A stretch of DNA of 64,000 nucleotides from Lacipirellulaceae bacterium (GTDB lineage Bacteria; Planctomycetota; Planctomycetia; Pirellulales; Lacipirellulaceae), in assembly GCA_040218535.1 (NCBI GenBank), contig JAVJRG010000005.1, forward strand, positions 62,001-126,000. The letters are read 5' to 3'. Made by a program: the position numbers and the translations under genes. The number at the start of each line of letters is the position of its first letter. Position 1 is the stretch's first letter. Shown here piece by piece: positions 1 through 64,000 of the stretch. The notes under the pieces were generated by a model. The model searched no databases and was not told the origin of the DNA. It saw nothing but the letters and a program-made list of their open reading frames with translations.

Positions 1-1212
1 ACGCTTGGCTCCCAGGGCTCGCATCACGGCGATGTCGTGGCTCCGTTCGCTCATCGAGTTGTAAATGCTGACCAAAATGCTGATCCCCGCGACAATGACG
101 ATCATCACTGTCAGCACCAGCAGAATCATTCGCATCGGGGCGAGAAAACCTTCGGCCAGTTGCTCGACAACTCCGCGGGGGGAAACGACTTGGACAGTTC
201 GGTCGGCACCTTTGTTGATCTGACGATCGATCTCGCCGGCGAAGAAGGGGTTCTTGCACAGAATCAGAATCGAAGTCACTTCCCGTTGCGCTCGCGGCAA
301 AGGTTCTGTCCCGTCAGCAGCCAAGGGAAGCGGCTCTTCAACGACTTCGGCTTGGGAGGCGGATGCGTCGTAATCGTTGGTCGGGGCGTAAACCAGTTCG
401 TCATTCGCGGTACCCGTGGGACCAAGCACGGCTAGCACGTTGCCCTCGGTCTCGCCCGTCGAAGGCAACTTCCCGCCGACGTCGACACGTCGTTTCTTCG
501 CCGCGTCGGAACCCAACACGACGGGGTTCTCAACCGGCTTTCTCGCCGTCAGCGAATGGCCTTCTTGCAGATAAAAACCTTCCATGTTGATGAACATCGC
601 ACGGTCGTTCGCCGTGCCCGTTGGCTCCAGCACGCCGACGACGGTGAACTTATCGTGCTCACCCTGATCGCTGCTGATGCCGTGCGCTGGACGGAACTTA
701 TCGCCGACTTTCAGGCCCGTCTTATAGGCGGCGACGGAACCTAGCACCGCTTCGTAGAAGTTCTCTCGCTTGAAGTTCTCACCTTCGGCAAACTTGTACT
801 CTTTGTCTGCCGCGTAGGAAATCTTAAACATATCCGGCGTGGTCGCCACGACGCGAAGCCGGCTGCCGTCGTTCGCCTCGTAGCTGTCGCCCAGGCAGAT
901 GGGCACGGCAAGTTCGGTATAGCCTGCGAACTTGCCGACGGTGAACTGTTCGTAGTAGCTGTAGGAAATCGGATAGAGCGGCGTTCCCAAATGGAAGACG
1001 GTACTCAGCACCACTTCAAACTTACTCCCTTTCCCTCCCCCGACGATCACGTGGTAGCCCTGGGCGTCGTTGGAGAGCTGATTCACCACCACGCCATGAA
1101 TCACCAGCACGAGGATCATCAACGCGACGCCCAAAGCCATCGACAAACCGGTGAGCGTCGACGCAAGTGCCCGCTGCTGGAGGTTTCGCCAGGCGATCTT
1201 CCAATAGCTCAT
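1..1212 (-). CDS. ABC transporter permease, MacB/FtsX type (partial)
   Basis: This is the membrane subunit of an ABC exporter and partner of the ATPase gene just upstream. The reading frame starts at ATG 1212 (MSYWKIAWRNLQQRALAS), has a transmembrane helix near residues 20-45, a long extracytoplasmic domain of about 300 residues, and a second helix near 365-390 followed by SERSHDIAVMRALGAK. That last motif is typical of the cytoplasmic loop of FtsX-domain permeases. 404 codons are visible and the frame is still open at base 1, so the final helices and stop lie outside the window. Its ATG overlaps the TGA of the ATPase gene by 4 bases (ATGA), which suggests translational coupling. The MacB/LolC-like family is clear; the cargo (lipoprotein, peptide or drug) cannot be told from sequence. 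Confidence 0.85.
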   Translation of the reverse strand, partial: MSYWKIAWRNLQQRALASTLTGLSMALGVALMILVLVIHGVVVNQLSNDAQGYHVIVGGGKGSKFEVVLSTVFHLGTPLYPISYSYYEQFTVGKFAGYTELAVPICLGDSYEANDGSRLRVVATTPDMFKISYAADKEYKFAEGENFKRENFYEAVLGSVAAYKTGLKVGDKFRPAHGISSDQGEHDKFTVVGVLEPTGTANDRAMFINMEGFYLQEGHSLTARKPVENPVVLGSDAAKKRRVDVGGKLPSTGETEGNVLAVLGPTGTANDELVYAPTNDYDASASQAEVVEEPLPLAADGTEPLPRAQREVTSILILCKNPFFAGEIDRQINKGADRTVQVVSPRGVVEQLAEGFLAPMRMILLVLTVMIVIVAGISILVSIYNSMSERSHDIAVMRALGAKR

Positions 1213-1904
1213 GTCGCCGCCCCCCCGCTGACACTACGATCACTGACAACTCGATTGATGTCTTCGAGCTTCTCCACGCGGGAAAACTGATCGGCCACTT
1301 CGTCGGCGTGAGTCACCAGCAGCAACGCGACTTCTTCTTGCTGACAAGCGTCACGGATGAGGTCGATCACTTGCTGCTGATGGGCCGGATCGACATTCGC
1401 TGTCGGTTCGTCGGCCAGTAGTAGCACGGGGCGATTCGCCAACGCCCGGGCCACGGCAACGCGTTGCTGTTCGCCCACTGAGAGCGCGGCCGGCTTGTGT
1501 GTGAGGCGGTGCTCGAGCCCGACCTGCGCGAGCAGTTCCCCAGCACGTGCCGGATCGGCCTTCTGCTTCGTGAAAGTCATTCCTAGCAGGACGTTTTCCA
1601 AAGCCGTAAACGCTGGCAGTAAATTAAAAGTTTGAAAGACAAAGCCCAGATGCTCCGCCCGGAACCGATCTCGCGTCGCCTCGGGGAGTCCGACGAGGTC
1701 GCGCCCGTTGAGTTCGATCCGTCCCGAGTCGACGGTCGTCAGCCCGGCGATGCAGTTCAGCAGCGTCGTCTTCCCGCAGCCGCTCCGCCCCCGCAGGACA
1801 ACCTGCTCCCCCCGCTCAACGGCCAGCCGCGGCACATCAAGAATCTCCAGCCGCCCGCCGTCGGGTTCTGGGTACGTTTTGCGGACGTCTTCAAGCAGCA
1901 GCAT
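1209..1904 (-). CDS. ABC transporter ATP-binding protein, MacB/LolD type
   Basis: This 231-residue cytoplasmic ATPase powers the permease encoded downstream. All nucleotide-binding elements are present: Walker A GRSGCGKTT at residues 39-47, Q-loop Gln91, signature LSVGEQQ at 141-147 (Glu where many family members have Gly-Gln), Walker B VLLLADEPT at 160-168 and the H-loop His199. The length and the LADEPT plus FVFQTFNLLPAFTALEN stretch match the MacB/LolD/FtsE branch. The two genes form an operon with a 4-base overlap. The last 20 residues, rich in Ser, Arg and Gly, look like a non-conserved tail. The specific substrate is unknown. Confidence 0.92.
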   Translation of the reverse strand: MLLLEDVRKTYPEPDGGRLEILDVPRLAVERGEQVVLRGRSGCGKTTLLNCIAGLTTVDSGRIELNGRDLVGLPEATRDRFRAEHLGFVFQTFNLLPAFTALENVLLGMTFTKQKADPARAGELLAQVGLEHRLTHKPAALSVGEQQRVAVARALANRPVLLLADEPTANVDPAHQQQVIDLIRDACQQEEVALLLVTHADEVADQFSRVEKLEDINRVVSDRSVSGGAAT

Positions 1905-2526
1905 GGCTTGTGTTAGGGACTATTGTTGAACCGCCAAGGACGCCAAGGCAGGGGAATTTAGGATTGGTGGAAGGAACGATGATAGCGAGGAAGGCTCAGG
2001 CGTTATAGCGGAGTAATGGGACGTGGAGAAACGCGGATTGGGCTGATAAACGCTGATTTTTCCTGAGATTCATCCGCGTATCCGCCCGATCCGCGTTCGT
2101 CCGCGTCCTATTCAACCGCGGAATGCTAGCATCAGGGCAAATCTTACAACTCTACGAGGGCAAGATTTACAAGGTTCAGCCGGCGAGCATGCCAACCTGA
2201 GAAGCCCGAAATACCGTATTTTCAAGGCCCTGGACGAATCGTGCCGCGTGGGGACCCGTTTGGCATCACATTCGCTGCTACTGTGATCAACGATCAATCG
2301 CACTGGCTCACTTTTGTCCGCAGTTTGAAGTGGTGCCACCACGCGATCAGCCATCACGGCTTAAAACCGCAGTTTGTTCGCTCTCCCCGCAGAAAGGGCC
2401 GCGCGAGGTACCCGCACCTCACGCGGCCCTTTTTCGTTTTTGCTGTCCCTCAGCCAAAGAACATAATCGAAGTCTATTCACATCATATAATCTGACCAAC
2501 GCGGTATCACTTTGAAAGAGAACGCC
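1905..2526. other. Intergenic region with degenerate repeat-like sequence
   Basis: No convincing gene was found here. Bases 1930-1950 contain a CCGCCAAGGACGCCAAGG-like string, and about 2025-2105 contains several variants of ATCCGCG/TCCGCGT on both strands, which look like a dispersed palindromic repeat rather than coding sequence. The only clear functional element is the hairpin with a T-tract at 2393-2434, listed separately. The promoter of the ABC operon should lie near 1905-2000, but no box was assigned. Confidence 0.4.
2393..2434 (+). terminator. Strong intrinsic terminator with no obvious upstream gene
   Basis: A 17-base stem (2393-2409 with 2416-2432, one mismatch) closes a 6-base loop, and the 3' arm runs directly into a T-tract. 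This is a textbook Rho-independent terminator for plus-strand transcription. The nearest genes to the left are on the minus strand, so the terminated transcript is not one of the annotated genes. Confidence 0.75.
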
Positions 2527-3078
2527 ATGGACATACAGGTCACATTATCTGAACAAGAAGCAGAGCAATTGAAAGAACTCTCATCTGCTCTGGAGATCGA
2601 TACTGATGAAACCATTCGAACGATGCTGAGGACTCACCTCTCGGCAGGGCGTACGCTTAGCTTCAGTCCTGGTCAGTCACTCAGCTACGAAGAAGCTGTC
2701 GAAACTGTTCTCAGTTGTATCTGGAGTCACAAGGGCACGTTTATGCAGTTACGTCTAGGAAACGATCCTGGAGAAACCGCAATATCGCGCCTACTATCTG
2801 CCCTTCGACTTCTGTGGCATCGTTACCGAGAAAAGACTTCAATTCCAAATCCTATTTGCCATGCTGCGGCTTCGATTCTTCACTTTCGAGACGAAGCAAA
2901 GTCAAATCTGCTTGAAAGCGGTTCGGAAGCCAGATACAGATTGCTCGAATCGCTCGCGGAAATTGGCATGGCTGCATTCAACCTGCTCTCTGGTGCAAAC
3001 GCTGATTCGAATGAGGTGTGTCGAACCGACTTAGGTGAACGAGCGGGTAGCATCGACAGTCGACCGCTAGAACCGTAG
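2527..3078 (+). CDS. Hypothetical protein with ribbon-helix-helix-like N-terminus
   Basis: This 183-residue protein is not recognised as a named family. Residues 1-40 (one beta strand, IQVTLS, followed by two helices, AEQLKELSSAL and TDETIRTMLRTHL) have the look of a CopG/Arc ribbon-helix-helix unit, which would give DNA binding. The remainder is mostly helical, with no membrane segment or signal peptide. A TTG five codons upstream (2512) is in frame, but ATG 2527 is preferred because AAAGAG sits 6 bases upstream of it. The gene stands alone behind a strong terminator, and no toxin partner is visible next to it. The RHH assignment is an inference from pattern only. Confidence 0.55.
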   Translation: MDIQVTLSEQEAEQLKELSSALEIDTDETIRTMLRTHLSAGRTLSFSPGQSLSYEEAVETVLSCIWSHKGTFMQLRLGNDPGETAISRLLSALRLLWHRYREKTSIPNPICHAAASILHFRDEAKSNLLESGSEARYRLLESLAEIGMAAFNLLSGANADSNEVCRTDLGERAGSIDSRPLEP

Positions 3079-3098
3079 CCACTTCGCAAAACTCAGCC

Positions 3099-3222
3099 CG
3101 GTCGATTGTCGGTGTGCGCAGCACAGGAGGCAAACTCGCTCGACCTCTTGGACTTCGACCACCGACAATCGGCCGAATCGTGCGTCAGGAGAGGCAAAGT
3201 CAACTGCGGCCGACTGTCGGTG
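3099..3222. repeat. Three copies of a 16-bp motif in direct-inverted-direct order
   Basis: The motif CGGYCGAYTGTCGGTG occurs at 3099-3114 (plus), 3160-3175 (as reverse complement) and 3207-3222 (plus), with at most two differences between any two copies. Neighbouring copies can pair to form alternative hairpins with loops of about 45 and 31 bases. The rest of the gap between 3079 and 3534 shows no gene. The motif could be a dispersed repeat or a set of protein-binding sites upstream of the amylase gene. Confidence 0.7.
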
Positions 3223-3534
3223 CTAGCCGATTCTGCAATCCACTAGCGACGGTGCCTCTAAGCCTCTGTTCTAGTTGAACTTACGAGGATTCTGCCACCA
3301 TCGCCACGACAACCCGCACCGCGTTTTCCGCGGTTTTTATCATTTTTCCATACCAGAATCCGCCTTCTCGTGACTTACCTAGCATAACGGGCGGAATGGC
3401 AGAGACATTATCTTTGATGCGAGGCTGAGTGTTCTCTTCAGCTCCTATGCTTCAACCCCGTGGTGTGACGCCACGTGATGCCGTTGCCCACTCTTCGCTA
3501 GGGAAAACCGGCTTTGCTAGGAAAAAACGGATTC

Positions 3535-6500
3535 ATGCGAACACGATTCAGCTTTTCGAGATTCATCCTGCAGCTGGTTGCCAGCTTGACGCTAGCCGTG
3601 AACTGCGGCCAATTAGCCGAGGCCCAGCAGAAGTCGCCCGCACCGATTTTGCAGTGGTTCGAAGCGTCATGGGAAACCATTGAGCACCGCACGCCCGATC
3701 TCTTCATTGCCGGGTACGGTTCGCTGTGGACACCGCCGCCGGGGCGGTCGGTTTATCTGCCTCAGGGGGGTGGAATCGGCTACGACCCTTACGATCGGTT
3801 CGATCTTGGTGCACCGCGTGACGAGACACTCTACGGCACCGAGGCGGGTTACATCGCGGCAATTCGCGAAACGCAAAAGTTTGGCGGCAACGTGTTCGTG
3901 GATTACGTGCACCATCACCTTGGTTCGTTCGACTTGGGGATCAACGGCTACACCTATCCGCAGGCGCTCATCAACCAGGGGGCGCCCTACCTGCAAGACC
4001 GCGCGGATTACCCCGGGTTTGAACTCTCCGACCCGAACAACTCCGTCACCAGCCAGTTCCATCGCGATACTTACGCAGCACTTTATGGCGCCAACGCGGG
4101 GCAGACGCCGTTTGGTGATGTGTTTGAGTACTGGTTTCGGCTCGGTGAGAATTTGGTGACGATCGACTTGGCGAGCAACCGTGCGTTCGTCCGCCATCCG
4201 GTTCCAGGGGAGTCGCAAAACATCCGAGAAGCTTCCGGTGCTTGGGCTTTCCCAACGACGGCGATTTTCCCCGACGGAAAAGTGGGCTCTTCAACGATTC
4301 TCCGCCAAGCGAATGTGCCGACCGACGAGAACCGTCAGTTCTATCCCGACCTAGACGGCCCTTCCCGCACGGTGATTGATGACGGCGTCACCTACACCGT
4401 TTACGACTTCAACTTGAACGACCTGGGCCAAGGCGACCCGGTCGCAGAGACGAACCGTGCGTACATGATGCGTTACGCCCAATGGCTGACGCAGGTGGTG
4501 GGCGTCGACGGGTTGCGGGTGGATGCGGCTCGGCATGTACCGCTGGGGGATTTCAACTCGGCCTACAATCCGCAGTCGCTGGACATCCCCAAGCTGGTCG
4601 ACCGTGCCGTGGCCGGTTCGAGCAGTCGATTCAACCTTGATGGAACGCAGCGGGACGTTTTTCAGTTCCAAGAAGTCTTCGACTACAACGCGGGCACTCT
4701 GGCGTCGTTCGTCCGCAAAACGCAGCCCGCGGGCGACACGGTCAATCCGAACCGCGACGTGCTCGACTTCAGCCTGTGGGCGGCGATGGCGAGCAACATG
4801 ACCGGCGATGGGACTGCGAACAACTGGTTCAACATTCGCTCGGCAAGTGTCAACGCGACGATCAACGGCACGAGCGACCCGAACATCGCGAACAACGGGG
4901 CCAACGGCATCGGCTTCGTTTACAACCATGACGAAGGCGTCTCGCCGCCGGGGCTGGGGGCCAGTATCGTCCTCGATAACGTCGCCCACGCCTGGGTGCT
5001 GATGCGGCCTGGCAATGCGTACGTCTATTACCGCTCCGATGAGTTCGATCGCAGCGACAACAACCTGTTCTTTCTTAAGCAAGGACGCGGGGACGCCCTC
5101 GGGGGTACCTTTGGCAACATCATTACCGACCTGGTCGACCTGCGCAATAGTTACGGTCGGGGCGACTTCGTGGAACGCTTTATCGACAACGCGTTCTCTC
5201 AGCCGCAGGATCAGAAGAGTGCAATCTACGTCTTCGAGCGCGAAGGCTCGGCGCTGGTTGCCTTGAACGTCGGTTTCAACCCCGGCGCAACCAGTCGCAC
5301 GGTAAACACCACGTTCCAGCCGGGGCAGTGGTTGGAAGAAGTTACCGGTAACTGGCAAGACCCTTCCGGGCAGGTACGTCGCTACACGGTCGTTGACGGT
5401 AGCCAACAGGCGACAGTCGACATCCCGTGGAACAACGCTGGCAATGGCAACAAGGGCTACGCGATCTACGGACTTCCCCGACCGCGTGGCACGCTCTCGC
5501 TCACCAACGTCACGCAAACGCTTGATGAAACGCCAAACGCCGCCACCAACGGCACGGCACGCATAGCTGACATTGCCGTGGTGACCGCCGACTCGTTTGA
5601 CGTGACGCTCGCCACCGATGCGGTGACGCTCGACGGCGGAGTCCTCGGCACGTACCGCGACGTGCACGCCGATGGCAATCGGGCACTGCTGCGGATTAAC
5701 GAGGGCTTCGACGCCAACGGCAATGGCGTGGCCGACTATCCGTCGAGTGCCGCCTCGAACGAAACCCAGTACGGCTTCGAAGAGTTCCTCACCGTCAATT
5801 CGCCCGGCTTCACTAGCCCCAGCGGCAACGGCTTTTACACACAGACCGTCGACGCCACGCAGCTGAGCGAAGGTTATCACTACATCACCACCCGTGCGTG
5901 GCGTGCCCCGCGACCGGGCGAGAGTGAAGTGTTCACCGACTTCCGTCAGACGGTTTACGTCGATCGGCTGGCACCGGAAAGCGTGATCGCTTCCACGGAG
6001 CAGTTCGGCGCGCTCGACACCACCCGCGACTTCCAGGTGCAATCGGTCGACCAAACGGCCGAGGATGTCCACGTATTGCTGAACCTGCCGGCGTCACTCA
6101 CCGATGCGGAGATTCTCAACCTGGTCAGTTCAGGCAATCTGGCCGAGCAGATCGATCGCGACCTGTTCAGTTGGGTCGAGTCCGACGTGATCGATGGCAA
6201 TCACGTGGCAACCGTCGTCACGTTTGAGATCACCGGCAACTTCAGCATCGACCGTTTCACGGGACTTCGCCAAACAACAAGCCTTGGCCTAGGGTTCGGA
6301 GACCTCGACGCCGACAACCTATTCGAGACAGCCGACATCGACGCTTTCGAGTCGATCTTCCTCAGCGAGAACACGCTGTTCTCTCCCGCGGCAGACCTCA
6401 CCGGCGACGGCTTGGTGCTTGTGGACGACTTGTTGGCCCTCGGCAATGTCCTTATGGACGGCGGCGCTGACCAGGCAACGCTTGACGCGTATGCCGCCCT

Positions 6501-6753
6501 GACCAACGAACTGCTCTTCCCCGGCGACTTCGACACCGACGGCGACTCTGACGGCCAAGACTTCCTCCTCTGGCAACGCGGCCTGTCGCCCACGCCCTTG
6601 AGCGGCAGCGACCTGGCCGCCTGGCAAACCGAGTACGGCAGCAGCGCAGCCAGCGCCGCGGGCAGTGCTGTGCCGGAGCCTGCAGGATTGGTGCTGCTGT
6701 TGCTCGGCTTTGCGAGCGCGGGCGTTGCGAGACAACGACGCAAGCGTAGGTAA
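3535..6753 (+). CDS. Secreted GH13 (alpha-amylase family) enzyme with dockerin-like repeat and PEP-CTERM tail
   Basis: This is a retaining alpha-glucan-type glycoside hydrolase, exported and probably anchored via PEP-CTERM sorting. Counting from ATG 3535 (1072 residues): a signal peptide at 1-31, then a GH13 barrel with region I VFVDYVHHH, region II GLRVDAARH with nucleophile Asp330, region III FQEVFD with acid/base Glu380, and region IV FVYNHDE with Asp466, so the catalytic triad is complete. A beta-rich stretch follows, then a dockerin-like segment (GDFDTDGDSDGQDF) and a C-terminal VPEPAGLVLLLLG helix ending in RQRRKRR. A TTG seven codons upstream is in frame, but the later ATG gives the standard signal peptide. 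The subfamily and true substrate are not determined; His at the usual Asn of region I is a mild deviation. Confidence 0.88.
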   Translation: MRTRFSFSRFILQLVASLTLAVNCGQLAEAQQKSPAPILQWFEASWETIEHRTPDLFIAGYGSLWTPPPGRSVYLPQGGGIGYDPYDRFDLGAPRDETLYGTEAGYIAAIRETQKFGGNVFVDYVHHHLGSFDLGINGYTYPQALINQGAPYLQDRADYPGFELSDPNNSVTSQFHRDTYAALYGANAGQTPFGDVFEYWFRLGENLVTIDLASNRAFVRHPVPGESQNIREASGAWAFPTTAIFPDGKVGSSTILRQANVPTDENRQFYPDLDGPSRTVIDDGVTYTVYDFNLNDLGQGDPVAETNRAYMMRYAQWLTQVVGVDGLRVDAARHVPLGDFNSAYNPQSLDIPKLVDRAVAGSSSRFNLDGTQRDVFQFQEVFDYNAGTLASFVRKTQPAGDTVNPNRDVLDFSLWAAMASNMTGDGTANNWFNIRSASVNATINGTSDPNIANNGANGIGFVYNHDEGVSPPGLGASIVLDNVAHAWVLMRPGNAYVYYRSDEFDRSDNNLFFLKQGRGDALGGTFGNIITDLVDLRNSYGRGDFVERFIDNAFSQPQDQKSAIYVFEREGSALVALNVGFNPGATSRTVNTTFQPGQWLEEVTGNWQDPSGQVRRYTVVDGSQQATVDIPWNNAGNGNKGYAIYGLPRPRGTLSLTNVTQTLDETPNAATNGTARIADIAVVTADSFDVTLATDAVTLDGGVLGTYRDVHADGNRALLRINEGFDANGNGVADYPSSAASNETQYGFEEFLTVNSPGFTSPSGNGFYTQTVDATQLSEGYHYITTRAWRAPRPGESEVFTDFRQTVYVDRLAPESVIASTEQFGALDTTRDFQVQSVDQTAEDVHVLLNLPASLTDAEILNLVSSGNLAEQIDRDLFSWVESDVIDGNHVATVVTFEITGNFSIDRFTGLRQTTSLGLGFGDLDADNLFETADIDAFESIFLSENTLFSPAADLTGDGLVLVDDLLALGNVLMDGGADQATLDAYAALTNELLFPGDFDTDGDSDGQDFLLWQRGLSPTPLSGSDLAAWQTEYGSSAASAAGSAVPEPAGLVLLLLGFASAGVARQRRKRR

Positions 6754-7003
6754 GGTGCTTGGCTTGAGGCGCCAGCCCAGAGCAGTTAGTCTGAGACCAG
6801 AAAAGGTGTGATCTATAGCAGCTTTCTCTTGGTTCGAAACGTCTCCACAGCAATACTCGCTCCATCAGTTCCTTTCAGTTCATCAATTCGGCGTGTAGAA
6901 CAATACGCGTGCATGTTCTTCTCAAGACCGAAAATCGCATCAATTGGCATCAATAACCAAAGCAGGCTATTATCGTTTTGGAGAAAGGCAGAACCCACCC
7001 CAC

Positions 7004-7684
7004 ATGATGCTGGCCGCTTCTTGCGGATACACAATTTTGAACTTCAGAACAAACGAGAAACGTCAGTTTACACTTGCGCAAGGCTTGCTTTACGTCACGA
7101 CGATCGGATTGTTGCTAGGCATCCTTGGGGCATGCGACAGATCTAGTACCGCTGGGAGTCTCGTAATCTTTATCGCGATTCGGGTCCTGGGCATGGTCGT
7201 GGTCGCCGGGGTTGTGGGGATATTCACCGGAAGCTTTTGGAAGTGCATGATTGGTGCCTTCCTAGGTGTTTTGATGGGAGATCTTGCGTGGATTGTTGTT
7301 TGCCTTGGCATGGGTGCCAGTATCAGTTTGAACAGCATGTCCTCTAATCCGCTTGTTGGAATTGGGCTTATTACCTGCTCGTGCGCGACAGCTCCGAACC
7401 GAACTCGAGTATTAGGCGTCGGTTTTTTGCTGTCTTGGTTTCTGCCCATCGTCGTGCTGATCTGGGGGATGGTTGACCTCTCCATAGAGGCTGAGAACTC
7501 GAACACTCAAGGACTCGGGTTAGCTGGTGTAGTGCTTTTCATTCTTTCGCTCGTAGCAATCTTTACTGGTTGTATCGGTGCGATAATAACGAGATCGCTA
7601 TTTGAAATCGTGGAGCGAAGATTCATTCGCAACAACCAATCAGATCAGGCGAACGAAGTACAAACCCCTGGTGATGTCGAATAG
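7004..7684 (+). CDS. Hypothetical multi-pass membrane protein
   Basis: The protein is about 226 residues from ATG 7004. It has a short cytoplasmic head with the EKRQFTLAQGLLYVTTIGLLLG pattern (basic patch, then a first helix) seen in many small planctomycete membrane proteins. Four to five more hydrophobic segments follow: two in the first half, a Gly-rich pair around VLMGDLAWIVVCLGMG, then WFLPIVVLIWGMVDL and GLAGVVLFILSLVAIF. The C-terminus (IVERRFIRNNQSDQ...) is polar and presumably cytoplasmic. No catalytic motif is visible. The start is uncertain: the frame is open further upstream to 6944, and GGAGAAAGG at 6980-6988 is about 15 bases from the chosen ATG. The 250 bases before it hold nothing recognised. 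Confidence 0.6.
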   Translation: MMLAASCGYTILNFRTNEKRQFTLAQGLLYVTTIGLLLGILGACDRSSTAGSLVIFIAIRVLGMVVVAGVVGIFTGSFWKCMIGAFLGVLMGDLAWIVVCLGMGASISLNSMSSNPLVGIGLITCSCATAPNRTRVLGVGFLLSWFLPIVVLIWGMVDLSIEAENSNTQGLGLAGVVLFILSLVAIFTGCIGAIITRSLFEIVERRFIRNNQSDQANEVQTPGDVE

Positions 7685-7825
7685 TAACAGCCTGGTGGCA
7701 TTGCTTGCGGGTCAAATCGGCGTCGACTGGACTAGTACGAATTGCCTTCGTTTCGTTGGTTTCTGTGCTCCTACAAACGGACCAAAGACTTCGACAGCAA
7801 TTTATTGCGAGATTACAATATGCGT

Positions 7826-7970
7826 ATGAACAGATACAGCCCCCTCCGACTCTTCGCCCTGCTCTTTCCTCAGCGGTTCCATCGCAGCGCCGGCGCAGAC
7901 GCTTTTCTTCTCCGACCAGATGAATGTCGGCACCGGCTGAGAGTTCTAGCACTCTAGGGGCATTGTCCCC
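7826..7970 (+). pseudogene. Decayed copy of the first ~140 bases of the gene at 12210
   Basis: Bases 7826 to about 7970 align with 12210 to about 12355, including the start codon, the signal-peptide region and the run from GCAGCGCCGGCGCAGACGCT through the CCGACCAGATGAA segment, where the match is nearly perfect. Relative to the intact gene this copy has lost 2 bases in the signal-peptide region (frameshift) and carries TGA where the intact gene has TGG (Trp) and TAG where it has TCG (Ser). It therefore cannot encode the protein and looks like the remnant of a duplication or gene-conversion event. The rest of 7685-8200 holds nothing else that is recognised. Confidence 0.8.
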
Positions 7971-8200
7971 CTCTGCTTCCATTTCTCAAAAGTTGGCATC
8001 ACTCAGTTCGCACGGCGAGAACAGAGTCGGAATAAGTTCTGCAACGATTATCGTTTTCCGAAACTTTGCGTGTCTGGCAGGGATGCACTAGAATAGAAAC
8101 CTCTGGCGACGCTTCGGGAGTATTTCTAACGACTCGCGTTAGTACGAGCAGTGTCACATCGCCGCGGATTTCATTCTTCTGCAAGGTACCGAGGGCAAAG

Positions 8201-11200
8201 ATGCCGCGTCACATCCGACGACACATTTCAGGGGTTCGCTCCGCACGTTTGTTACGATACGAGCCGCTCGAAGAGAGGCGTCTGCTAACAACTTTTTACG
8301 TCGATGGAGAAAACGGTAGTGACCTGCAAACCGTTGGATCGATGGAGCAACCTTTCGCCACAATCTCGCAAGCGGCGGCTTTCGCTCTCCCTGGAGATAC
8401 GGTGTCAATCCGTGCTGGCGTATACCGTGAGCAGGTAAGCCTTTCACGTTCCGGGACCCCTTCTGCCCCGATCACTTTCGAAGCGTACAACGGTGAGGAA
8501 GTGTTGGTTACGACGACTGATCTGCTGACCGGATGGACGCTCTCGAGTGGTAATATTTACCAAACAAGCTTCGATTCCAACGTCCGTGGCCGAAACAACA
8601 TGACATTGTTTATCGAGGGCCAACTAATGGACGAGGCGCATTGGTCAGACCTCGGTGGCAACATCGATCGACTTGATAACCAGACATGGGCGTCGATGAG
8701 TTCAGGCACTCGAACGACGATCACCGACACCGCACTAAGAAACATGTCTGCTGATCGATGGGTCGGCAGCTTTGTGCAAGCACAAACAATTGACTGGTCG
8801 ATCGAGGTCAAGCGAATCGTCGACTTTACAAGCAATGGGACGAGCGGCACGATTACCGTCGAAACTCCGTTCTTTTACGATCCGCGGGCCGGCGACCGCT
8901 ACCTCATTTACAACGATCTCGACGCACTCGATGCGCCCGGTGAATGGTACTTTGATGAAACAGCCGACACGCTTTACGTTTGGGCCCCGGACGGCAGCGA
9001 CCCTGACATGCTCCAAGTTGAAGCGAAAGGCCTTCGTGATGAAGCCTTCGACCTCAATGGCCACGACCACATACATATCCGTGGGATCGACATGAGGGGC
9101 GGCGATCTTGACATGAGTGGTTCCAGCCACATCTTGCTCGAAGGCGCCCATATTCAAATGCCCGATTACGGCTTCGGGCCTGAGGGCAGCGGTGGCGTGC
9201 GGTCGCTGATTGTCGATGGATCGTTTAACACGATCCGCGGCAACGAGTTTGACGGCGTTCATGGCACGGCAGTCTGGTTGGAGGGTTCGAACAACGCGAT
9301 CTACAACAATTACTTTCATGACATCGGCTATAACAATGTCAACGGTGCGGCATTCAGCCTACGCACGGAATCCAACGAGAACCTCATCAGCCACAATACG
9401 ATGACGCGTGTTGGCAGGGCGGCCATCGGTGGGCCAGGTGGTCAACGCAACGTCATCCAATACAACGATTTTTCTCAGATCGGGTTGATGTCTGGCGACG
9501 TTGGCGCTCTTTACTTTGCCAATAATTCGCTTGGCAATATGACGATCCACCATAACGTGCTGCACGATATCGATCGTTACAAAGCTTTTGGAATCTATTT
9601 TGATAATTATTCCACTGACGCCGCGGTCCACCACAACATTACCTTCAACACGCAAGACAGGGCAGCTGCAACGAATCGTCCGAACAGCTATGTCCTGTGG
9701 TTCAACAACACCCATTACAGCTCGGGAAACATCACAGGTTTTGGGGCCTCGGGCAGTAGTGGCACGGCGACTGGCACTAAGTTCTACAACAATATCCTAT
9801 CCTCGATCGCCCCTGAATTACTCACGGGGACTAACCCTGCCGAAGAGAGCAATAACGTATTCACGACGAGCAGTAGCAACTTCGTGAACGCGGCGGCAGG
9901 CGACTTCCGCTTACTGACAACCTCTGCCGCTGTGGACGCAGGTCGCGAGATCGCTGGTATTACCGATGGTTTTGTGGGGTTAGCACCCGATGCCGGAGCT
10001 TTAGAACTCGGTGAGTCGATGTGGTCTTATGGACACGATTTCAGCCTGCCACCCAATCCCGTCTACCAATGGTCGCCGATTCCATTCACTAATCGAGTAG
10101 ATAACCCAAGTTTCGATGCGAGCTTGTCATTCTGGACAACGACGAGCGGGTCGCCAACGCATTACAATGGCAATGCATGGAACTATCGCTTGGATGGCCT
10201 AGCTACGATTGGTTCCGGCTCGTTGCAACTTCAGCCAGGGGACCGAATCGAGCAAACTATCGGCAACCTGCTACCCAACACCACTTACCAGGTAAGCACG
10301 CGTGCTCGGCTTGTTGAAGATCTGCAACTAGAAGATTACGCCAGCGCATTGGGCTCATTCACAACGGGCAACCACCGAGGGGAAAACTACCTTGGCGGCA
10401 TCGATGCGGGTGAGTGGGTCAGGTTTAAAAACGTCGACTTTGGCACGAGTATTCCACGCTTCGACCGTATCGAGATTGGCACTCAACAGAATTCCTCGCT
10501 CGATGTTCAACTGCGAATCGGTAGTCCGACGGGCCAGTTGATCGGCACGCTAAATGTGCCCAGCCGAGGCGAACCTTGGTTCATGACCCGCGAGGACATA
10601 TCGTCGGTCACCGGAACGCATGATTTGTACCTGGTATTTCAAGGTGCTGGCGGATCAATCGGTAAGTTTGACCGCGTTCGCTTACTGCACACAAGCGTCG
10701 GCGAACGCGTTACGTTAGGCGTGAAGGACTACGGCGATCAGGCAACCAAAGACATAGGCGGCGCATACTGGGCCGACTCTCCTGAGGTACTGACCTTCAC
10801 AACGGGTCCGAACGCGACTTCGGCGACCATTTTCATCGCGAAGCAAGGGGGTAACCTAAATGGTTACGTCGATGAGGTCGCCTTCACAGGCAATGCCTTT
10901 CAAGTCGTCGGTTTGCCAGGTGACTTCAACGGAGACACCCAGGTCGATGAAGAGGACTTGCCATTTTGGCAAAACGATTTCGGTCAAAGGGGAACAAGTG
11001 GTGGAGATGCCGACGCTGATAGCGATAGCGACGGTAAAGATTTCTTGATTTGGCAGCAAAACTTTGGTGTTGGAGTTCCCAGGGAGCTTATCGGCGAAAC
11101 GATCGGCAACGGCTCGTTTGAGAACTTCGCGGGAGGCCAAGGCGCTCCGGAGCAAACAAATACGAACCGAGTCTCGGCCTCATTTGATACTTCAAACGTT

Positions 11201-12100
11201 ACTGATACGCAGGTTGCGACAATTCCCGGCTGGACCGTATTCTTGGAACGGTATCTTGACGGAAGTTCAGGGAACGTGTTCGCCGGTTTCGACTCCGCTG
11301 AGAATCGCTCGTTGGACGGGACACGTTATGCTTTCGCCAACAAACGCTCGCGGGCAACACTGACATCGGATCCGGTCGCACACGCTACGCAGGCAGGGGA
11401 CGAATTCACTCTGACATTCAACACGGGTAGCTTTACGAGCGATGATGCGGCATACATCGTTCGATTGCGCTTTGGAACCAACACACACGAGATCGATACC
11501 TTTACCGAAACGATTAATGGCAACGGCGTCACTCCAGCCTATTCACTGGCGAGAACTTATACTTACACAGCCACTGCGTCCGATGTCGGTGCGGCACCGG
11601 TTGTCGAGTTTGTTATCAACGCCGAACCAAACATCAACGGTACCCAGTGGTACGTGGATGCCGTGCGAATGGAAGTCAGGAACCGTGCGGCTCCCTCCGC
11701 ATTTTCTTCATCGCTGGGCAACCTACAAGAATCGGTAGAATCAGCAGGATTCGCTGCCGCCCCGGTCGCCACAGACACGTATGAGACACCAATATCTGCT
11801 TTCAGGTCTGGTTCCAAAAACCAGGTATTAGCGGCCGCAATCGCAGGCTATCTCATTTCCGAGCGAGATTCTCCTATGGCCAAGACGGAAAGCGCGGAAC
11901 CGTTGTATGCCTTTGAACTTCGAACTCGTTATAAGCGTCCCTCGGGAACCTCTGCATGGTCCGAGTGGGTTGACGAGAGCATGGCTGCTTACGGAGTTGC
12001 AACAGAAAAGCAAACGATACAAATCAGCCGTGCCATGAGCGAACTTTTTGAGATCGAATTTGACGGCTCGCTCGATCAAGACAACGTCATGCCGCCTTAG
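8201..12100 (+). CDS. Large LEERRLL surface protein: right-handed beta-helix, CBM6 nested in a CBM4/9-like domain, dockerin-like repeat
   Basis: This 1299-residue predicted exported surface protein probably binds or cleaves polysaccharide. From ATG 8201 (GAGG 6 bases upstream): the planctomycete N-terminal motif EPLEERRLLT at 21-30; a pectate-lyase-like beta-helix at about 32-600 opening with FYVDGENGSD and with repeated xNxIxxNxx turns (NTIRGNEF, NLISHNTM, NVIQYNDF, MTIHHNVL); a CBM4/9-like domain (about 632-896) interrupted by a CBM6-like domain (about 707-833, GGIDAGEWVRFKNVDF ... FDRVRL); and a dockerin-like EF-hand pair at about 904-956. A second beta-sandwich follows (GNGSFEN ... WYVDAVRMEV), then a variable tail. 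There is no PEP-CTERM tail. The lyase or hydrolase specificity is unknown; an in-frame earlier start (8066) is unlikely because it would bury the LEERRLL motif. Confidence 0.8.
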   Translation: MPRHIRRHISGVRSARLLRYEPLEERRLLTTFYVDGENGSDLQTVGSMEQPFATISQAAAFALPGDTVSIRAGVYREQVSLSRSGTPSAPITFEAYNGEEVLVTTTDLLTGWTLSSGNIYQTSFDSNVRGRNNMTLFIEGQLMDEAHWSDLGGNIDRLDNQTWASMSSGTRTTITDTALRNMSADRWVGSFVQAQTIDWSIEVKRIVDFTSNGTSGTITVETPFFYDPRAGDRYLIYNDLDALDAPGEWYFDETADTLYVWAPDGSDPDMLQVEAKGLRDEAFDLNGHDHIHIRGIDMRGGDLDMSGSSHILLEGAHIQMPDYGFGPEGSGGVRSLIVDGSFNTIRGNEFDGVHGTAVWLEGSNNAIYNNYFHDIGYNNVNGAAFSLRTESNENLISHNTMTRVGRAAIGGPGGQRNVIQYNDFSQIGLMSGDVGALYFANNSLGNMTIHHNVLHDIDRYKAFGIYFDNYSTDAAVHHNITFNTQDRAAATNRPNSYVLWFNNTHYSSGNITGFGASGSSGTATGTKFYNNILSSIAPELLTGTNPAEESNNVFTTSSSNFVNAAAGDFRLLTTSAAVDAGREIAGITDGFVGLAPDAGALELGESMWSYGHDFSLPPNPVYQWSPIPFTNRVDNPSFDASLSFWTTTSGSPTHYNGNAWNYRLDGLATIGSGSLQLQPGDRIEQTIGNLLPNTTYQVSTRARLVEDLQLEDYASALGSFTTGNHRGENYLGGIDAGEWVRFKNVDFGTSIPRFDRIEIGTQQNSSLDVQLRIGSPTGQLIGTLNVPSRGEPWFMTREDISSVTGTHDLYLVFQGAGGSIGKFDRVRLLHTSVGERVTLGVKDYGDQATKDIGGAYWADSPEVLTFTTGPNATSATIFIAKQGGNLNGYVDEVAFTGNAFQVVGLPGDFNGDTQVDEEDLPFWQNDFGQRGTSGGDADADSDSDGKDFLIWQQNFGVGVPRELIGETIGNGSFENFAGGQGAPEQTNTNRVSASFDTSNVTDTQVATIPGWTVFLERYLDGSSGNVFAGFDSAENRSLDGTRYAFANKRSRATLTSDPVAHATQAGDEFTLTFNTGSFTSDDAAYIVRLRFGTNTHEIDTFTETINGNGVTPAYSLARTYTYTATASDVGAAPVVEFVINAEPNINGTQWYVDAVRMEVRNRAAPSAFSSSLGNLQESVESAGFAAAPVATDTYETPISAFRSGSKNQVLAAAIAGYLISERDSPMAKTESAEPLYAFELRTRYKRPSGTSAWSEWVDESMAAYGVATEKQTIQISRAMSELFEIEFDGSLDQDNVMPP

Positions 12101-12209
12101 CGGTTTGTCAGGCTTGGGCAGCTGCTCACCGGCAGTCAGTGTTGCTCTACTGATCCGAGTAACCGCCAAGGTGTTTGAATGTAATTCTAATCACGATTGA
12201 TAAAAAGGT

Positions 12210-14858
12210 ATGAACAGACAAAGGCTTTTCCAATTCTTCGCCGTGCTCTACTTTCTCGGAGTTTCCACCGCAGCGCCGGCGCAGACGCTCCTCTTCTCCG
12301 ACCAGATGAACGTCGGCACCGGCTGGGAGTTCTCGCACTTTGGGGGCATCGGCGTCCCCGAAGCGTCAGACACTAGCGATGCTGCGTTTGGTTTCGACTA
12401 TTCAGCACTCGGCATCCCTGAGGCGCCCAATACCAACGTCGGCGACGCGGCGACGCGTGGGTTGCGGTTAGCGACGAATGTCCCCGGCGGTTGGGGGGGC
12501 GATCAGATTGCGGCGATCTATGAGGATGCCAGTTTCGCCGGCCAGTACACGGTGACGGTCGATGTTTGGCTCAACTGGGCGGCGATTGCCTCGGGCTCCG
12601 GAACCACGGAACACGCGGGGGTACTCGCCGGGTCGAAGGTCGACGATGCGCAACTCAGCTTCGCCCCCGGGCAAAACGGCGCTGGGGTACTCTTCAGCAG
12701 CGACGGCGACGCAGCCTGCGGCACCAGTGGGAGCGCCTGTGACTATATCCTGGTGAAGGACGGCGCTGAGCTTGATACCGCCAGTGGGCAGTACGGTGAC
12801 CCGACGGCTACGGCAACCAATCGAGCGGGCTACAACGAGTCGTTCACCTCTGCCGGTTTGGATTTGCCGAGTTTGTTCCCGTCCTTTGATATCGCCGCGG
12901 ATACGGGCGGATTGAACGCGACCGGCACGCAACCCGCGGGCACGCTCGGTTTCCAATGGGTTGGCGTCACGCTGCAAGTCGACACCGAAGCGACCGGAGC
13001 CGGGAGTGGAACCGATCTTGGTACCGTGCAAGTGACGCTTGAGAGTTATCGCTCTGGAAACTCTTTTGTTTTAGGAACGATCGATAACAGTATTGAGCAA
13101 GACCCCAGCGACGGCATCAATACCGGAGAGCAAGCCGCGAATCTTGAAGGCGGGATCGGCCTGATGATCACTGACTTCTATAGCAGCGCGGCAACGGATC
13201 CAGCGTTGGCATTTGCCCTGTTTGACAACGTGCGCGTTTACGATGGCTTGGCTTTTCCAACACCCGTGCTGGCGGTTCCAGAGCCCTCCGCGCTGGTGCT
13301 TGTTATGACTGCCGTTTGCTTATTCTCGTTTGCACGAGTGAACCGAAGTTCACGAAAGGCACTGGTCGGCTTACCGATCCTCGCAATGTGCTGCCTGGCA
13401 ACGCAGCAGGCTCACGCGGTGTTGAATCTCTTCAGCGACAAGGACCACTACGCGCTCGCAAGTTGGTCCGGCGACGTGAACAACATCGACCTTGTTGCTC
13501 GCGAGAATCACCCCACCACCAATGGCTGGCGGTGGATGTACTTTGAGGCGACGGGCCTGAACGGTGCACAAACGCAGTTCTCCATCGATCAGGCGTTCGC
13601 CGGCGGGAACAGTGCGCTCAACAACCATGAAATGGTTTACTCGTACGATAACGAGAACTGGCTGTTCTTCGACAACAACCAGCGGAGCGGTAATCTCTAC
13701 ACGTTCTCAAACAACTCCGCGTTCACCTCGGACACGGTTTACGTTGCTTACGCGCAGCCGTATTCCTACGGACGTTCGGCGGCTCACACGGCTGCGGTTT
13801 TAGCGACGCCCTGGGCCGTGCCAACCGTCAGCGGCGACGCGAACGGCAAGATCGGCGAAACGCCACTCGCTTTCGACGATGTCGGACGGCTCGTGCCGAA
13901 GAAAGATATCTTCGCTTACCGAGTGACGAACCCGGCGACGGACTCCGCAGCCCCCAAGCGTAAAGTCATGCTGACGACCGGCATGCACTCGGGTGAAGTC
14001 TTGGGCACGCACGCGTTTGAAGGGTTGATCAACTGGCTCGTCTCCGACGACGCGCGAGCCACGCGCCTACGCGACGATGCTGAGTTCCTCGCCTATCCAA
14101 CGCTCAACGCCGCCGGTCGTTTTGCGGGCACCAGTCGCGCAACGGTTGAGAATCCCACCCAAGACCCCAATGGCCGTTGGCATCCCACCCAGTGGGTTGG
14201 GCATGAAGACATTCAAGCCAACGGCGAAGCGATGATGGCCGACGTCGTCTCGACACCCGGCGGGTTGGACGCCTTTATCGACTTCCATTCGACCATCCCC
14301 TCGTCGATCGGCGACGACTTCGCGTTCATCGAAATCGACCAGGGTGATCACCTCGCCGACTGGTGGCTGGAATTTCAATCGCTGCAGCCCAACGTTTTGC
14401 AAACAGATTCCACTAGCACCGGCTGGACGGCTGCCAATTTCGGCGACCTAGTGCTAGGGGCCGAAGTCGACATCACCTTCGAGACCGAGTTCGGCAACAG
14501 TCGTCCGCTTTCTTACTATCACGACCTGGGCAAGAACTTCGGCATCGCGTTCTACAATGCCTGGATTCAAGTTGCGAACCCGGCCGACGGTGACTTCGAC
14601 GAAGACGGCGACGTCGATGCCGCGGACCTGGGAACCTGGCAAAGCAACTACGGACTCGCGACGGGCGCCGAACACTACGAGGGCGACGCGACGGGCGATG
14701 GTGCTGTCTTCGGCGGAGATTTTCTCACTTGGCAGCAAGATTTCACCTTGTCGGCAGCGGTAGTGTCATCGCAAGCCGTGCCCGAACCGGCGGCGCTTCT
14801 CTCAGCGGTGCTGATGTTGGCTTCCCTAACTTATTTGCGTCGTAGGGCCATGGCTTAA
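12210..14858 (+). CDS. Fused double PEP-CTERM protein: beta-sandwich protein joined to M14-like zinc carboxypeptidase
   Basis: A single 882-residue frame contains two complete secreted-protein layouts. Part 1 has a signal peptide at 1-24 (cut near APA), a beta-sandwich, lectin-like domain to about 345, and a full PEP-CTERM tail (VPEPS at 356-360, hydrophobic helix 361-375, basic RVNRSSRK). Part 2 begins immediately with a signal-peptide-like hydrophobic run (LVGLPILAMCCLATQQAHA, 385-403). It continues as an M14-type metallopeptidase: HSGE zinc motif His593/Glu596, third ligand His693 in FIDFHST, and ETEFG near 758-762 carrying the probable catalytic Glu. A dockerin-like stretch and a second tail (VPEP at 857-860, RRRAMA) end it. 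The M14 half could be a peptidase or an amidase/desuccinylase. No stop or frame change is visible between the parts. Confidence 0.82.
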   Translation: MNRQRLFQFFAVLYFLGVSTAAPAQTLLFSDQMNVGTGWEFSHFGGIGVPEASDTSDAAFGFDYSALGIPEAPNTNVGDAATRGLRLATNVPGGWGGDQIAAIYEDASFAGQYTVTVDVWLNWAAIASGSGTTEHAGVLAGSKVDDAQLSFAPGQNGAGVLFSSDGDAACGTSGSACDYILVKDGAELDTASGQYGDPTATATNRAGYNESFTSAGLDLPSLFPSFDIAADTGGLNATGTQPAGTLGFQWVGVTLQVDTEATGAGSGTDLGTVQVTLESYRSGNSFVLGTIDNSIEQDPSDGINTGEQAANLEGGIGLMITDFYSSAATDPALAFALFDNVRVYDGLAFPTPVLAVPEPSALVLVMTAVCLFSFARVNRSSRKALVGLPILAMCCLATQQAHAVLNLFSDKDHYALASWSGDVNNIDLVARENHPTTNGWRWMYFEATGLNGAQTQFSIDQAFAGGNSALNNHEMVYSYDNENWLFFDNNQRSGNLYTFSNNSAFTSDTVYVAYAQPYSYGRSAAHTAAVLATPWAVPTVSGDANGKIGETPLAFDDVGRLVPKKDIFAYRVTNPATDSAAPKRKVMLTTGMHSGEVLGTHAFEGLINWLVSDDARATRLRDDAEFLAYPTLNAAGRFAGTSRATVENPTQDPNGRWHPTQWVGHEDIQANGEAMMADVVSTPGGLDAFIDFHSTIPSSIGDDFAFIEIDQGDHLADWWLEFQSLQPNVLQTDSTSTGWTAANFGDLVLGAEVDITFETEFGNSRPLSYYHDLGKNFGIAFYNAWIQVANPADGDFDEDGDVDAADLGTWQSNYGLATGAEHYEGDATGDGAVFGGDFLTWQQDFTLSAAVVSSQAVPEPAALLSAVLMLASLTYLRRRAMA

Positions 14859-14870
14859 CGATATAGGCAA

Positions 14871-15070
14871 TGGGTGCCACTGGCTCTGCCAGTGTTTCCT
14901 CTGTGCAAAGGCGATTTCTTAAACATCTTGGGGGCCTGAGCAACCTGAACAGGTAATAATCAACAAGCTGAGAGCAAGAATACACCAGCTTGCTGTCTAG
15001 CCTTACTAACGTTCTAGGATAGTGGTTCATTGTTGCAAATATCTGGCACTGGCAGAGCCAGTGGCACCCA
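14871..15070. repeat. Perfect 24-bp inverted repeat, each arm itself a hairpin
   Basis: Bases 14871-14894 are exactly the reverse complement of 15047-15070. Each arm contains the self-complementary core CACTGGCTCTGCCAGTG (7-base arms around TCT), so either a long stem or two short hairpins can form. The 152 bases between the arms contain no gene. It lies between the stop codons of two convergent genes, a place typical for REP-like or MITE-like elements, and may also act as a bidirectional transcription end. Confidence 0.85.
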
Positions 15071-15119
15071 GAATCTCGGTATTGCCACACGTTCACAAAA
15101 CCTAGCACGGTTCAAACAT

Positions 15120-15821
15120 CTACCTAATCGGAAAGTCAAAATACGTTTCCGGATAGGGCTCATCCTGCAAAGTAAAATGCCACCATTCTTTGTCGTAGGG
15201 ACGGAAGCCGTGCTTCGTCATGATTTCTCTAAGCAAGAGTCGATTGGCCCGTTGCTGCGGAGTGAGCTTGGTGTTGTCGATCCACGACTCTCGACCGAAA
15301 AAATCAAACGGGGTGCCCATGTCCAATTCCTTGCGCGCATCGCCTTTCCCAAGCGAAACAATCGTCAGGTCGACCGTTGAACCTCGACTGTGGCCTGACC
15401 GGGTGGCAATATACCCCTGTCGGAAAAGGTCTCCTTTCGCCACTTCGGGATAGTACTTCTCTTTGGTTTGCTGATCCGATGCGTCTCGTGACCAGCGCAC
15501 GAAATGGTCGACGGCCCTTTGCGGGCGATAAGCGTCGAACACTTTCAGCCCCAACCGGTAGGGGCGTAGCTCATCTTGCACTTGCTTCAGCGCTATGGCG
15601 GCCTCGCGCGTCAGCACGCAGCGAGACTTCTCATAGCCATCGACAGGGCGTCCCAAGAAGTTGTTCTTGGTCACATACCGAAGGTCGACCTCGATCGAGT
15701 GGATCTCTTTCGCGACGTCGACGAACTCCTCGGGCAGTTCCGACTCAGCGAGACAACTCGAAGGGAGCATCATCGACATAGAGGCTATGAGTAACCTGCG
15801 AACAAGGGGCTGCAACTTCAT
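15120..15821 (-). CDS. D-alanyl-D-alanine dipeptidase, VanX/DdpX family (M15D)
   Basis: This exported zinc dipeptidase is predicted to hydrolyse D-Ala-D-Ala or similar D,D-dipeptides released from peptidoglycan. The 233-residue protein has a signal peptide (1-25), the family arginine in DAYRP (Arg99), the zinc motif SGHSRGSTVD with His144 and Asp151, and EWWHF with catalytic Glu212 and zinc ligand His215. These are the core residues of VanX/DdpX. The signal peptide argues for a periplasmic, cell-wall recycling role rather than the cytoplasmic role of VanX in glycopeptide resistance, and no vanH/vanA-type neighbours are present. Its promoter should lie in 15822-16115, a divergent region shared with the lipoprotein gene, where no specific site was identified. 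Confidence 0.88.
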   Translation of the reverse strand: MKLQPLVRRLLIASMSMMLPSSCLAESELPEEFVDVAKEIHSIEVDLRYVTKNNFLGRPVDGYEKSRCVLTREAAIALKQVQDELRPYRLGLKVFDAYRPQRAVDHFVRWSRDASDQQTKEKYYPEVAKGDLFRQGYIATRSGHSRGSTVDLTIVSLGKGDARKELDMGTPFDFFGRESWIDNTKLTPQQRANRLLLREIMTKHGFRPYDKEWWHFTLQDEPYPETYFDFPIR

Positions 15822-16115
15822 TGTCGGACTCTAATAACGGAGATGTGATACCTCAAAAGACTGCCTTGAACGGCAGTAACAGTACACTTTCCCTCTTATT
15901 CTCGCCAGTTTTCTTCTTTCGTGACTCGAATGTGTCACATCATGCGTTTGAATCTTGAATGGAGGAGTAATCGAATCATTGCCGCATTGAAATGTGTTCT
16001 AGCCGCTGCCTAGCTGCTAGACAGTCGCAAGTGACCGTCCTATAGTGCGGCTTTCCGCTAATGCCCTCGAATAGACAACTGCAGCAATCAACTGCCCCAA
16101 CCAATGGAGTCTCTC

Positions 16116-16853
16116 ATGGCGTCTCGCAAAAGCTTTTCTCATCACAGCCTTGTTTGTCTGTTAGCGATTCTGATCAGTGTACCGGGCTGTAGTGGAGACT
16201 CCGCAGAGAGTGGCGGAGGCGGTGGAGCCGGATCAAGCGTCAAGGTCGCCAAGCATGAAACACCGGAAGCCACGTTCGAAGCCGCGAAGAAGGCGATGGA
16301 GTCAGAGGACTACGCGGCATTAGTCGGTTGCTTCACACCGGAAAGCCAAGACTTCATGGTGTTCGGGCTGACGATGGCAGGAACGATGGCGAAGGCCTTC
16401 GCAAGCATGGGCGAGAGTTTTGGAGCTGAGCCCGACGCGGATGCGAAGGCCGAACTCGAAGCGAAGTTCGCTCCGCTGGATAAAGTTCTGGAAAAGTACG
16501 GACTGACCGAGGACAAGCTCGAAAGCCAAGGACTCGATGCCATGCAAGACCCGAAAGCGGCAACGCAAAAGATTGCAGCGTTGGTGGACGACAAACCGGC
16601 TTTCGTAGGCGAAATGATGAAAGCGCTCAAAGCTGCTAGCGATGGCAAGCCGCAGGGTCCTCAGCAGATGTTCATGGCGAAGCTGAGCGATATCAAAATC
16701 GATGGCGATTCAGCGTCCGCGATGGCGACCGTACCGGACTCGCCTCGACCTCGGCCTATTCATTTCGCAAAAGTTGATGGGGGTTGGCTGATCGATCTCT
16801 CGAAGGAGTTCGAGGGTGAGGAAGAGCCCATGCCGCTCGAAGACGGCGAATAG
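16116..16853 (+). CDS. Hypothetical lipoprotein
   Basis: This 245-residue protein has a lipoprotein-type signal peptide: basic start (MASRKSF), hydrophobic SLVCLLAILISV and a PGC lipobox, followed by a Gly/Ser-rich linker (SGGGGGAGSS). The mature part is alpha-helical and rich in Ala, Lys and Glu. It opens with PEATFEAAKKAMESEDYAAL, a pattern seen in planctomycete NTF2-like or DUF4878-like lipoproteins, and ends in an acidic tail (EFEGEEEPMPLEDGE). ATG 16116 is chosen over the in-frame ATG 16104 because GGAG at 16106-16109 is ideally spaced for it. No enzymatic motif is present and the function is unknown. Confidence 0.75.
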   Translation: MASRKSFSHHSLVCLLAILISVPGCSGDSAESGGGGGAGSSVKVAKHETPEATFEAAKKAMESEDYAALVGCFTPESQDFMVFGLTMAGTMAKAFASMGESFGAEPDADAKAELEAKFAPLDKVLEKYGLTEDKLESQGLDAMQDPKAATQKIAALVDDKPAFVGEMMKALKAASDGKPQGPQQMFMAKLSDIKIDGDSASAMATVPDSPRPRPIHFAKVDGGWLIDLSKEFEGEEEPMPLEDGE

Positions 16854-16864
16854 TAGCTTTTGCC

Positions 16865-17959
16865 TCAGCGGTATCGTCCGTTGACGTAGACATCGTCGTC
16901 GAGAAATTGAACGTTCAAGTCGCGCAGCTTCCCGGTGGGGATCTGGTCGAGACCTGCACCAGCAATCGGCGATGACGCTCCGCCCCCGCCAACGAGCTTG
17001 GGGGCGATGAACGCATGCACTTCATCGATGGCTTGGTTGTCGAACAGCGAACCGAGCAGTTGCCCGCCGCCTTCGACGAGGATGTTTGTCCATTGTCGGC
17101 GACCCATTTCATCGAGTGCCGCCTGGAGGCGTTGTTCGTGGTTCTTTCCTTCAATGGCTAGGACTTCGACGCGGTGGTTTTCGAGCGCCTCGCGTCGCTC
17201 GGCAGGTGCCGTTTCTGCACAGATAAGTAGCACAGGTGTTTCTGCAGCGGTGAGCACGAGTTGGCTTTCTAGCGACAGGCGCGCTTCCGTATCGATGACC
17301 ACGCGGGTTGCTTGTCGCTGGCCAGCGGGTCGAGCCGTGAGGAGCGGATCGTCCACTTCGGCCGTTTTCCTGCCGACAACGATCGCGTCCATCCGACCGC
17401 GTAATTCGTGGACCAGGGCTCGCGACTTTTCGCCAGAAATCCACTGGCTGTGACCCGTACGGCTGGCGATCTTGCCATCGAGAGTCATCGCCCATTTGGC
17501 GATTACCCAAGGGCGTCCAACCTTTTGCAGTTTCGCAAATGGAGCGATCAGAGCTTCAGCCTCTTCCTGCATCACACCGGTAGTGACTTCGATGCCTGCT
17601 TCCTTGAGGGCTGCGATTCCTTTCCCCGAAACTCGAGGATTAGGATCGACCGTGCCGACAGCGACCCTGCGGATACCGGCTTTGATCAATGCTTCGGTAC
17701 AGGGAGGGGTTTTGCCCGTGTGACAGCAAGGCTCGAGCGTTACGAAAGCGGTAGCCCCTTGGGCAGCATCGCGGGCTTCTTTGAGTGCGTTGCGTTCTGC
17801 GTGAGGTCCGCCGAACTTCTTGTGGTAACCCTCTCCGACAACCTCGCCTTCTCGGACCAGTAGGCACCCGACCATGGGGTTAGGCTCGACAAAGCCTTGC
17901 CCCCGGCGGGCAAGCTCTAGAGCGCGAGCCATGTGCAAATGATCGGCTTCGCTCGGCAT
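16865..17959 (-). CDS. ribD: Bifunctional diaminohydroxyphosphoribosylaminopyrimidine deaminase / uracil reductase
   Basis: This enzyme catalyses the second and third steps of riboflavin biosynthesis in the cytoplasm. The N-terminal deaminase domain (1-145) has the zinc site HAE (His53, catalytic Glu55) and PCCHTGKTPPC (Cys78, Cys87). The C-terminal NADPH-dependent reductase domain (about 148-364) starts with PWVIAKWAMTLDGKIA and contains ISGEKSR, DAIVVGRKTAEVDDPLLT and ILVEGGGQLLGSLF. The length of 364 matches the family. It lies 25 bases downstream of the SEC-C protein gene on the same strand, so the two are probably co-transcribed. No FMN riboswitch was recognised upstream and no other rib gene is nearby. 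Confidence 0.95.
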   Translation of the reverse strand: MPSEADHLHMARALELARRGQGFVEPNPMVGCLLVREGEVVGEGYHKKFGGPHAERNALKEARDAAQGATAFVTLEPCCHTGKTPPCTEALIKAGIRRVAVGTVDPNPRVSGKGIAALKEAGIEVTTGVMQEEAEALIAPFAKLQKVGRPWVIAKWAMTLDGKIASRTGHSQWISGEKSRALVHELRGRMDAIVVGRKTAEVDDPLLTARPAGQRQATRVVIDTEARLSLESQLVLTAAETPVLLICAETAPAERREALENHRVEVLAIEGKNHEQRLQAALDEMGRRQWTNILVEGGGQLLGSLFDNQAIDEVHAFIAPKLVGGGGASSPIAGAGLDQIPTGKLRDLNVQFLDDDVYVNGRYR

Positions 17960-17984
17960 GCGCTACCCTTTGTGGCTCACGAAC

Positions 17985-20123
17985 CTACGGTGTCCAGATC
18001 GCCGACTTCGTTTCTTCAGGAGCCGCGGCGGCTTCGCTGTCAGGAGTCCACAGACCGCTGGCGTTTTCTGCCGGCTGCTGCGGTCCGCCTTGCATTTCTT
18101 CTGGAGGGAACAGACCTGCTGAGTAAAGCAACTTGTAAACCGCTTCGGCGACGCCCGGTTCTTCGATGTGTTTCTGGCGAATCGCGTCGAGCGAGCGTTG
18201 CAACCCTTCCGCATCGCCTCGTTCGATCTGAAGTTCGAGTTCCAACAGGGCCCACTCCGCGGCGGAGTTTTCGGTGTTGTTCTCGGTCCAGTGGGCAGCT
18301 TTGCTTACCCACTCGAGAGCGCGGTCGGGGGCCGGCTCAGCACGGATCAACTGACGATACGCTGCAGCTAAGTCGACGCCTTCTTCGATCGTGTCGCCTG
18401 CTTCGGCTCGGCCGACTAACTCTTCCGCGACGAGCAGCGTCGCCAGATTGGCACCGGCCATCACGGTTCGATTGAGGAGTTTCTGTAGCTGAAGACTCCT
18501 TAGTGGCTTCGTTTCGACATGTGTAAGTCGAACCAACGGAACTCGGTCGATTTCCTCGTCGGAAAGTTCGACCGTCACTCTTTCAGGCAGCCCCAAGTTC
18601 TCCCTGAGTGTCGTAAACAGTTCGAACTCTGAGGCGTCTGCTGCAGCCTGCTCAACGATCAACACACTACCCAACAAAGGAAGCAAGGCTTGCGGATCGC
18701 CAGCAGCTTCCTGTGGGCTCTTGCCATCGAGTGCACCGCGTGGCGCGGCAACCCAGTCTTCGAGGATCGCTTTCCGGCGTCGCTCTCCCAAGAGTTTCCG
18801 GCGATGCTCGGGCGGTGTGTCGTCGGGCAGACGCCAGCGCCAGCTAAGCGCCTCTTCCGCCGCCGGTTTCTCAGCGACGACTTCAAGCTCGGTACGCTCT
18901 TGAAAGGCATCTCCGAGGATGTCTTTCAACAACGCCTCGACTTCGTCAAAGTGCTCTCCCCGATCAGTGGTCAGTTCGACCTGAGCCTCACGGTCCGTCC
19001 GCTTTCCGTAGAGTGACAGGAAGGCTAGGACATTGGGAGCATCTTCAATAGCCAAATCCAAGCCGGTGTCTGGCACGGGGCGGTCGATGAGGACGTAACT
19101 CTCACGAGGGTGGGCTGCCGATTCGCCCAAGGACTGCGGGTCAAGCTCGTAATGCTCAGTTTGTTTGTGGACTGCAAGCCGATCCGCAACGACGTCGGCA
19201 TCAGCAACCGGATAGGTGAGCCTTACCGTTTCCAACTTCGGTTCATCGAGATCTGGATCAACCAGTTGCGCGAGCGCCTCAGCTTCCACAGCACTGTCAG
19301 TCGGTGAATCGGCTGCGGCTGTGGCTAGCTTGGCGAACTCACGCATTCCGCTGGAGAATTGGGAAGCATCACCCAACCAGCCCCGCACGAGCGCGAGGTT
19401 GTAGGCGATTGCCGGATCGTCGCTGGCTTTCTCGGCGAGCTTCACATACTCAGCCTCGGCACGCCGCCAGAGTCCGCGACGCGCTAGGCGATTGGCTTCG
19501 TCAAATGAGGTTTTCCAATCGACCTTACGATCTTCTGGCAAATCGGTCAGGTAGAGCGTGTCGCGCAACAGCAGCGGAAGTCCGCCCTGTAGGTTCATGC
19601 GTAACAGCAACTCGATCGCGCGGTTATCCTCTTCGGGAGAGATCCCCGCGTAGAGAATCAGGTGCCCCCGTGCAGCGACCAGATCACCGGACAGCAACAG
19701 CGCGTGCCCGACAGCACCGATCGCTTCAAACACGCGCTGGGGCATGTCGTTGGCGGGCACCCGCTCGAGCGCTTCCTGCAACGCCCCCACTGCCGCTGCC
19801 GTTTGTCCCTTGGCTGAGGCCATGATGGCGGCTTGGCCGTAGGCGGACGGATTATCGGGGTGGGCGAGCAGATAAAGCTGAATCGTTGCCTGGGCTTCTT
19901 CTAGCTCTTCGAGTCCCAGCTCAATGGAAGCCTTCAAATCGAGCAGCGAGGCCCTTTCGGGCTGTTTCTCCAAGAGTTGAGCAACGTGCTTGAGAGCCGC
20001 ATGCGGCTGTTCGCCCGAGACGAGCTTCTCAATCTTTTGGATCTCGCTCGCCAGATCGGAGCAACAGAACTTCAGTTTCTTGCCACTGCCGCAAGGGCAG
20101 GGCGAATAGGGATCAATGGCCAT
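17985..20123 (-). CDS. SEC-C motif protein with TPR-like repeats
   Basis: This 712-residue cytoplasmic protein begins with a SEC-C zinc motif (CPCGSGKKLKFCC; Cys9, Cys11, Cys20, Cys21), known from SecA tails and many accessory proteins. Helical repeats of TPR type follow at about 30-300 (for example AALKHVAQLLEKQPERASLLDLKASIELGLEEL). The middle and C-terminal parts are acidic, helical and not recognised; the last 50 residues are low complexity (PEEMQGGPQQPAENASGLWTP ... EETKSAIWTP) with GLWTP and SAIWTP as a repeated ending. Start ATG 20123 is preferred over 20153 because it places the SEC-C motif at the very N-terminus as usual. It is the first gene of the unit with ribD. The function is unknown; the family is often linked to protein export or quality control. 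Confidence 0.8.
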   Translation of the reverse strand: MAIDPYSPCPCGSGKKLKFCCSDLASEIQKIEKLVSGEQPHAALKHVAQLLEKQPERASLLDLKASIELGLEELEEAQATIQLYLLAHPDNPSAYGQAAIMASAKGQTAAAVGALQEALERVPANDMPQRVFEAIGAVGHALLLSGDLVAARGHLILYAGISPEEDNRAIELLLRMNLQGGLPLLLRDTLYLTDLPEDRKVDWKTSFDEANRLARRGLWRRAEAEYVKLAEKASDDPAIAYNLALVRGWLGDASQFSSGMREFAKLATAAADSPTDSAVEAEALAQLVDPDLDEPKLETVRLTYPVADADVVADRLAVHKQTEHYELDPQSLGESAAHPRESYVLIDRPVPDTGLDLAIEDAPNVLAFLSLYGKRTDREAQVELTTDRGEHFDEVEALLKDILGDAFQERTELEVVAEKPAAEEALSWRWRLPDDTPPEHRRKLLGERRRKAILEDWVAAPRGALDGKSPQEAAGDPQALLPLLGSVLIVEQAAADASEFELFTTLRENLGLPERVTVELSDEEIDRVPLVRLTHVETKPLRSLQLQKLLNRTVMAGANLATLLVAEELVGRAEAGDTIEEGVDLAAAYRQLIRAEPAPDRALEWVSKAAHWTENNTENSAAEWALLELELQIERGDAEGLQRSLDAIRQKHIEEPGVAEAVYKLLYSAGLFPPEEMQGGPQQPAENASGLWTPDSEAAAAPEETKSAIWTP

Positions 20124-20293
20124 GGGGGAGACCTGTGTGCGGTAGGTAACCACGGGAGCACGCTCGATGGTGGCGGCTCAACCGTGGGCGTTGGTTTGTT
20201 CCAAGAGAGGCATCTTACCATAGCCAGGGCCACGCGACGAGGCGGGGCAGATTTGCATTTTGCGGTGGTTTCGCTTAACGTATCGTGTACCTG

Positions 20294-20320
20294 CGGTGGG
20301 CTACAGCCAGAGCCCACGGC
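20294..20320. repeat. Short palindrome, GTGGGCT...AGCCCAC
   Basis: A small hairpin with 7-base arms (GTGGGCT and AGCCCAC) and an 8-base loop lies in the divergent region between the SEC-C gene and the large beta-solenoid gene. It resembles the CACTGGC...GCCAGTG palindrome near 14871 in size and layout and may be a REP-like unit. Confidence 0.45.
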
Positions 20321-20373
20321 TTTCTCGGTTACAGTTTTACCTTCCTGGCACTTTTCTAAAGAACGCTACTGCT

Positions 20374-20449
20374 AAAGACCAACCGCTTCGTCAAGCTCGA
20401 TCGCACCATGAATTGTGCCATCGAACTGCGAAGTAGTTGGTCTTTTTTT
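20374..20449 (+). terminator. Long hairpin with T7 tract inside the leader of the beta-solenoid gene
   Basis: The stem 20374-20383/20436-20445 is 10 perfect base pairs. Inside it, 20386-20390 pairs with 20429-20433, and further in 20396-20405 pairs with 20415-20424 with one mismatch. The 3' arm runs into seven Ts (20443-20449). This has the form of an intrinsic terminator or attenuator on the plus strand. It lies 43 bases before ATG 20493, and the only gene to its left (20123) reads away from it. It would therefore end either a short leader RNA or transcripts of the gene itself. Confidence 0.65.
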
Positions 20450-20492
20450 GCGCCGAACTCAAGAGACCACTCCCCACTTACTAGGACCCAAC

Positions 20493-23400
20493 ATGAGTAG
20501 CCCCTCTGCGCTGAGAATTGGCACCTTCGCTGGAACTTTGACTGCCTCATTGGTTGTCGCTGCGTGTGCCGTTGCTCAAGTCGTCATTAACGTTCCCGAC
20601 GCCGACCCGCCGCGGTTGGTTCGTGACGGGGAGACGGTCAACTTTCTGCCGGGCGGTAGCACGTTTAGTTCCGTCGAGGTTGAACAAGGTGGAATACTGA
20701 ATGTGCGAGGTGGCACGCTTTTTCGCGGGTTCGTAGCCAGGCCGGGAAGTCTGGTCAATCTCGAGGCAGGGCTCGTCGATGAAGGCTTTACCCTTGCTGG
20801 CGGCAACGGCACGATGTCAGGCGGTCGTGCCGTTGGCATTAACGTGGGTCGAGCAGAAGGGATTGGGTCGCAGTTGCTTGTCACCGGTGGCGCATTAGGT
20901 GAACTGACAATTAGCACCTTTAGTGATGGAGCGCGAGCGACGCTCGAAGGCTTCGACTTTAAGCTCAACGGAATGCCGATTGCCGGACTTGGTAGCGTCG
21001 GGCAGGAAGTGCAGTTCAATGTGCCTAGGGATTCCGTCTTCACCGGAGTACTCTCCGATGGAACTCCTTTCGCTTTACTCGGCAGAGCCGGAATGCCAAT
21101 CAGAGATGATTCGCTTTTCTTGCGAAGAAGTGCGACTGTTGATGTCGACCCGCAAACCTTTGTCGATCCCGGCGATCTACTCCCCCTCGGACTTCGCGGC
21201 CCTCAGAAACTCGTTCTTAACGACCCTGGTTTTCGACTTCCTGAGTTTTATACGATCACCGATGGTGCGGAATTAGAGATCAATGACCTGCTGGGAAGCG
21301 AGAGCCTGAGAGTGATTGATAGCACGGTTAATCATGCGGGGGGCCGGCTGGGGCGTGATGTTTATGCCGCTGGCAACAGCGTGTTGAATATCTCCGGCGA
21401 AACCTCGGCAGGCTCGGTACGAGCTTTCGACGAGACAGAAATCAATATGACCGGTGGCGATATGGAGAGCTTCGCGCTCGCTGGTCGCTCAAAGATTAAC
21501 ATCACAGGCGGGTTCACTCGAGGCCTGCGACTCACTGAAAACGCCCAAGCTGAAGTCACGGGCGGCTATGTTCGCGAGTCGTCGTTCAATCCGGGGACGC
21601 GAGCCGTGATTCGTGGGGGGAATTTCGGTTTCCGTCTGACTTCGCAGGGAGCGGATGTAACGATCCACGGCGGCGCTTTTGGGGACCAAACGCGCTTCTA
21701 CAGTCAAGGCACAACAACCTTCCATGGCACGGATTTCCATTTCAATGGCGTCCCACTGTCGGGACTTGCCAACCCTGGGGATACCGGCTCAATCACGATC
21801 AACTCTGGCGACGTTTTCTCGGGGACCTTTGCTGATGGCACTCCTTTTGTCTTCTCCGATATCGAAGATCGCTTCGAGGGTGATCCTATCCAACTCGTTC
21901 AATCCGCTGCCCCGGCTGCCGGGCCTACAGTGATTGATTCGGCCACCGATGATGTTCCACTTGGCATTCGAGACGGCCAGACCCTCATCGTGCGAGAAGG
22001 AACCACCGTGGCACAGAATTTTAACGCCGGACCGGGGAGCGTCGTTCGCATTGAGGGCGGTTTTGTTGATGAGAATATTGAAGCGAATGGGGCGGAAGTA
22101 ATCCTAAACTCGGGCACAGGTTTACGGAGTTTAGGACTGTTTAACGGAGCTTCGTTAGTGGTGAACGGAGGAGAAACAGGCCCCCTCATCCGTGCCTACC
22201 GCGATGCTACGATCACGGTGAATGGAGGGCGACTGGGGAGTAGCGCCGAAGCGGTTGAGAGCTCGACGTGGGTCGTCAACGGGGGCGAACTGGATTTTAC
22301 GACGCTTCATGAATCAAACTTTACTTTGAATGACGGAAGTGTAGACGTACTTCAACTCAGAACGAATAGCGACGTCGTGGTGAATGGAGGTGAGATCGGC
22401 AATAGCGACCTGTTCGATTCCGACATTACAGTACGAAATGGCGATCACGGTCAGATCGTTGTGAGTGAGGGGTCATCAGCAGACTTGCAAGGCGGCCGCG
22501 TGCGGTCCCTCACAGTTCAAACGGGCGGCCATATCGAAGTTCATGGTGGCAACTATGGCGCACATGTCGGGGAAAACGGCGGCTCCCTGAAAATCTTCGG
22601 TGGCACCTTTGCGGATTCATTTAATGGGAACGGGGGCGTCATTGAGTTCTATGGTTCCGATTTTCAAATTGACGGCGTCAGCGTTACAGGATTGGATAGT
22701 ACAGGGAACACGGTTCAGGTCACCATTCCTGACGATGCCCACTTCACGGGAACCCTCAGCGATGGAACGCCCTTTTCATTCGTGGATGAGTTTACTCGAG
22801 GATTCAATATTTCCAACAGCACGGTGCGGTTGATCCAGCAACCGGCTCCAGCAGCGAGCACCGCTCCACAGTCTTTCGACAATGGACAAGGCCCGTTGGG
22901 TGCACGCCGTGGTGAAACCATCGTGCTGGAAGAGGGCGGGTTCTTTGACGATAACTTCGTCGCCGGACGTGGCAGTACGGTAGTGATCAATGGCGGAGAG
23001 GTCGGTAACAACTTCGAGGCCGTTGAAAGTAACGTGACGATCAACGGTGGAAGCATCGGTGACGAGCTCAGTGTCCTGGCTGATGCGACAGTGACAATCC
23101 ACGGCGGCACCGTCCAAGACGCCCCAGAAGTCTATCCCGGCGGAACCTTGCATATAGCGGGTGGAGTACTAGCCAGTGGTGCATTTTCCCGTGGCGGTAA
23201 CTTCGAGATTTCCAGCGGTCAAGTCGAGAGCAGTGTCAGGATTTTCGATGGCGGGCAAGCACTGATCACGGGAGGAACGTTGCATAGGCGACTGAATCTC
23301 GCGCAAGGTACCGCTGCCCAAGTGAACGGTGGAGTCGTTCGATTAGGCACCGACATCGAAGGCGGAGCCTCACTGGTAATTGATGGAGGCAGAACCGCTT

Positions 23401-25055
23401 TCGATGCCGATTCGGGTGCAAGTGTGAAAGTCTACAGTGGAACCGCTCTCAGAAACTCCCGAGCATCGGCCGGTTCCCAGGTCGAACTGCGCGGCGGCGG
23501 GATTGGCGATGGTCTGAACAACTTCGCCGGCGAAGCCTTCGAAATCTATGGCCAGCATTTCGAGATTGATGGCGTTCCCATTGCTGGGCTCGACCAACCG
23601 GGCGACACGCAGGTTGTTTCCATTTCCGAGGAGCAACTCTTCACAGGGACGCTTTCTGCGGGCAATCCTTTTGTGTTCACACGTGATGAGGACGATCGGC
23701 TCAACACGGTGAAGCTGATAAGAACAGACGATCTCCCCAGGTCATCCTCCCCGCTGGTGATCGATTTCGACGCTGGGTCTACGGGAGCGTACCAAGGACG
23801 TTCACTGCGGGTCGTTGAAGGAGGAACTCTTGGCGAAAGCTCAGGAGCCGGTCGTGGCAGCCGCGTCTCGATTGAAGGCGGGGTCGTCGGGCCAGACTTC
23901 GAAGCATACGCAGCGGAAGTTGAGATTACCGGGGGGCAGGTTGGCTTCGGGTTCGATGCGTTTCTCGACTCGAGAGTCGTTATCGAAGGTGGTCAGATCA
24001 GGGAGGACTTCCAGGCCCATCAGAATGCGATCGTTGAGCTTCGAGGCGGCTGGGCGCAGGAGCTAATAACAGAAGACGAATCTCGGGCTGCGCTAGAGGG
24101 CGGGAGACTGGAACGGTTGGAAACCAATGATAGCTCGCAGGTGGTTTGGCGTGGCGGGGCTGTTGGCGCGGTACAAGTGACCGACTCAACGGCCAGCCTT
24201 GAGATCCAAGGCTCGAATTTTCAGTTCAATGGCGCTGAAGTTTCAGGACTCGACGAAGTCGGTGATCAACGAGGCTTCAATATTCCGACGGGCTCCTACT
24301 TATCAGGCACGTTGACTGACGGCACGCCGTTTTTACTGAGCCAGGGCTTTTCGAGTTCTCGACAGCTTCGGTCATCGATTGCGACGGGCACTTTGACGCT
24401 GGTACAAGCCGAGAGTCGAATATTCTCAGGGCCCGCATTAATTAACGTGAGTGACGATCAGTCGCCCCTGATCATTGGCCGGGGGCAACGACTTGTGCTG
24501 GAAGAAACAGGCATGCTGCCCGATAACTTTCTGGCTAGTGAAGGGAGCGAGCTAATCGTTTCTGGCACGACAGGATTCAGTATGAAGTCGCTAGGAGCGA
24601 AAGTGATTCTGGATGGGGGAACCATCGAGGATGATTATCATGCCCTTCACGACACCGAACTTGTCGTCAAATCCGGAGAGCTCAACCGTTTTCACTTGCA
24701 TGCCAACAGTCGAGCGGAAATCCGCGGGGGAACGATTTCTGAGAGCTTCTTGATCGATTCTCTGGCGACGGTCAACATCTACGGCACCTCCTTCATGGTT
24801 AACGGGCAACCAATCCGCGGGTTTGAGGGTATCACCGACACCTACGTAGAACGACGGCGGGGGAACTTCTTTTTAGAGGCCACGCTGACAGATGGTTCAT
24901 TACTTCGTTGGAGCCTTGACAGCATCGATACGCGACGAGGTAGGGGAATCTCCCCAAATGCGACGCTCATCTTTCACTTAGTGCCTGAGCCAACGAGCGC
25001 CGGGCTCATTCTAATCATGCTAATGGCCACGCTGACGAAACGTCGGCAAAGATAG
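20493..25055 (+). CDS. Giant six-module beta-solenoid PEP-CTERM protein
   Basis: This 1520-residue secreted protein has a signal peptide (MSSPSALRIG...ACAVAQ), a long repeat region and a PEP-CTERM tail (VPEPTSAGLILIMLMATLTKRRQR). The body is built of short beta-rung repeats of the type xVxIxGGxVgxxxxx (for example ATVTIHGGTVQ, SRVVIEGGQIR). These are grouped in six larger modules, each closing with a FxxNGxxIxGL...FTGTLSDGTPF block (closing blocks near 20960, 21735, 22665, 23560, 24220 and 24795). This predicts a long right-handed or similar solenoid on the cell surface, like an adhesin stalk. No enzymatic residues were seen. Start ATG 20493 is chosen for the AGGA 6 bases before its spacer and for the signal peptide; the frame is open back to 20415. 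Function unknown. Confidence 0.82.
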   Translation: MSSPSALRIGTFAGTLTASLVVAACAVAQVVINVPDADPPRLVRDGETVNFLPGGSTFSSVEVEQGGILNVRGGTLFRGFVARPGSLVNLEAGLVDEGFTLAGGNGTMSGGRAVGINVGRAEGIGSQLLVTGGALGELTISTFSDGARATLEGFDFKLNGMPIAGLGSVGQEVQFNVPRDSVFTGVLSDGTPFALLGRAGMPIRDDSLFLRRSATVDVDPQTFVDPGDLLPLGLRGPQKLVLNDPGFRLPEFYTITDGAELEINDLLGSESLRVIDSTVNHAGGRLGRDVYAAGNSVLNISGETSAGSVRAFDETEINMTGGDMESFALAGRSKINITGGFTRGLRLTENAQAEVTGGYVRESSFNPGTRAVIRGGNFGFRLTSQGADVTIHGGAFGDQTRFYSQGTTTFHGTDFHFNGVPLSGLANPGDTGSITINSGDVFSGTFADGTPFVFSDIEDRFEGDPIQLVQSAAPAAGPTVIDSATDDVPLGIRDGQTLIVREGTTVAQNFNAGPGSVVRIEGGFVDENIEANGAEVILNSGTGLRSLGLFNGASLVVNGGETGPLIRAYRDATITVNGGRLGSSAEAVESSTWVVNGGELDFTTLHESNFTLNDGSVDVLQLRTNSDVVVNGGEIGNSDLFDSDITVRNGDHGQIVVSEGSSADLQGGRVRSLTVQTGGHIEVHGGNYGAHVGENGGSLKIFGGTFADSFNGNGGVIEFYGSDFQIDGVSVTGLDSTGNTVQVTIPDDAHFTGTLSDGTPFSFVDEFTRGFNISNSTVRLIQQPAPAASTAPQSFDNGQGPLGARRGETIVLEEGGFFDDNFVAGRGSTVVINGGEVGNNFEAVESNVTINGGSIGDELSVLADATVTIHGGTVQDAPEVYPGGTLHIAGGVLASGAFSRGGNFEISSGQVESSVRIFDGGQALITGGTLHRRLNLAQGTAAQVNGGVVRLGTDIEGGASLVIDGGRTAFDADSGASVKVYSGTALRNSRASAGSQVELRGGGIGDGLNNFAGEAFEIYGQHFEIDGVPIAGLDQPGDTQVVSISEEQLFTGTLSAGNPFVFTRDEDDRLNTVKLIRTDDLPRSSSPLVIDFDAGSTGAYQGRSLRVVEGGTLGESSGAGRGSRVSIEGGVVGPDFEAYAAEVEITGGQVGFGFDAFLDSRVVIEGGQIREDFQAHQNAIVELRGGWAQELITEDESRAALEGGRLERLETNDSSQVVWRGGAVGAVQVTDSTASLEIQGSNFQFNGAEVSGLDEVGDQRGFNIPTGSYLSGTLTDGTPFLLSQGFSSSRQLRSSIATGTLTLVQAESRIFSGPALINVSDDQSPLIIGRGQRLVLEETGMLPDNFLASEGSELIVSGTTGFSMKSLGAKVILDGGTIEDDYHALHDTELVVKSGELNRFHLHANSRAEIRGGTISESFLIDSLATVNIYGTSFMVNGQPIRGFEGITDTYVERRRGNFFLEATLTDGSLLRWSLDSIDTRRGRGISPNATLIFHLVPEPTSAGLILIMLMATLTKRRQR

Positions 25056-25097
25056 CTTGCTTACCGATCGATGCGACTCGGGGAGAGACTTGCAAAC

Positions 25098-28000
25098 CTA
25101 CCGCCCCGATGATTCCCGCCGCAACTTCCGCAGCTTGGCGTGCAACTCGGCGTGTGGACCGTGGGTGATGGATTGGCGGCCATCCGAAGAAGGCTCTTCA
25201 GAGGAATCTACCGCTGCCACTTGCTTTGCGGCAGCTTCTTGAGGAGGTGGGCCTTCAGGCTCTTGGTCGATCATCGCGTGCGAGCCGGGCTGGTCATCAG
25301 GATCGCTCTGCCAATCGTCGCCCATTGAAAGGCCGCCGTCGCCTTCGCTGGCTGCGTTTTCAACTTCCGGCCACTGTGCTACGTCAGGGCTGGCTTCGCC
25401 CCCGAAGAATCGTCCAAGTGGACTGCATAAGATTGCTGGCAGCAGGAGCAAATCGCCGACCAAGGCGGTGCCGAGCATTGTGACCAACAAGTAGCCTAAC
25501 TGTTGGGTTGGTGTGAAGGAGCTCGTCGCGAAGACGGCCAGCCCGAGCCCACCGATGATGGTGGTCTGCAACATTGCTGTCGCGCAACGATCGTAAGAGA
25601 GCATGGCCGCCTCTTTACGATTCAGCCCCTGGGCTACGCCGCGTCGGTACCAAGTGAGAAAGTGCACCGTATCGTCCACGGCAACGCCAAGGGCAACACT
25701 GGCGGCCATCATGATGCCGATGTCGACCTTGATGCCCAGCCAACCCAGTGCCCCAAACACCATGACGATCGGGAACACGTTGGGGATCATCGAAATCAGC
25801 CCCGCTAGGGGACTACGCAAGACGACCATCATCACACCGGCGATCAATACGGTCGCCCAGCCGATGCTTTCGCCCAGACTTTTGAGGAGCTCTCTTTGCG
25901 TTTTATAGACGACCGGGACCATGCCGGTGTAGACGGCACGGATGGGTCGCGGTAAGTCTGTGCGGAGTTGAGGCTTCGCTGCAGACGTTTCTGCTGTTAG
26001 GCTGAGCAGCGGAGGAGCTGTGACATCGATCACCGTGAGCCCCTCTTTCGCAAGCTGCTTTGCCGTGGGGTCACTGCCTGCAGAGACGAGAACCATCGCG
26101 TCGTAGCGATTCATCAAGCCTTCAATGGCTGCGTCTCGATACTTGTCGTCGGCTTCCTGGCTGCCTCGGTTGGGCTTGTCGAGCTTCGCCAGATTGAATT
26201 GCACGACTCCGCGACGATCGGCACCGCTGGCGAGCAGTAGCTCTTTGAGGATCGCTTCTTGCGAATCATCGCCGAGTTTGTCCTCCTTGTCATTCGAACG
26301 ATACAGCATGACAAACCGGGCACCACGCAGCTTCTTGTCTTGCTTCGCAAGCTCTCGGACGATGACGTCGCGTTGATCGAGTGCAAGTAGGACCGGGTCG
26401 ACTGCTTCTGCAAGTTCTTTGACGAACAGGCCGTAGTCGACGCCTTCGTTATCTTCAGCGAGGGCTGCAACGCGCGCACTGATTCGCCAAAGTTCGCGGT
26501 CAATCTCGTCACTGGCCTCATTCTCTTTCTCGAAGCGAAGGTAGTCGCCATTGCGGAGCTCGTCTCGCAGTTCGGTGAGGCGACGATTTGTGGTTGAATC
26601 GAGCGATCCATCAAGGACGGCAAAACCGGAATCGCTTTGCTTGGGGGCGAAAGTAGCAAGTGAGAGCGAGTTGCTGACTTCTTCGAGCGACTCGATGCGT
26701 TCTTGAATCAGTCGGACGATCGCGATCCGATCGACCATCGTCAGACGATATTGTTTGCCGTCGGCGTCGGGGGTCTCGCCCGGTTCGGCGGTTCGTTCTT
26801 CAGGGATCGTCAGCACGACTTCCATGGGGACCAGATTCCCCATGTTCTCTTCAAGCCAAGCGTAGTCGTGGATGAGGTCGGCGTCTTCGTCAAGTAACTT
26901 GAGCAACTGGACCGACGTGCCAATCTTGGTCATACCGTAGCCCACGCCTGCCATCACGCAGAGCCAGATAGCAAACGCAGCCAGATTGTGATTGATCACC
27001 ACGCCGAAGATTCGCTGAGCCCAGCCGGGGAGATGTGCGTCGCGTTTGCCGCTTGATTGCCGTTTAACCAAGTCGTCGCTGATCGGGAAACGATGGAGGA
27101 AGACCGGCAGAACCGTAAAGAGAACGCCCACGGTCCCTAAGACCGCGATCGCGCTGAACATGCCGAACTTTTTGATCGGTAGAATGTCGCTGGCGTAGAG
27201 TGAACCGAGGCCGACGGATGTCGTGAAAGCGGCTAAGGCACAGGGGCCCCACCCCATGCGGACCGCGGATTCAGCGGCCCCATGCAGGCCGGTTTCGCGT
27301 CGCGCATCCCGATAATAATTGACCGTGTGGATGGCACTTGATAGTCCAAGCACAAAAACAACTGCAGGCATGGACATCAGAATGGCATCGACGGTGCCTA
27401 ACCTCGCCGGTTGGCCAGTTAACCAGTATTCAGCGATTCCAAAGTAGAACACGATCGCCAGGCTCATGCCCATGCTGATCACGCCCACGGCAAAGACAAT
27501 GCTTGTGAGCTTAACGCTTCGAAAACACCAGTAAGAAAGCACGAAGCCAACAAGACCGGAGAGTCCCGCTAATCGGATAAGCGTCCGTTCTCCTTCGATG
27601 TCGATCTGAATATTGTCAACCGGAGGGCCACCCATACGGATCTCTTCTTCGGGGATCGCGCATTCGTTGACCAAGACCTCAGTGATTCCCTCGATCGCTT
27701 GCCGCATGGTGCGGTTGTCTTGCGTGGCCTTTTCGGTCAGGAAGACCACGGCGCAAGTCGTCCGCGATTCGTTTCCAAGCGTTTCTCCCGATTCGTCAAC
27801 TTTCTTAGGTCCGACGAGAACACCCTCGATACGCTTACAAGCAACGCCGTAGGGGATGCCTCCTTCGGGACCCGACATGCGCTCCAGAACGCTGGGCCCA
27901 GTCATGATGCTTTGATACCAAGCGGCCCGTTGTGCTAGGTCGCTATCCTTGGGGGCAGCGGCAGCCGCTTCTTTGCTGGGGATAAGTTTCTTGACGAAGA

Positions 28001-28268
28001 AGTTCAGTTTCTCGTCATTCCCCAGGGTACAACCGTCCCAACTTACCAGAGCAAATTGTTGGCCAACGAAATGGTCGCGAAACCAACGGAGATCAACGGA
28101 CTCGGGGTAGTTGTTGGGAAGCCAATCTTCTGCCTTGTTCGTGTTGCTCTCAATCGCCAGCCGTGCGCCGCGGGGCATCAGCGCAACAAGAAACGCGACC
28201 GCCATTGCGATCAGAAAGTAGTTGGGTTGCCCCAACGTCTTGCGGGCCAAGAACGAGGGTTGCTTCAT
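25098..28268 (-). CDS. MMPL/RND-superfamily transporter
   Basis: This 1056-residue inner-membrane protein has the duplicated layout of MMPL/HpnN-like exporters: a helix at the N-terminus, a large periplasmic loop (about 40-225), five or six helices (GLSGLVGFVLSYWCF ... VLGTVGVLFTVLPVFL), a helix (NHNLAAFAIWLCVMAGVGYG), a second long loop and five more helices. The second half contains ALGVAVDDTVHFLTWYRRG, the family's charged Asp pair in a membrane helix; the equivalent position in the first half lacks the Asp pair. The C-terminal 100 residues are acidic and low complexity. The gene converges with the beta-solenoid gene with a 42-base gap. The substrate (lipid, hopanoid or other) cannot be assigned; the family is secure. 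Confidence 0.85.
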   Translation of the reverse strand: MKQPSFLARKTLGQPNYFLIAMAVAFLVALMPRGARLAIESNTNKAEDWLPNNYPESVDLRWFRDHFVGQQFALVSWDGCTLGNDEKLNFFVKKLIPSKEAAAAAPKDSDLAQRAAWYQSIMTGPSVLERMSGPEGGIPYGVACKRIEGVLVGPKKVDESGETLGNESRTTCAVVFLTEKATQDNRTMRQAIEGITEVLVNECAIPEEEIRMGGPPVDNIQIDIEGERTLIRLAGLSGLVGFVLSYWCFRSVKLTSIVFAVGVISMGMSLAIVFYFGIAEYWLTGQPARLGTVDAILMSMPAVVFVLGLSSAIHTVNYYRDARRETGLHGAAESAVRMGWGPCALAAFTTSVGLGSLYASDILPIKKFGMFSAIAVLGTVGVLFTVLPVFLHRFPISDDLVKRQSSGKRDAHLPGWAQRIFGVVINHNLAAFAIWLCVMAGVGYGMTKIGTSVQLLKLLDEDADLIHDYAWLEENMGNLVPMEVVLTIPEERTAEPGETPDADGKQYRLTMVDRIAIVRLIQERIESLEEVSNSLSLATFAPKQSDSGFAVLDGSLDSTTNRRLTELRDELRNGDYLRFEKENEASDEIDRELWRISARVAALAEDNEGVDYGLFVKELAEAVDPVLLALDQRDVIVRELAKQDKKLRGARFVMLYRSNDKEDKLGDDSQEAILKELLLASGADRRGVVQFNLAKLDKPNRGSQEADDKYRDAAIEGLMNRYDAMVLVSAGSDPTAKQLAKEGLTVIDVTAPPLLSLTAETSAAKPQLRTDLPRPIRAVYTGMVPVVYKTQRELLKSLGESIGWATVLIAGVMMVVLRSPLAGLISMIPNVFPIVMVFGALGWLGIKVDIGIMMAASVALGVAVDDTVHFLTWYRRGVAQGLNRKEAAMLSYDRCATAMLQTTIIGGLGLAVFATSSFTPTQQLGYLLVTMLGTALVGDLLLLPAILCSPLGRFFGGEASPDVAQWPEVENAASEGDGGLSMGDDWQSDPDDQPGSHAMIDQEPEGPPPQEAAAKQVAAVDSSEEPSSDGRQSITHGPHAELHAKLRKLRRESSGR

Positions 28269-28529
28269 CTGTGGGCAGCAAAGTTGGCGAGGGAGGACCC
28301 GACACCGCCTACCTTAAGTTGGGGCGTATGAGCCGGAGGACCGCTAAATGATAGTAAGGCTAGCGGTTATCGAGAGTTGAGTCTACGCCGACCGAAGAAG
28401 GTAGGCGAGGTGGGAAGTCGCTAGCAGGCGTGCTGGCTGCCGGTGGTAGCGGTTGGTGAAAGTCTGTCTGCGGCAGGGCATGATGCCCCGGATTGATTTC
28501 AAGAGGAGCAGCTACGAGACACCGCTAGA

Positions 28530-28616
28530 GTGGCTGGGGACGAGTGAAGCCCTAGCTCAATTTTCTTGGTCCAGGCCTTTTTGAACTGGGGGCAAGCTCC
28601 ACTTGTCCCCAGCCAC
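28530..28616. repeat. 17-bp inverted repeat (16 of 17 matching)
   Basis: GTGGCTGGGGACGAGTG at 28530-28546 is nearly the reverse complement of 28600-28616, with 53 bases between. It lies in the 375-base gap 28269-28643, which otherwise holds no recognisable gene. It could serve as the transcription end of the BBP7-type gene (stop at 28644) or be a dispersed palindromic element. Confidence 0.7.
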
Positions 28617-28643
28617 CCAGCCAATTGCTCTGGCGTCTATACC

Positions 28644-29999
28644 CTACCAATAACCTTCGATACCCAACGAGGTACCTAGGTAGACGGCGTCGCCTGACTC
28701 GACTATCGGCAGATTGGCATCTTGAATGAAATTCACCTGGAAAGGCGCGAGAGCTATTGTGTTGACATACAGCAATTCAAGACCAGCTCGGATCGATAAG
28801 TTTGGCTTGAGGTGCCAACGGCCGGTGACACGTGCTTCGCCAACGAAGGAGAGGGTGTCTTCTTCGCCATTTGCTTGATTCCCATTGGTCGTCCCAATAT
28901 TGAAGTCTGTATTCGTATCCATGGCGTTCCAGTAGCCGCCGGCTTTACCCATGATCTCGATGCTCCAGCGATCACGCTCGGTGGCGACACTGCCGCCAAG
29001 TTGAGTGCCAAGCAGGTTGTTATCCGTCGTTACAAAGTAGCGACCGTCAAGAGTTGGACCACCAGCATTGGGGATTCCACTCGCTTGCCAATCAAGTGCC
29101 TCACGCAGGTTGATGTAACGTAGCCCTGCAAGATAACTGTAGGTAAGAGTACTGTTCGCTTTGCGAACCCACTGTCCGGAGGGCTGTAGTTCCATGCGGT
29201 CCCGTGCCATGCGCTGCTTGACGTGATAATTCCACTCGAATGAATCAAGGTGACTCTCGTAAACGAACCGCGAGAAGCTAGCCCCGTCAAACGAGCTGTT
29301 GACGCGATCAATAAAGTCGCTGACTTGGAGACCAACAGCCGTGCTTACTCCATTAGCAGTGGCCGCTCTGAGTTGTGCTTCTTGATTCCAGTGGCCGTCT
29401 CCCCACCAAGAGAATTCGGTGGTGTGATCGCGGTTTTCTCCGTCGCGAAAAAGAAAGCGGCCGAGTGTTAGTCGAAAAGTCGCATCGGCACCTGGCTTAT
29501 CACCGTCAATGTTTAAGTAGTTACCAACTTGGAATTGGAAAAGTCCGCCGCCACTGATACCAGTGCCTTGTTCGCTCATCAGGAGTACACCTTTGCGTTC
29601 CCAAGTACGATTGAGAATCACCGTGTCGGCTTGGGCATACCAGAAACCTCGCTCCAGCCAAGTGCCTGAACTTTCTAATAGTGCTGGATCGCACTGGAAC
29701 TCGCGGACATTTTCACCTGGGATGAAAGGATCAATGGCATCATCTTCACCGCCGCTGCGTGCTGCAAAAGGCGACGAGTCCATTGCCGGATCAGGAATCT
29801 CCGGCGGCATCAAATCGGGGGTCAGGGGGCTCGAAGCCCCGAGATCTCCCTCGGGTAGTTCCATGCCGGGAGGCACAGCCTCGGCAGGGAGTCCCTCGCC
29901 CACGGGTTTTGCCCCGCTCCCGGCGGGAACTTGTGCGACAGCTTGTCCTACGGACACGCCTAGAAGAGTGATGATCGCTAAAGCAATGTTGTATTTCAC
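28644..29999 (-). CDS. BBP7-family outer-membrane beta-barrel protein
   Basis: This 451-residue predicted outer-membrane protein has a signal peptide ([23 protein letters not shown]), a Pro/Glu-rich segment (about 25-100), then a barrel-like domain with alternating strands ([79 protein letters not shown]) and an aromatic C-terminus (GIEGYW). This matches the planctomycete BBP7 family, named for its barrel; the biochemical role is not known. The start is set at GTG 29999 rather than the much earlier in-frame ATG 30200, because GAGGGG sits just upstream of the GTG and the signal peptide then begins at residue 1. The extra upstream frame also overlaps a palindromic repeat. Confidence 0.75.
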
Positions 30000-30184
30000 C
30001 GAACTATTCCCCTCGAACAGGTCCCCCCGCGGCGCAAAATACGCCGGTGGCTTCAAGGGTTTCATCGACCTTCGCATGCCGTCGGTATAGGAATAACCGT
30101 CAGATTCCGCAAAAATGCGATAATCGCGCCAATCGTCAAAGTCTGACATGCGGCCATCTGCTATCAAGGAAGGCTCTTTTATGC

Positions 30185-30298
30185 GAACCACGAATCTCAC
30201 GAATCCACACGATTAGGATTGGTTATCGAGGTCGGTCTACGCTCCTTCCCAAGATGCATGGAGAGGCTAATTCGTGCGATTCGTCTTATTTGTGGTTC
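30185..30298. repeat. Palindromic element with ~32-bp arms of CACGAAT-type sequence
   Basis: Arms 30185-30216 and 30267-30298 are inverted copies that match closely apart from a few substitutions and a one-base shift. Both consist of AACCACGAAT/CACGAAT units. It lies in the divergent gap (30000-30418) between the BBP7-type gene and transaldolase. No other gene is present there. Confidence 0.75.
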
Positions 30299-30418
30299 AA
30301 AAGGAGATGCGGGGGACGGCTGACTGCAACCCGTTGGAAAAACCTTTATACTGCTTTGTTGTCAGGCGGATTTGCGAATCCACCCCTGTACCTACTTAAA
30401 CGAAGGATGCGTTTCCCG

Positions 30419-31462
30419 ATGGCAGATTCCTTGAAATCGATCATTGATGCTGGCACCAAGTTGTGGCTCGACTCGGTGGACCCTGACCTGGTGAAGACCA
30501 ATCGTGAGTTCGGTGCAACTGGGGCGACCTCGAATCCCATCATCATCAGCAACCTGATCAAGACGGGCCGCTATGACGATCAGCTAGCGGAACTGCTAGC
30601 AGGTGATAGCACCGACGAGCAGGCAGCTTGGGCACTGACTGACCAAGTGGTGAAAGCAGCTCAAGAAGTCTTTCACCCTGTCTGGCAGGAGACCAAGTGC
30701 AATGACGGCTGGGTGAGCTTCGAACTCGATCCACTGCTCGAAGATCCCGAGAAGAACATTCCTCACGAGGAGCGTGTCGCCAAATACATTGAACTGGGCA
30801 CTTCCTGGTCCGAGGGACAGGACAACCGCATGATCAAGGTCCCCGCCACCGAAGCGGGCCTCGGGGCGTTGGAGGAACTGGCCGCACGGGGTGTCACGCT
30901 AAACGTGACGCTCATTTTCACGCAGGATCAGTACGAGCAAGCCCGCGATGCCATCTGGCGGGGAGCACAGCGGCGCGATTCGTTGGAAACCTTTAAGAGT
31001 GTCTACAGCATCTTTATCTCGCGAGTCGACGTCTACACCCAGCAGCATGTGCCAGAACTGTCTGAAGCTGCTCAAGGGCAAGTCGGTTTGGTGAACGTCA
31101 AACAAATGTGGCAGGCGAACGAGGATTTCTGGTCCGACCACGAGACGCCGCTCGAGCAGGAGATCGTCTTCGCTAGCACGGGTGCTAAGCTGGAGGGCGA
31201 TTCGGAGTGGAAGTATGTTGAAGCGCTCGTCGGCAGCGGGATCCAAACCAACCCACCCGCCACAAACCAAGCCGTCGCCGACAGCGGACTCGAATTCTCA
31301 AAGACGGTCCATCAAATGCCAGGGCAAGCCGTCATCGACGAGATCGCCGCCAAAGTGAAACTCGATCATCTGCACGAGACGCTAATGCGAGAAGGCGTGC
31401 AGAAGTTTGTCGATCCGCAACAGGCACTGCTGAAGTTGGTTGCTGAGAAACGGGAAGGTTGA
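30419..31462 (+). CDS. tal: Transaldolase
   Basis: This 347-residue cytoplasmic enzyme of the non-oxidative pentose phosphate pathway transfers a dihydroxyacetone unit. The family features are [12 protein letters not shown] near residue 31, the Schiff-base lysine in [12 protein letters not shown] (Lys140), [18 protein letters not shown] and [14 protein letters not shown] 30419 is selected because it gives the usual N-terminus ([20 protein letters not shown]) and has AAGGA 11 bases upstream; ATG 30407 is a possible alternative, and the frame is open to 30047 across an unrelated palindromic repeat. No pentose phosphate neighbours are adjacent. Confidence 0.92.
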
Positions 31463-31464
31463 CG

Positions 31465-31591
31465 ATCGTGTCATTCCGACCGAGCCCCAGCGACCGAGGA
31501 ATCTGGTTTGGACTCTTGTTGATAATGGATTACCAACTCAGGATGAAACTGGATTCCTCCGGTGCTGAGACACCTGTCGGAATGACACGAT
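31465..31591. repeat. Inverted-repeat element with perfect 16-bp ends
   Basis: Bases 31465-31480 and 31576-31591 are perfect reverse complements (core TGTCATTCCGAC). Further in, 31492-31508 and about 31548-31565 are also partly complementary (ACCGAGGAATC / GATTCCTCCGGT). A further copy of the end motif (TTCGGAATGACA) is at about 31604-31615. The element sits 2 bases after the transaldolase stop and may double as its terminator. Confidence 0.8.
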
Positions 31592-31652
31592 AGCGAGCCT
31601 CCCTTCGGAATGACAAGTACGCGGGCTTTCGCTAGGCTGCTAATAACAACTT

Positions 31653-33014
31653 ATGTCCCACCGTAACTTCCTCATCCTGATTGCCGCGACGCTCGTTTGC
31701 TACGCCTGCTATGTGCGGGCGGAACAGAATCCTTATGCACGCTACGTGGCGGCGGGCTTTTCTGTGATCGACCGCTGGGCCCTCGAACAACCACCCGATG
31801 AGGAACTGTTCGATGGTGCCATGCGGGGAATGATCAAAGTGTTGGAGAAGCACGGGGACGAACATTCGCAGTTTGTCGAAGCCAAGCGGAGCAGCACGTT
31901 CCAGGAGGACATCACCCAAGAGTTTGGCGGTGTGGGTATCCGGCTGCGGTTACTCGGAGAGCCAACCGTCCCAACCGTAGTTGGTCCGCCCGAACCGGGC
32001 ACGCCCGCGTTTTCGTCGGACATCCGTTCCGGCGACCGGATCGTGGCGATTGATGGTCAGACGACCGTAGACCTCACTCTCGATGAGATTGTCCGTCGTG
32101 TGCGCGGGCCGCTGGGTGAAGAAGTCGTGCTGACCGTGATCCATGAAGGAGAAACCAAACGCGAGAAGATTCCTCTGGTACGAGCAAGGATCGTCGTTCC
32201 CTCAATTCTCGGCGATCGGCACGACGGCAACAATCAGTGGACGTATACGCTCGAAGAGCATCCCCACCTCGGCTACGTGCGGATCATCAAGTTCGGCGAG
32301 AAAACCGTCGACGAGCTGCGCGAAGTCCTTGCTTCTTTGCGTGAGCAGAAAGTGAAGGGTCTGATTCTCGATCTGCGTGACGACTACGGCGGAGCCTTAG
32401 ACGCGGCCGTATCGATTTGCGACATGTTACTGCCCATCGGAGCGACAATCCTCACCACACGCGATCGCCATGAGCAGACCCGCGAGCGATATGTCTCCGA
32501 GTACGACGGCGAGTATCGCGATCTTCCCCTAGCCGTGTTGATCAACCATAACAGTGCGAGTGCCAGCGAAATCGTCGCTGCTTGTTTGCAAGACTACGAT
32601 CGCGCGATCATCGTCGGCGAGCGCTCCTACGGCAAGGGAACCGTGCAGCGTGTCTTACGGCTCGAGTCAGGACGCAGTCTCTTAAAACTCACCTCGGCCA
32701 GCTTCTGGCGACCCAGTGAGAAGAACATCCACCGCATGGCCGACGATGATGAGGCGGACCAGTGGGGCGTTTCGCCGAACAGCGGCTATGAAGTCGCGCT
32801 CGATGAGGAAGAGTACCTCGCCTGGCGACTGTATCGCAGCCGACGAGATGTGCTAGGTGACGGAGAGTCCGATCAACAGGGCAACGCCGCCTTGCTCAAA
32901 CAGCTCAATTCGCAAGATGGGAAGGTGCCTGAGGACTTCCAAGATCGAGCGTTGCAGAAAGCGATCGAGGCTTTGAGAAGTGAGATCGGAGATTCTGCTT
33001 CGGCTGGTGAGTGA
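31653..33014 (+). CDS. S41-family C-terminal processing peptidase
   Basis: This exported serine protease has 453 residues: a signal peptide or N-terminal anchor (SHRNFLILIAATLVCYACYVRA), an N-terminal helical region, a PDZ domain (about 90-165, FGGVGIRLRL ... GDRIVAIDGQ), and the S41 catalytic domain. This last contains GLILDLRDDYGGALDAAVSICD, the Ser-bearing NSASASEIVA (Ser303/Ser305 region) and the general base Lys328 in YGKGTVQ. These are the serine-lysine pair of CtpA/Prc enzymes, which trim or degrade periplasmic proteins. The C-terminal extension (after about 390) is acidic and not recognised. No obvious substrate or adaptor gene is adjacent. Confidence 0.9.
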   Translation: MSHRNFLILIAATLVCYACYVRAEQNPYARYVAAGFSVIDRWALEQPPDEELFDGAMRGMIKVLEKHGDEHSQFVEAKRSSTFQEDITQEFGGVGIRLRLLGEPTVPTVVGPPEPGTPAFSSDIRSGDRIVAIDGQTTVDLTLDEIVRRVRGPLGEEVVLTVIHEGETKREKIPLVRARIVVPSILGDRHDGNNQWTYTLEEHPHLGYVRIIKFGEKTVDELREVLASLREQKVKGLILDLRDDYGGALDAAVSICDMLLPIGATILTTRDRHEQTRERYVSEYDGEYRDLPLAVLINHNSASASEIVAACLQDYDRAIIVGERSYGKGTVQRVLRLESGRSLLKLTSASFWRPSEKNIHRMADDDEADQWGVSPNSGYEVALDEEEYLAWRLYRSRRDVLGDGESDQQGNAALLKQLNSQDGKVPEDFQDRALQKAIEALRSEIGDSASAGE

Positions 33015-33356
33015 CGTTAATCGTTGCGCAGCGGAGGGGATCGGATCATACGCTGAGCGGGGATAGGCTCCCGAAGTATCAAGGCCTCCCCGACTTGCTA
33101 GATTTGGGGCCGGCTTTCAACTCGGCGCTTCCGCATCGTCTGGGGAAGCGTCCGCCTCATTTGATCTCTGGCGATATTGTGTCGACTCGATTCATTGCCG
33201 TCGTATCTAAGGAGGAGGCTGCTACCTGTGCGAATTGGTTGCTCTTGATCGGTACCGAAGTTGATGTAACCTCAGCGCGTTGCTCCGCGGTCAAATCGCT
33301 CCATTTGGCTTTCACTGGTCGAAGCAGAATCAACTTGCAACTGCGACGAAGACCAC

Positions 33357-33509
33357 ATGAACCTAGCCATTCGTGCTATTCTCCCCTGTTTCTTGTTCTA
33401 TTATTTGGCCAAGCAAGTGGTCCGCGGTAGACTGTTGGGATTGCAGCAGTTTCGAGAACAGTGCAAGGCGACTTTGATTGCCGAAGAGTATTATTTGTCA
33501 CCACAGTAG
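33357..33509 (+). CDS. Possible small membrane peptide, 50 residues
   Basis: An ATG-started frame encodes MNLAIRAILPCFLFYYLAKQ, then a basic stretch (VVRGRLLGLQQFREQ) and ends EEYYLSPQ. The N-terminal 18 residues form one plausible membrane helix with positive charges after it. No good Shine-Dalgarno sequence is visible and nothing homologous is recognised, so it could be chance. The surrounding gap 33015-33602 otherwise contains only an overlapping frame at 33011-33430 with unconvincing composition. Confidence 0.25.
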   Translation: MNLAIRAILPCFLFYYLAKQVVRGRLLGLQQFREQCKATLIAEEYYLSPQ

Positions 33510-33602
33510 GTTTGTCTTGGCGTCCAGGTCATTAGTTTGACGCCCTCATTCCTGAATACGGTCTACTATCCGCTAGGCACACTCGCAGTTTGTGGAAATC
33601 AC

Positions 33603-35069
33603 ATGAAACAATCACAGTTTACGATAATACTAATCCTAGTTTTATTGGAATATTTCGTAGCTACTGATCTCAGGGCACAGGACGGTATGGAACCTCTAGG
33701 CGGCCAGCCGCCCGCGGGCAGCAAGCCCTCCGTCGTGGACTTGGAGTACCAAGTCAAATACCAGCGGGCGTTTGAAGCGGTGCTATGGGGCATGCCTGCG
33801 GTTGCGATTTATCGCTTCCGCGCGGCTGCAATGGAAGACCTGGAGATGAAGGATAATGACATCATCACTTACTCTGAGACGGCCAAACCGAATCTTGAAG
33901 CAATAACCGCTAACAGCAGCACACCCTACATTGCAGCGTACTCGGACCTGCAGCGGGGGCCTGTCGTACTCGAAGTCCCCGAAGCGGGTGCCGAGGGAAG
34001 CCTTTATGGGCAAGTTGTTGATGCCTGGCAATTCACGATTGCCGACGTCGGGCCCGGGGGGCTTGATCAGGGCAAGGCTAGCAAATACCTATTCACTCCT
34101 CCAGGATTTAGCGAGCCTGTCCCCGAAGGGTACATCCATGTTCCCTCACCGAACTATCGCATTGCTTTAGCGTTTCGGTCGATTGTCGCCCCGGGCAAGA
34201 CGCAACGAGATGCCTTCGACTACGCCCAGAAACTGCGGCTCTACTATCTGTCCGAAGCAGAGAATCCGCCTGAGCAGAAATTCGTCGATCCCGTGGACGA
34301 GCGATACGCGACGATCCCCTTCTTTGATGAGCGACACTTTGACGACATCCATAGCATCGTTTCTGTCGAGCCCATTCGACCTATCGATAAGCACATGACG
34401 GGCTTGCTGGCGTCGTTAGGTATCGAGAAGGGTAAGCCCTTCAAACCGGACGCAACTACCAAGAGGGCAATGCGACAGGCGGCCATTGACGCTTGGTACT
34501 ATTTGCAGGCCAAATTCGACAGCTTGCCAGAGGAGGAACGTTTTTGGCCCGACCGCCACTACTACCCGCTGATGCTGGCCGACGATAATCGGACCTTCAC
34601 TTACGAGTACGATGACAAGATCGACGTTGATGCCCGCGCAATGCAGTACCTCTGGTGCACGTACGTACCCAAGGTTCTCTCCGATAATCCCTCTACGCAA
34701 TACGCTGTCGCACTCGCGGATTCCACCGGAGAGCTTCTCAAGGCCGGTAGGACGTATCGGGTCACCGTACCCGCCAAGATGCCGGTCAAGCAGTTTTGGG
34801 CTCTGACCGTTTATGACCATGCAACGTATGGGTTTATCTATACGGATTCCAAACGCACAACGCTCTCAAGCTACGACCTCGACAACCTAATAAAGAACGC
34901 TGACGGGTCCGTGACGCTCTATGTCGGTGCTGAAGCGCCTGACGGATTAAAATCGAATTGGATCCCGACAGCCGGAAAACGCCCTATGCCAACGTTCCGC
35001 TTCTACGGTCCGACCGATGACCTAAACAACCGGACTTTCAAAATGCCCGACTTCGAACTGGTAAAGTGA
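33603..35069 (+). CDS. DUF1254/DUF1214-domain secreted protein
   Basis: This 488-residue exported protein has a signal peptide (MKQSQFTIILILVLLEYFVATDLRAQ). The DUF1254 half (about 45-210) has GMPAVAIYRFRAA, NSSTPYIAAYSDLQRGPVVLEVP and QVVDAWQFTIADVGPG. The DUF1214 half (about 330-488) has YRVTVPAKMPVKQFWALTVYDHATYGFIYTD and the end block KRPMPTFRFYGPTDDLNNRTFKMPDFE. This pairing is a widespread protein of unknown biochemical role. ATG 33603 is chosen because the signal peptide begins there; the frame is open back to 33537. It has no operon partner. Confidence 0.88.
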   Translation: MKQSQFTIILILVLLEYFVATDLRAQDGMEPLGGQPPAGSKPSVVDLEYQVKYQRAFEAVLWGMPAVAIYRFRAAAMEDLEMKDNDIITYSETAKPNLEAITANSSTPYIAAYSDLQRGPVVLEVPEAGAEGSLYGQVVDAWQFTIADVGPGGLDQGKASKYLFTPPGFSEPVPEGYIHVPSPNYRIALAFRSIVAPGKTQRDAFDYAQKLRLYYLSEAENPPEQKFVDPVDERYATIPFFDERHFDDIHSIVSVEPIRPIDKHMTGLLASLGIEKGKPFKPDATTKRAMRQAAIDAWYYLQAKFDSLPEEERFWPDRHYYPLMLADDNRTFTYEYDDKIDVDARAMQYLWCTYVPKVLSDNPSTQYAVALADSTGELLKAGRTYRVTVPAKMPVKQFWALTVYDHATYGFIYTDSKRTTLSSYDLDNLIKNADGSVTLYVGAEAPDGLKSNWIPTAGKRPMPTFRFYGPTDDLNNRTFKMPDFELVK

Positions 35070-35361
35070 CGCCATCAGTCAGAGTGCCGCAAGAGCTTAA
35101 CCTTCGGCAATTCTGTTCAGCTCCCGCAGTCAATTAAAGTGAATGGCCATGTCACGTCGGTTGGACCAGCGTCGGCGACTTGGCACGTCGTGAAGCTCGC
35201 TTCGGTCTCTCCTCGTCAGGAACAACTCCTGCAATTCGCCGTCCACCGTCGCATCGTCTGATGCAGCCCTCAGCGTCGCGGCGAGCGTCAGAATTCGCGG
35301 CGGTCGACATCACGGCCGCGAACGTCGTCCCACCGATTTCTGGAGCGGAAGACCGCGAGAG

Positions 35362-35637
35362 TCAGTCCGCGGCCTGCTTGACCTTCTCCGACTTCGCCTC
35401 GAACTGGTAAGTCCATTCGTCGAAGTAAAGATTGCGGCCATCGATCTCGATTTCGCCACGCTGGAAGTCGTTCGGCTCGCTACGGAAACTCGTCTTGGGC
35501 GGCGCGAGCTCTCGGGCGTAATCGAGATTGACAATCAACCGATACGGGTCGGCGTGCCCGCAGAGGAAATCACGGACCCGAGGATCGGCGTGGTCGCGGG
35601 CGCCGTGCGACGCGTCGGCGGGGAGCCAGCCCCACGG
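35362..35637 (-). pseudogene. C-terminal remnant of a transglutaminase-like protein
   Basis: On the minus strand, bases from about 35637 down to the stop at 35362 encode GWLPADASHGARDHADPRVR, followed by a DFLCGHADPYRLIVNLDYAR-type run and a C-terminus with DEWTYQFEAK. This pattern (GWVPVDxSE...F.G..DxxRV...GRD) is the end of transglutaminase-like cysteine-protease-fold proteins. The catalytic Cys/His part is missing: the frame meets the 5'-truncated RND adaptor sequence at about 35638. An ATG-started frame through the junction exists (from 35727) but is artificial. The 292 bases 35070-35361 next to it hold nothing recognised. Family assignment is from memory of the motif pattern. Confidence 0.5.
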
Positions 35638-36345
35638 CTCGATCAGGCGAAACTTGATCTGAAGCGAACCAAGGTATCTGCTCCCTTCGATGGTCGCGTG
35701 CAAACCAAGATGATCGGCCTGGGGCAAATGGCGGGTCCCAACACGCCACTGGGTCAGATCTTTGCAATCGATTACGCGGAAGTTCGTTTGCCGATTTCGG
35801 CAAGCCAGCGCGAGTTCCTTACGCTCCCCGAATTTGCCGATGACCCGCCCGTCGAAGTCGAGTTGCGTGACCCCATCACTAAAGCCTCAGATACCGTTTG
35901 GAAGGCGAAAATTGTCCGGACCGAGGGAGTGCTCGACACGGACTCGCGTGATCTCTACGCCATCGCACGAATTGATGATCCTTTCGGCCGGCGCTCCAAA
36001 CACCCTCCGCTGAGGATTGGCCAACCCGTAGTTGCCTCGATTGATGGTGTGACCCTTAAAGACGTGATTGCTCTGCCGCGTGCTGCCGTACGGCAGTTGG
36101 ATAAAGTCATCCTGGTACGAGAAGATGAACTGACATTATTACCCACCACGATCACTTCCCTGTGGTCGGACGATGAGCATGTGATTGTTGACCGTTCGAA
36201 TATTCCCCCTGGAATGAAGCTTGCGACGACACCTATGGTGTTTGCCCCAGAGGGTGCCAAAGTGGATCTCATCCCTGAGGCGATGCCAACCGAGGCTGTA
36301 GCGAATACGACGTCCTCTGACAGTGAAGCCTCTGCAACCCCGTAG
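35638..36345 (+). pseudogene. RND efflux periplasmic adaptor, 5'-truncated
   Basis: From base 35638 the plus strand reads LDQAKLDLKRTKVSAPFDG and continues with the HlyD/AcrA pattern: second lipoyl half (GRVQTKMIGLGQMAGPNTPLGQIF), beta-barrel (AEVRLPISASQREFLTL) and membrane-proximal region (PPLRIGQPVVASIDGVTLKDVIALP). A full adaptor of this family has about 150 more residues at the N-terminus (signal or membrane anchor, first lipoyl half, helical hairpin), none of which is found upstream. Translation could start at ATG 35554, but the first 28 residues would be read from antisense transglutaminase sequence. The product therefore lacks an export signal and is probably not functional. It is followed within 12 bases by the RND pump gene. 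Confidence 0.65.
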
Positions 36346-36356
36346 TGATACCCAGG

Positions 36357-39300
36357 ATGATTCGCTGGTTTACAAAAAACGGAATCGCCGCGAATTTCCT
36401 GATGCTGGGCATTCTGGTGGCAGGTGCTTATACGCTCTTCTTTGAGATACCACTTGAAGTTTCGCCAGCACGCGACTTTGAGTCCGTTCGTATCGAGATG
36501 GAGTATCGCGGTGCGACGGCCAAGGACGTGGAACGAGCAATCCTGATCCCAATTGAGGAGGTCCTTGAGGCGATTGATGGGATCGAGACGATCAATGCCG
36601 ATGCGGGCCGCGGTAATGCTCGCTTCTGGATTGAAGCGGTGCCTGGTACCGATGTGCGATCATTGATGGACGACATAACGGCACAGATCGATACCATCAC
36701 CACCTTCCCCGACGAGACCGAACGTCCGAGAATCTCGATTCCCGACACCTCGAATTGGTGGGAGGTACTGAGTATCGCAGTGACAGGACCGCTTAGTCCT
36801 CGAGAACTACGTGAAGTAGCACGCCGTGTTCAGCAAGACGTCCTAGCACTACCGGGCGTAAGTCGCGCAACAGTTATGGGAGATCGTCGCTACGAAATCT
36901 CCGTAGAAGTAAAGCCCGACAAGCTGCTCTCCTACGGCTTGAGCTTTCAAGATCTCGCCACGGCAATCCGACAGTTCTCGATCGATCTTCCCGCAGGTGC
37001 CATCGACAGCGCGAGCGGAACCTTCGTCATCCGGACGCGCGGACAAGCGTATAACGAGTTTGATTTCCGCCAGGTGCCAATCCGCGCTGCCGACGGAGCC
37101 GAGTTACTTTTAGGGGAAGTTGCGACCATTAACGACGGATTCGAAGAAGGGGAAAAACGGGTCACGTTCAACGGCAAACCGGCATTGTTCGTTGAGGTGC
37201 TGCGGACCGGGAAAGGGAGTGCGATCCAAATCTCCGATCAGGTCCGTGAATACGTGCGCAACTCGGGCAGTCGCTTTCCTGATGGAATCAGTCTGTTTGT
37301 CTGGGACGACGAATCGATCGCCATCCGTGGCCGCCTGAGCACGCTGGTGCGGTCGTTGTTACAAGGCGGCATTCTCGTGATGATTTTCTTGGGACTTTTT
37401 TTGAGGCCAGCATTGGCGTTCTGGATTGTGATCGGTATCCCCGTAGGTTTCGCTGGCGGCTTGATTCTGATGCCTTGGTTTGGGATTACGGCCAACCTGA
37501 TGAGTCTCTTTGGCTTCATTATTGTCGTGGGAATCGTTGTCGACGACGCAATCGTCACCGGAGAAAACATCTATCAAAAGATCAAAGATGGCGTCCCACC
37601 GATGGAAGCCTCGATCGAGGGAACAGTCGAAGTGGCGACACCCGTGACCTTCGGTGCGTTGACAACGATCGTCGCTTTCATTCCCTTGTTGTTTTTTGAT
37701 GGCATGTGGGGCGATTACGCCAGACAAGTCCCTCCCATTGTTGGGCCCGTCCTGCTATTCTCGTTGATTGAGTCGAAACTGATACTCCCTTCGCACTTGA
37801 AGCATCTGCGACGCGAGCCCCGACGGAACTTCTTTGCACGACTCCAAGCGTCGATCGCTGGCGGCCTGGAAACCTTTATTCAACGTGTTTATCAGCCGAC
37901 TCTGGATTTCGCGGTTCATCATCGCGCCTCGGTAACCGCTGCCTTCGTTAGCGCTGGTTTGTTGATGGCGGGCTATTGCATGAGTGGGCGGATGAAATTT
38001 GTGGCGTTTCCGCAGGTGGATACACAACGAATCTCGTGTGATTTGGATATGCCCAACGACACTCCCTTGGAGACGACGCAGCGCTACATGGATCGGATTG
38101 AAGCGGCCGTGCACCAACTCAAAGAGGAATACGTCGATCCGGGGAACGGCGAGCCGATCGTGCAGAACATTTCCAAGCTCGTCGGCGCGGCCAGGCTGCA
38201 TCGAGACTACGATAAATCGCGCGGTGCGATCCGCTTCGAGGTTCTCCAGCCTTCACTGCGGACAGCACCCGGCCCGAAAAACAGTGAATTGGTAACCCGT
38301 TGGTCAGAGCTGGTGGGTCCGATCCCCGAAGCATCGGAATTCAGGATTCGGGCAGACTCGGGCATCCGTCACGACCGCGATTACGACAGCGAGAACCTCA
38401 ACCTCGAACTGCGCGGACCTTCTTCCCCGGAGAAAGCCGAAGTCGCACGGGCGATGCGTAAGATTCTGCAGGAATACGATGCCTTCGCCAGGACTTGGGC
38501 CAATGTGAATTACGGGCAGGATGAATTGGAACTGACACTCAAGCCCCAGGCCGCTGAGTTAGGTTTGACGCAACAACTGCTAGCTCAACAGATTCGCCAA
38601 GCGTTCTTCGGCGAGGAAGCCCAGCGGTTGCAGCGCGGTGTCGATGACATCCGTGTCATGGTGCGGCTGCCTCGCGAGTATCGGGATTCTCTCCATACGC
38701 TTGATCGATTGCGTATCCGCACGCCTCGAGGTGCCGATGTTCCCTTGTCGACGGTGGCCTCGATCGCCTTCAAGAAAGCTCCCTCCCACGTGCAACGCAA
38801 GGATGGCGACGAGATCCTGAGAGTAGGTGGACAACCACGAGACGAAACCGTGGACGTGTTGGGGATCGCTGAGGAAATCGGTCCACGATTTGACGCACTC
38901 TGCGCGCCCCACAATCTTACCTATCGGTACATTGGCTATGTCGCGGAAGCGGAAGAAGCGCGGAAGAATACCATCGTCGGATCGTCTCTTCTGGCGTTCG
39001 TGCTTTATGGCCTCCTGGCAATCGCGCTCAAGTCGATGGGGCAACCTTTCTTTGTCATGTTGGCGGTCCCTTTTGCCATCATTGGAGCCCTGCTGGGGCA
39101 TATCATTCTTGATATCACCCCCTCCTACTTATCGATCTTCGGCATGCTGGCATTGGCAGGTGTCTCCGTGAATGACACTCTGGTGATGGTCGATTACGTG
39201 AACCGACGGAAACGCGAAGGGGCGACACTTCGCCAAGCCGCGCTTGAAGCTGGGGGGCGTCGTTTTCGCCCAATCATGCTGACCTCGATCACGACGTTCG

Positions 39301-39533
39301 TCGGCCTGATGCCACTATTAATGGATAACTCCCTGCAGGCACAGTTCTTGATTCCTATGGCGGTTTCACTTTCTTTCGGCGTGATGTTCGCCACCATCGT
39401 GACACTGTTCCTAATCCCCTGCTCGCTCCTGCTCGCCGACGATTGTCGTCGTCTACTCACCAAGGCAGGTAACTGGTACCTTCGACCTTTCCACAGCACT
39501 TCGACTCGAGCGACCGCTGAAATCCGCGCGTGA
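36357..39533 (+). CDS. RND-family efflux pump, inner-membrane permease
   Basis: This 1058-residue proton-driven transporter of the AcrB/MexB type has helix 1 at the N-terminus (GIAANFLMLGILVAGAYTLF), a first porter/docking region to about 330, and helices 2-6 including VGIVVDDAIVTGENIYQ with the proton-relay Asp pair of helix 4. A second periplasmic region follows, then helices 7-12 (VSVNDTLVMVDYVNRRKREG in helix 10). ATG 36357 gives the usual MIRWFTKNG start; a GTG at 36345 overlaps the adaptor stop by one base and is less likely. It normally works with a periplasmic adaptor, and here the adjacent adaptor gene is 5'-truncated, so a partner would have to come from elsewhere. Substrate unknown. 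Confidence 0.9.
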   Translation: MIRWFTKNGIAANFLMLGILVAGAYTLFFEIPLEVSPARDFESVRIEMEYRGATAKDVERAILIPIEEVLEAIDGIETINADAGRGNARFWIEAVPGTDVRSLMDDITAQIDTITTFPDETERPRISIPDTSNWWEVLSIAVTGPLSPRELREVARRVQQDVLALPGVSRATVMGDRRYEISVEVKPDKLLSYGLSFQDLATAIRQFSIDLPAGAIDSASGTFVIRTRGQAYNEFDFRQVPIRAADGAELLLGEVATINDGFEEGEKRVTFNGKPALFVEVLRTGKGSAIQISDQVREYVRNSGSRFPDGISLFVWDDESIAIRGRLSTLVRSLLQGGILVMIFLGLFLRPALAFWIVIGIPVGFAGGLILMPWFGITANLMSLFGFIIVVGIVVDDAIVTGENIYQKIKDGVPPMEASIEGTVEVATPVTFGALTTIVAFIPLLFFDGMWGDYARQVPPIVGPVLLFSLIESKLILPSHLKHLRREPRRNFFARLQASIAGGLETFIQRVYQPTLDFAVHHRASVTAAFVSAGLLMAGYCMSGRMKFVAFPQVDTQRISCDLDMPNDTPLETTQRYMDRIEAAVHQLKEEYVDPGNGEPIVQNISKLVGAARLHRDYDKSRGAIRFEVLQPSLRTAPGPKNSELVTRWSELVGPIPEASEFRIRADSGIRHDRDYDSENLNLELRGPSSPEKAEVARAMRKILQEYDAFARTWANVNYGQDELELTLKPQAAELGLTQQLLAQQIRQAFFGEEAQRLQRGVDDIRVMVRLPREYRDSLHTLDRLRIRTPRGADVPLSTVASIAFKKAPSHVQRKDGDEILRVGGQPRDETVDVLGIAEEIGPRFDALCAPHNLTYRYIGYVAEAEEARKNTIVGSSLLAFVLYGLLAIALKSMGQPFFVMLAVPFAIIGALLGHIILDITPSYLSIFGMLALAGVSVNDTLVMVDYVNRRKREGATLRQAALEAGGRRFRPIMLTSITTFVGLMPLLMDNSLQAQFLIPMAVSLSFGVMFATIVTLFLIPCSLLLADDCRRLLTKAGNWYLRPFHSTSTRATAEIRA

Positions 39534-40191
39534 ACGGCACCGTCGCGACGAGCTTTTACCTTGCTGAATAAAGCACTTGCGGTGGTTCCAGAGCAGTCCG
39601 TAGTTGCTGGCCATTGACTGCTGCTAGGATCATGACTGCGTTCAACCTGAGAGCAACCGCGCTCAAGGTGAGCGATCCTGATTCGGTGGCCCCATGGAGA
39701 TTGAAACGGGCCTCAAGGTGCCTCCGAACCCCACAGAACAGGTGGCGGTCGGTGTCACCTCTGCAGTTCTGCACTGGTAGCTTCCGAAGGTCGGGTGATG
39801 CAACCGCCAGTAGGAAGAAATCCAAAAAATTTGCGTCGGTCTTCGAATTCAACTTGAAGTGGCTGACATCCAGCGAGATCCGCTAGCCACCTAACGATAG
39901 CCTGGCATTCGGTAGATTGCTAAGTCATCAGATTTCCCAACGACGCTGAACCTCAGTTTCGCGGCCATCGGGATGTGATCGAACTGACACCCCTTGATTG
40001 CGCCTCTAGCTGCAATATCCCGTCTCCTGGCGCGGTGCTCTACGGTTCGCTATCCAGCTTCAAAGAAATCATCCTCCGCTATGTAAGCTAGAATCTCTAG
40101 AAAGGTTTAGACTAAGGGGCCAGGGTTTGAAGTGTGCCGGAGAAATGATGAGAACTATCACTCCCGCTCTTGATGTGCATTCAGGCCGCGA
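39534..40191. other. Intergenic region without recognised gene
   Basis: No feature can be supported here. Frames of 90-98 codons exist on both strands (39614-39886 plus, 39556-39852 minus). The minus one (…GDTDRHLFCGVRRHLEARF…) reads more protein-like than the other but matches nothing recognised and has no ribosome-binding signal; it may be a remnant. Confidence 0.3.
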
Positions 40192-40707
40192 TCAGCGTCG
40201 ATTTTTGGGCCGCTTGCCTAGCTCGCCGTCGAGATCGAAGTTTGCCTCGTTCTTTCCGTCCGTCGACACTTCAAAGGTCAGAGGTGTTTTTTGATAGTTC
40301 GTATAGGGCCGAGGAATCGTTTCAGGGGAGTCGACGATTTCGATGTCTCGGTTTTCAGGGTCCAGGTGAGTTTTGCGAGTACTGATCACGATGCGATGAT
40401 TGCCAACAACGGCACCTTCGCGAGGATCTGTTGCCACCGAACTTAGCTGAAAGTTCCCCTGTTCGTCCGTTTCGCCATTGGAGTAGGGTCCGGCCTCACG
40501 ACTGTCACCACTCGCTTGTGGCATGAAAACGACACGTGCCCCGCTTACGGGCTGGCCATCGAGCTTCACAGAGCCGGTAACTGGTGCGTACTCAAACTTG
40601 GAGTCACTGCAGCCTAGGAACATTGCAAGCACGAGCAGGCTGAGAATAGATCTGGTGACAGTGGGTGCTTTTCGAATCGGTTTCTCGAATTGATTCGCGG
40701 CGTGCAC
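40192..40707 (-). CDS. Small lipoprotein with carboxypeptidase-regulatory-like (transthyretin-type) domain
   Basis: This 171-residue predicted lipoprotein has a hydrophobic segment SILSLLVLAMF ending in the lipobox LGC, then a beta-sandwich typical of the partner of DUF1559 proteins in planctomycetes: VTGSVKLDGQPVSGARVVFMP, TDEQGNFQL, VVGNHRIVIST, and a C-terminal PLTFEVSTDGKNEANFDL. GTG 40707 is chosen because GAAACGAGG lies 6 bases upstream; the ATG at 40767 would give an unusually long tail before the signal peptide. It lies 73 bases downstream of the DUF1559 gene, same strand, so the two are likely co-transcribed. Function unknown; it is presumed to be a periplasmic or surface accessory protein. 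Confidence 0.75.
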   Translation of the reverse strand: MHAANQFEKPIRKAPTVTRSILSLLVLAMFLGCSDSKFEYAPVTGSVKLDGQPVSGARVVFMPQASGDSREAGPYSNGETDEQGNFQLSSVATDPREGAVVGNHRIVISTRKTHLDPENRDIEIVDSPETIPRPYTNYQKTPLTFEVSTDGKNEANFDLDGELGKRPKNRR

Positions 40708-40780
40708 AAGCGACCTCGTTTCAGGCTTTGGAGAACGGAGCAAATATTCAATTCTAAAGTCTGTCAACTAACACGAAAGA

Positions 40781-41830
40781 CTAGAGATCGCTAAGGTTGA
40801 CAAGTTCCTCGCCCGCAATCGTTGCCAAGGCTTCGTAAACGGCACCATCGAGCGACCATGAGATGAATGTCACCGAACCGTCGATCTTCGCCCAGTTTCC
40901 TCCGTTACCAGCATGGGTTGAGCCGAACGCCCGATTGCAGGACCAAAGTGGTGCCGTCGTCATATTAGCAAGGCAAAGTTCAACGTCCGCGCTGCGTAGT
41001 AGCGGATCGGCGAAGGCTTCGGCTTTATTGCTCCACCGCTGGGTTACTGCCCAGTAGGCAGGGAACGCAGGTTCAGAACGACCTAGCCAATGGTACTCGC
41101 CCATGAGCAGCGTGTTGCTGGTACCGTCAACCACATTCTTGAGCCTCTCCGCGGGCATGCCCGGTTGCCCCATGGAGTAAAGCAAGCCTCGTCTTGAAAA
41201 GTTCAAATCCTGGAGAACCTGATCCACAGGTGGATTGCTGTTGGGGCCCATCGGGCTCGTCCAGTTTACCCATCCGCCTCCGACAGCATTTTCGGTGATC
41301 ACTCCAGCCATAGCTTTGTAAGAACTAGCAGCAAGGGCACCACCCCATTCGTTGGCAAAAGCATCTGACGGACAGAGCATCTGCTCCAGCCTTGTGTCGC
41401 GGACTTTCTGGTTGATCTTGCCGTTACCATTGGGGTCCCCGACTTCAAAATTGGTTTCCTCATGATCGTACAGGTCGTAGAGAGACTGCTGTTCGAGGTA
41501 GGGAAGAATCTCAACGCCCCAGTTGGTGCCATTGCAGTCAAAACTTTTGCACTCAAATGGTATGTCGTTTGCGTTCGTGAAGCCGTACCTACCGTAAGCG
41601 ACCCCTCCGGGTGGAAACTCTCTCTTAGCAGATTCGTGATTCATGATCGCCAAGGCAAGTTGCTTCAACTGGTTCGTGCACTGGATGCGACGGGCAGCTT
41701 CGCGTGCGGACTGCACTGCCGGCAAGAGCAATCCCACGAGAACACCAATAATGGCGATCACCACGAGAAGCTCGACGAGAGTGAACGCGGCCTTGTTTCG
41801 GATTGTTTGGCTTGGGCGACGCTGATCCAT
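40781..41830 (-). CDS. DUF1559 pseudopilin-like protein
   Basis: This 349-residue protein has a type IV pilin-like N-terminus: a short basic leader, then AFTLVELLVVIAIIGVLVGLLLPAVQSAREAARR, with Glu5 after the processing site as in pseudopilins. This is followed by CTNQLKQLALAIMNHES and the large DUF1559 domain (PPGGVAYGRYG, LPYLEQQSLYDLYD, CPSDAF). The C-terminal box reads STHAGNGGNWAKIDGSV, i.e. His-x10-Asp-Gly, one residue longer than the usual His-x9-Asp-Gly. This abundant planctomycete family is thought to form secretion- or pilus-like assemblies; the individual function is unknown. The 198-base gap upstream contains an imperfect hairpin (about 41951-42004) just after the neighbouring PEP-CTERM gene. 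Confidence 0.9.
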   Translation of the reverse strand: MDQRRPSQTIRNKAAFTLVELLVVIAIIGVLVGLLLPAVQSAREAARRIQCTNQLKQLALAIMNHESAKREFPPGGVAYGRYGFTNANDIPFECKSFDCNGTNWGVEILPYLEQQSLYDLYDHEETNFEVGDPNGNGKINQKVRDTRLEQMLCPSDAFANEWGGALAASSYKAMAGVITENAVGGGWVNWTSPMGPNSNPPVDQVLQDLNFSRRGLLYSMGQPGMPAERLKNVVDGTSNTLLMGEYHWLGRSEPAFPAYWAVTQRWSNKAEAFADPLLRSADVELCLANMTTAPLWSCNRAFGSTHAGNGGNWAKIDGSVTFISWSLDGAVYEALATIAGEELVNLSDL

Positions 41831-42028
41831 TATCGAATCCTGAGTACGGGGAGTTAAGAACCGTATGCATCACTTGCAACTCTGTTGCTGATGATCGATT
41901 CTAAGTCTTCTATCTTGTTCGCATTGACTCAACTCGGCTTAGCACGGCCCCAGGCACTTCCTCGCAGGCGGACACCAAAACAGCGAAGGAAGCACCTGGA
42001 AGTGTGTTTGCGTGCTTATGTCTTCTGC

Positions 42029-43141
42029 TTAAGAGCTCCGCTTTCTTACGCAGGTTGCCGTCAGCAGACTGCCAAACAGAAGTACAACCGCACTTGGTTC
42101 GGGCACACTAGCCACGGCGGGTGCTTGAGCCGTTACCACAGTCATCTCAAGTGAACCTGCCCCGTAGTTGTCGGTGAAGTCGCTGAGGTCACCTACATTC
42201 GTATCACGCTGGTAGGCCAGAAAGTCTGCACCGTCAATGTCGTCATCGTTGTCGAAGTCACCGGGGCCTCCGGGGAGCAGAACTACATTGATATCGACTG
42301 CTCCGTTGACGCCATTGCCAATGATCTTATTCGCGTCGACGTAATTTTGGATGACCGCTTCAAAGTTACCAGGCAGCGTTAGCTCGCCAGTTCCTTGAAT
42401 ATCTATCACCGAGCCGTCCTGAATGGAGCCGAGGCGAGGTGATCCACTGACTTCGCCTGCATCAATGTTGTTAAGATTAAGTGATCCACCACTAAGAATA
42501 TTGACGGTCGCCGTTCCCAGTGAGGGATCCACAGCGTTCAGAGTACCGAGACCAAGGATACCGCCGGTCTGATTGAGCGTACCGCTGATATTAATTTCAC
42601 CTTGCTGGAAAACACCCCACCAGAGGTGACTGGCCACATTGACCGTGCCACCAGTGTTAATGTTGAGCAGGCCTAAGGAGTTCGTTCCTACAAGATCTCT
42701 CGCGACCCATAAAATCCTGCCGACGTTCACTTCGCCGCCATCGTTGACATTCATCGTGGCAACAACATCAAAGCCATTGTTGCCAACATGAATGTCTTCG
42801 GTGGCTGTTAGAACGCCTCCATTATTGACATCGACAATACCAGACTCGTCGACGCCAATACGCAAGCGGAGAACATCTGGAACATCGGAGTCGACGGTCA
42901 CTGTGTTGTTGCCGAAGTTCACCCGAGTTTCGTCACCAGGACCAGGGAGCGAGCCCGGCGGGTTGCCCGGGCCGTTGTTTGGGTTTAGTCCCCAGCCGGG
43001 ACTGGTTCCGTCGGTGACGTCTGTCCAATTCCCATCAAGGCGAAATCGATAAACGTCTTGGGCATTCGAAGTCTCAGTCACCGTGAAGGTCGCCACGATG
43101 AATGCAGTAACGAGGCTCAATTTGAACGTGCGTGCTAACAT
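42029..43141 (-). CDS. PEP-CTERM protein with beta-rung repeats and dockerin-like motif, paralogue of 49650-50573
   Basis: This 370-residue secreted protein has a signal peptide (MLARTFKLSLVTAFIVATF...SNA), then RFRLDGNWTDVTDGTSPGWG and a repeat region of short beta rungs (MNVNDGGEVNVGRILWVARD, GTVNVASHLWWGV, ISGTLNQTGGILGLGT, VNILSGGSLNLNNI). A dockerin-like pair (GDFDNDDDIDGADFLAYQRD) and the sorting tail VPEPSAVVLLFGSLLTATCVRKRSS end it. ATG 43141 is chosen because it is preceded by GAGGGAGAG; the in-frame ATG 43213 is not. The gene is divergent from the sulfatase operon and shares with it a promoter region containing two operator palindromes. It is strikingly similar in order and wording to the protein at 49650-50573. 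No enzymatic motif is present. Confidence 0.85.
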   Translation of the reverse strand: MLARTFKLSLVTAFIVATFTVTETSNAQDVYRFRLDGNWTDVTDGTSPGWGLNPNNGPGNPPGSLPGPGDETRVNFGNNTVTVDSDVPDVLRLRIGVDESGIVDVNNGGVLTATEDIHVGNNGFDVVATMNVNDGGEVNVGRILWVARDLVGTNSLGLLNINTGGTVNVASHLWWGVFQQGEINISGTLNQTGGILGLGTLNAVDPSLGTATVNILSGGSLNLNNIDAGEVSGSPRLGSIQDGSVIDIQGTGELTLPGNFEAVIQNYVDANKIIGNGVNGAVDINVVLLPGGPGDFDNDDDIDGADFLAYQRDTNVGDLSDFTDNYGAGSLEMTVVTAQAPAVASVPEPSAVVLLFGSLLTATCVRKRSS

Positions 43142-43430
43142 TTCTACTCTCCCTCTCAGATCAAATATGCGGAACGCTTGGGGTTGTTGATTTCCAGAAC
43201 TGTGATCTTTCACGGTTTTGGATTCTCACTGGCTTGAATCTGGCTCGTGTCGAGTAGACAAGTTGCCACGCCGAACGGTCGAGTCCGACGTGGCAGCTGT
43301 CATAGGTCGCCAGGCTAAGCTGCCCCAATAGCCGGGCATTACTCCCATCTTGCTTGAACGGTTTGAGCTCGCTTTGGAAAAGTCATTGTCGAGCGAGCGC
43401 GACGTGATCAGTCATGTCAATAATCCAGAA

Positions 43431-43448
43431 TATACCAAATATGGTCTA
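43431..43448. promoter_or_regulatory. Operator palindrome 1a (TATACCAAATATGGTCTA)
   Basis: This 18-bp palindrome matches the consensus TRTACCAAWWTTGGTMYA seen at six places in this window. It lies 290 bases before the PEP-CTERM gene starting at 43141 (minus) and 137 bases from its partner site 1b. The two strand halves differ at two pairs. The proposed ligand is the regulator encoded at 56184. The rest of the 485-base gap 43142-43626 has no gene. Confidence 0.75.
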
Positions 43449-43567
43449 TTCGTCAAGCATTCTCCAATTCAATTCCTGCATTTATTTGAAATCCCTTGTT
43501 TCAAGCCATTTTTTAACACTGCTCGCATTGCCTTGCTAACCAGATGTTCGCCCTCTATGATGGTCAG

Positions 43568-43585
43568 TGTACCAAATTTGGTACA
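43568..43585. promoter_or_regulatory. Operator palindrome 1b (TGTACCAAATTTGGTACA), perfect
   Basis: This is a perfect 18-bp palindrome 41 bases upstream of the ATG of the sulfatase/GH71/99-like fusion gene, and the best match to the consensus in the window. Its position close to the start suggests repression of the three-sulfatase operon. It also rules out the earlier in-frame start at 43567, which would place the operator inside the coding region. Confidence 0.82.
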
Positions 43586-43626
43586 TTTTGAGGCCGTCAA
43601 ATAGTTCTCCTCTGGGTGATACTCAA

Positions 43627-46290
43627 ATGATTACCGCCGCTGTTCCGAAGCTCTTTTTTTTGTTGAGTCTCTATCTGGCGCTCGTGACCACGGCCTTTGG
43701 GGACGTCCCCATGCCGAATGTCGCTAGGCCGAATATTGTGCTGATCCTCGTTGACGACATGGGGTACGGCGATCCTGCCTGCTTCAACTCAGAATCCAAA
43801 ATACCGACACCAAATATTGATACGATCGCGCAGGCAGGCATGCGATTCACCGATGCGCACGCTCCTGGCCCGCTTTGTCACATGTCACGGTATGGGCTGC
43901 TAACGGGACGCTATCCGTTCCGGACTGATGTCACCATTTGGCCGAAGAAACCGTTGGTCGCCCCCGGCCAAACGACACTCGCATCACTAGCTAAACAAGA
44001 AGGCTACGCGACAGCAATGGTTGGGAAGTGGCATTTGGGCTTTGACGAGCAGGGATACGATCGGCCACTGCGCGGCGGACCCGTCGATTGCGGGTTCGAT
44101 CGCTTTTTCGGAATACGTGCGTCCACAGACATCCCGCCTTACTTTTACATTCGCGACGATCAGGCCGTTTCGCCACCCACTGAATACATCGCTGCAAGCA
44201 ACAGCGAGGACTGGTCGCCTATTCAAGGGAAGTTTTGGCGGGCCGGTGGGATTGCTCCTGACTTGCAGTTAGAGGATGTATTACCTCGTTTTACTGACGA
44301 AGCAATTGCTGCCATTAAAGGGCATCAAGAGAGAAGTACCTCCGTCGATCAACCGTTGTTGCTTTATCTCGCCTACCCTGCACCTCATACGCCGTGGCTT
44401 CCGGATGAAGAGTTCTTGGGAAAGAGCGGGGCTGGAACCTACGGCGATTTCGTCGCGATGGTCGATGCTGAGATCGGTCGAGTGCTGAAAGCTCTCGACG
44501 AAGCAAACATGGCCGAAGATACGTTGCTGGTCTTCACCTCCGACAATGGGCCGGCGTGGCGAGCAAAGGATGTCGCCCGTTTCGGGCACGAGTCCGCCGG
44601 CAAGTTTCGTGGCATGAAGGGTGATGCGTGGGAGGGTGGGCATCGTATGCCAATGATTGTGCGGTGGCCGGGTCGCATTGAGCCAAACACAACTAGCGAC
44701 CAACTCGTGTGCTTCACCGATTTTCTTGCGACCTTTGCTGACGTGATGGGAACGCAATTGCCTGTCCGAGCGGGTCCGGACAGCGTCAGTTTCCTTCCTG
44801 CACTGTTGGGTCGCTCTGGAGACCACAATGCTATGCGGCAGCAACTGGTGATACAGGCTGGCAGCTTGCCGTCGATGATGACGATTCGGCACGGAGCTTG
44901 GAAACTAATCACGCAACTTGGCTCGGGCGGATTCACCAAGCCAAAGTACATTTCTCCTCAGCCAGATGGTCCGAATGGTCAGCTATACAATCTTGAGGTT
45001 GATCCTGGTGAGGCCGACAATCTCTACCAAGCTCATCCAGAAAAAGTTGCCCAGCTAGCGAGCCAGTTGGAAGAAGCTGTCGACAAGGAAGCGTCTGGGA
45101 CTCAGAGAGCTATCGAAGGAGACGTCGTCGACAGTAGCACACTGACAGGTAAAGTCATCTGTGGCTACCAAGGTTGGTTCAACTGCGAAGGGGACGGGGC
45201 CGATTTGGGTTGGTTTCACTGGGCTCGAGGCGAAGAGTTGACCCCGGAAACCGTAAAGGTCGATTTGTGGCCAGACGTTTCCGAGTTTGATGCCGACGAA
45301 TTGTTTGCTACCGGGTTCAAACATGCTGATGGTAGTAGCGCTAAGGTTTTTAGCAGTAGAAATCAGAAGTCCGTCGCTAGACACTTTCGATGGATGCAGC
45401 AGTATGGAATCGACGGTGCTTTCCTACAAAGATTCGCTTCAGAATTGCCGCACAAACGCCGGCTGGAGAATCGCAACGTTGTTCTTGATAATGTTCGAAG
45501 GGGAGCGAAACAGGCCGGCAGAACTTACGCGGTGATGTATGATCTCTCCGGCCTGAAAGCTGGTGAAGTAAAGATTGTTCAAGAGGATTGGGCAACCCTC
45601 CGCAGGACGTTAAACCTGACAAAAGACAAAGCTTACCAACATCACGAGGGAAAACCTGTGGTGGCCGTGTGGGGTGTTGGTTTCGGCACGGAACTAAAAC
45701 CCCGCGAGTATTCGCTCAAAGAGTGCCGCGAGCTGGTTGAATTTCTAAAAGCGGACGGTTGCAGTGTGATGCTAGGCGTCCCTACAGGGTGGCGTAAATT
45801 GGAACGAGACGCTAATTCCAATTCTAAACTTCACGAGGTTCTGCAACTGGCAGACATTGTGAGCCCTTGGACCGTGGGTCGCTATCGCAACCAGGAAGAG
45901 GTTGCCCGCCACGCAAAAGAATATTGGCGGATCGATAATCGTTGGTGCAAGCAGCGGGATCTGGATTACATGCCCGTTATCTTCCCTGGGTTCAGTTGGC
46001 ACAACCTACATGGTGGCGATCTTGATCAAATTCCGAGGCAGAAAGGCGAATTTCTTTGGTCGCAAATCCTTGCGGTCAAGAAGGCACGCTGTGATATGCT
46101 TTACGTGGCAATGTTCGATGAAGTCGATGAAGGGACCGCGATCTTCAAATGCACGAATGATCCCCCGAGAGCTAATGGTGGTAAGCTCATCGACTATGAA
46201 GGGCTGCCGAGCGACTTCTACCTCGACTTGGTCGGCAAAGCGGGGAAGGTTTTGCGGGGCGAAATCCCACAGACGAAAGAGATCCCGTAA
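43627..46290 (+). CDS. Secreted sulfatase fused to a GH71/99-like glycoside hydrolase domain
   Basis: This 887-residue bifunctional exported enzyme starts with a signal peptide (KLFFLLSLYLALVTTAFG). The sulfatase domain occupies about 30-480: metal-binding RPNIVLILVDDMGYGD, active-site loop LCHMSRYGLLTGR with the formylglycine candidate Cys84, GKWHLG and TSDNGPAW. A second domain follows (about 500-887), opening with TGKVICGYQGWFN and containing RHFRWMQQYGIDGAFLQRF, PVVAVWGVGF, PVIFPGFSWHN and MFDEVDEGT (Glu832, Glu835). It is homologous to the stand-alone enzyme at 60579. The sulfatase motif reads CHMSR instead of CxPSR, so Pro is replaced by Met. It is the first gene of an operon with two more sulfatases and lies directly after operator 1b. 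It probably removes sulfate and cleaves the same glycan. Confidence 0.88.
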   Translation: MITAAVPKLFFLLSLYLALVTTAFGDVPMPNVARPNIVLILVDDMGYGDPACFNSESKIPTPNIDTIAQAGMRFTDAHAPGPLCHMSRYGLLTGRYPFRTDVTIWPKKPLVAPGQTTLASLAKQEGYATAMVGKWHLGFDEQGYDRPLRGGPVDCGFDRFFGIRASTDIPPYFYIRDDQAVSPPTEYIAASNSEDWSPIQGKFWRAGGIAPDLQLEDVLPRFTDEAIAAIKGHQERSTSVDQPLLLYLAYPAPHTPWLPDEEFLGKSGAGTYGDFVAMVDAEIGRVLKALDEANMAEDTLLVFTSDNGPAWRAKDVARFGHESAGKFRGMKGDAWEGGHRMPMIVRWPGRIEPNTTSDQLVCFTDFLATFADVMGTQLPVRAGPDSVSFLPALLGRSGDHNAMRQQLVIQAGSLPSMMTIRHGAWKLITQLGSGGFTKPKYISPQPDGPNGQLYNLEVDPGEADNLYQAHPEKVAQLASQLEEAVDKEASGTQRAIEGDVVDSSTLTGKVICGYQGWFNCEGDGADLGWFHWARGEELTPETVKVDLWPDVSEFDADELFATGFKHADGSSAKVFSSRNQKSVARHFRWMQQYGIDGAFLQRFASELPHKRRLENRNVVLDNVRRGAKQAGRTYAVMYDLSGLKAGEVKIVQEDWATLRRTLNLTKDKAYQHHEGKPVVAVWGVGFGTELKPREYSLKECRELVEFLKADGCSVMLGVPTGWRKLERDANSNSKLHEVLQLADIVSPWTVGRYRNQEEVARHAKEYWRIDNRWCKQRDLDYMPVIFPGFSWHNLHGGDLDQIPRQKGEFLWSQILAVKKARCDMLYVAMFDEVDEGTAIFKCTNDPPRANGGKLIDYEGLPSDFYLDLVGKAGKVLRGEIPQTKEIP

Positions 46291-46353
46291 ACTCTTGATC
46301 TCTTGAAGCCCATCGACGGCCCAAATAGGGCATCTTATCTCTTGGAGTAAAGT

Positions 46354-47940
46354 ATGCGTAAAGGATCACTGAAACTGCTGTTCCTCTGGGTCATTCTAAT
46401 CGCAACAGACGCGTCAATAGTTTTCGGGGACGCAGACGGCAGGCGTCCGAACATTGTGTTCATCTTTTCCGATGACCACGCGCCTCATGCCATCGGCGCC
46501 TACGACGGTTGGTTAAAATCCATCAATCCCACGCCTAACATCGACCGGCTGGCCTCAAGGGGGATGCTGTTCGAGAAGAGCTTCTGCACGAACTCGCTCT
46601 GTGGACCCAGCCGCGCGGTGATCCTGACCGGCAAGCACAGCCACATCAACGGTTTTACGAATAACTCGACGCGCTTCAATGGTGACCAGCAGACGTTTCC
46701 GAAGCTGCTACGAGCAGAAGGTTACCAGACGGCCATCTTCGGCAAGTGGCATCTGCAAAGCGATCCGCAAGGCTTCGATGTGTGGAAGATTCTCCCCGGG
46801 CAAGGGCTCTACTATAACCCCGACTTTTTGACGCCTGAAGGCAAGACACGCGTTGAAGGCTACTGCACGGACATCGTTACGGACATGACACTTGAGTGGC
46901 TAACGAAAGAGCGGGATAAGGACAAGCCGTTCATGGTGATGTGCCAGCACAAGGCTCCACACCGTTGCTGGATGCCACCACCAAGGTATCTCAATCTTTA
47001 CGACGATATCGATATCCCTGAACCCGCTACGCTTTTCGATCAGTGGGAGGAGAACGCATCGCCGGCTCGCAAACAGGAAATGGAAATTGATCGGCACTTA
47101 GATCCTCACTATGACCTGTTCCTCAATCTCACGCCCGATTTTTCTGGAGAAGCGATTCAGAAACGGCAGGATAAATCGGCGCTTGAAAACATAAAACGGT
47201 TTTCGCCCGAGCAACTCAAAGTTTGGAGAAAGGCTTACGGTCCTAAGGACGAAGCTTTTCATGCTCAAGACCTCAAGGGCAAGGACCTTATCAGGTGGAA
47301 GTATCAGCGATACGCGAAAAACTATCTCCGCTGCATTAAGGGTGTGGATGATTGCGTCGGCAGAGTCGTGGCGACCTTAGAGAAGAACGGGTTGGCTGAA
47401 AACACGGTTGTGATCTATTCGTCTGACCAAGGTTTTTTCGTGGGTGACCACGGCTGGTATGACAAACGTTGGATGTACGAAGAATCGCTGCAGATGCCTC
47501 TCATCGTGAGCTGGCCCGGCCAGATCGAGACTGGTTCGAATTGCCAAGCGATGGTTCAGAACTTGGACTACGCCGAGACCTTTCTCGAACTCGCCGGAGC
47601 GTCCGTTCCGGACGACATGCAGGGTGCCTCGCTCGTGCCTTTGCTTAAAGGAGAGACTCTCAAGGCGTGGCGCGACAGCATTTACTATCACTACTACGAG
47701 CACCCTTCATTCCATATGGTCGCGCGGCATTACGGGATTCGCACCGAGCGATACAAGCTGATGCACTTCTACGAGGTGGGTGAGTGGGAGTTTTATGACT
47801 TGCTAGAAGACCCCGATGAACTGACCAACCAATATGGAAATACCGCTTACGCTGCAATCATCGGGCAACTGAAACTACAGTTGGCCGATCTCCGTGCCCG
47901 CTACAAGGACGAGACAGGTGTCTCTGTGGTAGGGAAGTAA
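46354..47940 (+). CDS. Secreted sulfatase (S1 family, CGPSR)
   Basis: This 528-residue formylglycine-dependent sulfatase has a signal peptide (KLLFLWVILIATDASIVFG), metal site RPNIVFIFSDDHAPH, active-site motif SLCGPSRAVILTGK with Cys83, and GKWHL. A long insert follows (about 220-320) with many charged residues, then VIYSSDQGFFVGDHGWYDKRWMYEES and a C-terminal DUF4976-type tail. The sequence resembles S1 subfamilies that include N-acetylglucosamine-6-sulfatases, but subfamily and linkage are not certain. GGAG lies 6 bases before ATG 46354. It is the second gene of the operon, 63 bases after the fusion gene. Confidence 0.9.
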   Translation: MRKGSLKLLFLWVILIATDASIVFGDADGRRPNIVFIFSDDHAPHAIGAYDGWLKSINPTPNIDRLASRGMLFEKSFCTNSLCGPSRAVILTGKHSHINGFTNNSTRFNGDQQTFPKLLRAEGYQTAIFGKWHLQSDPQGFDVWKILPGQGLYYNPDFLTPEGKTRVEGYCTDIVTDMTLEWLTKERDKDKPFMVMCQHKAPHRCWMPPPRYLNLYDDIDIPEPATLFDQWEENASPARKQEMEIDRHLDPHYDLFLNLTPDFSGEAIQKRQDKSALENIKRFSPEQLKVWRKAYGPKDEAFHAQDLKGKDLIRWKYQRYAKNYLRCIKGVDDCVGRVVATLEKNGLAENTVVIYSSDQGFFVGDHGWYDKRWMYEESLQMPLIVSWPGQIETGSNCQAMVQNLDYAETFLELAGASVPDDMQGASLVPLLKGETLKAWRDSIYYHYYEHPSFHMVARHYGIRTERYKLMHFYEVGEWEFYDLLEDPDELTNQYGNTAYAAIIGQLKLQLADLRARYKDETGVSVVGK

Positions 47941-47990
47941 CACGATTCATCTCGCGTACAGAAAACTTCGACAGTACTGGTCAAATCGAA

Positions 47991-49487
47991 ATGAAGTTTT
48001 GGATCTATTGCTGTTTGTTGCAGGTTGCGGTGGCCAGCCTCTCATACGACTGTCCTGCAGAAACGCAGCAGCCAAACGTTCTGTTCTTCGCCTTGGACGA
48101 TCTCAATGACTGGGTTGGTCCCTTAGCGCACCGTCAGGCGGTCACGCCGAATATGGATCGCCTAGCGAGCAGAGGCGTTACGTTTACTAACGCCCATACC
48201 GCGGGAATCTTCTGCGCACCTTCCCGCTCGGCCATTTTCACTGGGCAGCACGCGCATAACACAGGTTGCTACACGACTCAGGTTTATTTCCACCACCGTC
48301 CTGAGATTACTCCGCTGCAGCAGGTGCTGCAGGAGGCAGGTTATGCGACCTATGGTGCTGGCAAACTCTTTCATCACCCGGCTGGTTTTATTGATCGGCG
48401 TGGCTGGGATGAGTTTTTCTTGCGAAGCGAAGATCTCAAGCAGCGGGGGTGGCCGTTGGATAGCTGGACAGTCGACAGCCCTGCCCTGCCCCAGCCTTAT
48501 CCGAACAGCATCTTCAATCACGATCGGGCTCCTGCGAACGGATTCTTTCTTGAGTGGGGAAAGGTACCCAATGAAAAAGAAGAACTGATGGCGGACACCA
48601 TCCGCACGAACTGGGCATGCGGACTCTTGAAGCGAAGACATGATCAGCCGGTATTCGTGGCGGTTGGACTCTACACTCCTCACTTTCCGAATTACGCTCC
48701 AGCAAAGTACTTTGATCTTTACGATCCTAAGAAGATCGAGCTGCCAGCCTACCGTGCCGACGACTTGGAAGACCTACCGCCGAAGGTGCGTAAAGCGAAA
48801 GAGGCACGAGCAGCACATCACAAACGCCTAGAAAGTCTAAATGCGGTCGACGACGCGATCCACGGATACTTGGCCTGTATCTCTTACGCTGATGCCATGC
48901 TAGGACGCTTGCTCGACTCGATCGAGTCAGGGCCGAATGCTCAGAACACGATCGTCGTTCTTTGGAGCGATCACGGTTATCACCACGGAGAGAAGTTCGA
49001 CTGGGGCAAGCACACGCTGTGGGAGCGAACCTCGAACGTACCGCTTATCTGGGCTGGGCCGGGTATGAGTCGCGGGGCAACGGTTGATGCGACCGTGAGC
49101 CTTGTCGATATGTTCCCGACACTCACAGAGCTCTGTACCGCTAAGGATGAGTTGGGCCGTGATGGGGTTTCACTAGTTCCGGCATTGCAGAATCCATCTT
49201 CAGCAGATGACCGTAATGTTGTTGTGCCCGGAATGAAGCCGCACGAATACGCAGTAGTGAATCAGAGGTGGCGCTATATTCGCTATGCGGATGAAACTGA
49301 GGAGCTCTACGAGATCAGGAAGGATCCCAACGAATGGGACAATCTGGCAGCGCTATCAGAATACAAAGGCGTAATGAAAAAACTCCGAAAGGTTGGCCCT
49401 CAATCATTCGTAAGCCCTGGTCCTGATAGAGCCAAACTAAAGTTGGTCGTTGGCGGGAGTAATTTTCATTGGACCACGAAAGAGTGA
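47991..49487 (+). CDS. Secreted sulfatase (iduronate-2-sulfatase-like, CAPSR)
   Basis: This 498-residue sulfatase has a signal peptide ending near CPA (1-22), metal site QPNVLFFALDDLNDW, active-site motif IFCAPSRSAIFTGQ with Cys75, and GAGKLFHH in place of the GKWH motif as in the iduronate-2-sulfatase-like branch (S1_7). It also has VGLYTPHFPNYAP and VVLWSDHGYHHGEKFDWGKHTLWE. The C-terminus (YEIRKDPNEWDNLA) is standard. It is the third gene of the operon, 50 bases downstream of the second sulfatase, and ends facing the minus-strand PEP-CTERM gene and its terminator. Confidence 0.9.
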   Translation: MKFWIYCCLLQVAVASLSYDCPAETQQPNVLFFALDDLNDWVGPLAHRQAVTPNMDRLASRGVTFTNAHTAGIFCAPSRSAIFTGQHAHNTGCYTTQVYFHHRPEITPLQQVLQEAGYATYGAGKLFHHPAGFIDRRGWDEFFLRSEDLKQRGWPLDSWTVDSPALPQPYPNSIFNHDRAPANGFFLEWGKVPNEKEELMADTIRTNWACGLLKRRHDQPVFVAVGLYTPHFPNYAPAKYFDLYDPKKIELPAYRADDLEDLPPKVRKAKEARAAHHKRLESLNAVDDAIHGYLACISYADAMLGRLLDSIESGPNAQNTIVVLWSDHGYHHGEKFDWGKHTLWERTSNVPLIWAGPGMSRGATVDATVSLVDMFPTLTELCTAKDELGRDGVSLVPALQNPSSADDRNVVVPGMKPHEYAVVNQRWRYIRYADETEELYEIRKDPNEWDNLAALSEYKGVMKKLRKVGPQSFVSPGPDRAKLKLVVGGSNFHWTTKE

Positions 49488-49585
49488 GGGCTAGAGATGC
49501 ATCATCCACGGCATACACCTGAAGATGCTTGCCGTCGGTGAAGAGCTTACCGAGGATCGAGACTTCTGCAGTATCCCAAGTAACC

Positions 49586-49625
49586 AAAAAAGGCTGATCG
49601 AAGTCGCGTGCGACCTCGATCAGCC
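49586..49625 (-). terminator. Intrinsic terminator of the PEP-CTERM gene at 49650-50573
   Basis: On the minus strand a 16-bp stem (49625-49610 with 49607-49592, one G-U pair) with a minimal loop is followed by six Ts. It lies 25 bases after the minus-strand stop codon. In the plus-strand direction the same stem is not followed by a T-tract, so it is oriented for the PEP-CTERM gene rather than for the sulfatase operon. Confidence 0.85.
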
Positions 49626-49649
49626 GAAGAATCTCGTTTCACACTGCTT

Positions 49650-50573
49650 TTAACGACGTCGACGAGCAAGAACTCCAGATAGCCCAAGGCTCAACAAGAG
49701 CGCTGAGGTCGGCTCAGGAATCTGGCTTAAGTAAGCTGTCGTAAAGCCAGGGTTCTTGGTGAGGTCGATGATTACGTCTGACGCACCCCCATCACCGGTG
49801 ATCTTGCCGGCGGCTTCATAATCGTTCAACAGTCCCACAAAGTCGCCCGGCAAAGTCAGCTCGCCAGTGCCTGTGATATCGATAACCGATCCGGCTTGAA
49901 TCGAGGGCAGTCCCGCGGCACCAGAAATGTTATTCAACGCCAGTAGGCCACCGCTCATGATGTTGACGGTAGCGGTACCGCCCGAAGCAGTGGAAGCGTT
50001 ACTTGTACCAAGGCCAAGAATGCCACCGGTCTGAGAAAGTGTGCCGCTGATATTTGCGATTGCGGTACCTGTTACGCCCCACCAAAGATGGCTGGCAACA
50101 TTCACTTGCCCGCCTGGATTGATGTTGATGTTGCCATTTGAGTTGTCGTTGGCAGCCCACAAGATCCGCCCAACATTCACGGTCCCGCCGTCGTTGACCG
50201 TCAGCGTACCGGTTGCATTTGCATTGTTGTTGCCAGCAAGAATGTCAAGGTTTGCTGTAAGGTTTCCTCCATTCTGAACAATGAGGATACCGCTCTCATC
50301 AACGCCAATTTGAACTCGACTGACGGTTGGAACAGTTGAGGTCACCTGGACGGTGTTTCCGCCAAAGTTAATTCGGGCGTCATCACCTGCTCCCGGTAGG
50401 CTCGTTCCCACACCGACAGGATTCGGCCCCCAGCCTGGGGTAGCACCGTCCGTTATCTGAGTCCAATCTCCGCTAGCACGGTAGCGAAGTGTCGCAGCGT
50501 AAGATTGCTCAACCGTCATCGCCATTATGGCGACTAGCGCAGCAAGTGCGCAGAAAAATCTTTCTCGTCTCAT
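49650..50573 (-). CDS. PEP-CTERM protein with beta-rung repeats, paralogue of 42029-43141
   Basis: This 307-residue secreted protein has a signal peptide (FFCALAALVAIMAMTVEQSYA), then LRYRASGDWTQITDGATPGWG and rungs matching its paralogue almost phrase by phrase (VQIGVDESGILIVQNGGNL, LTVNDGGTVNVGRILWAAND, GQVNVASHLWWGV, ISGTLSQTGGILGLGT, ITGTGELTLPGDF). A variant sorting tail IPEPTSALLLSLGLSGVLARRRR ends it. Unlike the paralogue it lacks the dockerin-like stretch. AGAGGGAGA upstream of ATG 50573 repeats the leader of the paralogue. It is divergent from the LEERRLL surface protein, with two operators between. Function unknown. Confidence 0.86.
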   Translation of the reverse strand: MRRERFFCALAALVAIMAMTVEQSYAATLRYRASGDWTQITDGATPGWGPNPVGVGTSLPGAGDDARINFGGNTVQVTSTVPTVSRVQIGVDESGILIVQNGGNLTANLDILAGNNNANATGTLTVNDGGTVNVGRILWAANDNSNGNININPGGQVNVASHLWWGVTGTAIANISGTLSQTGGILGLGTSNASTASGGTATVNIMSGGLLALNNISGAAGLPSIQAGSVIDITGTGELTLPGDFVGLLNDYEAAGKITGDGGASDVIIDLTKNPGFTTAYLSQIPEPTSALLLSLGLSGVLARRRR

Positions 50574-50752
50574 TAGTTCATCTCCCTCTAGAAAACAGAA
50601 AAGTAAATCTCGAACTCAAGGGTGAATGCACATGGAGCACTCATCCTGGAAAAAGCGCATCGTAGCGAAGCGAACAACTCGATTAGCCGAGTCCAGCCGG
50701 GGGACGCACGGCACTCACGGGTGCGAGAAGGTTTTCGATCGCCGGAGTTTAG

Positions 50753-50770
50753 TGTACCAATATTGGTCTA
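50753..50770. promoter_or_regulatory. Operator palindrome 2a (TGTACCAATATTGGTCTA)
   Basis: This 18-bp consensus palindrome lies 179 bases before the start of the PEP-CTERM gene at 50573 (minus) and is 116 bases from site 2b. The core ACCAATATTGGT is perfectly symmetric. No gene is present in the 365-base region 50574-50938. Confidence 0.75.
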
Positions 50771-50868
50771 CTTGTCAACTTTTCCGATCGGGATTCTCGA
50801 CAACCGCCTAATAGGAGTCTTAGAGCCCGATCAATCCCTCTCACTTCAGCACAAAATGCTGGGAGAAG

Positions 50869-50886
50869 CATACCATTTTTGGTATA
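50869..50886. promoter_or_regulatory. Operator palindrome 2b (CATACCATTTTTGGTATA)
   Basis: This 18-bp consensus palindrome lies 52 bases before the start of the LEERRLL surface protein gene. The outer halves ATACCA and TGGTAT are perfectly symmetric. Its distance to the start is close to that of site 1b from the fusion gene, suggesting the same mode of control. Confidence 0.75.
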
Positions 50887-50938
50887 GTAGGGGCTTGGAT
50901 GTGCCAAAACCGGGACAGTAGAAGAAGCGCGGCAGAAG

Positions 50939-53900
50939 ATGGGACGTACCTACAACCTTAGAGGCTTGCAAAACGGTAATGGAAGGAGGGATAGCCATCG
51001 CCGCCCCTTATTCGAGCTACTTGAAGAGCGACGCCTCTTAACGACCGTTACGTTTAATTCTCCCTCCTCAAACAGTGGCGACGGCACTTGGGTTGCCGAG
51101 CAGCGCGAGGGAACCACGGTTCATGTCGGTCCCGCTTTTCTCTACTACAACACCACGCTCAATGCGTTTCCCGGAGCTCAAGCGGGAGACACTTTCTATC
51201 TGAAGGTCAACTATTACGACGAAGGCTCGGGACGACTTCGTGTTGAGTATGACAGCCTCACGGATAACTTTGACGATACTGAGTTCCACTCGCGTTCAAG
51301 CGTTGTGGACACCCAGCAATTCGTAAGCACGTATCACGTATTGGAGAACGTGCAGTTTGCTAACGGCAGTAATGGTCGTGACTTTCGCGTGAACACTGGT
51401 GGCGTACCTGTCTCAACAGTTGAGCTTTCTGACCAACCTTTTCCTGAAAGCGGTCTCGACTGGGTCTTCTCGCCACCTTGGGAGTCACCCTATCAGGGCC
51501 CAAGCCGAGAGGTCGATGCCTCGACTCTTAGTGGCAAGGTGCTGGCCGGCTATCAGGGGTGGTTTAACACACCCAACGATGCGGCTGATGAAGGATACGT
51601 CCACTGGGGGCAGCCTGGGAATTGGTCGATTGAGCAATGGCCCGATGCGAATGATTACGACGCGAACGAAGTCTTTGCCGTGCCGGGCGTGACGACTGCC
51701 AGCGGCGAACAAGCCTATCTTTTTTCTTCAGCGAATGCGTCGGTAGTGAATCGACACTTCCGTTGGATGCGTGAGCACGACATTGACGGAGTTTTCGTGC
51801 AGCGATTCTCCGAGTCGTTCATGTTTAATCAGCCCGATGGCTCGTATCAAGGGGAGCCCCAGTGGCCGGTCGTTAACGCTCGCGACGCAGCCCATCGTGA
51901 GGGACGCACGTGGGCCATCGAGTACGACATTCAGAATGGCGGAACGGAAGCTCAGCGGTGGCAGAAAATCCAACAAGTCAAGGACGACTGGGAGTTTCTG
52001 ACCGACACCAACGGTTTGGACATGCTGAACGACTCGCATTATCAGCGAGAAGACGGCAAGCCGGTCGTGGCGATTTTTGGGTTGCATGTCACCAGTGGCA
52101 ACACTTACACGACCGCGCAGCAGACAGACCTTATCAACTATTTCCAGTCACGTGGCGTCTACGTGATCGGTGCCGGGCGACATACTCAGACTCCTGGACA
52201 AGTGGCGAATGCTGGACTGCACGACGCTTATATTCCTTGGCAGGGATATTGGGCGGGTGGAGACTCTTTCGCTCCTAACGAAGCAATCTTAGACGGCGTC
52301 ACCGATCACATACCACATATCTTCCCCGGCTTCTCTTGGACCCATTTGCAGAATGACGACACGGCAACTTCGATTGACCGTGAGGATGGCGAGTTCTATT
52401 GGCGGATGATCAGCGATGCTGCTAATGAAACCGACGCGCCGTGGTACTTCATCGGGATGTTCGACGAATACGACGAAGGCACGAATCTCATCCCCGGGAC
52501 CGACGATCCGCCAGTGCCCGACACGGACCCGCAGGGCGATCCGCTCACCTATCAAGTAAGCGACCCGAGGCCGAACGACTGGTGGATGGCGCTTACTGGA
52601 AGAGCAAAGCAAGCACTTCAGGGCAAGATTTCTATCAACGATACGATGCCAACCGAAGCGGAACTTGAGAATCGTTCAAATACTGGCGGCGAGGTCGTTT
52701 GGGAGGGCTCTGGCGGTGATCGGCTTTCAACCGTCGACAACCCTGATGGCCAGATCCAGAGTATGTCGTTCACGGTCGACGGTGAAACCTTCGATGCGAT
52801 TTTCTCTGCGGACGATTACCTGTACTTCGCTTTAGACGACGATTTTCTCCTGGACGAAACCGACGGTCGTGATGTGACGATTGAAGTGGAGTATCTCGAT
52901 AATTCCGTTGGTCAGTTTGGTGTCGGGTACGATTCCGCATCGAGTGCGTTCACAACAAGCTCCGTGGCGTCACTGACGGGCAGCAATCAATGGCGTAGAC
53001 ACCGTTTCCAACTTTCTGATGCTCGTTTCGACAATAATCAGGCGGGTGGAGCCGATTTTCGCATCGAAAAGGCGGGTGGAAATCTGTTCATCCGCCGAGT
53101 GCGTATTATCAAGGAAAGTATGCTGACCGTCGACGCGGATCTTGGGACGACGAACACCATCAATGGCCTAAGGCAAGTCGATCAGTCTGGCGATGGGCAG
53201 ACAGCGGCAACGACCGTCGATGGTCGTAGCGTTCGTGTAGTGACTGGGGCACCGACCTCTCTCTATATGTACATGCGAGTCGACGACGACTTCGCTCATG
53301 AAGTTCAAGCAGGCTTGAACGCGATTGTCGAAGTCATCTACCGCGACGTTGGCGCTGGCAGCCTGAATATTCAGTACGATTCGACGACGTCGGCTTTCCA
53401 GCCTGCCACGCCGGTGACTCTCACCAATAACGGACAGTGGCGGACGGCACGCTTTTATTTGGACGACGCCTTCTTCGGTAACCGCCAGAATGCCGCGGCA
53501 GATTTTCGTATCGTGGGCAGTAACATCCCTATCGACCGCGTGCGTGTCTTGCACTCCTTCGCCGATCTTATCGATCCGGAATTGCAAGCAGCCATAGCTA
53601 CGTCTAATCCGGCGCAGAATACGGCCACCGTGCAGTGGTCGCTAGCTGACGATTGGAAAACCGGTGCGATGGACGAGTGGACAGTGCGTGAAGATATGCA
53701 AGCGTTGCTCGAGTGGTCGAACAATGGCGGTACCTCATGGAACGCTCTGGATCACGTCTATCAACACGCCAGCGGAACTTCGCAGACAGGCTATGACATG
53801 GCGACGGGGCGTAGCACCTGGTCCGACGAATTTGCTTGGGATACCTCAAGCTTGGCGTCGGGGACGTATCAAGTGCGCGTGACACCCACTGATGGACAAG

Positions 53901-54487
53901 GCAATCTTGGTGCGAGCATGGTGACTGCCGCGCTCGAAGTAAATCTGCCTCCCGACTTGCCGGGCGACTACAACTATGACGATGGCGTGGATACTGGTGA
54001 TCTCACCGTTTGGACCGACAACTACGGGACGAGCGTACCGGTGGGGACTGGCCCGGACGGTTCGATGAATGGTTTGATTGACGGCGGCGATTTCCTCACT
54101 TGGCAACGAAACTTCGGGGCATCGGCTGCAGTTTCATCTGGGGTTCAGACTTTGAGCACAATTACGACAGGCACGGCTGTAGTAGCAAGTGAGATAGAGG
54201 CAACCAAGCCATCGGAACCACAACCAACCTCGCGACTCGCAGTTCTCGACGCTAGCTTCTCGCAACAAGCACTCAACCGAGAAAGTAAAGAAGTTGAGAC
54301 AGTTGAAGAAGAGTCAGAAGCGTTTGTCGAGAAACTTACTCGTTTCACCACGAACCATTCGGAGCTTCCTAGCTCAAACGAAGCGGCACCGGAAAATGCG
54401 GTTTTCGACGAAGTTTACTCTGAAGAGGAAGAGTCCATCAATGCATTCTTCACACAAGGCGATCCTTTGAAGATTGCATGGGGCTAA
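50939..54487 (+). CDS. LEERRLL surface protein with GH71/99-like domain, three beta-sandwich modules and dockerin-like repeat
   Basis: This 1182-residue predicted surface enzyme has the N-terminal LFELLEERRLLT motif (24-35). Beta-sandwich module A follows (about 38-163), then the GH71/99-like domain (about 195-565; GKVLAGYQGWFN, RHFRWMREHDIDGVFVQRF, HIFPGFSWTH, MFDEYDEGT with Glu510 and Glu513). Modules B (about 600-725) and C (about 740-872) share with A the pattern VEYxDxxxGxxxVxYDS ... DFRI and are probably carbohydrate-binding. An Ig-like domain (about 890-990), a dockerin-like pair (GDYNYDDGVDTGDLTVW ... GLIDGGDFLTWQRNFG) and an acidic tail end it. There is no PEP-CTERM tail. It lies behind operator 2b. 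This is the surface-bound member of the three related enzymes. Confidence 0.85.
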   Translation: MGRTYNLRGLQNGNGRRDSHRRPLFELLEERRLLTTVTFNSPSSNSGDGTWVAEQREGTTVHVGPAFLYYNTTLNAFPGAQAGDTFYLKVNYYDEGSGRLRVEYDSLTDNFDDTEFHSRSSVVDTQQFVSTYHVLENVQFANGSNGRDFRVNTGGVPVSTVELSDQPFPESGLDWVFSPPWESPYQGPSREVDASTLSGKVLAGYQGWFNTPNDAADEGYVHWGQPGNWSIEQWPDANDYDANEVFAVPGVTTASGEQAYLFSSANASVVNRHFRWMREHDIDGVFVQRFSESFMFNQPDGSYQGEPQWPVVNARDAAHREGRTWAIEYDIQNGGTEAQRWQKIQQVKDDWEFLTDTNGLDMLNDSHYQREDGKPVVAIFGLHVTSGNTYTTAQQTDLINYFQSRGVYVIGAGRHTQTPGQVANAGLHDAYIPWQGYWAGGDSFAPNEAILDGVTDHIPHIFPGFSWTHLQNDDTATSIDREDGEFYWRMISDAANETDAPWYFIGMFDEYDEGTNLIPGTDDPPVPDTDPQGDPLTYQVSDPRPNDWWMALTGRAKQALQGKISINDTMPTEAELENRSNTGGEVVWEGSGGDRLSTVDNPDGQIQSMSFTVDGETFDAIFSADDYLYFALDDDFLLDETDGRDVTIEVEYLDNSVGQFGVGYDSASSAFTTSSVASLTGSNQWRRHRFQLSDARFDNNQAGGADFRIEKAGGNLFIRRVRIIKESMLTVDADLGTTNTINGLRQVDQSGDGQTAATTVDGRSVRVVTGAPTSLYMYMRVDDDFAHEVQAGLNAIVEVIYRDVGAGSLNIQYDSTTSAFQPATPVTLTNNGQWRTARFYLDDAFFGNRQNAAADFRIVGSNIPIDRVRVLHSFADLIDPELQAAIATSNPAQNTATVQWSLADDWKTGAMDEWTVREDMQALLEWSNNGGTSWNALDHVYQHASGTSQTGYDMATGRSTWSDEFAWDTSSLASGTYQVRVTPTDGQGNLGASMVTAALEVNLPPDLPGDYNYDDGVDTGDLTVWTDNYGTSVPVGTGPDGSMNGLIDGGDFLTWQRNFGASAAVSSGVQTLSTITTGTAVVASEIEATKPSEPQPTSRLAVLDASFSQQALNRESKEVETVEEESEAFVEKLTRFTTNHSELPSSNEAAPENAVFDEVYSEEEESINAFFTQGDPLKIAWG

Positions 54488-54500
54488 TAGACAAACAGGT

Positions 54501-55946
54501 CTAGTTCAAGGCGGGGAAGCCCTGTTTCAATAACTTGTCCATCCGCTCGCGCACCTCCGCGAAGTCAGGGTCGTCAGCTAGGTTGTAGTAGCCCGCGTGA
54601 TCTTTGGAATGATCATAGAGTTCGTACCCACCTTGTCCTTTCTTACCCCATTGCGTGAAGCGGTAGGAACCTTGGCAAACGCTGTAGCCCATGCCTACTT
54701 CACCGCGTGTGACTTGCGTATAAGCTGACTGGTCCCATGTCTTGGCAGGTTCTTCCAGGACGGGACGTAAGCTCTTGCCCGAGAGCTTATGCGGATTTTC
54801 TAGCCCGCAGTAGTCGATAAGCGTCGGGTAAAGGTCGAGAAATTCAACGACAGAATCAGTCGGCTGCCCCATCCCTTTTTCTCCCGGCACCCAGATCATC
54901 ATCGGCCCGCGGGCACCGAGTTCGAAGACGGTTACTTTGTTCCACCAGCCGTGCTCACCCAAATGGTAACCGTGGTCACCCATCAGGACGACGATCGTGC
55001 TGTCCCAAAGCTCCAGTCGATCGAGGGTCTCAAACAATTTTCCCACCTGGGCATCGGCAAAAGTGGTGCAGGCACGATAGGCACGCTTGATCTCACGGCA
55101 ATCTTGATCGTTGAACTTGGAAAAGTCGTAGCTATGGATTGGCAGCGCATGTCTTAGTAACGGAGTTCGATCAGCAGGATTCTTAGCCAGCTTGACCTGA
55201 TCCAAAGGATAAGGCTCGAAGTATTCCTTTGGTGCGTGAAACGGATCGTGGGGCTTGTGAAATCCGACGCTGATGAAGAAAGGGTTATCACGGTTTTCTT
55301 CAAGAACTCGTACCGCCTCGCTGGCCAGCATGCCATCGGGCTGCGCCTCGTCGCCCCCTTCCGCGGCCAGCCACGAACACCAAGGGATGCTCTCACCGCC
55401 TACCTTGCGACCTTTTCCTTCGTGCCCGATGGCTGGGCTCTTCCCGAGCGCACGGTAAAAGTGATCGAAAGAAGCCATGTCACGAAACAGTGTTTTCTTG
55501 CCTGTGTCATCGAGTCCTACGTGAAAGAGCTTTCCTAGTCCGGCGGTGTAATAACCGTTGTTGCGGAAGAGTTGCGGAAGCGTAACCAAGTCGGGCCACT
55601 TCTGCCGCAGCGAAATTTCATTATTCAAGATTCCGAGCTCATCAGGGCGTTTGCCTGTGAGAAAAGAAGCGCGGCTCGGATTGCAAACCGGGTACTGACA
55701 ATAGGCGTGGTTGAATTTCACGCCTTTCTTCGCCAGGCGGTCCATGTGGGGCGTAACCATCGATGCTTTGCCGTAGCATTTAACTTCGGGACGCAGGTCG
55801 TCGACCACGATGAACAAGACGTTGAGTTTAGGGGCCGCCGTAGCCATGCCTGTAAGCACTGCGCTGACCAATAAGACGCTCAAACCAGTCGATGAATTGC
55901 GAAATGCTGATTGAAGAAGGCGGCTGGTTGCGACTTTGGACTTCAT
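54501..55946 (-). CDS. Secreted sulfatase (iduronate-2-sulfatase-like, CNPSR)
   Basis: This 481-residue sulfatase starts at ATG 55946 (AGG a few bases upstream). It has a signal peptide (LSVLLVSAVLTGMATAA), metal site LNVLFIVVDDLRPE, active-site motif YPVCNPSRASFLTGK with Cys88, GLGKLFH, HKPHDPFHAPKEYF and VVLMGDHGYHLGEHGWWNK; these match the S1_7/iduronate-2-sulfatase-like branch. The frame extends upstream to 56192, but that part would cross operator 3a, so it is not used. The gene is divergent from the regulator gene and convergent with the surface protein gene (13-base gap). Confidence 0.92.
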   Translation of the reverse strand: MKSKVATSRLLQSAFRNSSTGLSVLLVSAVLTGMATAAPKLNVLFIVVDDLRPEVKCYGKASMVTPHMDRLAKKGVKFNHAYCQYPVCNPSRASFLTGKRPDELGILNNEISLRQKWPDLVTLPQLFRNNGYYTAGLGKLFHVGLDDTGKKTLFRDMASFDHFYRALGKSPAIGHEGKGRKVGGESIPWCSWLAAEGGDEAQPDGMLASEAVRVLEENRDNPFFISVGFHKPHDPFHAPKEYFEPYPLDQVKLAKNPADRTPLLRHALPIHSYDFSKFNDQDCREIKRAYRACTTFADAQVGKLFETLDRLELWDSTIVVLMGDHGYHLGEHGWWNKVTVFELGARGPMMIWVPGEKGMGQPTDSVVEFLDLYPTLIDYCGLENPHKLSGKSLRPVLEEPAKTWDQSAYTQVTRGEVGMGYSVCQGSYRFTQWGKKGQGGYELYDHSKDHAGYYNLADDPDFAEVRERMDKLLKQGFPALN

Positions 55947-56031
55947 TCTCGCGACCTCATGTTCGTGCGTGAGATATCCGAGCGGCAGCAGGGAAGAGAG
56001 TTTTGGGAGACGAATCTGATGATGGACAAAA

Positions 56032-56049
56032 TATACCAAATTTGGTACA
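56032..56049. promoter_or_regulatory. Operator palindrome 3a (TATACCAAATTTGGTACA)
   Basis: This near-perfect 18-bp palindrome lies 85 bases before the start of the divergent sulfatase gene (55946, minus) and is 109 bases from site 3b. It differs from perfect symmetry at one base pair near the end. Confidence 0.8.
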
Positions 56050-56140
56050 CATTGCAAAATCGTTGGGGTAATTAGCCACAAAACCAGTGAAATTCGTGCG
56101 GGATGTTTCAAAAAAGGCTCGTCGAGACTATCATGTTCTG

Positions 56141-56158
56141 TATACCAACTTTGGACTA
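56141..56158. promoter_or_regulatory. Operator palindrome 3b (TATACCAACTTTGGACTA), probable autoregulatory site
   Basis: This 18-bp consensus variant lies 25 bases before the assumed start of the regulator gene. It is the least symmetric of the six (three mismatched pairs), which would suit weaker binding at the regulator's own promoter. Confidence 0.65.
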
Positions 56159-56183
56159 CCCGATGGTCTACGTCACCTCCGAG

Positions 56184-57314
56184 ATGTCTCACTTCGAGTC
56201 AGCGCATCTTGAAGAATTGGCGATAACCCACACTCCTGCAATGAAGCACCTCCGCATTGCCAATCTGCTCGAACGCAGAATCCAGAAAGGGGATTATGCC
56301 CTGAATGGGATTCCTGCCGAACGCGATTTGGCCGACGACATTGGAGTCAGTCGAGTTACCCTTCGCAAAGCACTCGACGACTTGGAGCAAAAGGGCCTTC
56401 TCGAAAGGGCTGCGAATCGTCGACTTGTGCTTAGTCCGAATGCGCGCGCGAAAGTTGGTGGGATGCAGATTGCATTCGTCTCGCCGAGCATCGCCCCGAA
56501 GTCATTCTCACCTGACTTGCAACTTTGGCTAGCGGCTATGGAAAGTGTGGCACGTAAACGAGGGGATCGCGTGCGTGTGATTAACTACCACCACTGGGAC
56601 GATCCGGCGATTACCGAATCGATACGGGCCTTCGATGGTGTTTTTCTCGTCACCAGTTCTGAGCCAATCCCTGCGTGGACGGCTGAGTTGCTTACCGAAG
56701 CGAATGGAGTGGTTGCACTATCTGAGGATTTGACGCACTTCGATATGCCGTCGATTGTCCTGTTCCCGCCGCGATTAACTGATTCCATGATTGAGCGTTT
56801 GCAAAATCTCGGTCATCGACAGATCGATTGCATCAATGTTCAAGGCCACAACACAATTACGCAAGCAAGAATCGACGAGTGGACCAAATGGAGCGAGGGT
56901 GAATCAGTTGGCGGACGGCTCTTTGATGAGCCGTGTGACGTCGATCGAAACATCTTCGACGTTGGTGTCGAGGTCGCGCGTAAATGGATTCGCGAGAAGG
57001 ATAAGCAAACCACGGCTGTCTTCTGCATCACTTTACCGGCAGCGATGGGCGTAGTCCGAGCCGCTAGCGAAGCCGGCATCTCGATCGGCGATGAGCTATC
57101 CGTCTGCACGATTGACTGCGAAGGCATTGGAAAGTTTATCAATCCGCCGATCGCGTCTTTCGAACGTCCTGAAGCCGTGGACTACATGAATACCTGTGCT
57201 GATTGGTTTGCTGGCGGAGGTGAAGTAGATAACTGGGATGGGCCGCTCTTGATCGAACCGCAGGAACTCAAAATCTTCGATGGCGGTTCAATCGGGTCAC
57301 CGACAACGAAATAA
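56184..57314 (+). CDS. GntR-HTH / LacI-type sensor regulator (AraR-like architecture)
   Basis: This transcription factor of about 376 residues has an N-terminal winged helix of GntR type (RIANLLERRIQKGDY, PAERDLADDIGVSRVTLRKALDDLEQKGLLER). Its C-terminal periplasmic-binding-protein-like sensor resembles LacI family members (GGMQIAFVSPSIAP, AFDGVFLVTSSEPI, AVFCITLPAAMGVVRAASEAGISIGDELSVCTID). The same two-part layout is known from AraR of Bacillus, which binds palindromic operators and is released by a sugar. The gene heads a four-gene run with GH38, GH71/99-like and symporter genes, and two operator palindromes lie in its divergent upstream region. The start is uncertain: ATGs at 56163, 56184 and 56241 are in frame; earlier ones would include operator 3b. 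The effector is presumably a mannoside, by context only. Confidence 0.85.
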   Translation: MSHFESAHLEELAITHTPAMKHLRIANLLERRIQKGDYALNGIPAERDLADDIGVSRVTLRKALDDLEQKGLLERAANRRLVLSPNARAKVGGMQIAFVSPSIAPKSFSPDLQLWLAAMESVARKRGDRVRVINYHHWDDPAITESIRAFDGVFLVTSSEPIPAWTAELLTEANGVVALSEDLTHFDMPSIVLFPPRLTDSMIERLQNLGHRQIDCINVQGHNTITQARIDEWTKWSEGESVGGRLFDEPCDVDRNIFDVGVEVARKWIREKDKQTTAVFCITLPAAMGVVRAASEAGISIGDELSVCTIDCEGIGKFINPPIASFERPEAVDYMNTCADWFAGGGEVDNWDGPLLIEPQELKIFDGGSIGSPTTK

Positions 57315-57390
57315 ACGCCACTTCTGGAATCACCTAACGTCTTTTTGCTGACGCCTTCAGCACGAACAACTCCTTTTCTAATTCACGACC

Positions 57391-60300
57391 ATGCACCAAC
57401 AGCAGGACAAGCCGAGAGTTGAGCGCGCACCTGATGCTCCTCAGCGAAGCCATCCTGCTGGCTCGCCTCCCTTCGTTGGTGAAAGTACTTACATTGAAGG
57501 TCGCGTAAAGGTTCTAAAAGATCGGCTCGCCCAAGCAATCTACCCTCGGCGATCACCGGTCAAATCAATCGAGTTTGCCGGACCTGTTGAACGCATTTCC
57601 TTTGATGAAGCGAAAGACCTTAATTTTCGTCCGACAGAAATCGGCGTATCACTTGGGCCGACCTTCGCGACTTACTGGTTTCGACTCAAAATTCAGATCC
57701 CGGAAGATTGGCAGGGCGAGCGGATCGATTTCGCTTGGAGCAGCAACAGCGAAGCAGAACTCTGGATCGAGGGGCAAGCGGTTCACGGTTTCAATCCGGG
57801 TCGCGAAACGTCACAACTTATCAAAGTGGCCGAAGGTAATGAGGAACTGACTCTCTTCGTCGAGGTGGCTTGCAATCATTTGCTCGGTGCCGACGGAGTG
57901 CCCGGCCTTCCCTGGCCGACTCCCTCGCCACGCTCTTCTCACTGGCTCGAAACTTGCGAGATTCGCTGTTTTGATCGAGCGGCATGGGATCTCTATCACG
58001 ACATTCGAGTGCTCTACGAACTTCTCGTTGACCGCCTGCCGGCACAGGAGTCGCGTGCCATCAATCCGGGTCAGAAAGCGTTGTCTCGACCGGCGCTCGA
58101 CACTGCTTGGGCAGGCCAACTTCTCTATGATTTGAATGCCGTCTGCAATTCGTTGGACCCAGACAATCGCCAAACGTGGGCGGCAGCTCGTGAACAACTT
58201 TCCCAATTGCTTTCTGTCGGCAACGGCTCAGTTTGCCACGAGCTCAGCGCAATCGGACACGCCCACATCGATACCGCTTGGCTGTGGCCCTTGGCGGAAA
58301 CGTATCGCAAGACCGTACGAACTTTCAGTTCCGCTGTCCGCAATATGGATGACTATCCTGAGTTTCTGTTCGCATGCTCACAAGCCTATCAGTACGAGTG
58401 CATCCAGCAGCGAAACCCCGATCTCTTCCGCCGGATTCAAGAAAAGGCTGACGCCGGTCAATGGATTCCCGTGGGAGGGACCTTTATCGAGCCCGACTGT
58501 AATCTGCCTTCTGGTGAGTCACTCTGTCGGCAGTTCCTTTTTGGGCAGCGCTACTTCGAGAAACACTTTGGGCGTCGCTGTACCGAATTCTGGAATCCCG
58601 ATGTCTTTGGATACGCAGGGCAACTTCCGCAGATCATGCGTCTGGCAGGTATCGATAAGTTCCTGACGCAGAAGCTCTCTTGGAACCGCTTCACATCGCC
58701 CCAGCATCACACATTCTACTGGGAAAGCCCCGACGGCAGTCGAGTCCTTACGCACTTCCCACCCGCCGACACTTACAACGGCACTTGCGAGGTCGAGGAA
58801 CTCCGCTATCACGCGGCAAACTACAAGAATGCTGACCGTGGCCGCGATGCTTATTACCTTTTCGGGCATGGCGATGGTGGTGGGGGGCCGACGACCGAGA
58901 TGCTGGAGACGTTGCGCCGCACGAAAAACTTGCTAGGTGTCCCGAAGTGCGAGCATCGTACGCCGGAAGACTTCTTCCAGCGACTTGAGAAAAATACACG
59001 GTCGATTCCCAGCATCGTCGGCGAACTATATTTCGAGCTGCACCGTGGCACTTACACCAGCCAGGCGATGATGAAGCGCGGTTTGCGAAAAAGCGAGCGG
59101 CTATTGCATGACATTGAGTTGGTCGGTGTCTTGGCTCGCCACCAGTCGCAAGCGAGTTACCCCAAGGAGCGGGTTGATCAGCTTTGGAAGAAGCTGCTGC
59201 TGAACCAATTTCACGACATCCTGCCGGGTTCTTCGATCGCTGAAGTTCACGAACAGGCCCGCGGCGACTTTGCTTCGATTTTGGAGTTCGGACAAGCCAT
59301 CCGCGAAGAATTGCTTGATCAACTTTCGCACGGAGAGTTGGAAAGCGGAGAACCAGAAGGCAGTACCTTGCTGCCGCTGAATACCACCAGCTTCCCGCGA
59401 CGTGAAGTCGTCGAGACGGCTGATCGAGGGTTGCATTTGGTAGACGCACCGTCTGTTGGTTTTGGTGAATTCTTGCCGCGCAACGAGCCACGTATGCCGG
59501 TAACCATCGAGCTTCGTGATGGCGTGCTGCATTTGCAAAATGAGTCACTCTCGGCAAAGCTTTCCGAGAGTGGAGAGCTGTTAGAACTGAAGGAAACCGA
59601 ATCGGGTCGGCAAGTTCTCAGTGGACCTGGCAATAAATTCGTTCTCTACGACGATCATCCCAGCCTCTGGGACGCCTGGGATGTTGAACCTTCGATTCTT
59701 GAAACAGGTCATGACTGCCAACCTGCCTCGCGGTGTCACATCCAAACTCCCGGACCCCTACGGGCGGAAGTCGTTTTTGAGCGAGCCATCGGCACGAGTA
59801 GCTCATTAAAACAGACCGTCCGTTTGGACGCTGATTCACGACGGTTGGAGTTTCACTGCGAGGTCGATTGGCAAGAAAAGCACAAGCTGCTCAAAGTGCA
59901 TTTCCCAACCACGGTTCGCGCTAGTAACGCCACTTTCGAGATGCCCTTCGGTTTTGCTGAACGACCCACACACTGCAATACTTCTGCCGACGCAGCCCAG
60001 TTCGAAGTCCCGGGGCATCGTTGGGCAGATCTTTCAGAGCCAGGCTACGGAGTTGCCTTGCTTACTGATTGCAAGTACGGCTATAGCGTGAGTCGCGGTG
60101 ATCTTGCTCTGAGCTTGCTGCGTGCTCCGACTTATCCTGACGAGCAATGCGATGTCGGTAAGCACCAATTTGCCTATGCTGTCGTGCCGCACCAAGGTGA
60201 TTGGCGGTCTGGCGACGTCGTTCGCGAAGCGACCAGCTTCAACCAGCCATTGCTGTGGGCAAAGCGACCGGAAATTGAGGCTGGCCGCTCGCTATTTACC

Positions 60301-60567
60301 GTCGAAGGCGGTCTCGTGCTCGATACCGTCAAGCCTGCCGAAGACGGCGAAGGAGTGGTTGTCAGGCTTTACGATCCCTACGGCTCAAGCGGGCGAGCGG
60401 TCCTGAAAACACGCTTGCCATTCTCTTCCGCGTGCAAGTCCAACATCCTTGAGGACAATCTCGGGCACGTTGATCTTTTCGAGGAGATGTCCAGTGAAGG
60501 CGAACCTTGGCGTTGCCTCTCGCTCGACTACCGACCCGCGGAAGTCGTTTGCCTGCACCTTATCTAA
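57391..60567 (+). CDS. Alpha-mannosidase, glycoside hydrolase family 38
   Basis: This 1058-residue retaining, metal-dependent alpha-mannosidase has an N-terminal beta domain (about 50-190), then the GH38 catalytic domain. The zinc residues are in GHAHIDTAWLWP (His292, Asp294), the nucleophile is Asp404 in EFWNPDVFGYAGQLPQ, and a second site is FGHGDGGGGPT (His493, Asp495). Helical middle-domain features (GTYTSQAMMKRGLRKSERLLHD) and C-terminal beta-sandwich domains follow to the end. There is no signal peptide or membrane segment, so the enzyme should act in the cytoplasm on imported mannosides. It lies 76 bases after the regulator gene and 11 bases before the next gene. Linkage preference (alpha-1,2, 1,3 or 1,6) cannot be read from sequence. 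Confidence 0.93.
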   Translation: MHQQQDKPRVERAPDAPQRSHPAGSPPFVGESTYIEGRVKVLKDRLAQAIYPRRSPVKSIEFAGPVERISFDEAKDLNFRPTEIGVSLGPTFATYWFRLKIQIPEDWQGERIDFAWSSNSEAELWIEGQAVHGFNPGRETSQLIKVAEGNEELTLFVEVACNHLLGADGVPGLPWPTPSPRSSHWLETCEIRCFDRAAWDLYHDIRVLYELLVDRLPAQESRAINPGQKALSRPALDTAWAGQLLYDLNAVCNSLDPDNRQTWAAAREQLSQLLSVGNGSVCHELSAIGHAHIDTAWLWPLAETYRKTVRTFSSAVRNMDDYPEFLFACSQAYQYECIQQRNPDLFRRIQEKADAGQWIPVGGTFIEPDCNLPSGESLCRQFLFGQRYFEKHFGRRCTEFWNPDVFGYAGQLPQIMRLAGIDKFLTQKLSWNRFTSPQHHTFYWESPDGSRVLTHFPPADTYNGTCEVEELRYHAANYKNADRGRDAYYLFGHGDGGGGPTTEMLETLRRTKNLLGVPKCEHRTPEDFFQRLEKNTRSIPSIVGELYFELHRGTYTSQAMMKRGLRKSERLLHDIELVGVLARHQSQASYPKERVDQLWKKLLLNQFHDILPGSSIAEVHEQARGDFASILEFGQAIREELLDQLSHGELESGEPEGSTLLPLNTTSFPRREVVETADRGLHLVDAPSVGFGEFLPRNEPRMPVTIELRDGVLHLQNESLSAKLSESGELLELKETESGRQVLSGPGNKFVLYDDHPSLWDAWDVEPSILETGHDCQPASRCHIQTPGPLRAEVVFERAIGTSSSLKQTVRLDADSRRLEFHCEVDWQEKHKLLKVHFPTTVRASNATFEMPFGFAERPTHCNTSADAAQFEVPGHRWADLSEPGYGVALLTDCKYGYSVSRGDLALSLLRAPTYPDEQCDVGKHQFAYAVVPHQGDWRSGDVVREATSFNQPLLWAKRPEIEAGRSLFTVEGGLVLDTVKPAEDGEGVVVRLYDPYGSSGRAVLKTRLPFSSACKSNILEDNLGHVDLFEEMSSEGEPWRCLSLDYRPAEVVCLHLI

Positions 60568-60578
60568 CGAGTACTTCA

Positions 60579-61871
60579 GTGACTGATCGGAAGACGCAAC
60601 TCACTCTCTTCGCACTGCTTCTTCTCGTCCCGTTCAGCATGGCTGCCGAGAGCCAAGCAGTACCACCACTGCAGAACAACGAACTGGACGGGAAGGTTTT
60701 CTGTGGCTATCAAGGCTGGTTCGGTGCGCCTGGGGATGGCACGGAGATCGGTTTCGATAACTACCGTTTCGCAGGTAAGTTTGAGCCCGGTACGTGCGTC
60801 ATTGACTATTGGCCCGATCTGAGCGAGTTCGACGAGTATGAAAAATACGGAACGTCTTTCCGTCATGCGGATGACTCAGTCGCTCACGTATTTAGTGCCG
60901 CTAATGCGAGAACTGTTGATCGTCACTTCCAATGGATGAAAGAATACGGCATCGACGGCATTTTCCTGCAGCGTTTTGGTTGGGCTCTCAAGCAGCCAGA
61001 AACGCTAGCACATCGCAATCAAGTTCACGAGAACGTCCGTAAAGCGGCTGTTAAACATGGTCGAATCAGGGCACTGATGTACGATCTCACTTCGCTGGAA
61101 GCGGGAGACATCGAAAAGTACGTTATCCCCGACTTCAAGCGAATTGCGCGACGAGAGAACCTCGCCAGCGACTCCTCCTATGTCCGTTTCCACGGTCAGC
61201 CTGTGGTGGCTGTGTGGGGCATCGGGTTTAACGACAATCGTGCTTACAGTCTGGAAGAGTGCAGCCGACTTATCGAGTTCCTCAAGAACGATCCGGTCTT
61301 CGGAGGCAACGCGGTCATGCTGGGCGTGCCTTACTACTGGCGGGAGCAAGGCCCCGATACCGTGGATGATCCGCGGTTCATCGAAGTCATCAAACAGGCG
61401 GACATCATCTCACCTTGGGCCGTGGGCCGTTACGGCACAGTCGAGGATGCCCAAAACCTGATGAGTGAAACGCTGAAAGCCGATGCCCAGTGGACGAGCC
61501 AGAACGATCAAGGCTACTTGCCGGTGATCTTCCCAGGATTCAGTTGGCACAACTTGACAACGGCTGAGGGTAAACCCAAGCCACTCAACCGAATACCACG
61601 CCTAGGCGGTAAGTTCTTGTGGACGCAAGCGGCCGAAGTCAAGCGAGCAGGCATCGATATGGTTTACGTCGCGATGTTCGATGAAATGAACGAAGGAACC
61701 TGCGTGTTCAAATGCACGAACGATCCGCCCGTTGGTGAAAGTCCTTTTCTAACCTACGCCGTCGATCAGCTTCCTTCGGATCATTATCTCTGGCTAACGG
61801 GAAGAATTGGCGATTTGATGGGAGGTGAACTCGCCGATTTGATTGAACTGCCTCAGCGAAATCCCGAATAA
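60579..61871 (+). CDS. Secreted stand-alone GH71/99-like glycoside hydrolase
   Basis: This protein of about 430 residues starts at GTG 60579 (11 bases after the GH38 stop). A signal peptide (QLTLFALLLLVPFSMAAES) is followed by one catalytic domain: GKVFCGYQGWFGAPGD, YWPDLSEFDEYE, RHFQWMKEYGIDGIFLQRF, PVVAVWGIGF, VIFPGFSWHN and MFDEMNEGT. The Glu-x-x-Glu pair (Glu369, Glu372) lines up with the catalytic pair of GH99 endo-alpha-mannosidases and mannanases (E-x-x-E-G-T). The domain is homologous to those in the fusion sulfatase and in the LEERRLL surface protein. An earlier in-frame ATG (60507) lies within the GH38 gene and would hide the signal peptide. It is the third gene of the regulator operon. 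Confidence 0.85.
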   Translation: MTDRKTQLTLFALLLLVPFSMAAESQAVPPLQNNELDGKVFCGYQGWFGAPGDGTEIGFDNYRFAGKFEPGTCVIDYWPDLSEFDEYEKYGTSFRHADDSVAHVFSAANARTVDRHFQWMKEYGIDGIFLQRFGWALKQPETLAHRNQVHENVRKAAVKHGRIRALMYDLTSLEAGDIEKYVIPDFKRIARRENLASDSSYVRFHGQPVVAVWGIGFNDNRAYSLEECSRLIEFLKNDPVFGGNAVMLGVPYYWREQGPDTVDDPRFIEVIKQADIISPWAVGRYGTVEDAQNLMSETLKADAQWTSQNDQGYLPVIFPGFSWHNLTTAEGKPKPLNRIPRLGGKFLWTQAAEVKRAGIDMVYVAMFDEMNEGTCVFKCTNDPPVGESPFLTYAVDQLPSDHYLWLTGRIGDLMGGELADLIELPQRNPE

Positions 61872-61960
61872 CTTGAAATACAACTCTTCATACCTCAATC
61901 AGCCACTTCGTCTCACTCTTCTGCATTGTCGGCACATTTCTCTGAAAGAACCCCTCCAGT

Positions 61961-63946
61961 ATGTCCGACTACCTGAACCACTTCGATTACGCGATTATCA
62001 TCGCCTACGTGTGCTTGCTGGTGGGGATGACCTTCTATCTGAAGAAGTTCGCTTCAGCCAGCCTTGAAGATTACTTGGTCGGAGGCCGTTCACTTCCTTG
62101 GTGGATGCTCGGTGCGTCAGGGATGGCCAGCTTTCTCGATGTCGCGGGCACGATGTTGATTGTCTCTTTCCTCTACATGCTAGGACCGCGTGGGTTGTTC
62201 ATCGAGTTTCGCGGTGGAGCGGTCTTGGTTCTCGCATTGATGATGCTCTGGACCGGTAAATGGCATCGCCGCTCCGGTTGTCTGACTGGGGCGGAATGGA
62301 TGATCTACCGTTTTGGCGATGGACCTGGTGGCCGCTTTGCTCAGTTAGCGAAGGCACTGGCAACCATCGCTTGGCTGATCGGTATGTTGGCCTTGCTGAT
62401 CAAAGCGATTGGCCTGTTCCTATCCATGCTGTTGCCGTTTTCACCAATGCAGTGTGCGGTGGTGCTGATCGGCTTTGCGGCCGTTTACACGATGTTTTCA
62501 GGTTTCTATGGAGTCGTGTTCACGGACCTCTTGCAGTCGGTGATCATTGTGGCTGCAGTTGGCTTGGTCTCTTACCTGGCAATGACCGAGGTGCCCGACG
62601 CTCAGACGCTCCAGGCACTGGCTACGCAAGTCACGGGCAACGCAAAGTGGATCACGGCCACGCCGGAGTGGAACACTCCTATGCCAGAAGGCTACAAGGA
62701 TTACGAAGCCTTGATTGCTTTTGCGGGGATTTATCTGCTACGTAATGTTTTCTTTGGTATGGGCACTGGAGACGACCCAAAATACTTTGGCGCAAAGTCC
62801 GATGCCGAGTGCAGTAAACTCTCATTCCTGTGGACCTGCCTGATGTCGGTTCGTTGGCCCATGATGATCGGTTTCGCGATCTTGGGGCTTGTGCTCGTGA
62901 GCACTTTGTTTCCTGATCAAGCAGTCATTCGAGAAATCTCCGATCTCATCAAAGAGTCTCATCCCGAAGTGACTGAAGAGACCTGGCAGGATGTGACCTC
63001 GAAGTTGATCAACGCCGAATCACCAAGTGATCAGCAACTTGTCGAGGAGCTTCAATCACGACTTGGCGAACGCTGGAAGGACCAACTCCTGCTGGTGAGT
63101 TACAACGGCACCGTGAATCCCGAGCGCATTCTTCCGGCGGTCTTGCTCTTTAAGATTCCTTCCGGCTTTCGCGGGCTGATGCTCATTGCTCTGCTTGCCG
63201 CGTCGATGTCGACATTTGATTCAAACGTCAACATGACCGCGGGCTTGTTTGTTCGAGACATCTATCAGAAGTACATCCGCCCTGCGGCAAACATTCGTGA
63301 GTTGTTGATCGCGACTTGGGCATTTATCGCGGCGGTGGTGCTGGTGAGTTTCGCATTCGCCTACAGTGTGAAGAACATCCACGAGATTTGGGACTGGATC
63401 ATCATGGGACTTGGCGGCGGCATGATGATGCCCATCATCCTGCGGCTTTATTGGTGGCGTTTCAACGGCGGCGGATTTGCCTTTGGCATGGTTTGCGGAA
63501 TGGGAGCCGCTATTTTGCAGCGTTGGCTTGCTCCGGAAATGGGCGCACACTACCAATTACTTCTGATCGCCGCAGTTGGCCTCGTCGCCTCCGTAGCAGG
63601 TACGCTGCTAACTCCTGCCACTGACTCGGAAGTGCTCAGAAACTTTTACCGCACGACATGGCCATTCGGCTTGTGGAAGCAATTCAAAGACGAGCTCCCG
63701 GAGCACACGAAACAGCAGGTCACCAGCGAACACCGCCGCGATATCACAGCTTTGCCCTTCGCTTTGACCTTCCAGGTCATGATCTTCCTAGCCCCAATGC
63801 TCGTAGTGATTAGGAATTGGACCGCCTTCGCCACCTGCTCACTGATCGGAGCAGTCGCCTTCTTCGGGCTCTATAAGATCTGGCTACGCCACATAAATAC
63901 TCCCGCGCCTCAAATTAAGATGCGCGTAGGTGATCCCCTTCGATAG
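61961..63946 (+). CDS. Sodium:solute symporter (SSS family)
   Basis: This 661-residue inner-membrane transporter has about 13-14 helices, beginning with YAIIIAYVCLLVGMTFYL and the family motif EDYLVGGRSLPWWMLGASGMASFLDVAG. GMGTGDDPKYFGAKSDAECSKLSFLW follows, then the second half with FRGLMLIALLAASMSTFDSNVN, the SSS signature region that contributes to the sodium site. A loop of about 70 residues between central helices (ISDLIKESHPEVTEETWQDV...) is a soluble insert. As last gene of the run with regulator, mannosidase and GH71/99-like hydrolase, it is the obvious candidate for importing the released mannosides or monosaccharide. The exact solute is not determined. The remaining 54 bases of the window hold nothing recognised. 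Confidence 0.92.
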   Translation: MSDYLNHFDYAIIIAYVCLLVGMTFYLKKFASASLEDYLVGGRSLPWWMLGASGMASFLDVAGTMLIVSFLYMLGPRGLFIEFRGGAVLVLALMMLWTGKWHRRSGCLTGAEWMIYRFGDGPGGRFAQLAKALATIAWLIGMLALLIKAIGLFLSMLLPFSPMQCAVVLIGFAAVYTMFSGFYGVVFTDLLQSVIIVAAVGLVSYLAMTEVPDAQTLQALATQVTGNAKWITATPEWNTPMPEGYKDYEALIAFAGIYLLRNVFFGMGTGDDPKYFGAKSDAECSKLSFLWTCLMSVRWPMMIGFAILGLVLVSTLFPDQAVIREISDLIKESHPEVTEETWQDVTSKLINAESPSDQQLVEELQSRLGERWKDQLLLVSYNGTVNPERILPAVLLFKIPSGFRGLMLIALLAASMSTFDSNVNMTAGLFVRDIYQKYIRPAANIRELLIATWAFIAAVVLVSFAFAYSVKNIHEIWDWIIMGLGGGMMMPIILRLYWWRFNGGGFAFGMVCGMGAAILQRWLAPEMGAHYQLLLIAAVGLVASVAGTLLTPATDSEVLRNFYRTTWPFGLWKQFKDELPEHTKQQVTSEHRRDITALPFALTFQVMIFLAPMLVVIRNWTAFATCSLIGAVAFFGLYKIWLRHINTPAPQIKMRVGDPLR

Positions 63947-64000
63947 TGGAATCATTGACCATTCGATCGTGACTCCTATGGTTGATATCAATTTGAGTCA

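Follow-up and report, generated by a model that had tools for sequence, protein, structure and literature searches.

Described sulfatase–GH195 systems

Diatom sulfated mannan is a newly described marine carbon flow, and the degraders studied are Bacteroidota, according to the excerpts of the source drawn on here (Krull et al., Microbiome, 26 March 2026, PMC13063451). PbSulf1-GH195 of Polaribacter sp. Hel1_33_78 carries an S1_51 sulfatase and a GH195 hydrolase in one chain; C6-sulfated α-1,3-mannan is desulfated internally first and then cut by GH195, whose action in this system needs prior action of the sulfatase (PMC13063451). In Ochrovirga pacifica, OpSulf1 and OpGH195 are encoded by separate genes, and the GH195 domains of the Ochrovirga and Polaribacter enzymes are 36% identical to each other. 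Substrate and order of action are demonstrated for the enzymes of both organisms (PMC13063451).

The GH domain profile used in this work matched 6 of 299 genomes of Flavobacteriaceae (the family of Lutibacter citreus), five of them strongly. Two of these genomes carry frames of 1,415 and 1,418 codons (L164 and L165), with the GH domain in the middle and a T9SS tail at the end. The best PDB match of their N-terminal half is 9FVT (OpSulf1), at 586 and 583 bits, the next match scoring 122 and 117. The match of the sulfatase half to 9FVT and the presence of a T9SS tail are the grounds on which L164 and L165 are treated here as PbSulf1-GH195 orthologues. Another entry in which a sulfatase is named together with a glycoside hydrolase is PDB 6hr5, an α-L-rhamnosidase/sulfatase (GH78) and presumably a bimodular protein of the ulvan pathway; it differs in hydrolase family, sulfatase subfamily and polysaccharide.

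A fused gene in Lacipirellulaceae

The window, the whole 64,000-nucleotide stretch of Lacipirellulaceae DNA analysed here, contains a sulfatase–GH195 gene with the following parts:

43627..46290, + strand: sulfatase–GH195 fused gene, 887 aa (open frame without stop, Pfam, end-to-end homologues)
43627..43701, + strand: putative signal peptide, about residues 1-25 (hydrophobic N-terminus judged by eye)
43729..44751, + strand: sulfatase catalytic domain PF00884, residues 35-375 (Pfam, E 5e-55)
43876..43890, + strand: C-H-M-S-R at residues 84-88, the formylglycine motif, in which Met takes the place of Pro/Ala (alignment against the consensus)
44128..44133, + strand: D168-I169, aligned with the S1_15 Asp-Arg dyad, Arg replaced by Ile (residue mapping by the author)
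44632..45084, + strand: sulfatase C-terminal subdomain, SGSH_C match, residues 336-486 (Pfam)
45121..46287, + strand: GH195 domain, residues 499-887 (identity to L164/L165, AlphaFold2 model, GH99 fold)
46114..46137, + strand: F-D-E-V-D-E-G-T with glutamates E832 and E835 (alignment to the GH99 pair)

The mechanical ORF that holds the gene starts at a GTG at 43567. An initial sequence-only reading of the window had described two complete domains, a sulfatase and a GH71/99-like hydrolase, in one unbroken chain. The 887 codons without a stop bear this out, with a complete S1 sulfatase and a complete GH99-fold hydrolase. The same reading held the combination to be undescribed; this does not stand, since PbSulf1-GH195 is characterised and has the identical domain order (PMC13063451, in the excerpts used). 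The tandem kind has thus been known since 2026, and what is different here is the sulfatase half, which is S1_15-related. A search of the open-access literature found no description of a sulfatase–GH195 tandem with an S1_15-related sulfatase.

The window protein resembles PbSulf1-GH195 in placing the sulfatase before GH195 in one secreted chain, and the likeness extends to the locus, with GH92 (here in sister clusters) and further sulfatases. It differs in that PbSulf1 is an S1_51 sulfatase, the window sulfatase being only 21-22% identical to that half of the orthologues; in length, about 1,415 aa in the orthologues, which end in a T9SS tail, against 887 aa and no such tail in the window protein; and in setting, PbSulf1-GH195 belonging to Bacteroidota with SusC/D genes nearby. 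Lacking both an S1_51 sulfatase and a T9SS tail, the window protein does not qualify as its orthologue. The reading favoured here, with a probability of roughly two in three, is a secreted tandem enzyme for opening sulfated α-mannan, which it would desulfate and then cut.

The hydrolase half

The Pfam match to Glyco_hydro_99 (PF16317) is weak: it covers residues 764-869 and scores 21.1 bits, below the cut-off of 33. The cut-off is reached by a few relatives, among them L058:2468-5413 (37.1 bits) and L164:15556-16854 (35.9 bits). With E up to 1, a 22-row profile of the C-terminal domain finds 9 distinct sequences of solved structure, the best at 5.5e-14. All are endo-α-mannosidases or mannanases, and their entry titles give GH99. 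Some solved matches contain chains labelled "glycosyl hydrolase family 71", although their entry titles read GH99.

An AlphaFold2 model of the GH domain alone (32 rows) has a pLDDT of 95.1 and a pTM of 0.93. It compares with GH99 structures at Z of about 33 and with GH71 structures at about 22-23, and the Foldseek top rank is also GH99. The ExxE glutamate pair is invariant in all 32 aligned rows; E832 and E835 align with E333 and E336 of the B. xylanisolvens GH99 enzyme (numbers from PDB titles). The domain thus shares with the GH99 endo-α-mannosidases and mannanases the fold and both catalytic glutamates in ExxEGT, and differs from them in sequence, at about 15% identity and under the Pfam GH99 cut-off.

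Over about 408 aa, the fused GH half shows 45-46% identity with its GH195 counterparts in L164 and L165. As this exceeds the identity within the published pair, the hydrolase half is assigned to GH195, an assignment made through L164 and L165 rather than through CAZy's own model or the Polaribacter sequence itself. The earlier label "GH71/99-like" can therefore be sharpened to GH195; GH71 is the less likely family, the fold being closer to GH99. The predicted model of the full-length protein (pLDDT 75.6, pTM 0.54, with a weak sulfatase half) is too poor for the domain interface to be read.

Gene neighbourhood

The fused gene is followed by further genes that may belong to the same pathway:

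46354..47940, + strand: sulfatase 2, 63 bp downstream of the fusion (Pfam)
47991..49487, + strand: sulfatase 3 (Pfam)
50939..54487, + strand: large protein whose GH195 domain has diverged, at 38% identity (sequence comparison)
54501..56192, - strand: sulfatase 4, given as a mechanical ORF whose real start probably lies later (domain search)
56103..57314, + strand: GntR/LacI-type regulator (Pfam)
57391..60567, + strand: GH38 α-mannosidase (Pfam)
60507..61871, + strand: stand-alone GH195, which probably begins near 60573 (50% identical to the fused domain)
61961..63946, + strand: SSF sodium:solute symporter (Pfam)

Enzymes of GH38, GH92 and GH99 act on α-mannosides. Parts of the window's gene set recur around the fusion in four genomes of the same family (G425, G414, G415 and G394): sulfatase 3 adjoins the fusion in G425 and G414 and lies some kilobases away in G415, and 4 of the 5 other clusters with the fusion contain a relative of the large protein with the diverged GH195 domain. 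GH92 stands beside the fusion in G394; in G415, which also has GH99, the distance is about 4 kb. The sequence-only reading had proposed sulfated mannan as substrate, and the GH38, GH92 and GH99 genes, whether in the window or in sister clusters, agree with it. Relatives of sulfatase 2 score 476-551 bits in three Flavobacteriaceae GH195 loci (L166, L167 and L170).

Three results count against the mannan reading. The other fusion clusters show no sulfatase 2 in the parts fetched; the 18 kb that surround the G092 fusion contain nothing recognisable from the cluster; and GH92 is absent from the window, the genome's single match lying 1.4 Mb away. Members of planctomycetal families also occur, PF07596 in the window and PF07595 in a sister locus, and point to Planctomycetota as the phylum.

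The sulfatase half and its sugar

S1_51 was tried for the sulfatase half and rejected. Identity to the S1_51 halves of L164 and L165 is 22% and 21%, and among solved chains the best score reaches 253 bits against 83 for 9FVT (331 against 122 with a profile). The closest solved relatives form the S1_15 group. In the PDB, 9bas and 9bau are named S1_15 and 6s20 is named N-acetylgalactosamine-6-O-sulfatase; 7oze, 7p26, 7ozc and 6s20 we take to be S1_15 as well. Judged by similarity, the sulfatase half belongs to an S1_15-related clade, which comprises 21 members, 6 fused and 15 stand-alone; 37 related sulfatases outside the clade serve as the comparison set. OpSulf1 and OpGH195 resemble this clade in so far as the two activities are two genes, as they are in three verrucomicrobial genomes (L073, L082 and L191). 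The difference is that OpSulf1 is an S1_51 sulfatase and, as 9FVT, scores only those 83 bits with the window's sulfatase half.

S1_15 sulfatases take 6-O-sulfate off galacto-configured sugars (PMC6994673, PMC10154612, in excerpts), and in one of them, BT3333, D173/R174 read O4 and His225 reads O3 (PMC6994673). The window clade is like these nearest solved relatives in keeping the Asp of the sugar-reading dyad. It differs from them in having Ile for Arg (21 of 21 members, so that the Asp-Arg pair is never complete), in a stretch after the dyad with about 26 residues fewer than its counterpart in 7oze, 6s20 and 9bas (alignment block ends, author's mapping), and, in the window, in being fused to GH195. 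The shortened stretch should hold the counterparts of BT3333 His225 and of the pocket-closing insertion. The fused clade is not alone in lacking the Arg, which is also missing from all 37 outside relatives. The clade has invariant residues of its own, for example R164-A-S and D168-I-P-P. From the loss of the Arg and the shorter loop we infer that the sulfatase does not read galactose and has a more open cleft; such a cleft is what internal desulfation of mannan would need.

Proposed mechanism and the sulfated substrate

If the protein opens sulfated α-mannan, its sulfatase half would desulfate a mannose inside the chain, acting as an endo-sulfatase on 6-O-sulfate. The GH195 half would need the desulfated mannose in its cleft and would then cut the backbone there, a predicted endo-α-1,3-mannanase activity on the partly desulfated chain; the α-1,3 linkage of the backbone is itself presumed. 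Both steps would take place on one substrate held by one protein. The oligosaccharides would be finished by the products of neighbouring genes, namely GH38 in the window, GH92 and GH99 exo-enzymes in sister clusters, and the three further sulfatases, and the SSF symporter would import the sugar; these roles of the neighbours are likewise putative. A coupling of desulfation and cleavage, already suggested from the sequence, finds support in the published relative, whose GH195 acts only after the sulfatase (PMC13063451, as excerpted).

The position of the sulfate, and even the sugar, may differ from the published case, because the sulfatase is not of the published enzyme's subfamily (22% identity). 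The strongest competitor, distinctly less probable than the mannan reading as stated, is accordingly the same two-step enzyme acting on another sulfated α-mannoside, with another sulfate position or side sugar and another linkage cut, so that the different sulfatase subfamily would reflect a different glycan. The low identity to S1_51, the clade's own invariant residues and the variation of exo-enzymes between clusters (GH38 against GH92) all speak for it. Against it, the nearest characterised sulfatases are 6-O-specific, and a relative of sulfatase 2 is common to flavobacterial GH195 loci. That the nearest solved sulfatases, the S1_15 group, are 6-O-sulfatases is also in keeping with a 6-O-sulfated mannan.

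The formylglycine motif

The residues D43, D44, C84, R88, K134, H136, H254, D306, N307 and K331, which we take to be catalytic, are present in 21 of 21 clade members, so that the PF00884 domain has the metal and catalytic residues of an S1 sulfatase. The maturation consensus is C/S-X-P/A-S/X-R (PMC10154612, in excerpts), from which the window's C-H-M-S-R departs. Across the clade (n=21) the motif is C-H-[M 8, P 7, L 5, V 1]-S-R, and Pro stands at this position in 37 of 37 related sulfatases outside it.

This departure invites the reading that the sulfatase half is unmatured and non-catalytic, a binding module for sulfated chains beside a GH195 half that works alone. Pro or Ala is indeed missing from the motif in 14 of the 21 clade members and in none of the 37 outside relatives. 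Yet Cys84, Arg88 and the remaining catalytic residues are kept throughout the clade, Pro is retained in 7 of 21 members, the fused G092 protein among them, and the window's own genome encodes FGE-type proteins (best E 2e-69, in a family that includes other proteins too). A mere binding role is therefore improbable. Given the intact catalytic residues and the FGE-type proteins, we think that the sulfatase half is active.

Distribution of the fusion

The genome sample consisted of 392 Planctomycetota genomes drawn evenly plus 59 relatives (447 distinct genomes), in which frames around GH matches were checked if long enough for both domains. The sulfatase–GH195 fusion occurs in 6 of the 447: the window's own genome; G425, G414, G415 and G394, all of its family; and G092, of the same phylum and a different class. 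The six proteins can be aligned end to end. The fusion is real, but rare. The sequence-only reading had asked whether such an architecture might prove common and characterised; it is characterised, in PbSulf1-GH195, and not common.

The possibility that the fused gene is a frameshift, a read-through or an assembly join of two separate genes, whose parts are adjoining genes in three verrucomicrobial genomes and distant separate genes in others, can be dismissed, since the frame is open, without a single N and alike in composition in both halves (GC 0.552 against 0.516), and the independent copies in five further genomes from two families carry the same fusion as one open frame, which also rules out a chance frame.

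A scan of named genomes gave 0 fused genes in 80 among the loci listed, where records near the window may be missing. In Verrucomicrobiota, where the GH domain was found in 45 of 387 genomes and part of the matches sit at contig ends, no sulfatase–GH195 fusion was seen, and the eight frames longer than 700 aa that were checked are not sulfatase fusions. Other long GH195 frames were also set aside. Those of 717-734 aa in six genomes (e.g. G048) do not contain the sulfatase, the one scanned having a Mala_s_1-like domain, and the long frames of G036, G023, G127 and G287, those of G1146 and one of G1157 are not sulfatase fusions either.

Origin of the fusion

In L073, L082 and L191, all verrucomicrobial, a sulfatase of the same clade lies directly upstream of the GH195 gene on the same strand. 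The mechanical ORFs overlap by 20 bases in L073 and also overlap in L191, and 37 bases separate the two genes in L082; in L084 the clade sulfatase and GH195 are a few kilobases apart. Planctomycetes bacterium CA13 also has the two as separate genes (sulfatase L072, GH195 L179). The fused gene probably arose from two neighbouring genes joined in the order sulfatase, GH195.

GH195 is present in 10 of the 15 genomes with a stand-alone clade sulfatase (4/4 + 6/11), one of the ten positives being a 110-residue fragment. The other 5 of 15 gave no GH195 match, which counts against the mannan reading. The background is 33/392 Planctomycetota plus 45/387 Verrucomicrobiota, or 78/779 genomes (Fisher p 3e-7; 4e-6 without the fragment). 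With L073, L082 and L084 excluded, which were perhaps caught through the GH gene, 7/12 remain against background (p 7e-5); in these tests and in those that follow, queries and thresholds differ, the backgrounds may include carriers and the rows are not independent. Genomes with related sulfatases outside the clade have GH195 in 4/34 (0/8 + 4/26; p 2e-4, 3e-3), a count that omits L146 (untested), the second copy in L083, and L141 and L061 from the 37 outside rows. L141 and L061 come from genomes that contain GH195 and that were retrieved together with it or on its account; when they are counted, the outside set becomes 6/36 and the contrast weaker (p 9e-4 against 10/15, 9e-3 against 7/12).

The sulfatase tree and the GH tree each require three changes of the fused label. 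The fused rows as one clade are rejected on the sulfatase tree (p-AU 0.001) and not on the GH tree (p-AU 0.097), in a test whose group was named after being seen, and a single origin of the fusion was discarded on these results. A group of the window, G414 and G425 is poorly supported on the sulfatase tree (29/2). GH195 has securely been fused at least twice independently, given that the sulfatase of the flavobacterial tandem is a different one; three fusions within Planctomycetota are likely.

Wider meaning

A broader proposal is put forward tentatively and at somewhat less than even odds. Tandems that desulfate and then cut mannan may have been built repeatedly by fusion to GH195, with S1_51 in Flavobacteriaceae and, perhaps three times, with the S1_15-related clade in Planctomycetota, which would then be a new subfamily of endo-acting mannan sulfatases whose formylglycine is matured despite Met, Leu or Val. 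Such maturation would widen the known formylglycine motif, and the departure from the consensus allows a direct test of a basic rule in the maturation of sulfatases. Planctomycetota, with fused genes, and Verrucomicrobiota, with adjacent genes, would join the candidate degraders of diatom sulfated mannan, a different sulfatase performing the first step in them. That one and the same hydrolase was joined to sulfatases more than once, independently, is evidence that the one-chain arrangement helps. Although the architecture is described, the fact that it was built more than once, together with the unusual maturation motif, merits experimental work. A phosphoesterase–GH195 chain also occurs, in a Pontiellaceae genome (L228); were the proposal true, it would be the phosphate counterpart of these tandems.

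Formylglycine motif of the sulfatase clade

Across the S1_15-related sulfatase clade, whose 21 members are fused to GH195 or stand alone, His is invariant at the second position of the formylglycine motif, and the Pro/Ala position is occupied by Met, Leu or Val in 14 members. In the fused sulfatase the motif lies as follows:
Window 43876-43890 (+), formylglycine motif of the fused sulfatase

Neighboring genes

Two paralogous window proteins, encoded at 42029-43213 (-) and 49650-50573 (-), carry tails that were judged by eye to be PEP-CTERM-like; a Pfam search with the 42029-43213 protein returned no match. Relatives also occur around the sulfatase-GH195 fusions of genomes G425, G414, G415 and G394. 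The mechanical ORFs of the GH38 alpha-mannosidase (window 57391-60567, +) and the stand-alone GH195 (60507-61871, +) overlap by 61 bases; the true start of the latter is probably later than its mechanical ORF start.

Other GH195 architectures

In the Pontiellaceae genome G1146, a single 911-aa frame encodes a calcineurin-like phosphoesterase fused with GH195 and CBM4_9 domains, a chain that is possibly the phosphate counterpart to the sulfatase-GH195 tandem. The gene is covered by two loci:
L228:1486-4221 = L243:3962-6697, phosphoesterase-GH195 gene of G1146 (same gene)

This 2.5 Mb genome (isolate Prado239, locus L077) holds 21 GH195 matches, a count that includes some pieces of one gene.

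The gene at L199:1495-3486 encodes a fusion of GH195 with a TIM barrel of the xylose-isomerase-like type (AP_endonuc_2), and the N-terminal parts in L200 and L205 are similar in length to that of L199. A common N-terminal region of ~480-570 aa precedes GH195 in four further loci (L058:2465-5413, L235, L236 and L214); its copies share pairwise identities of 38-63%, and all but one of them have beta-helix matches.
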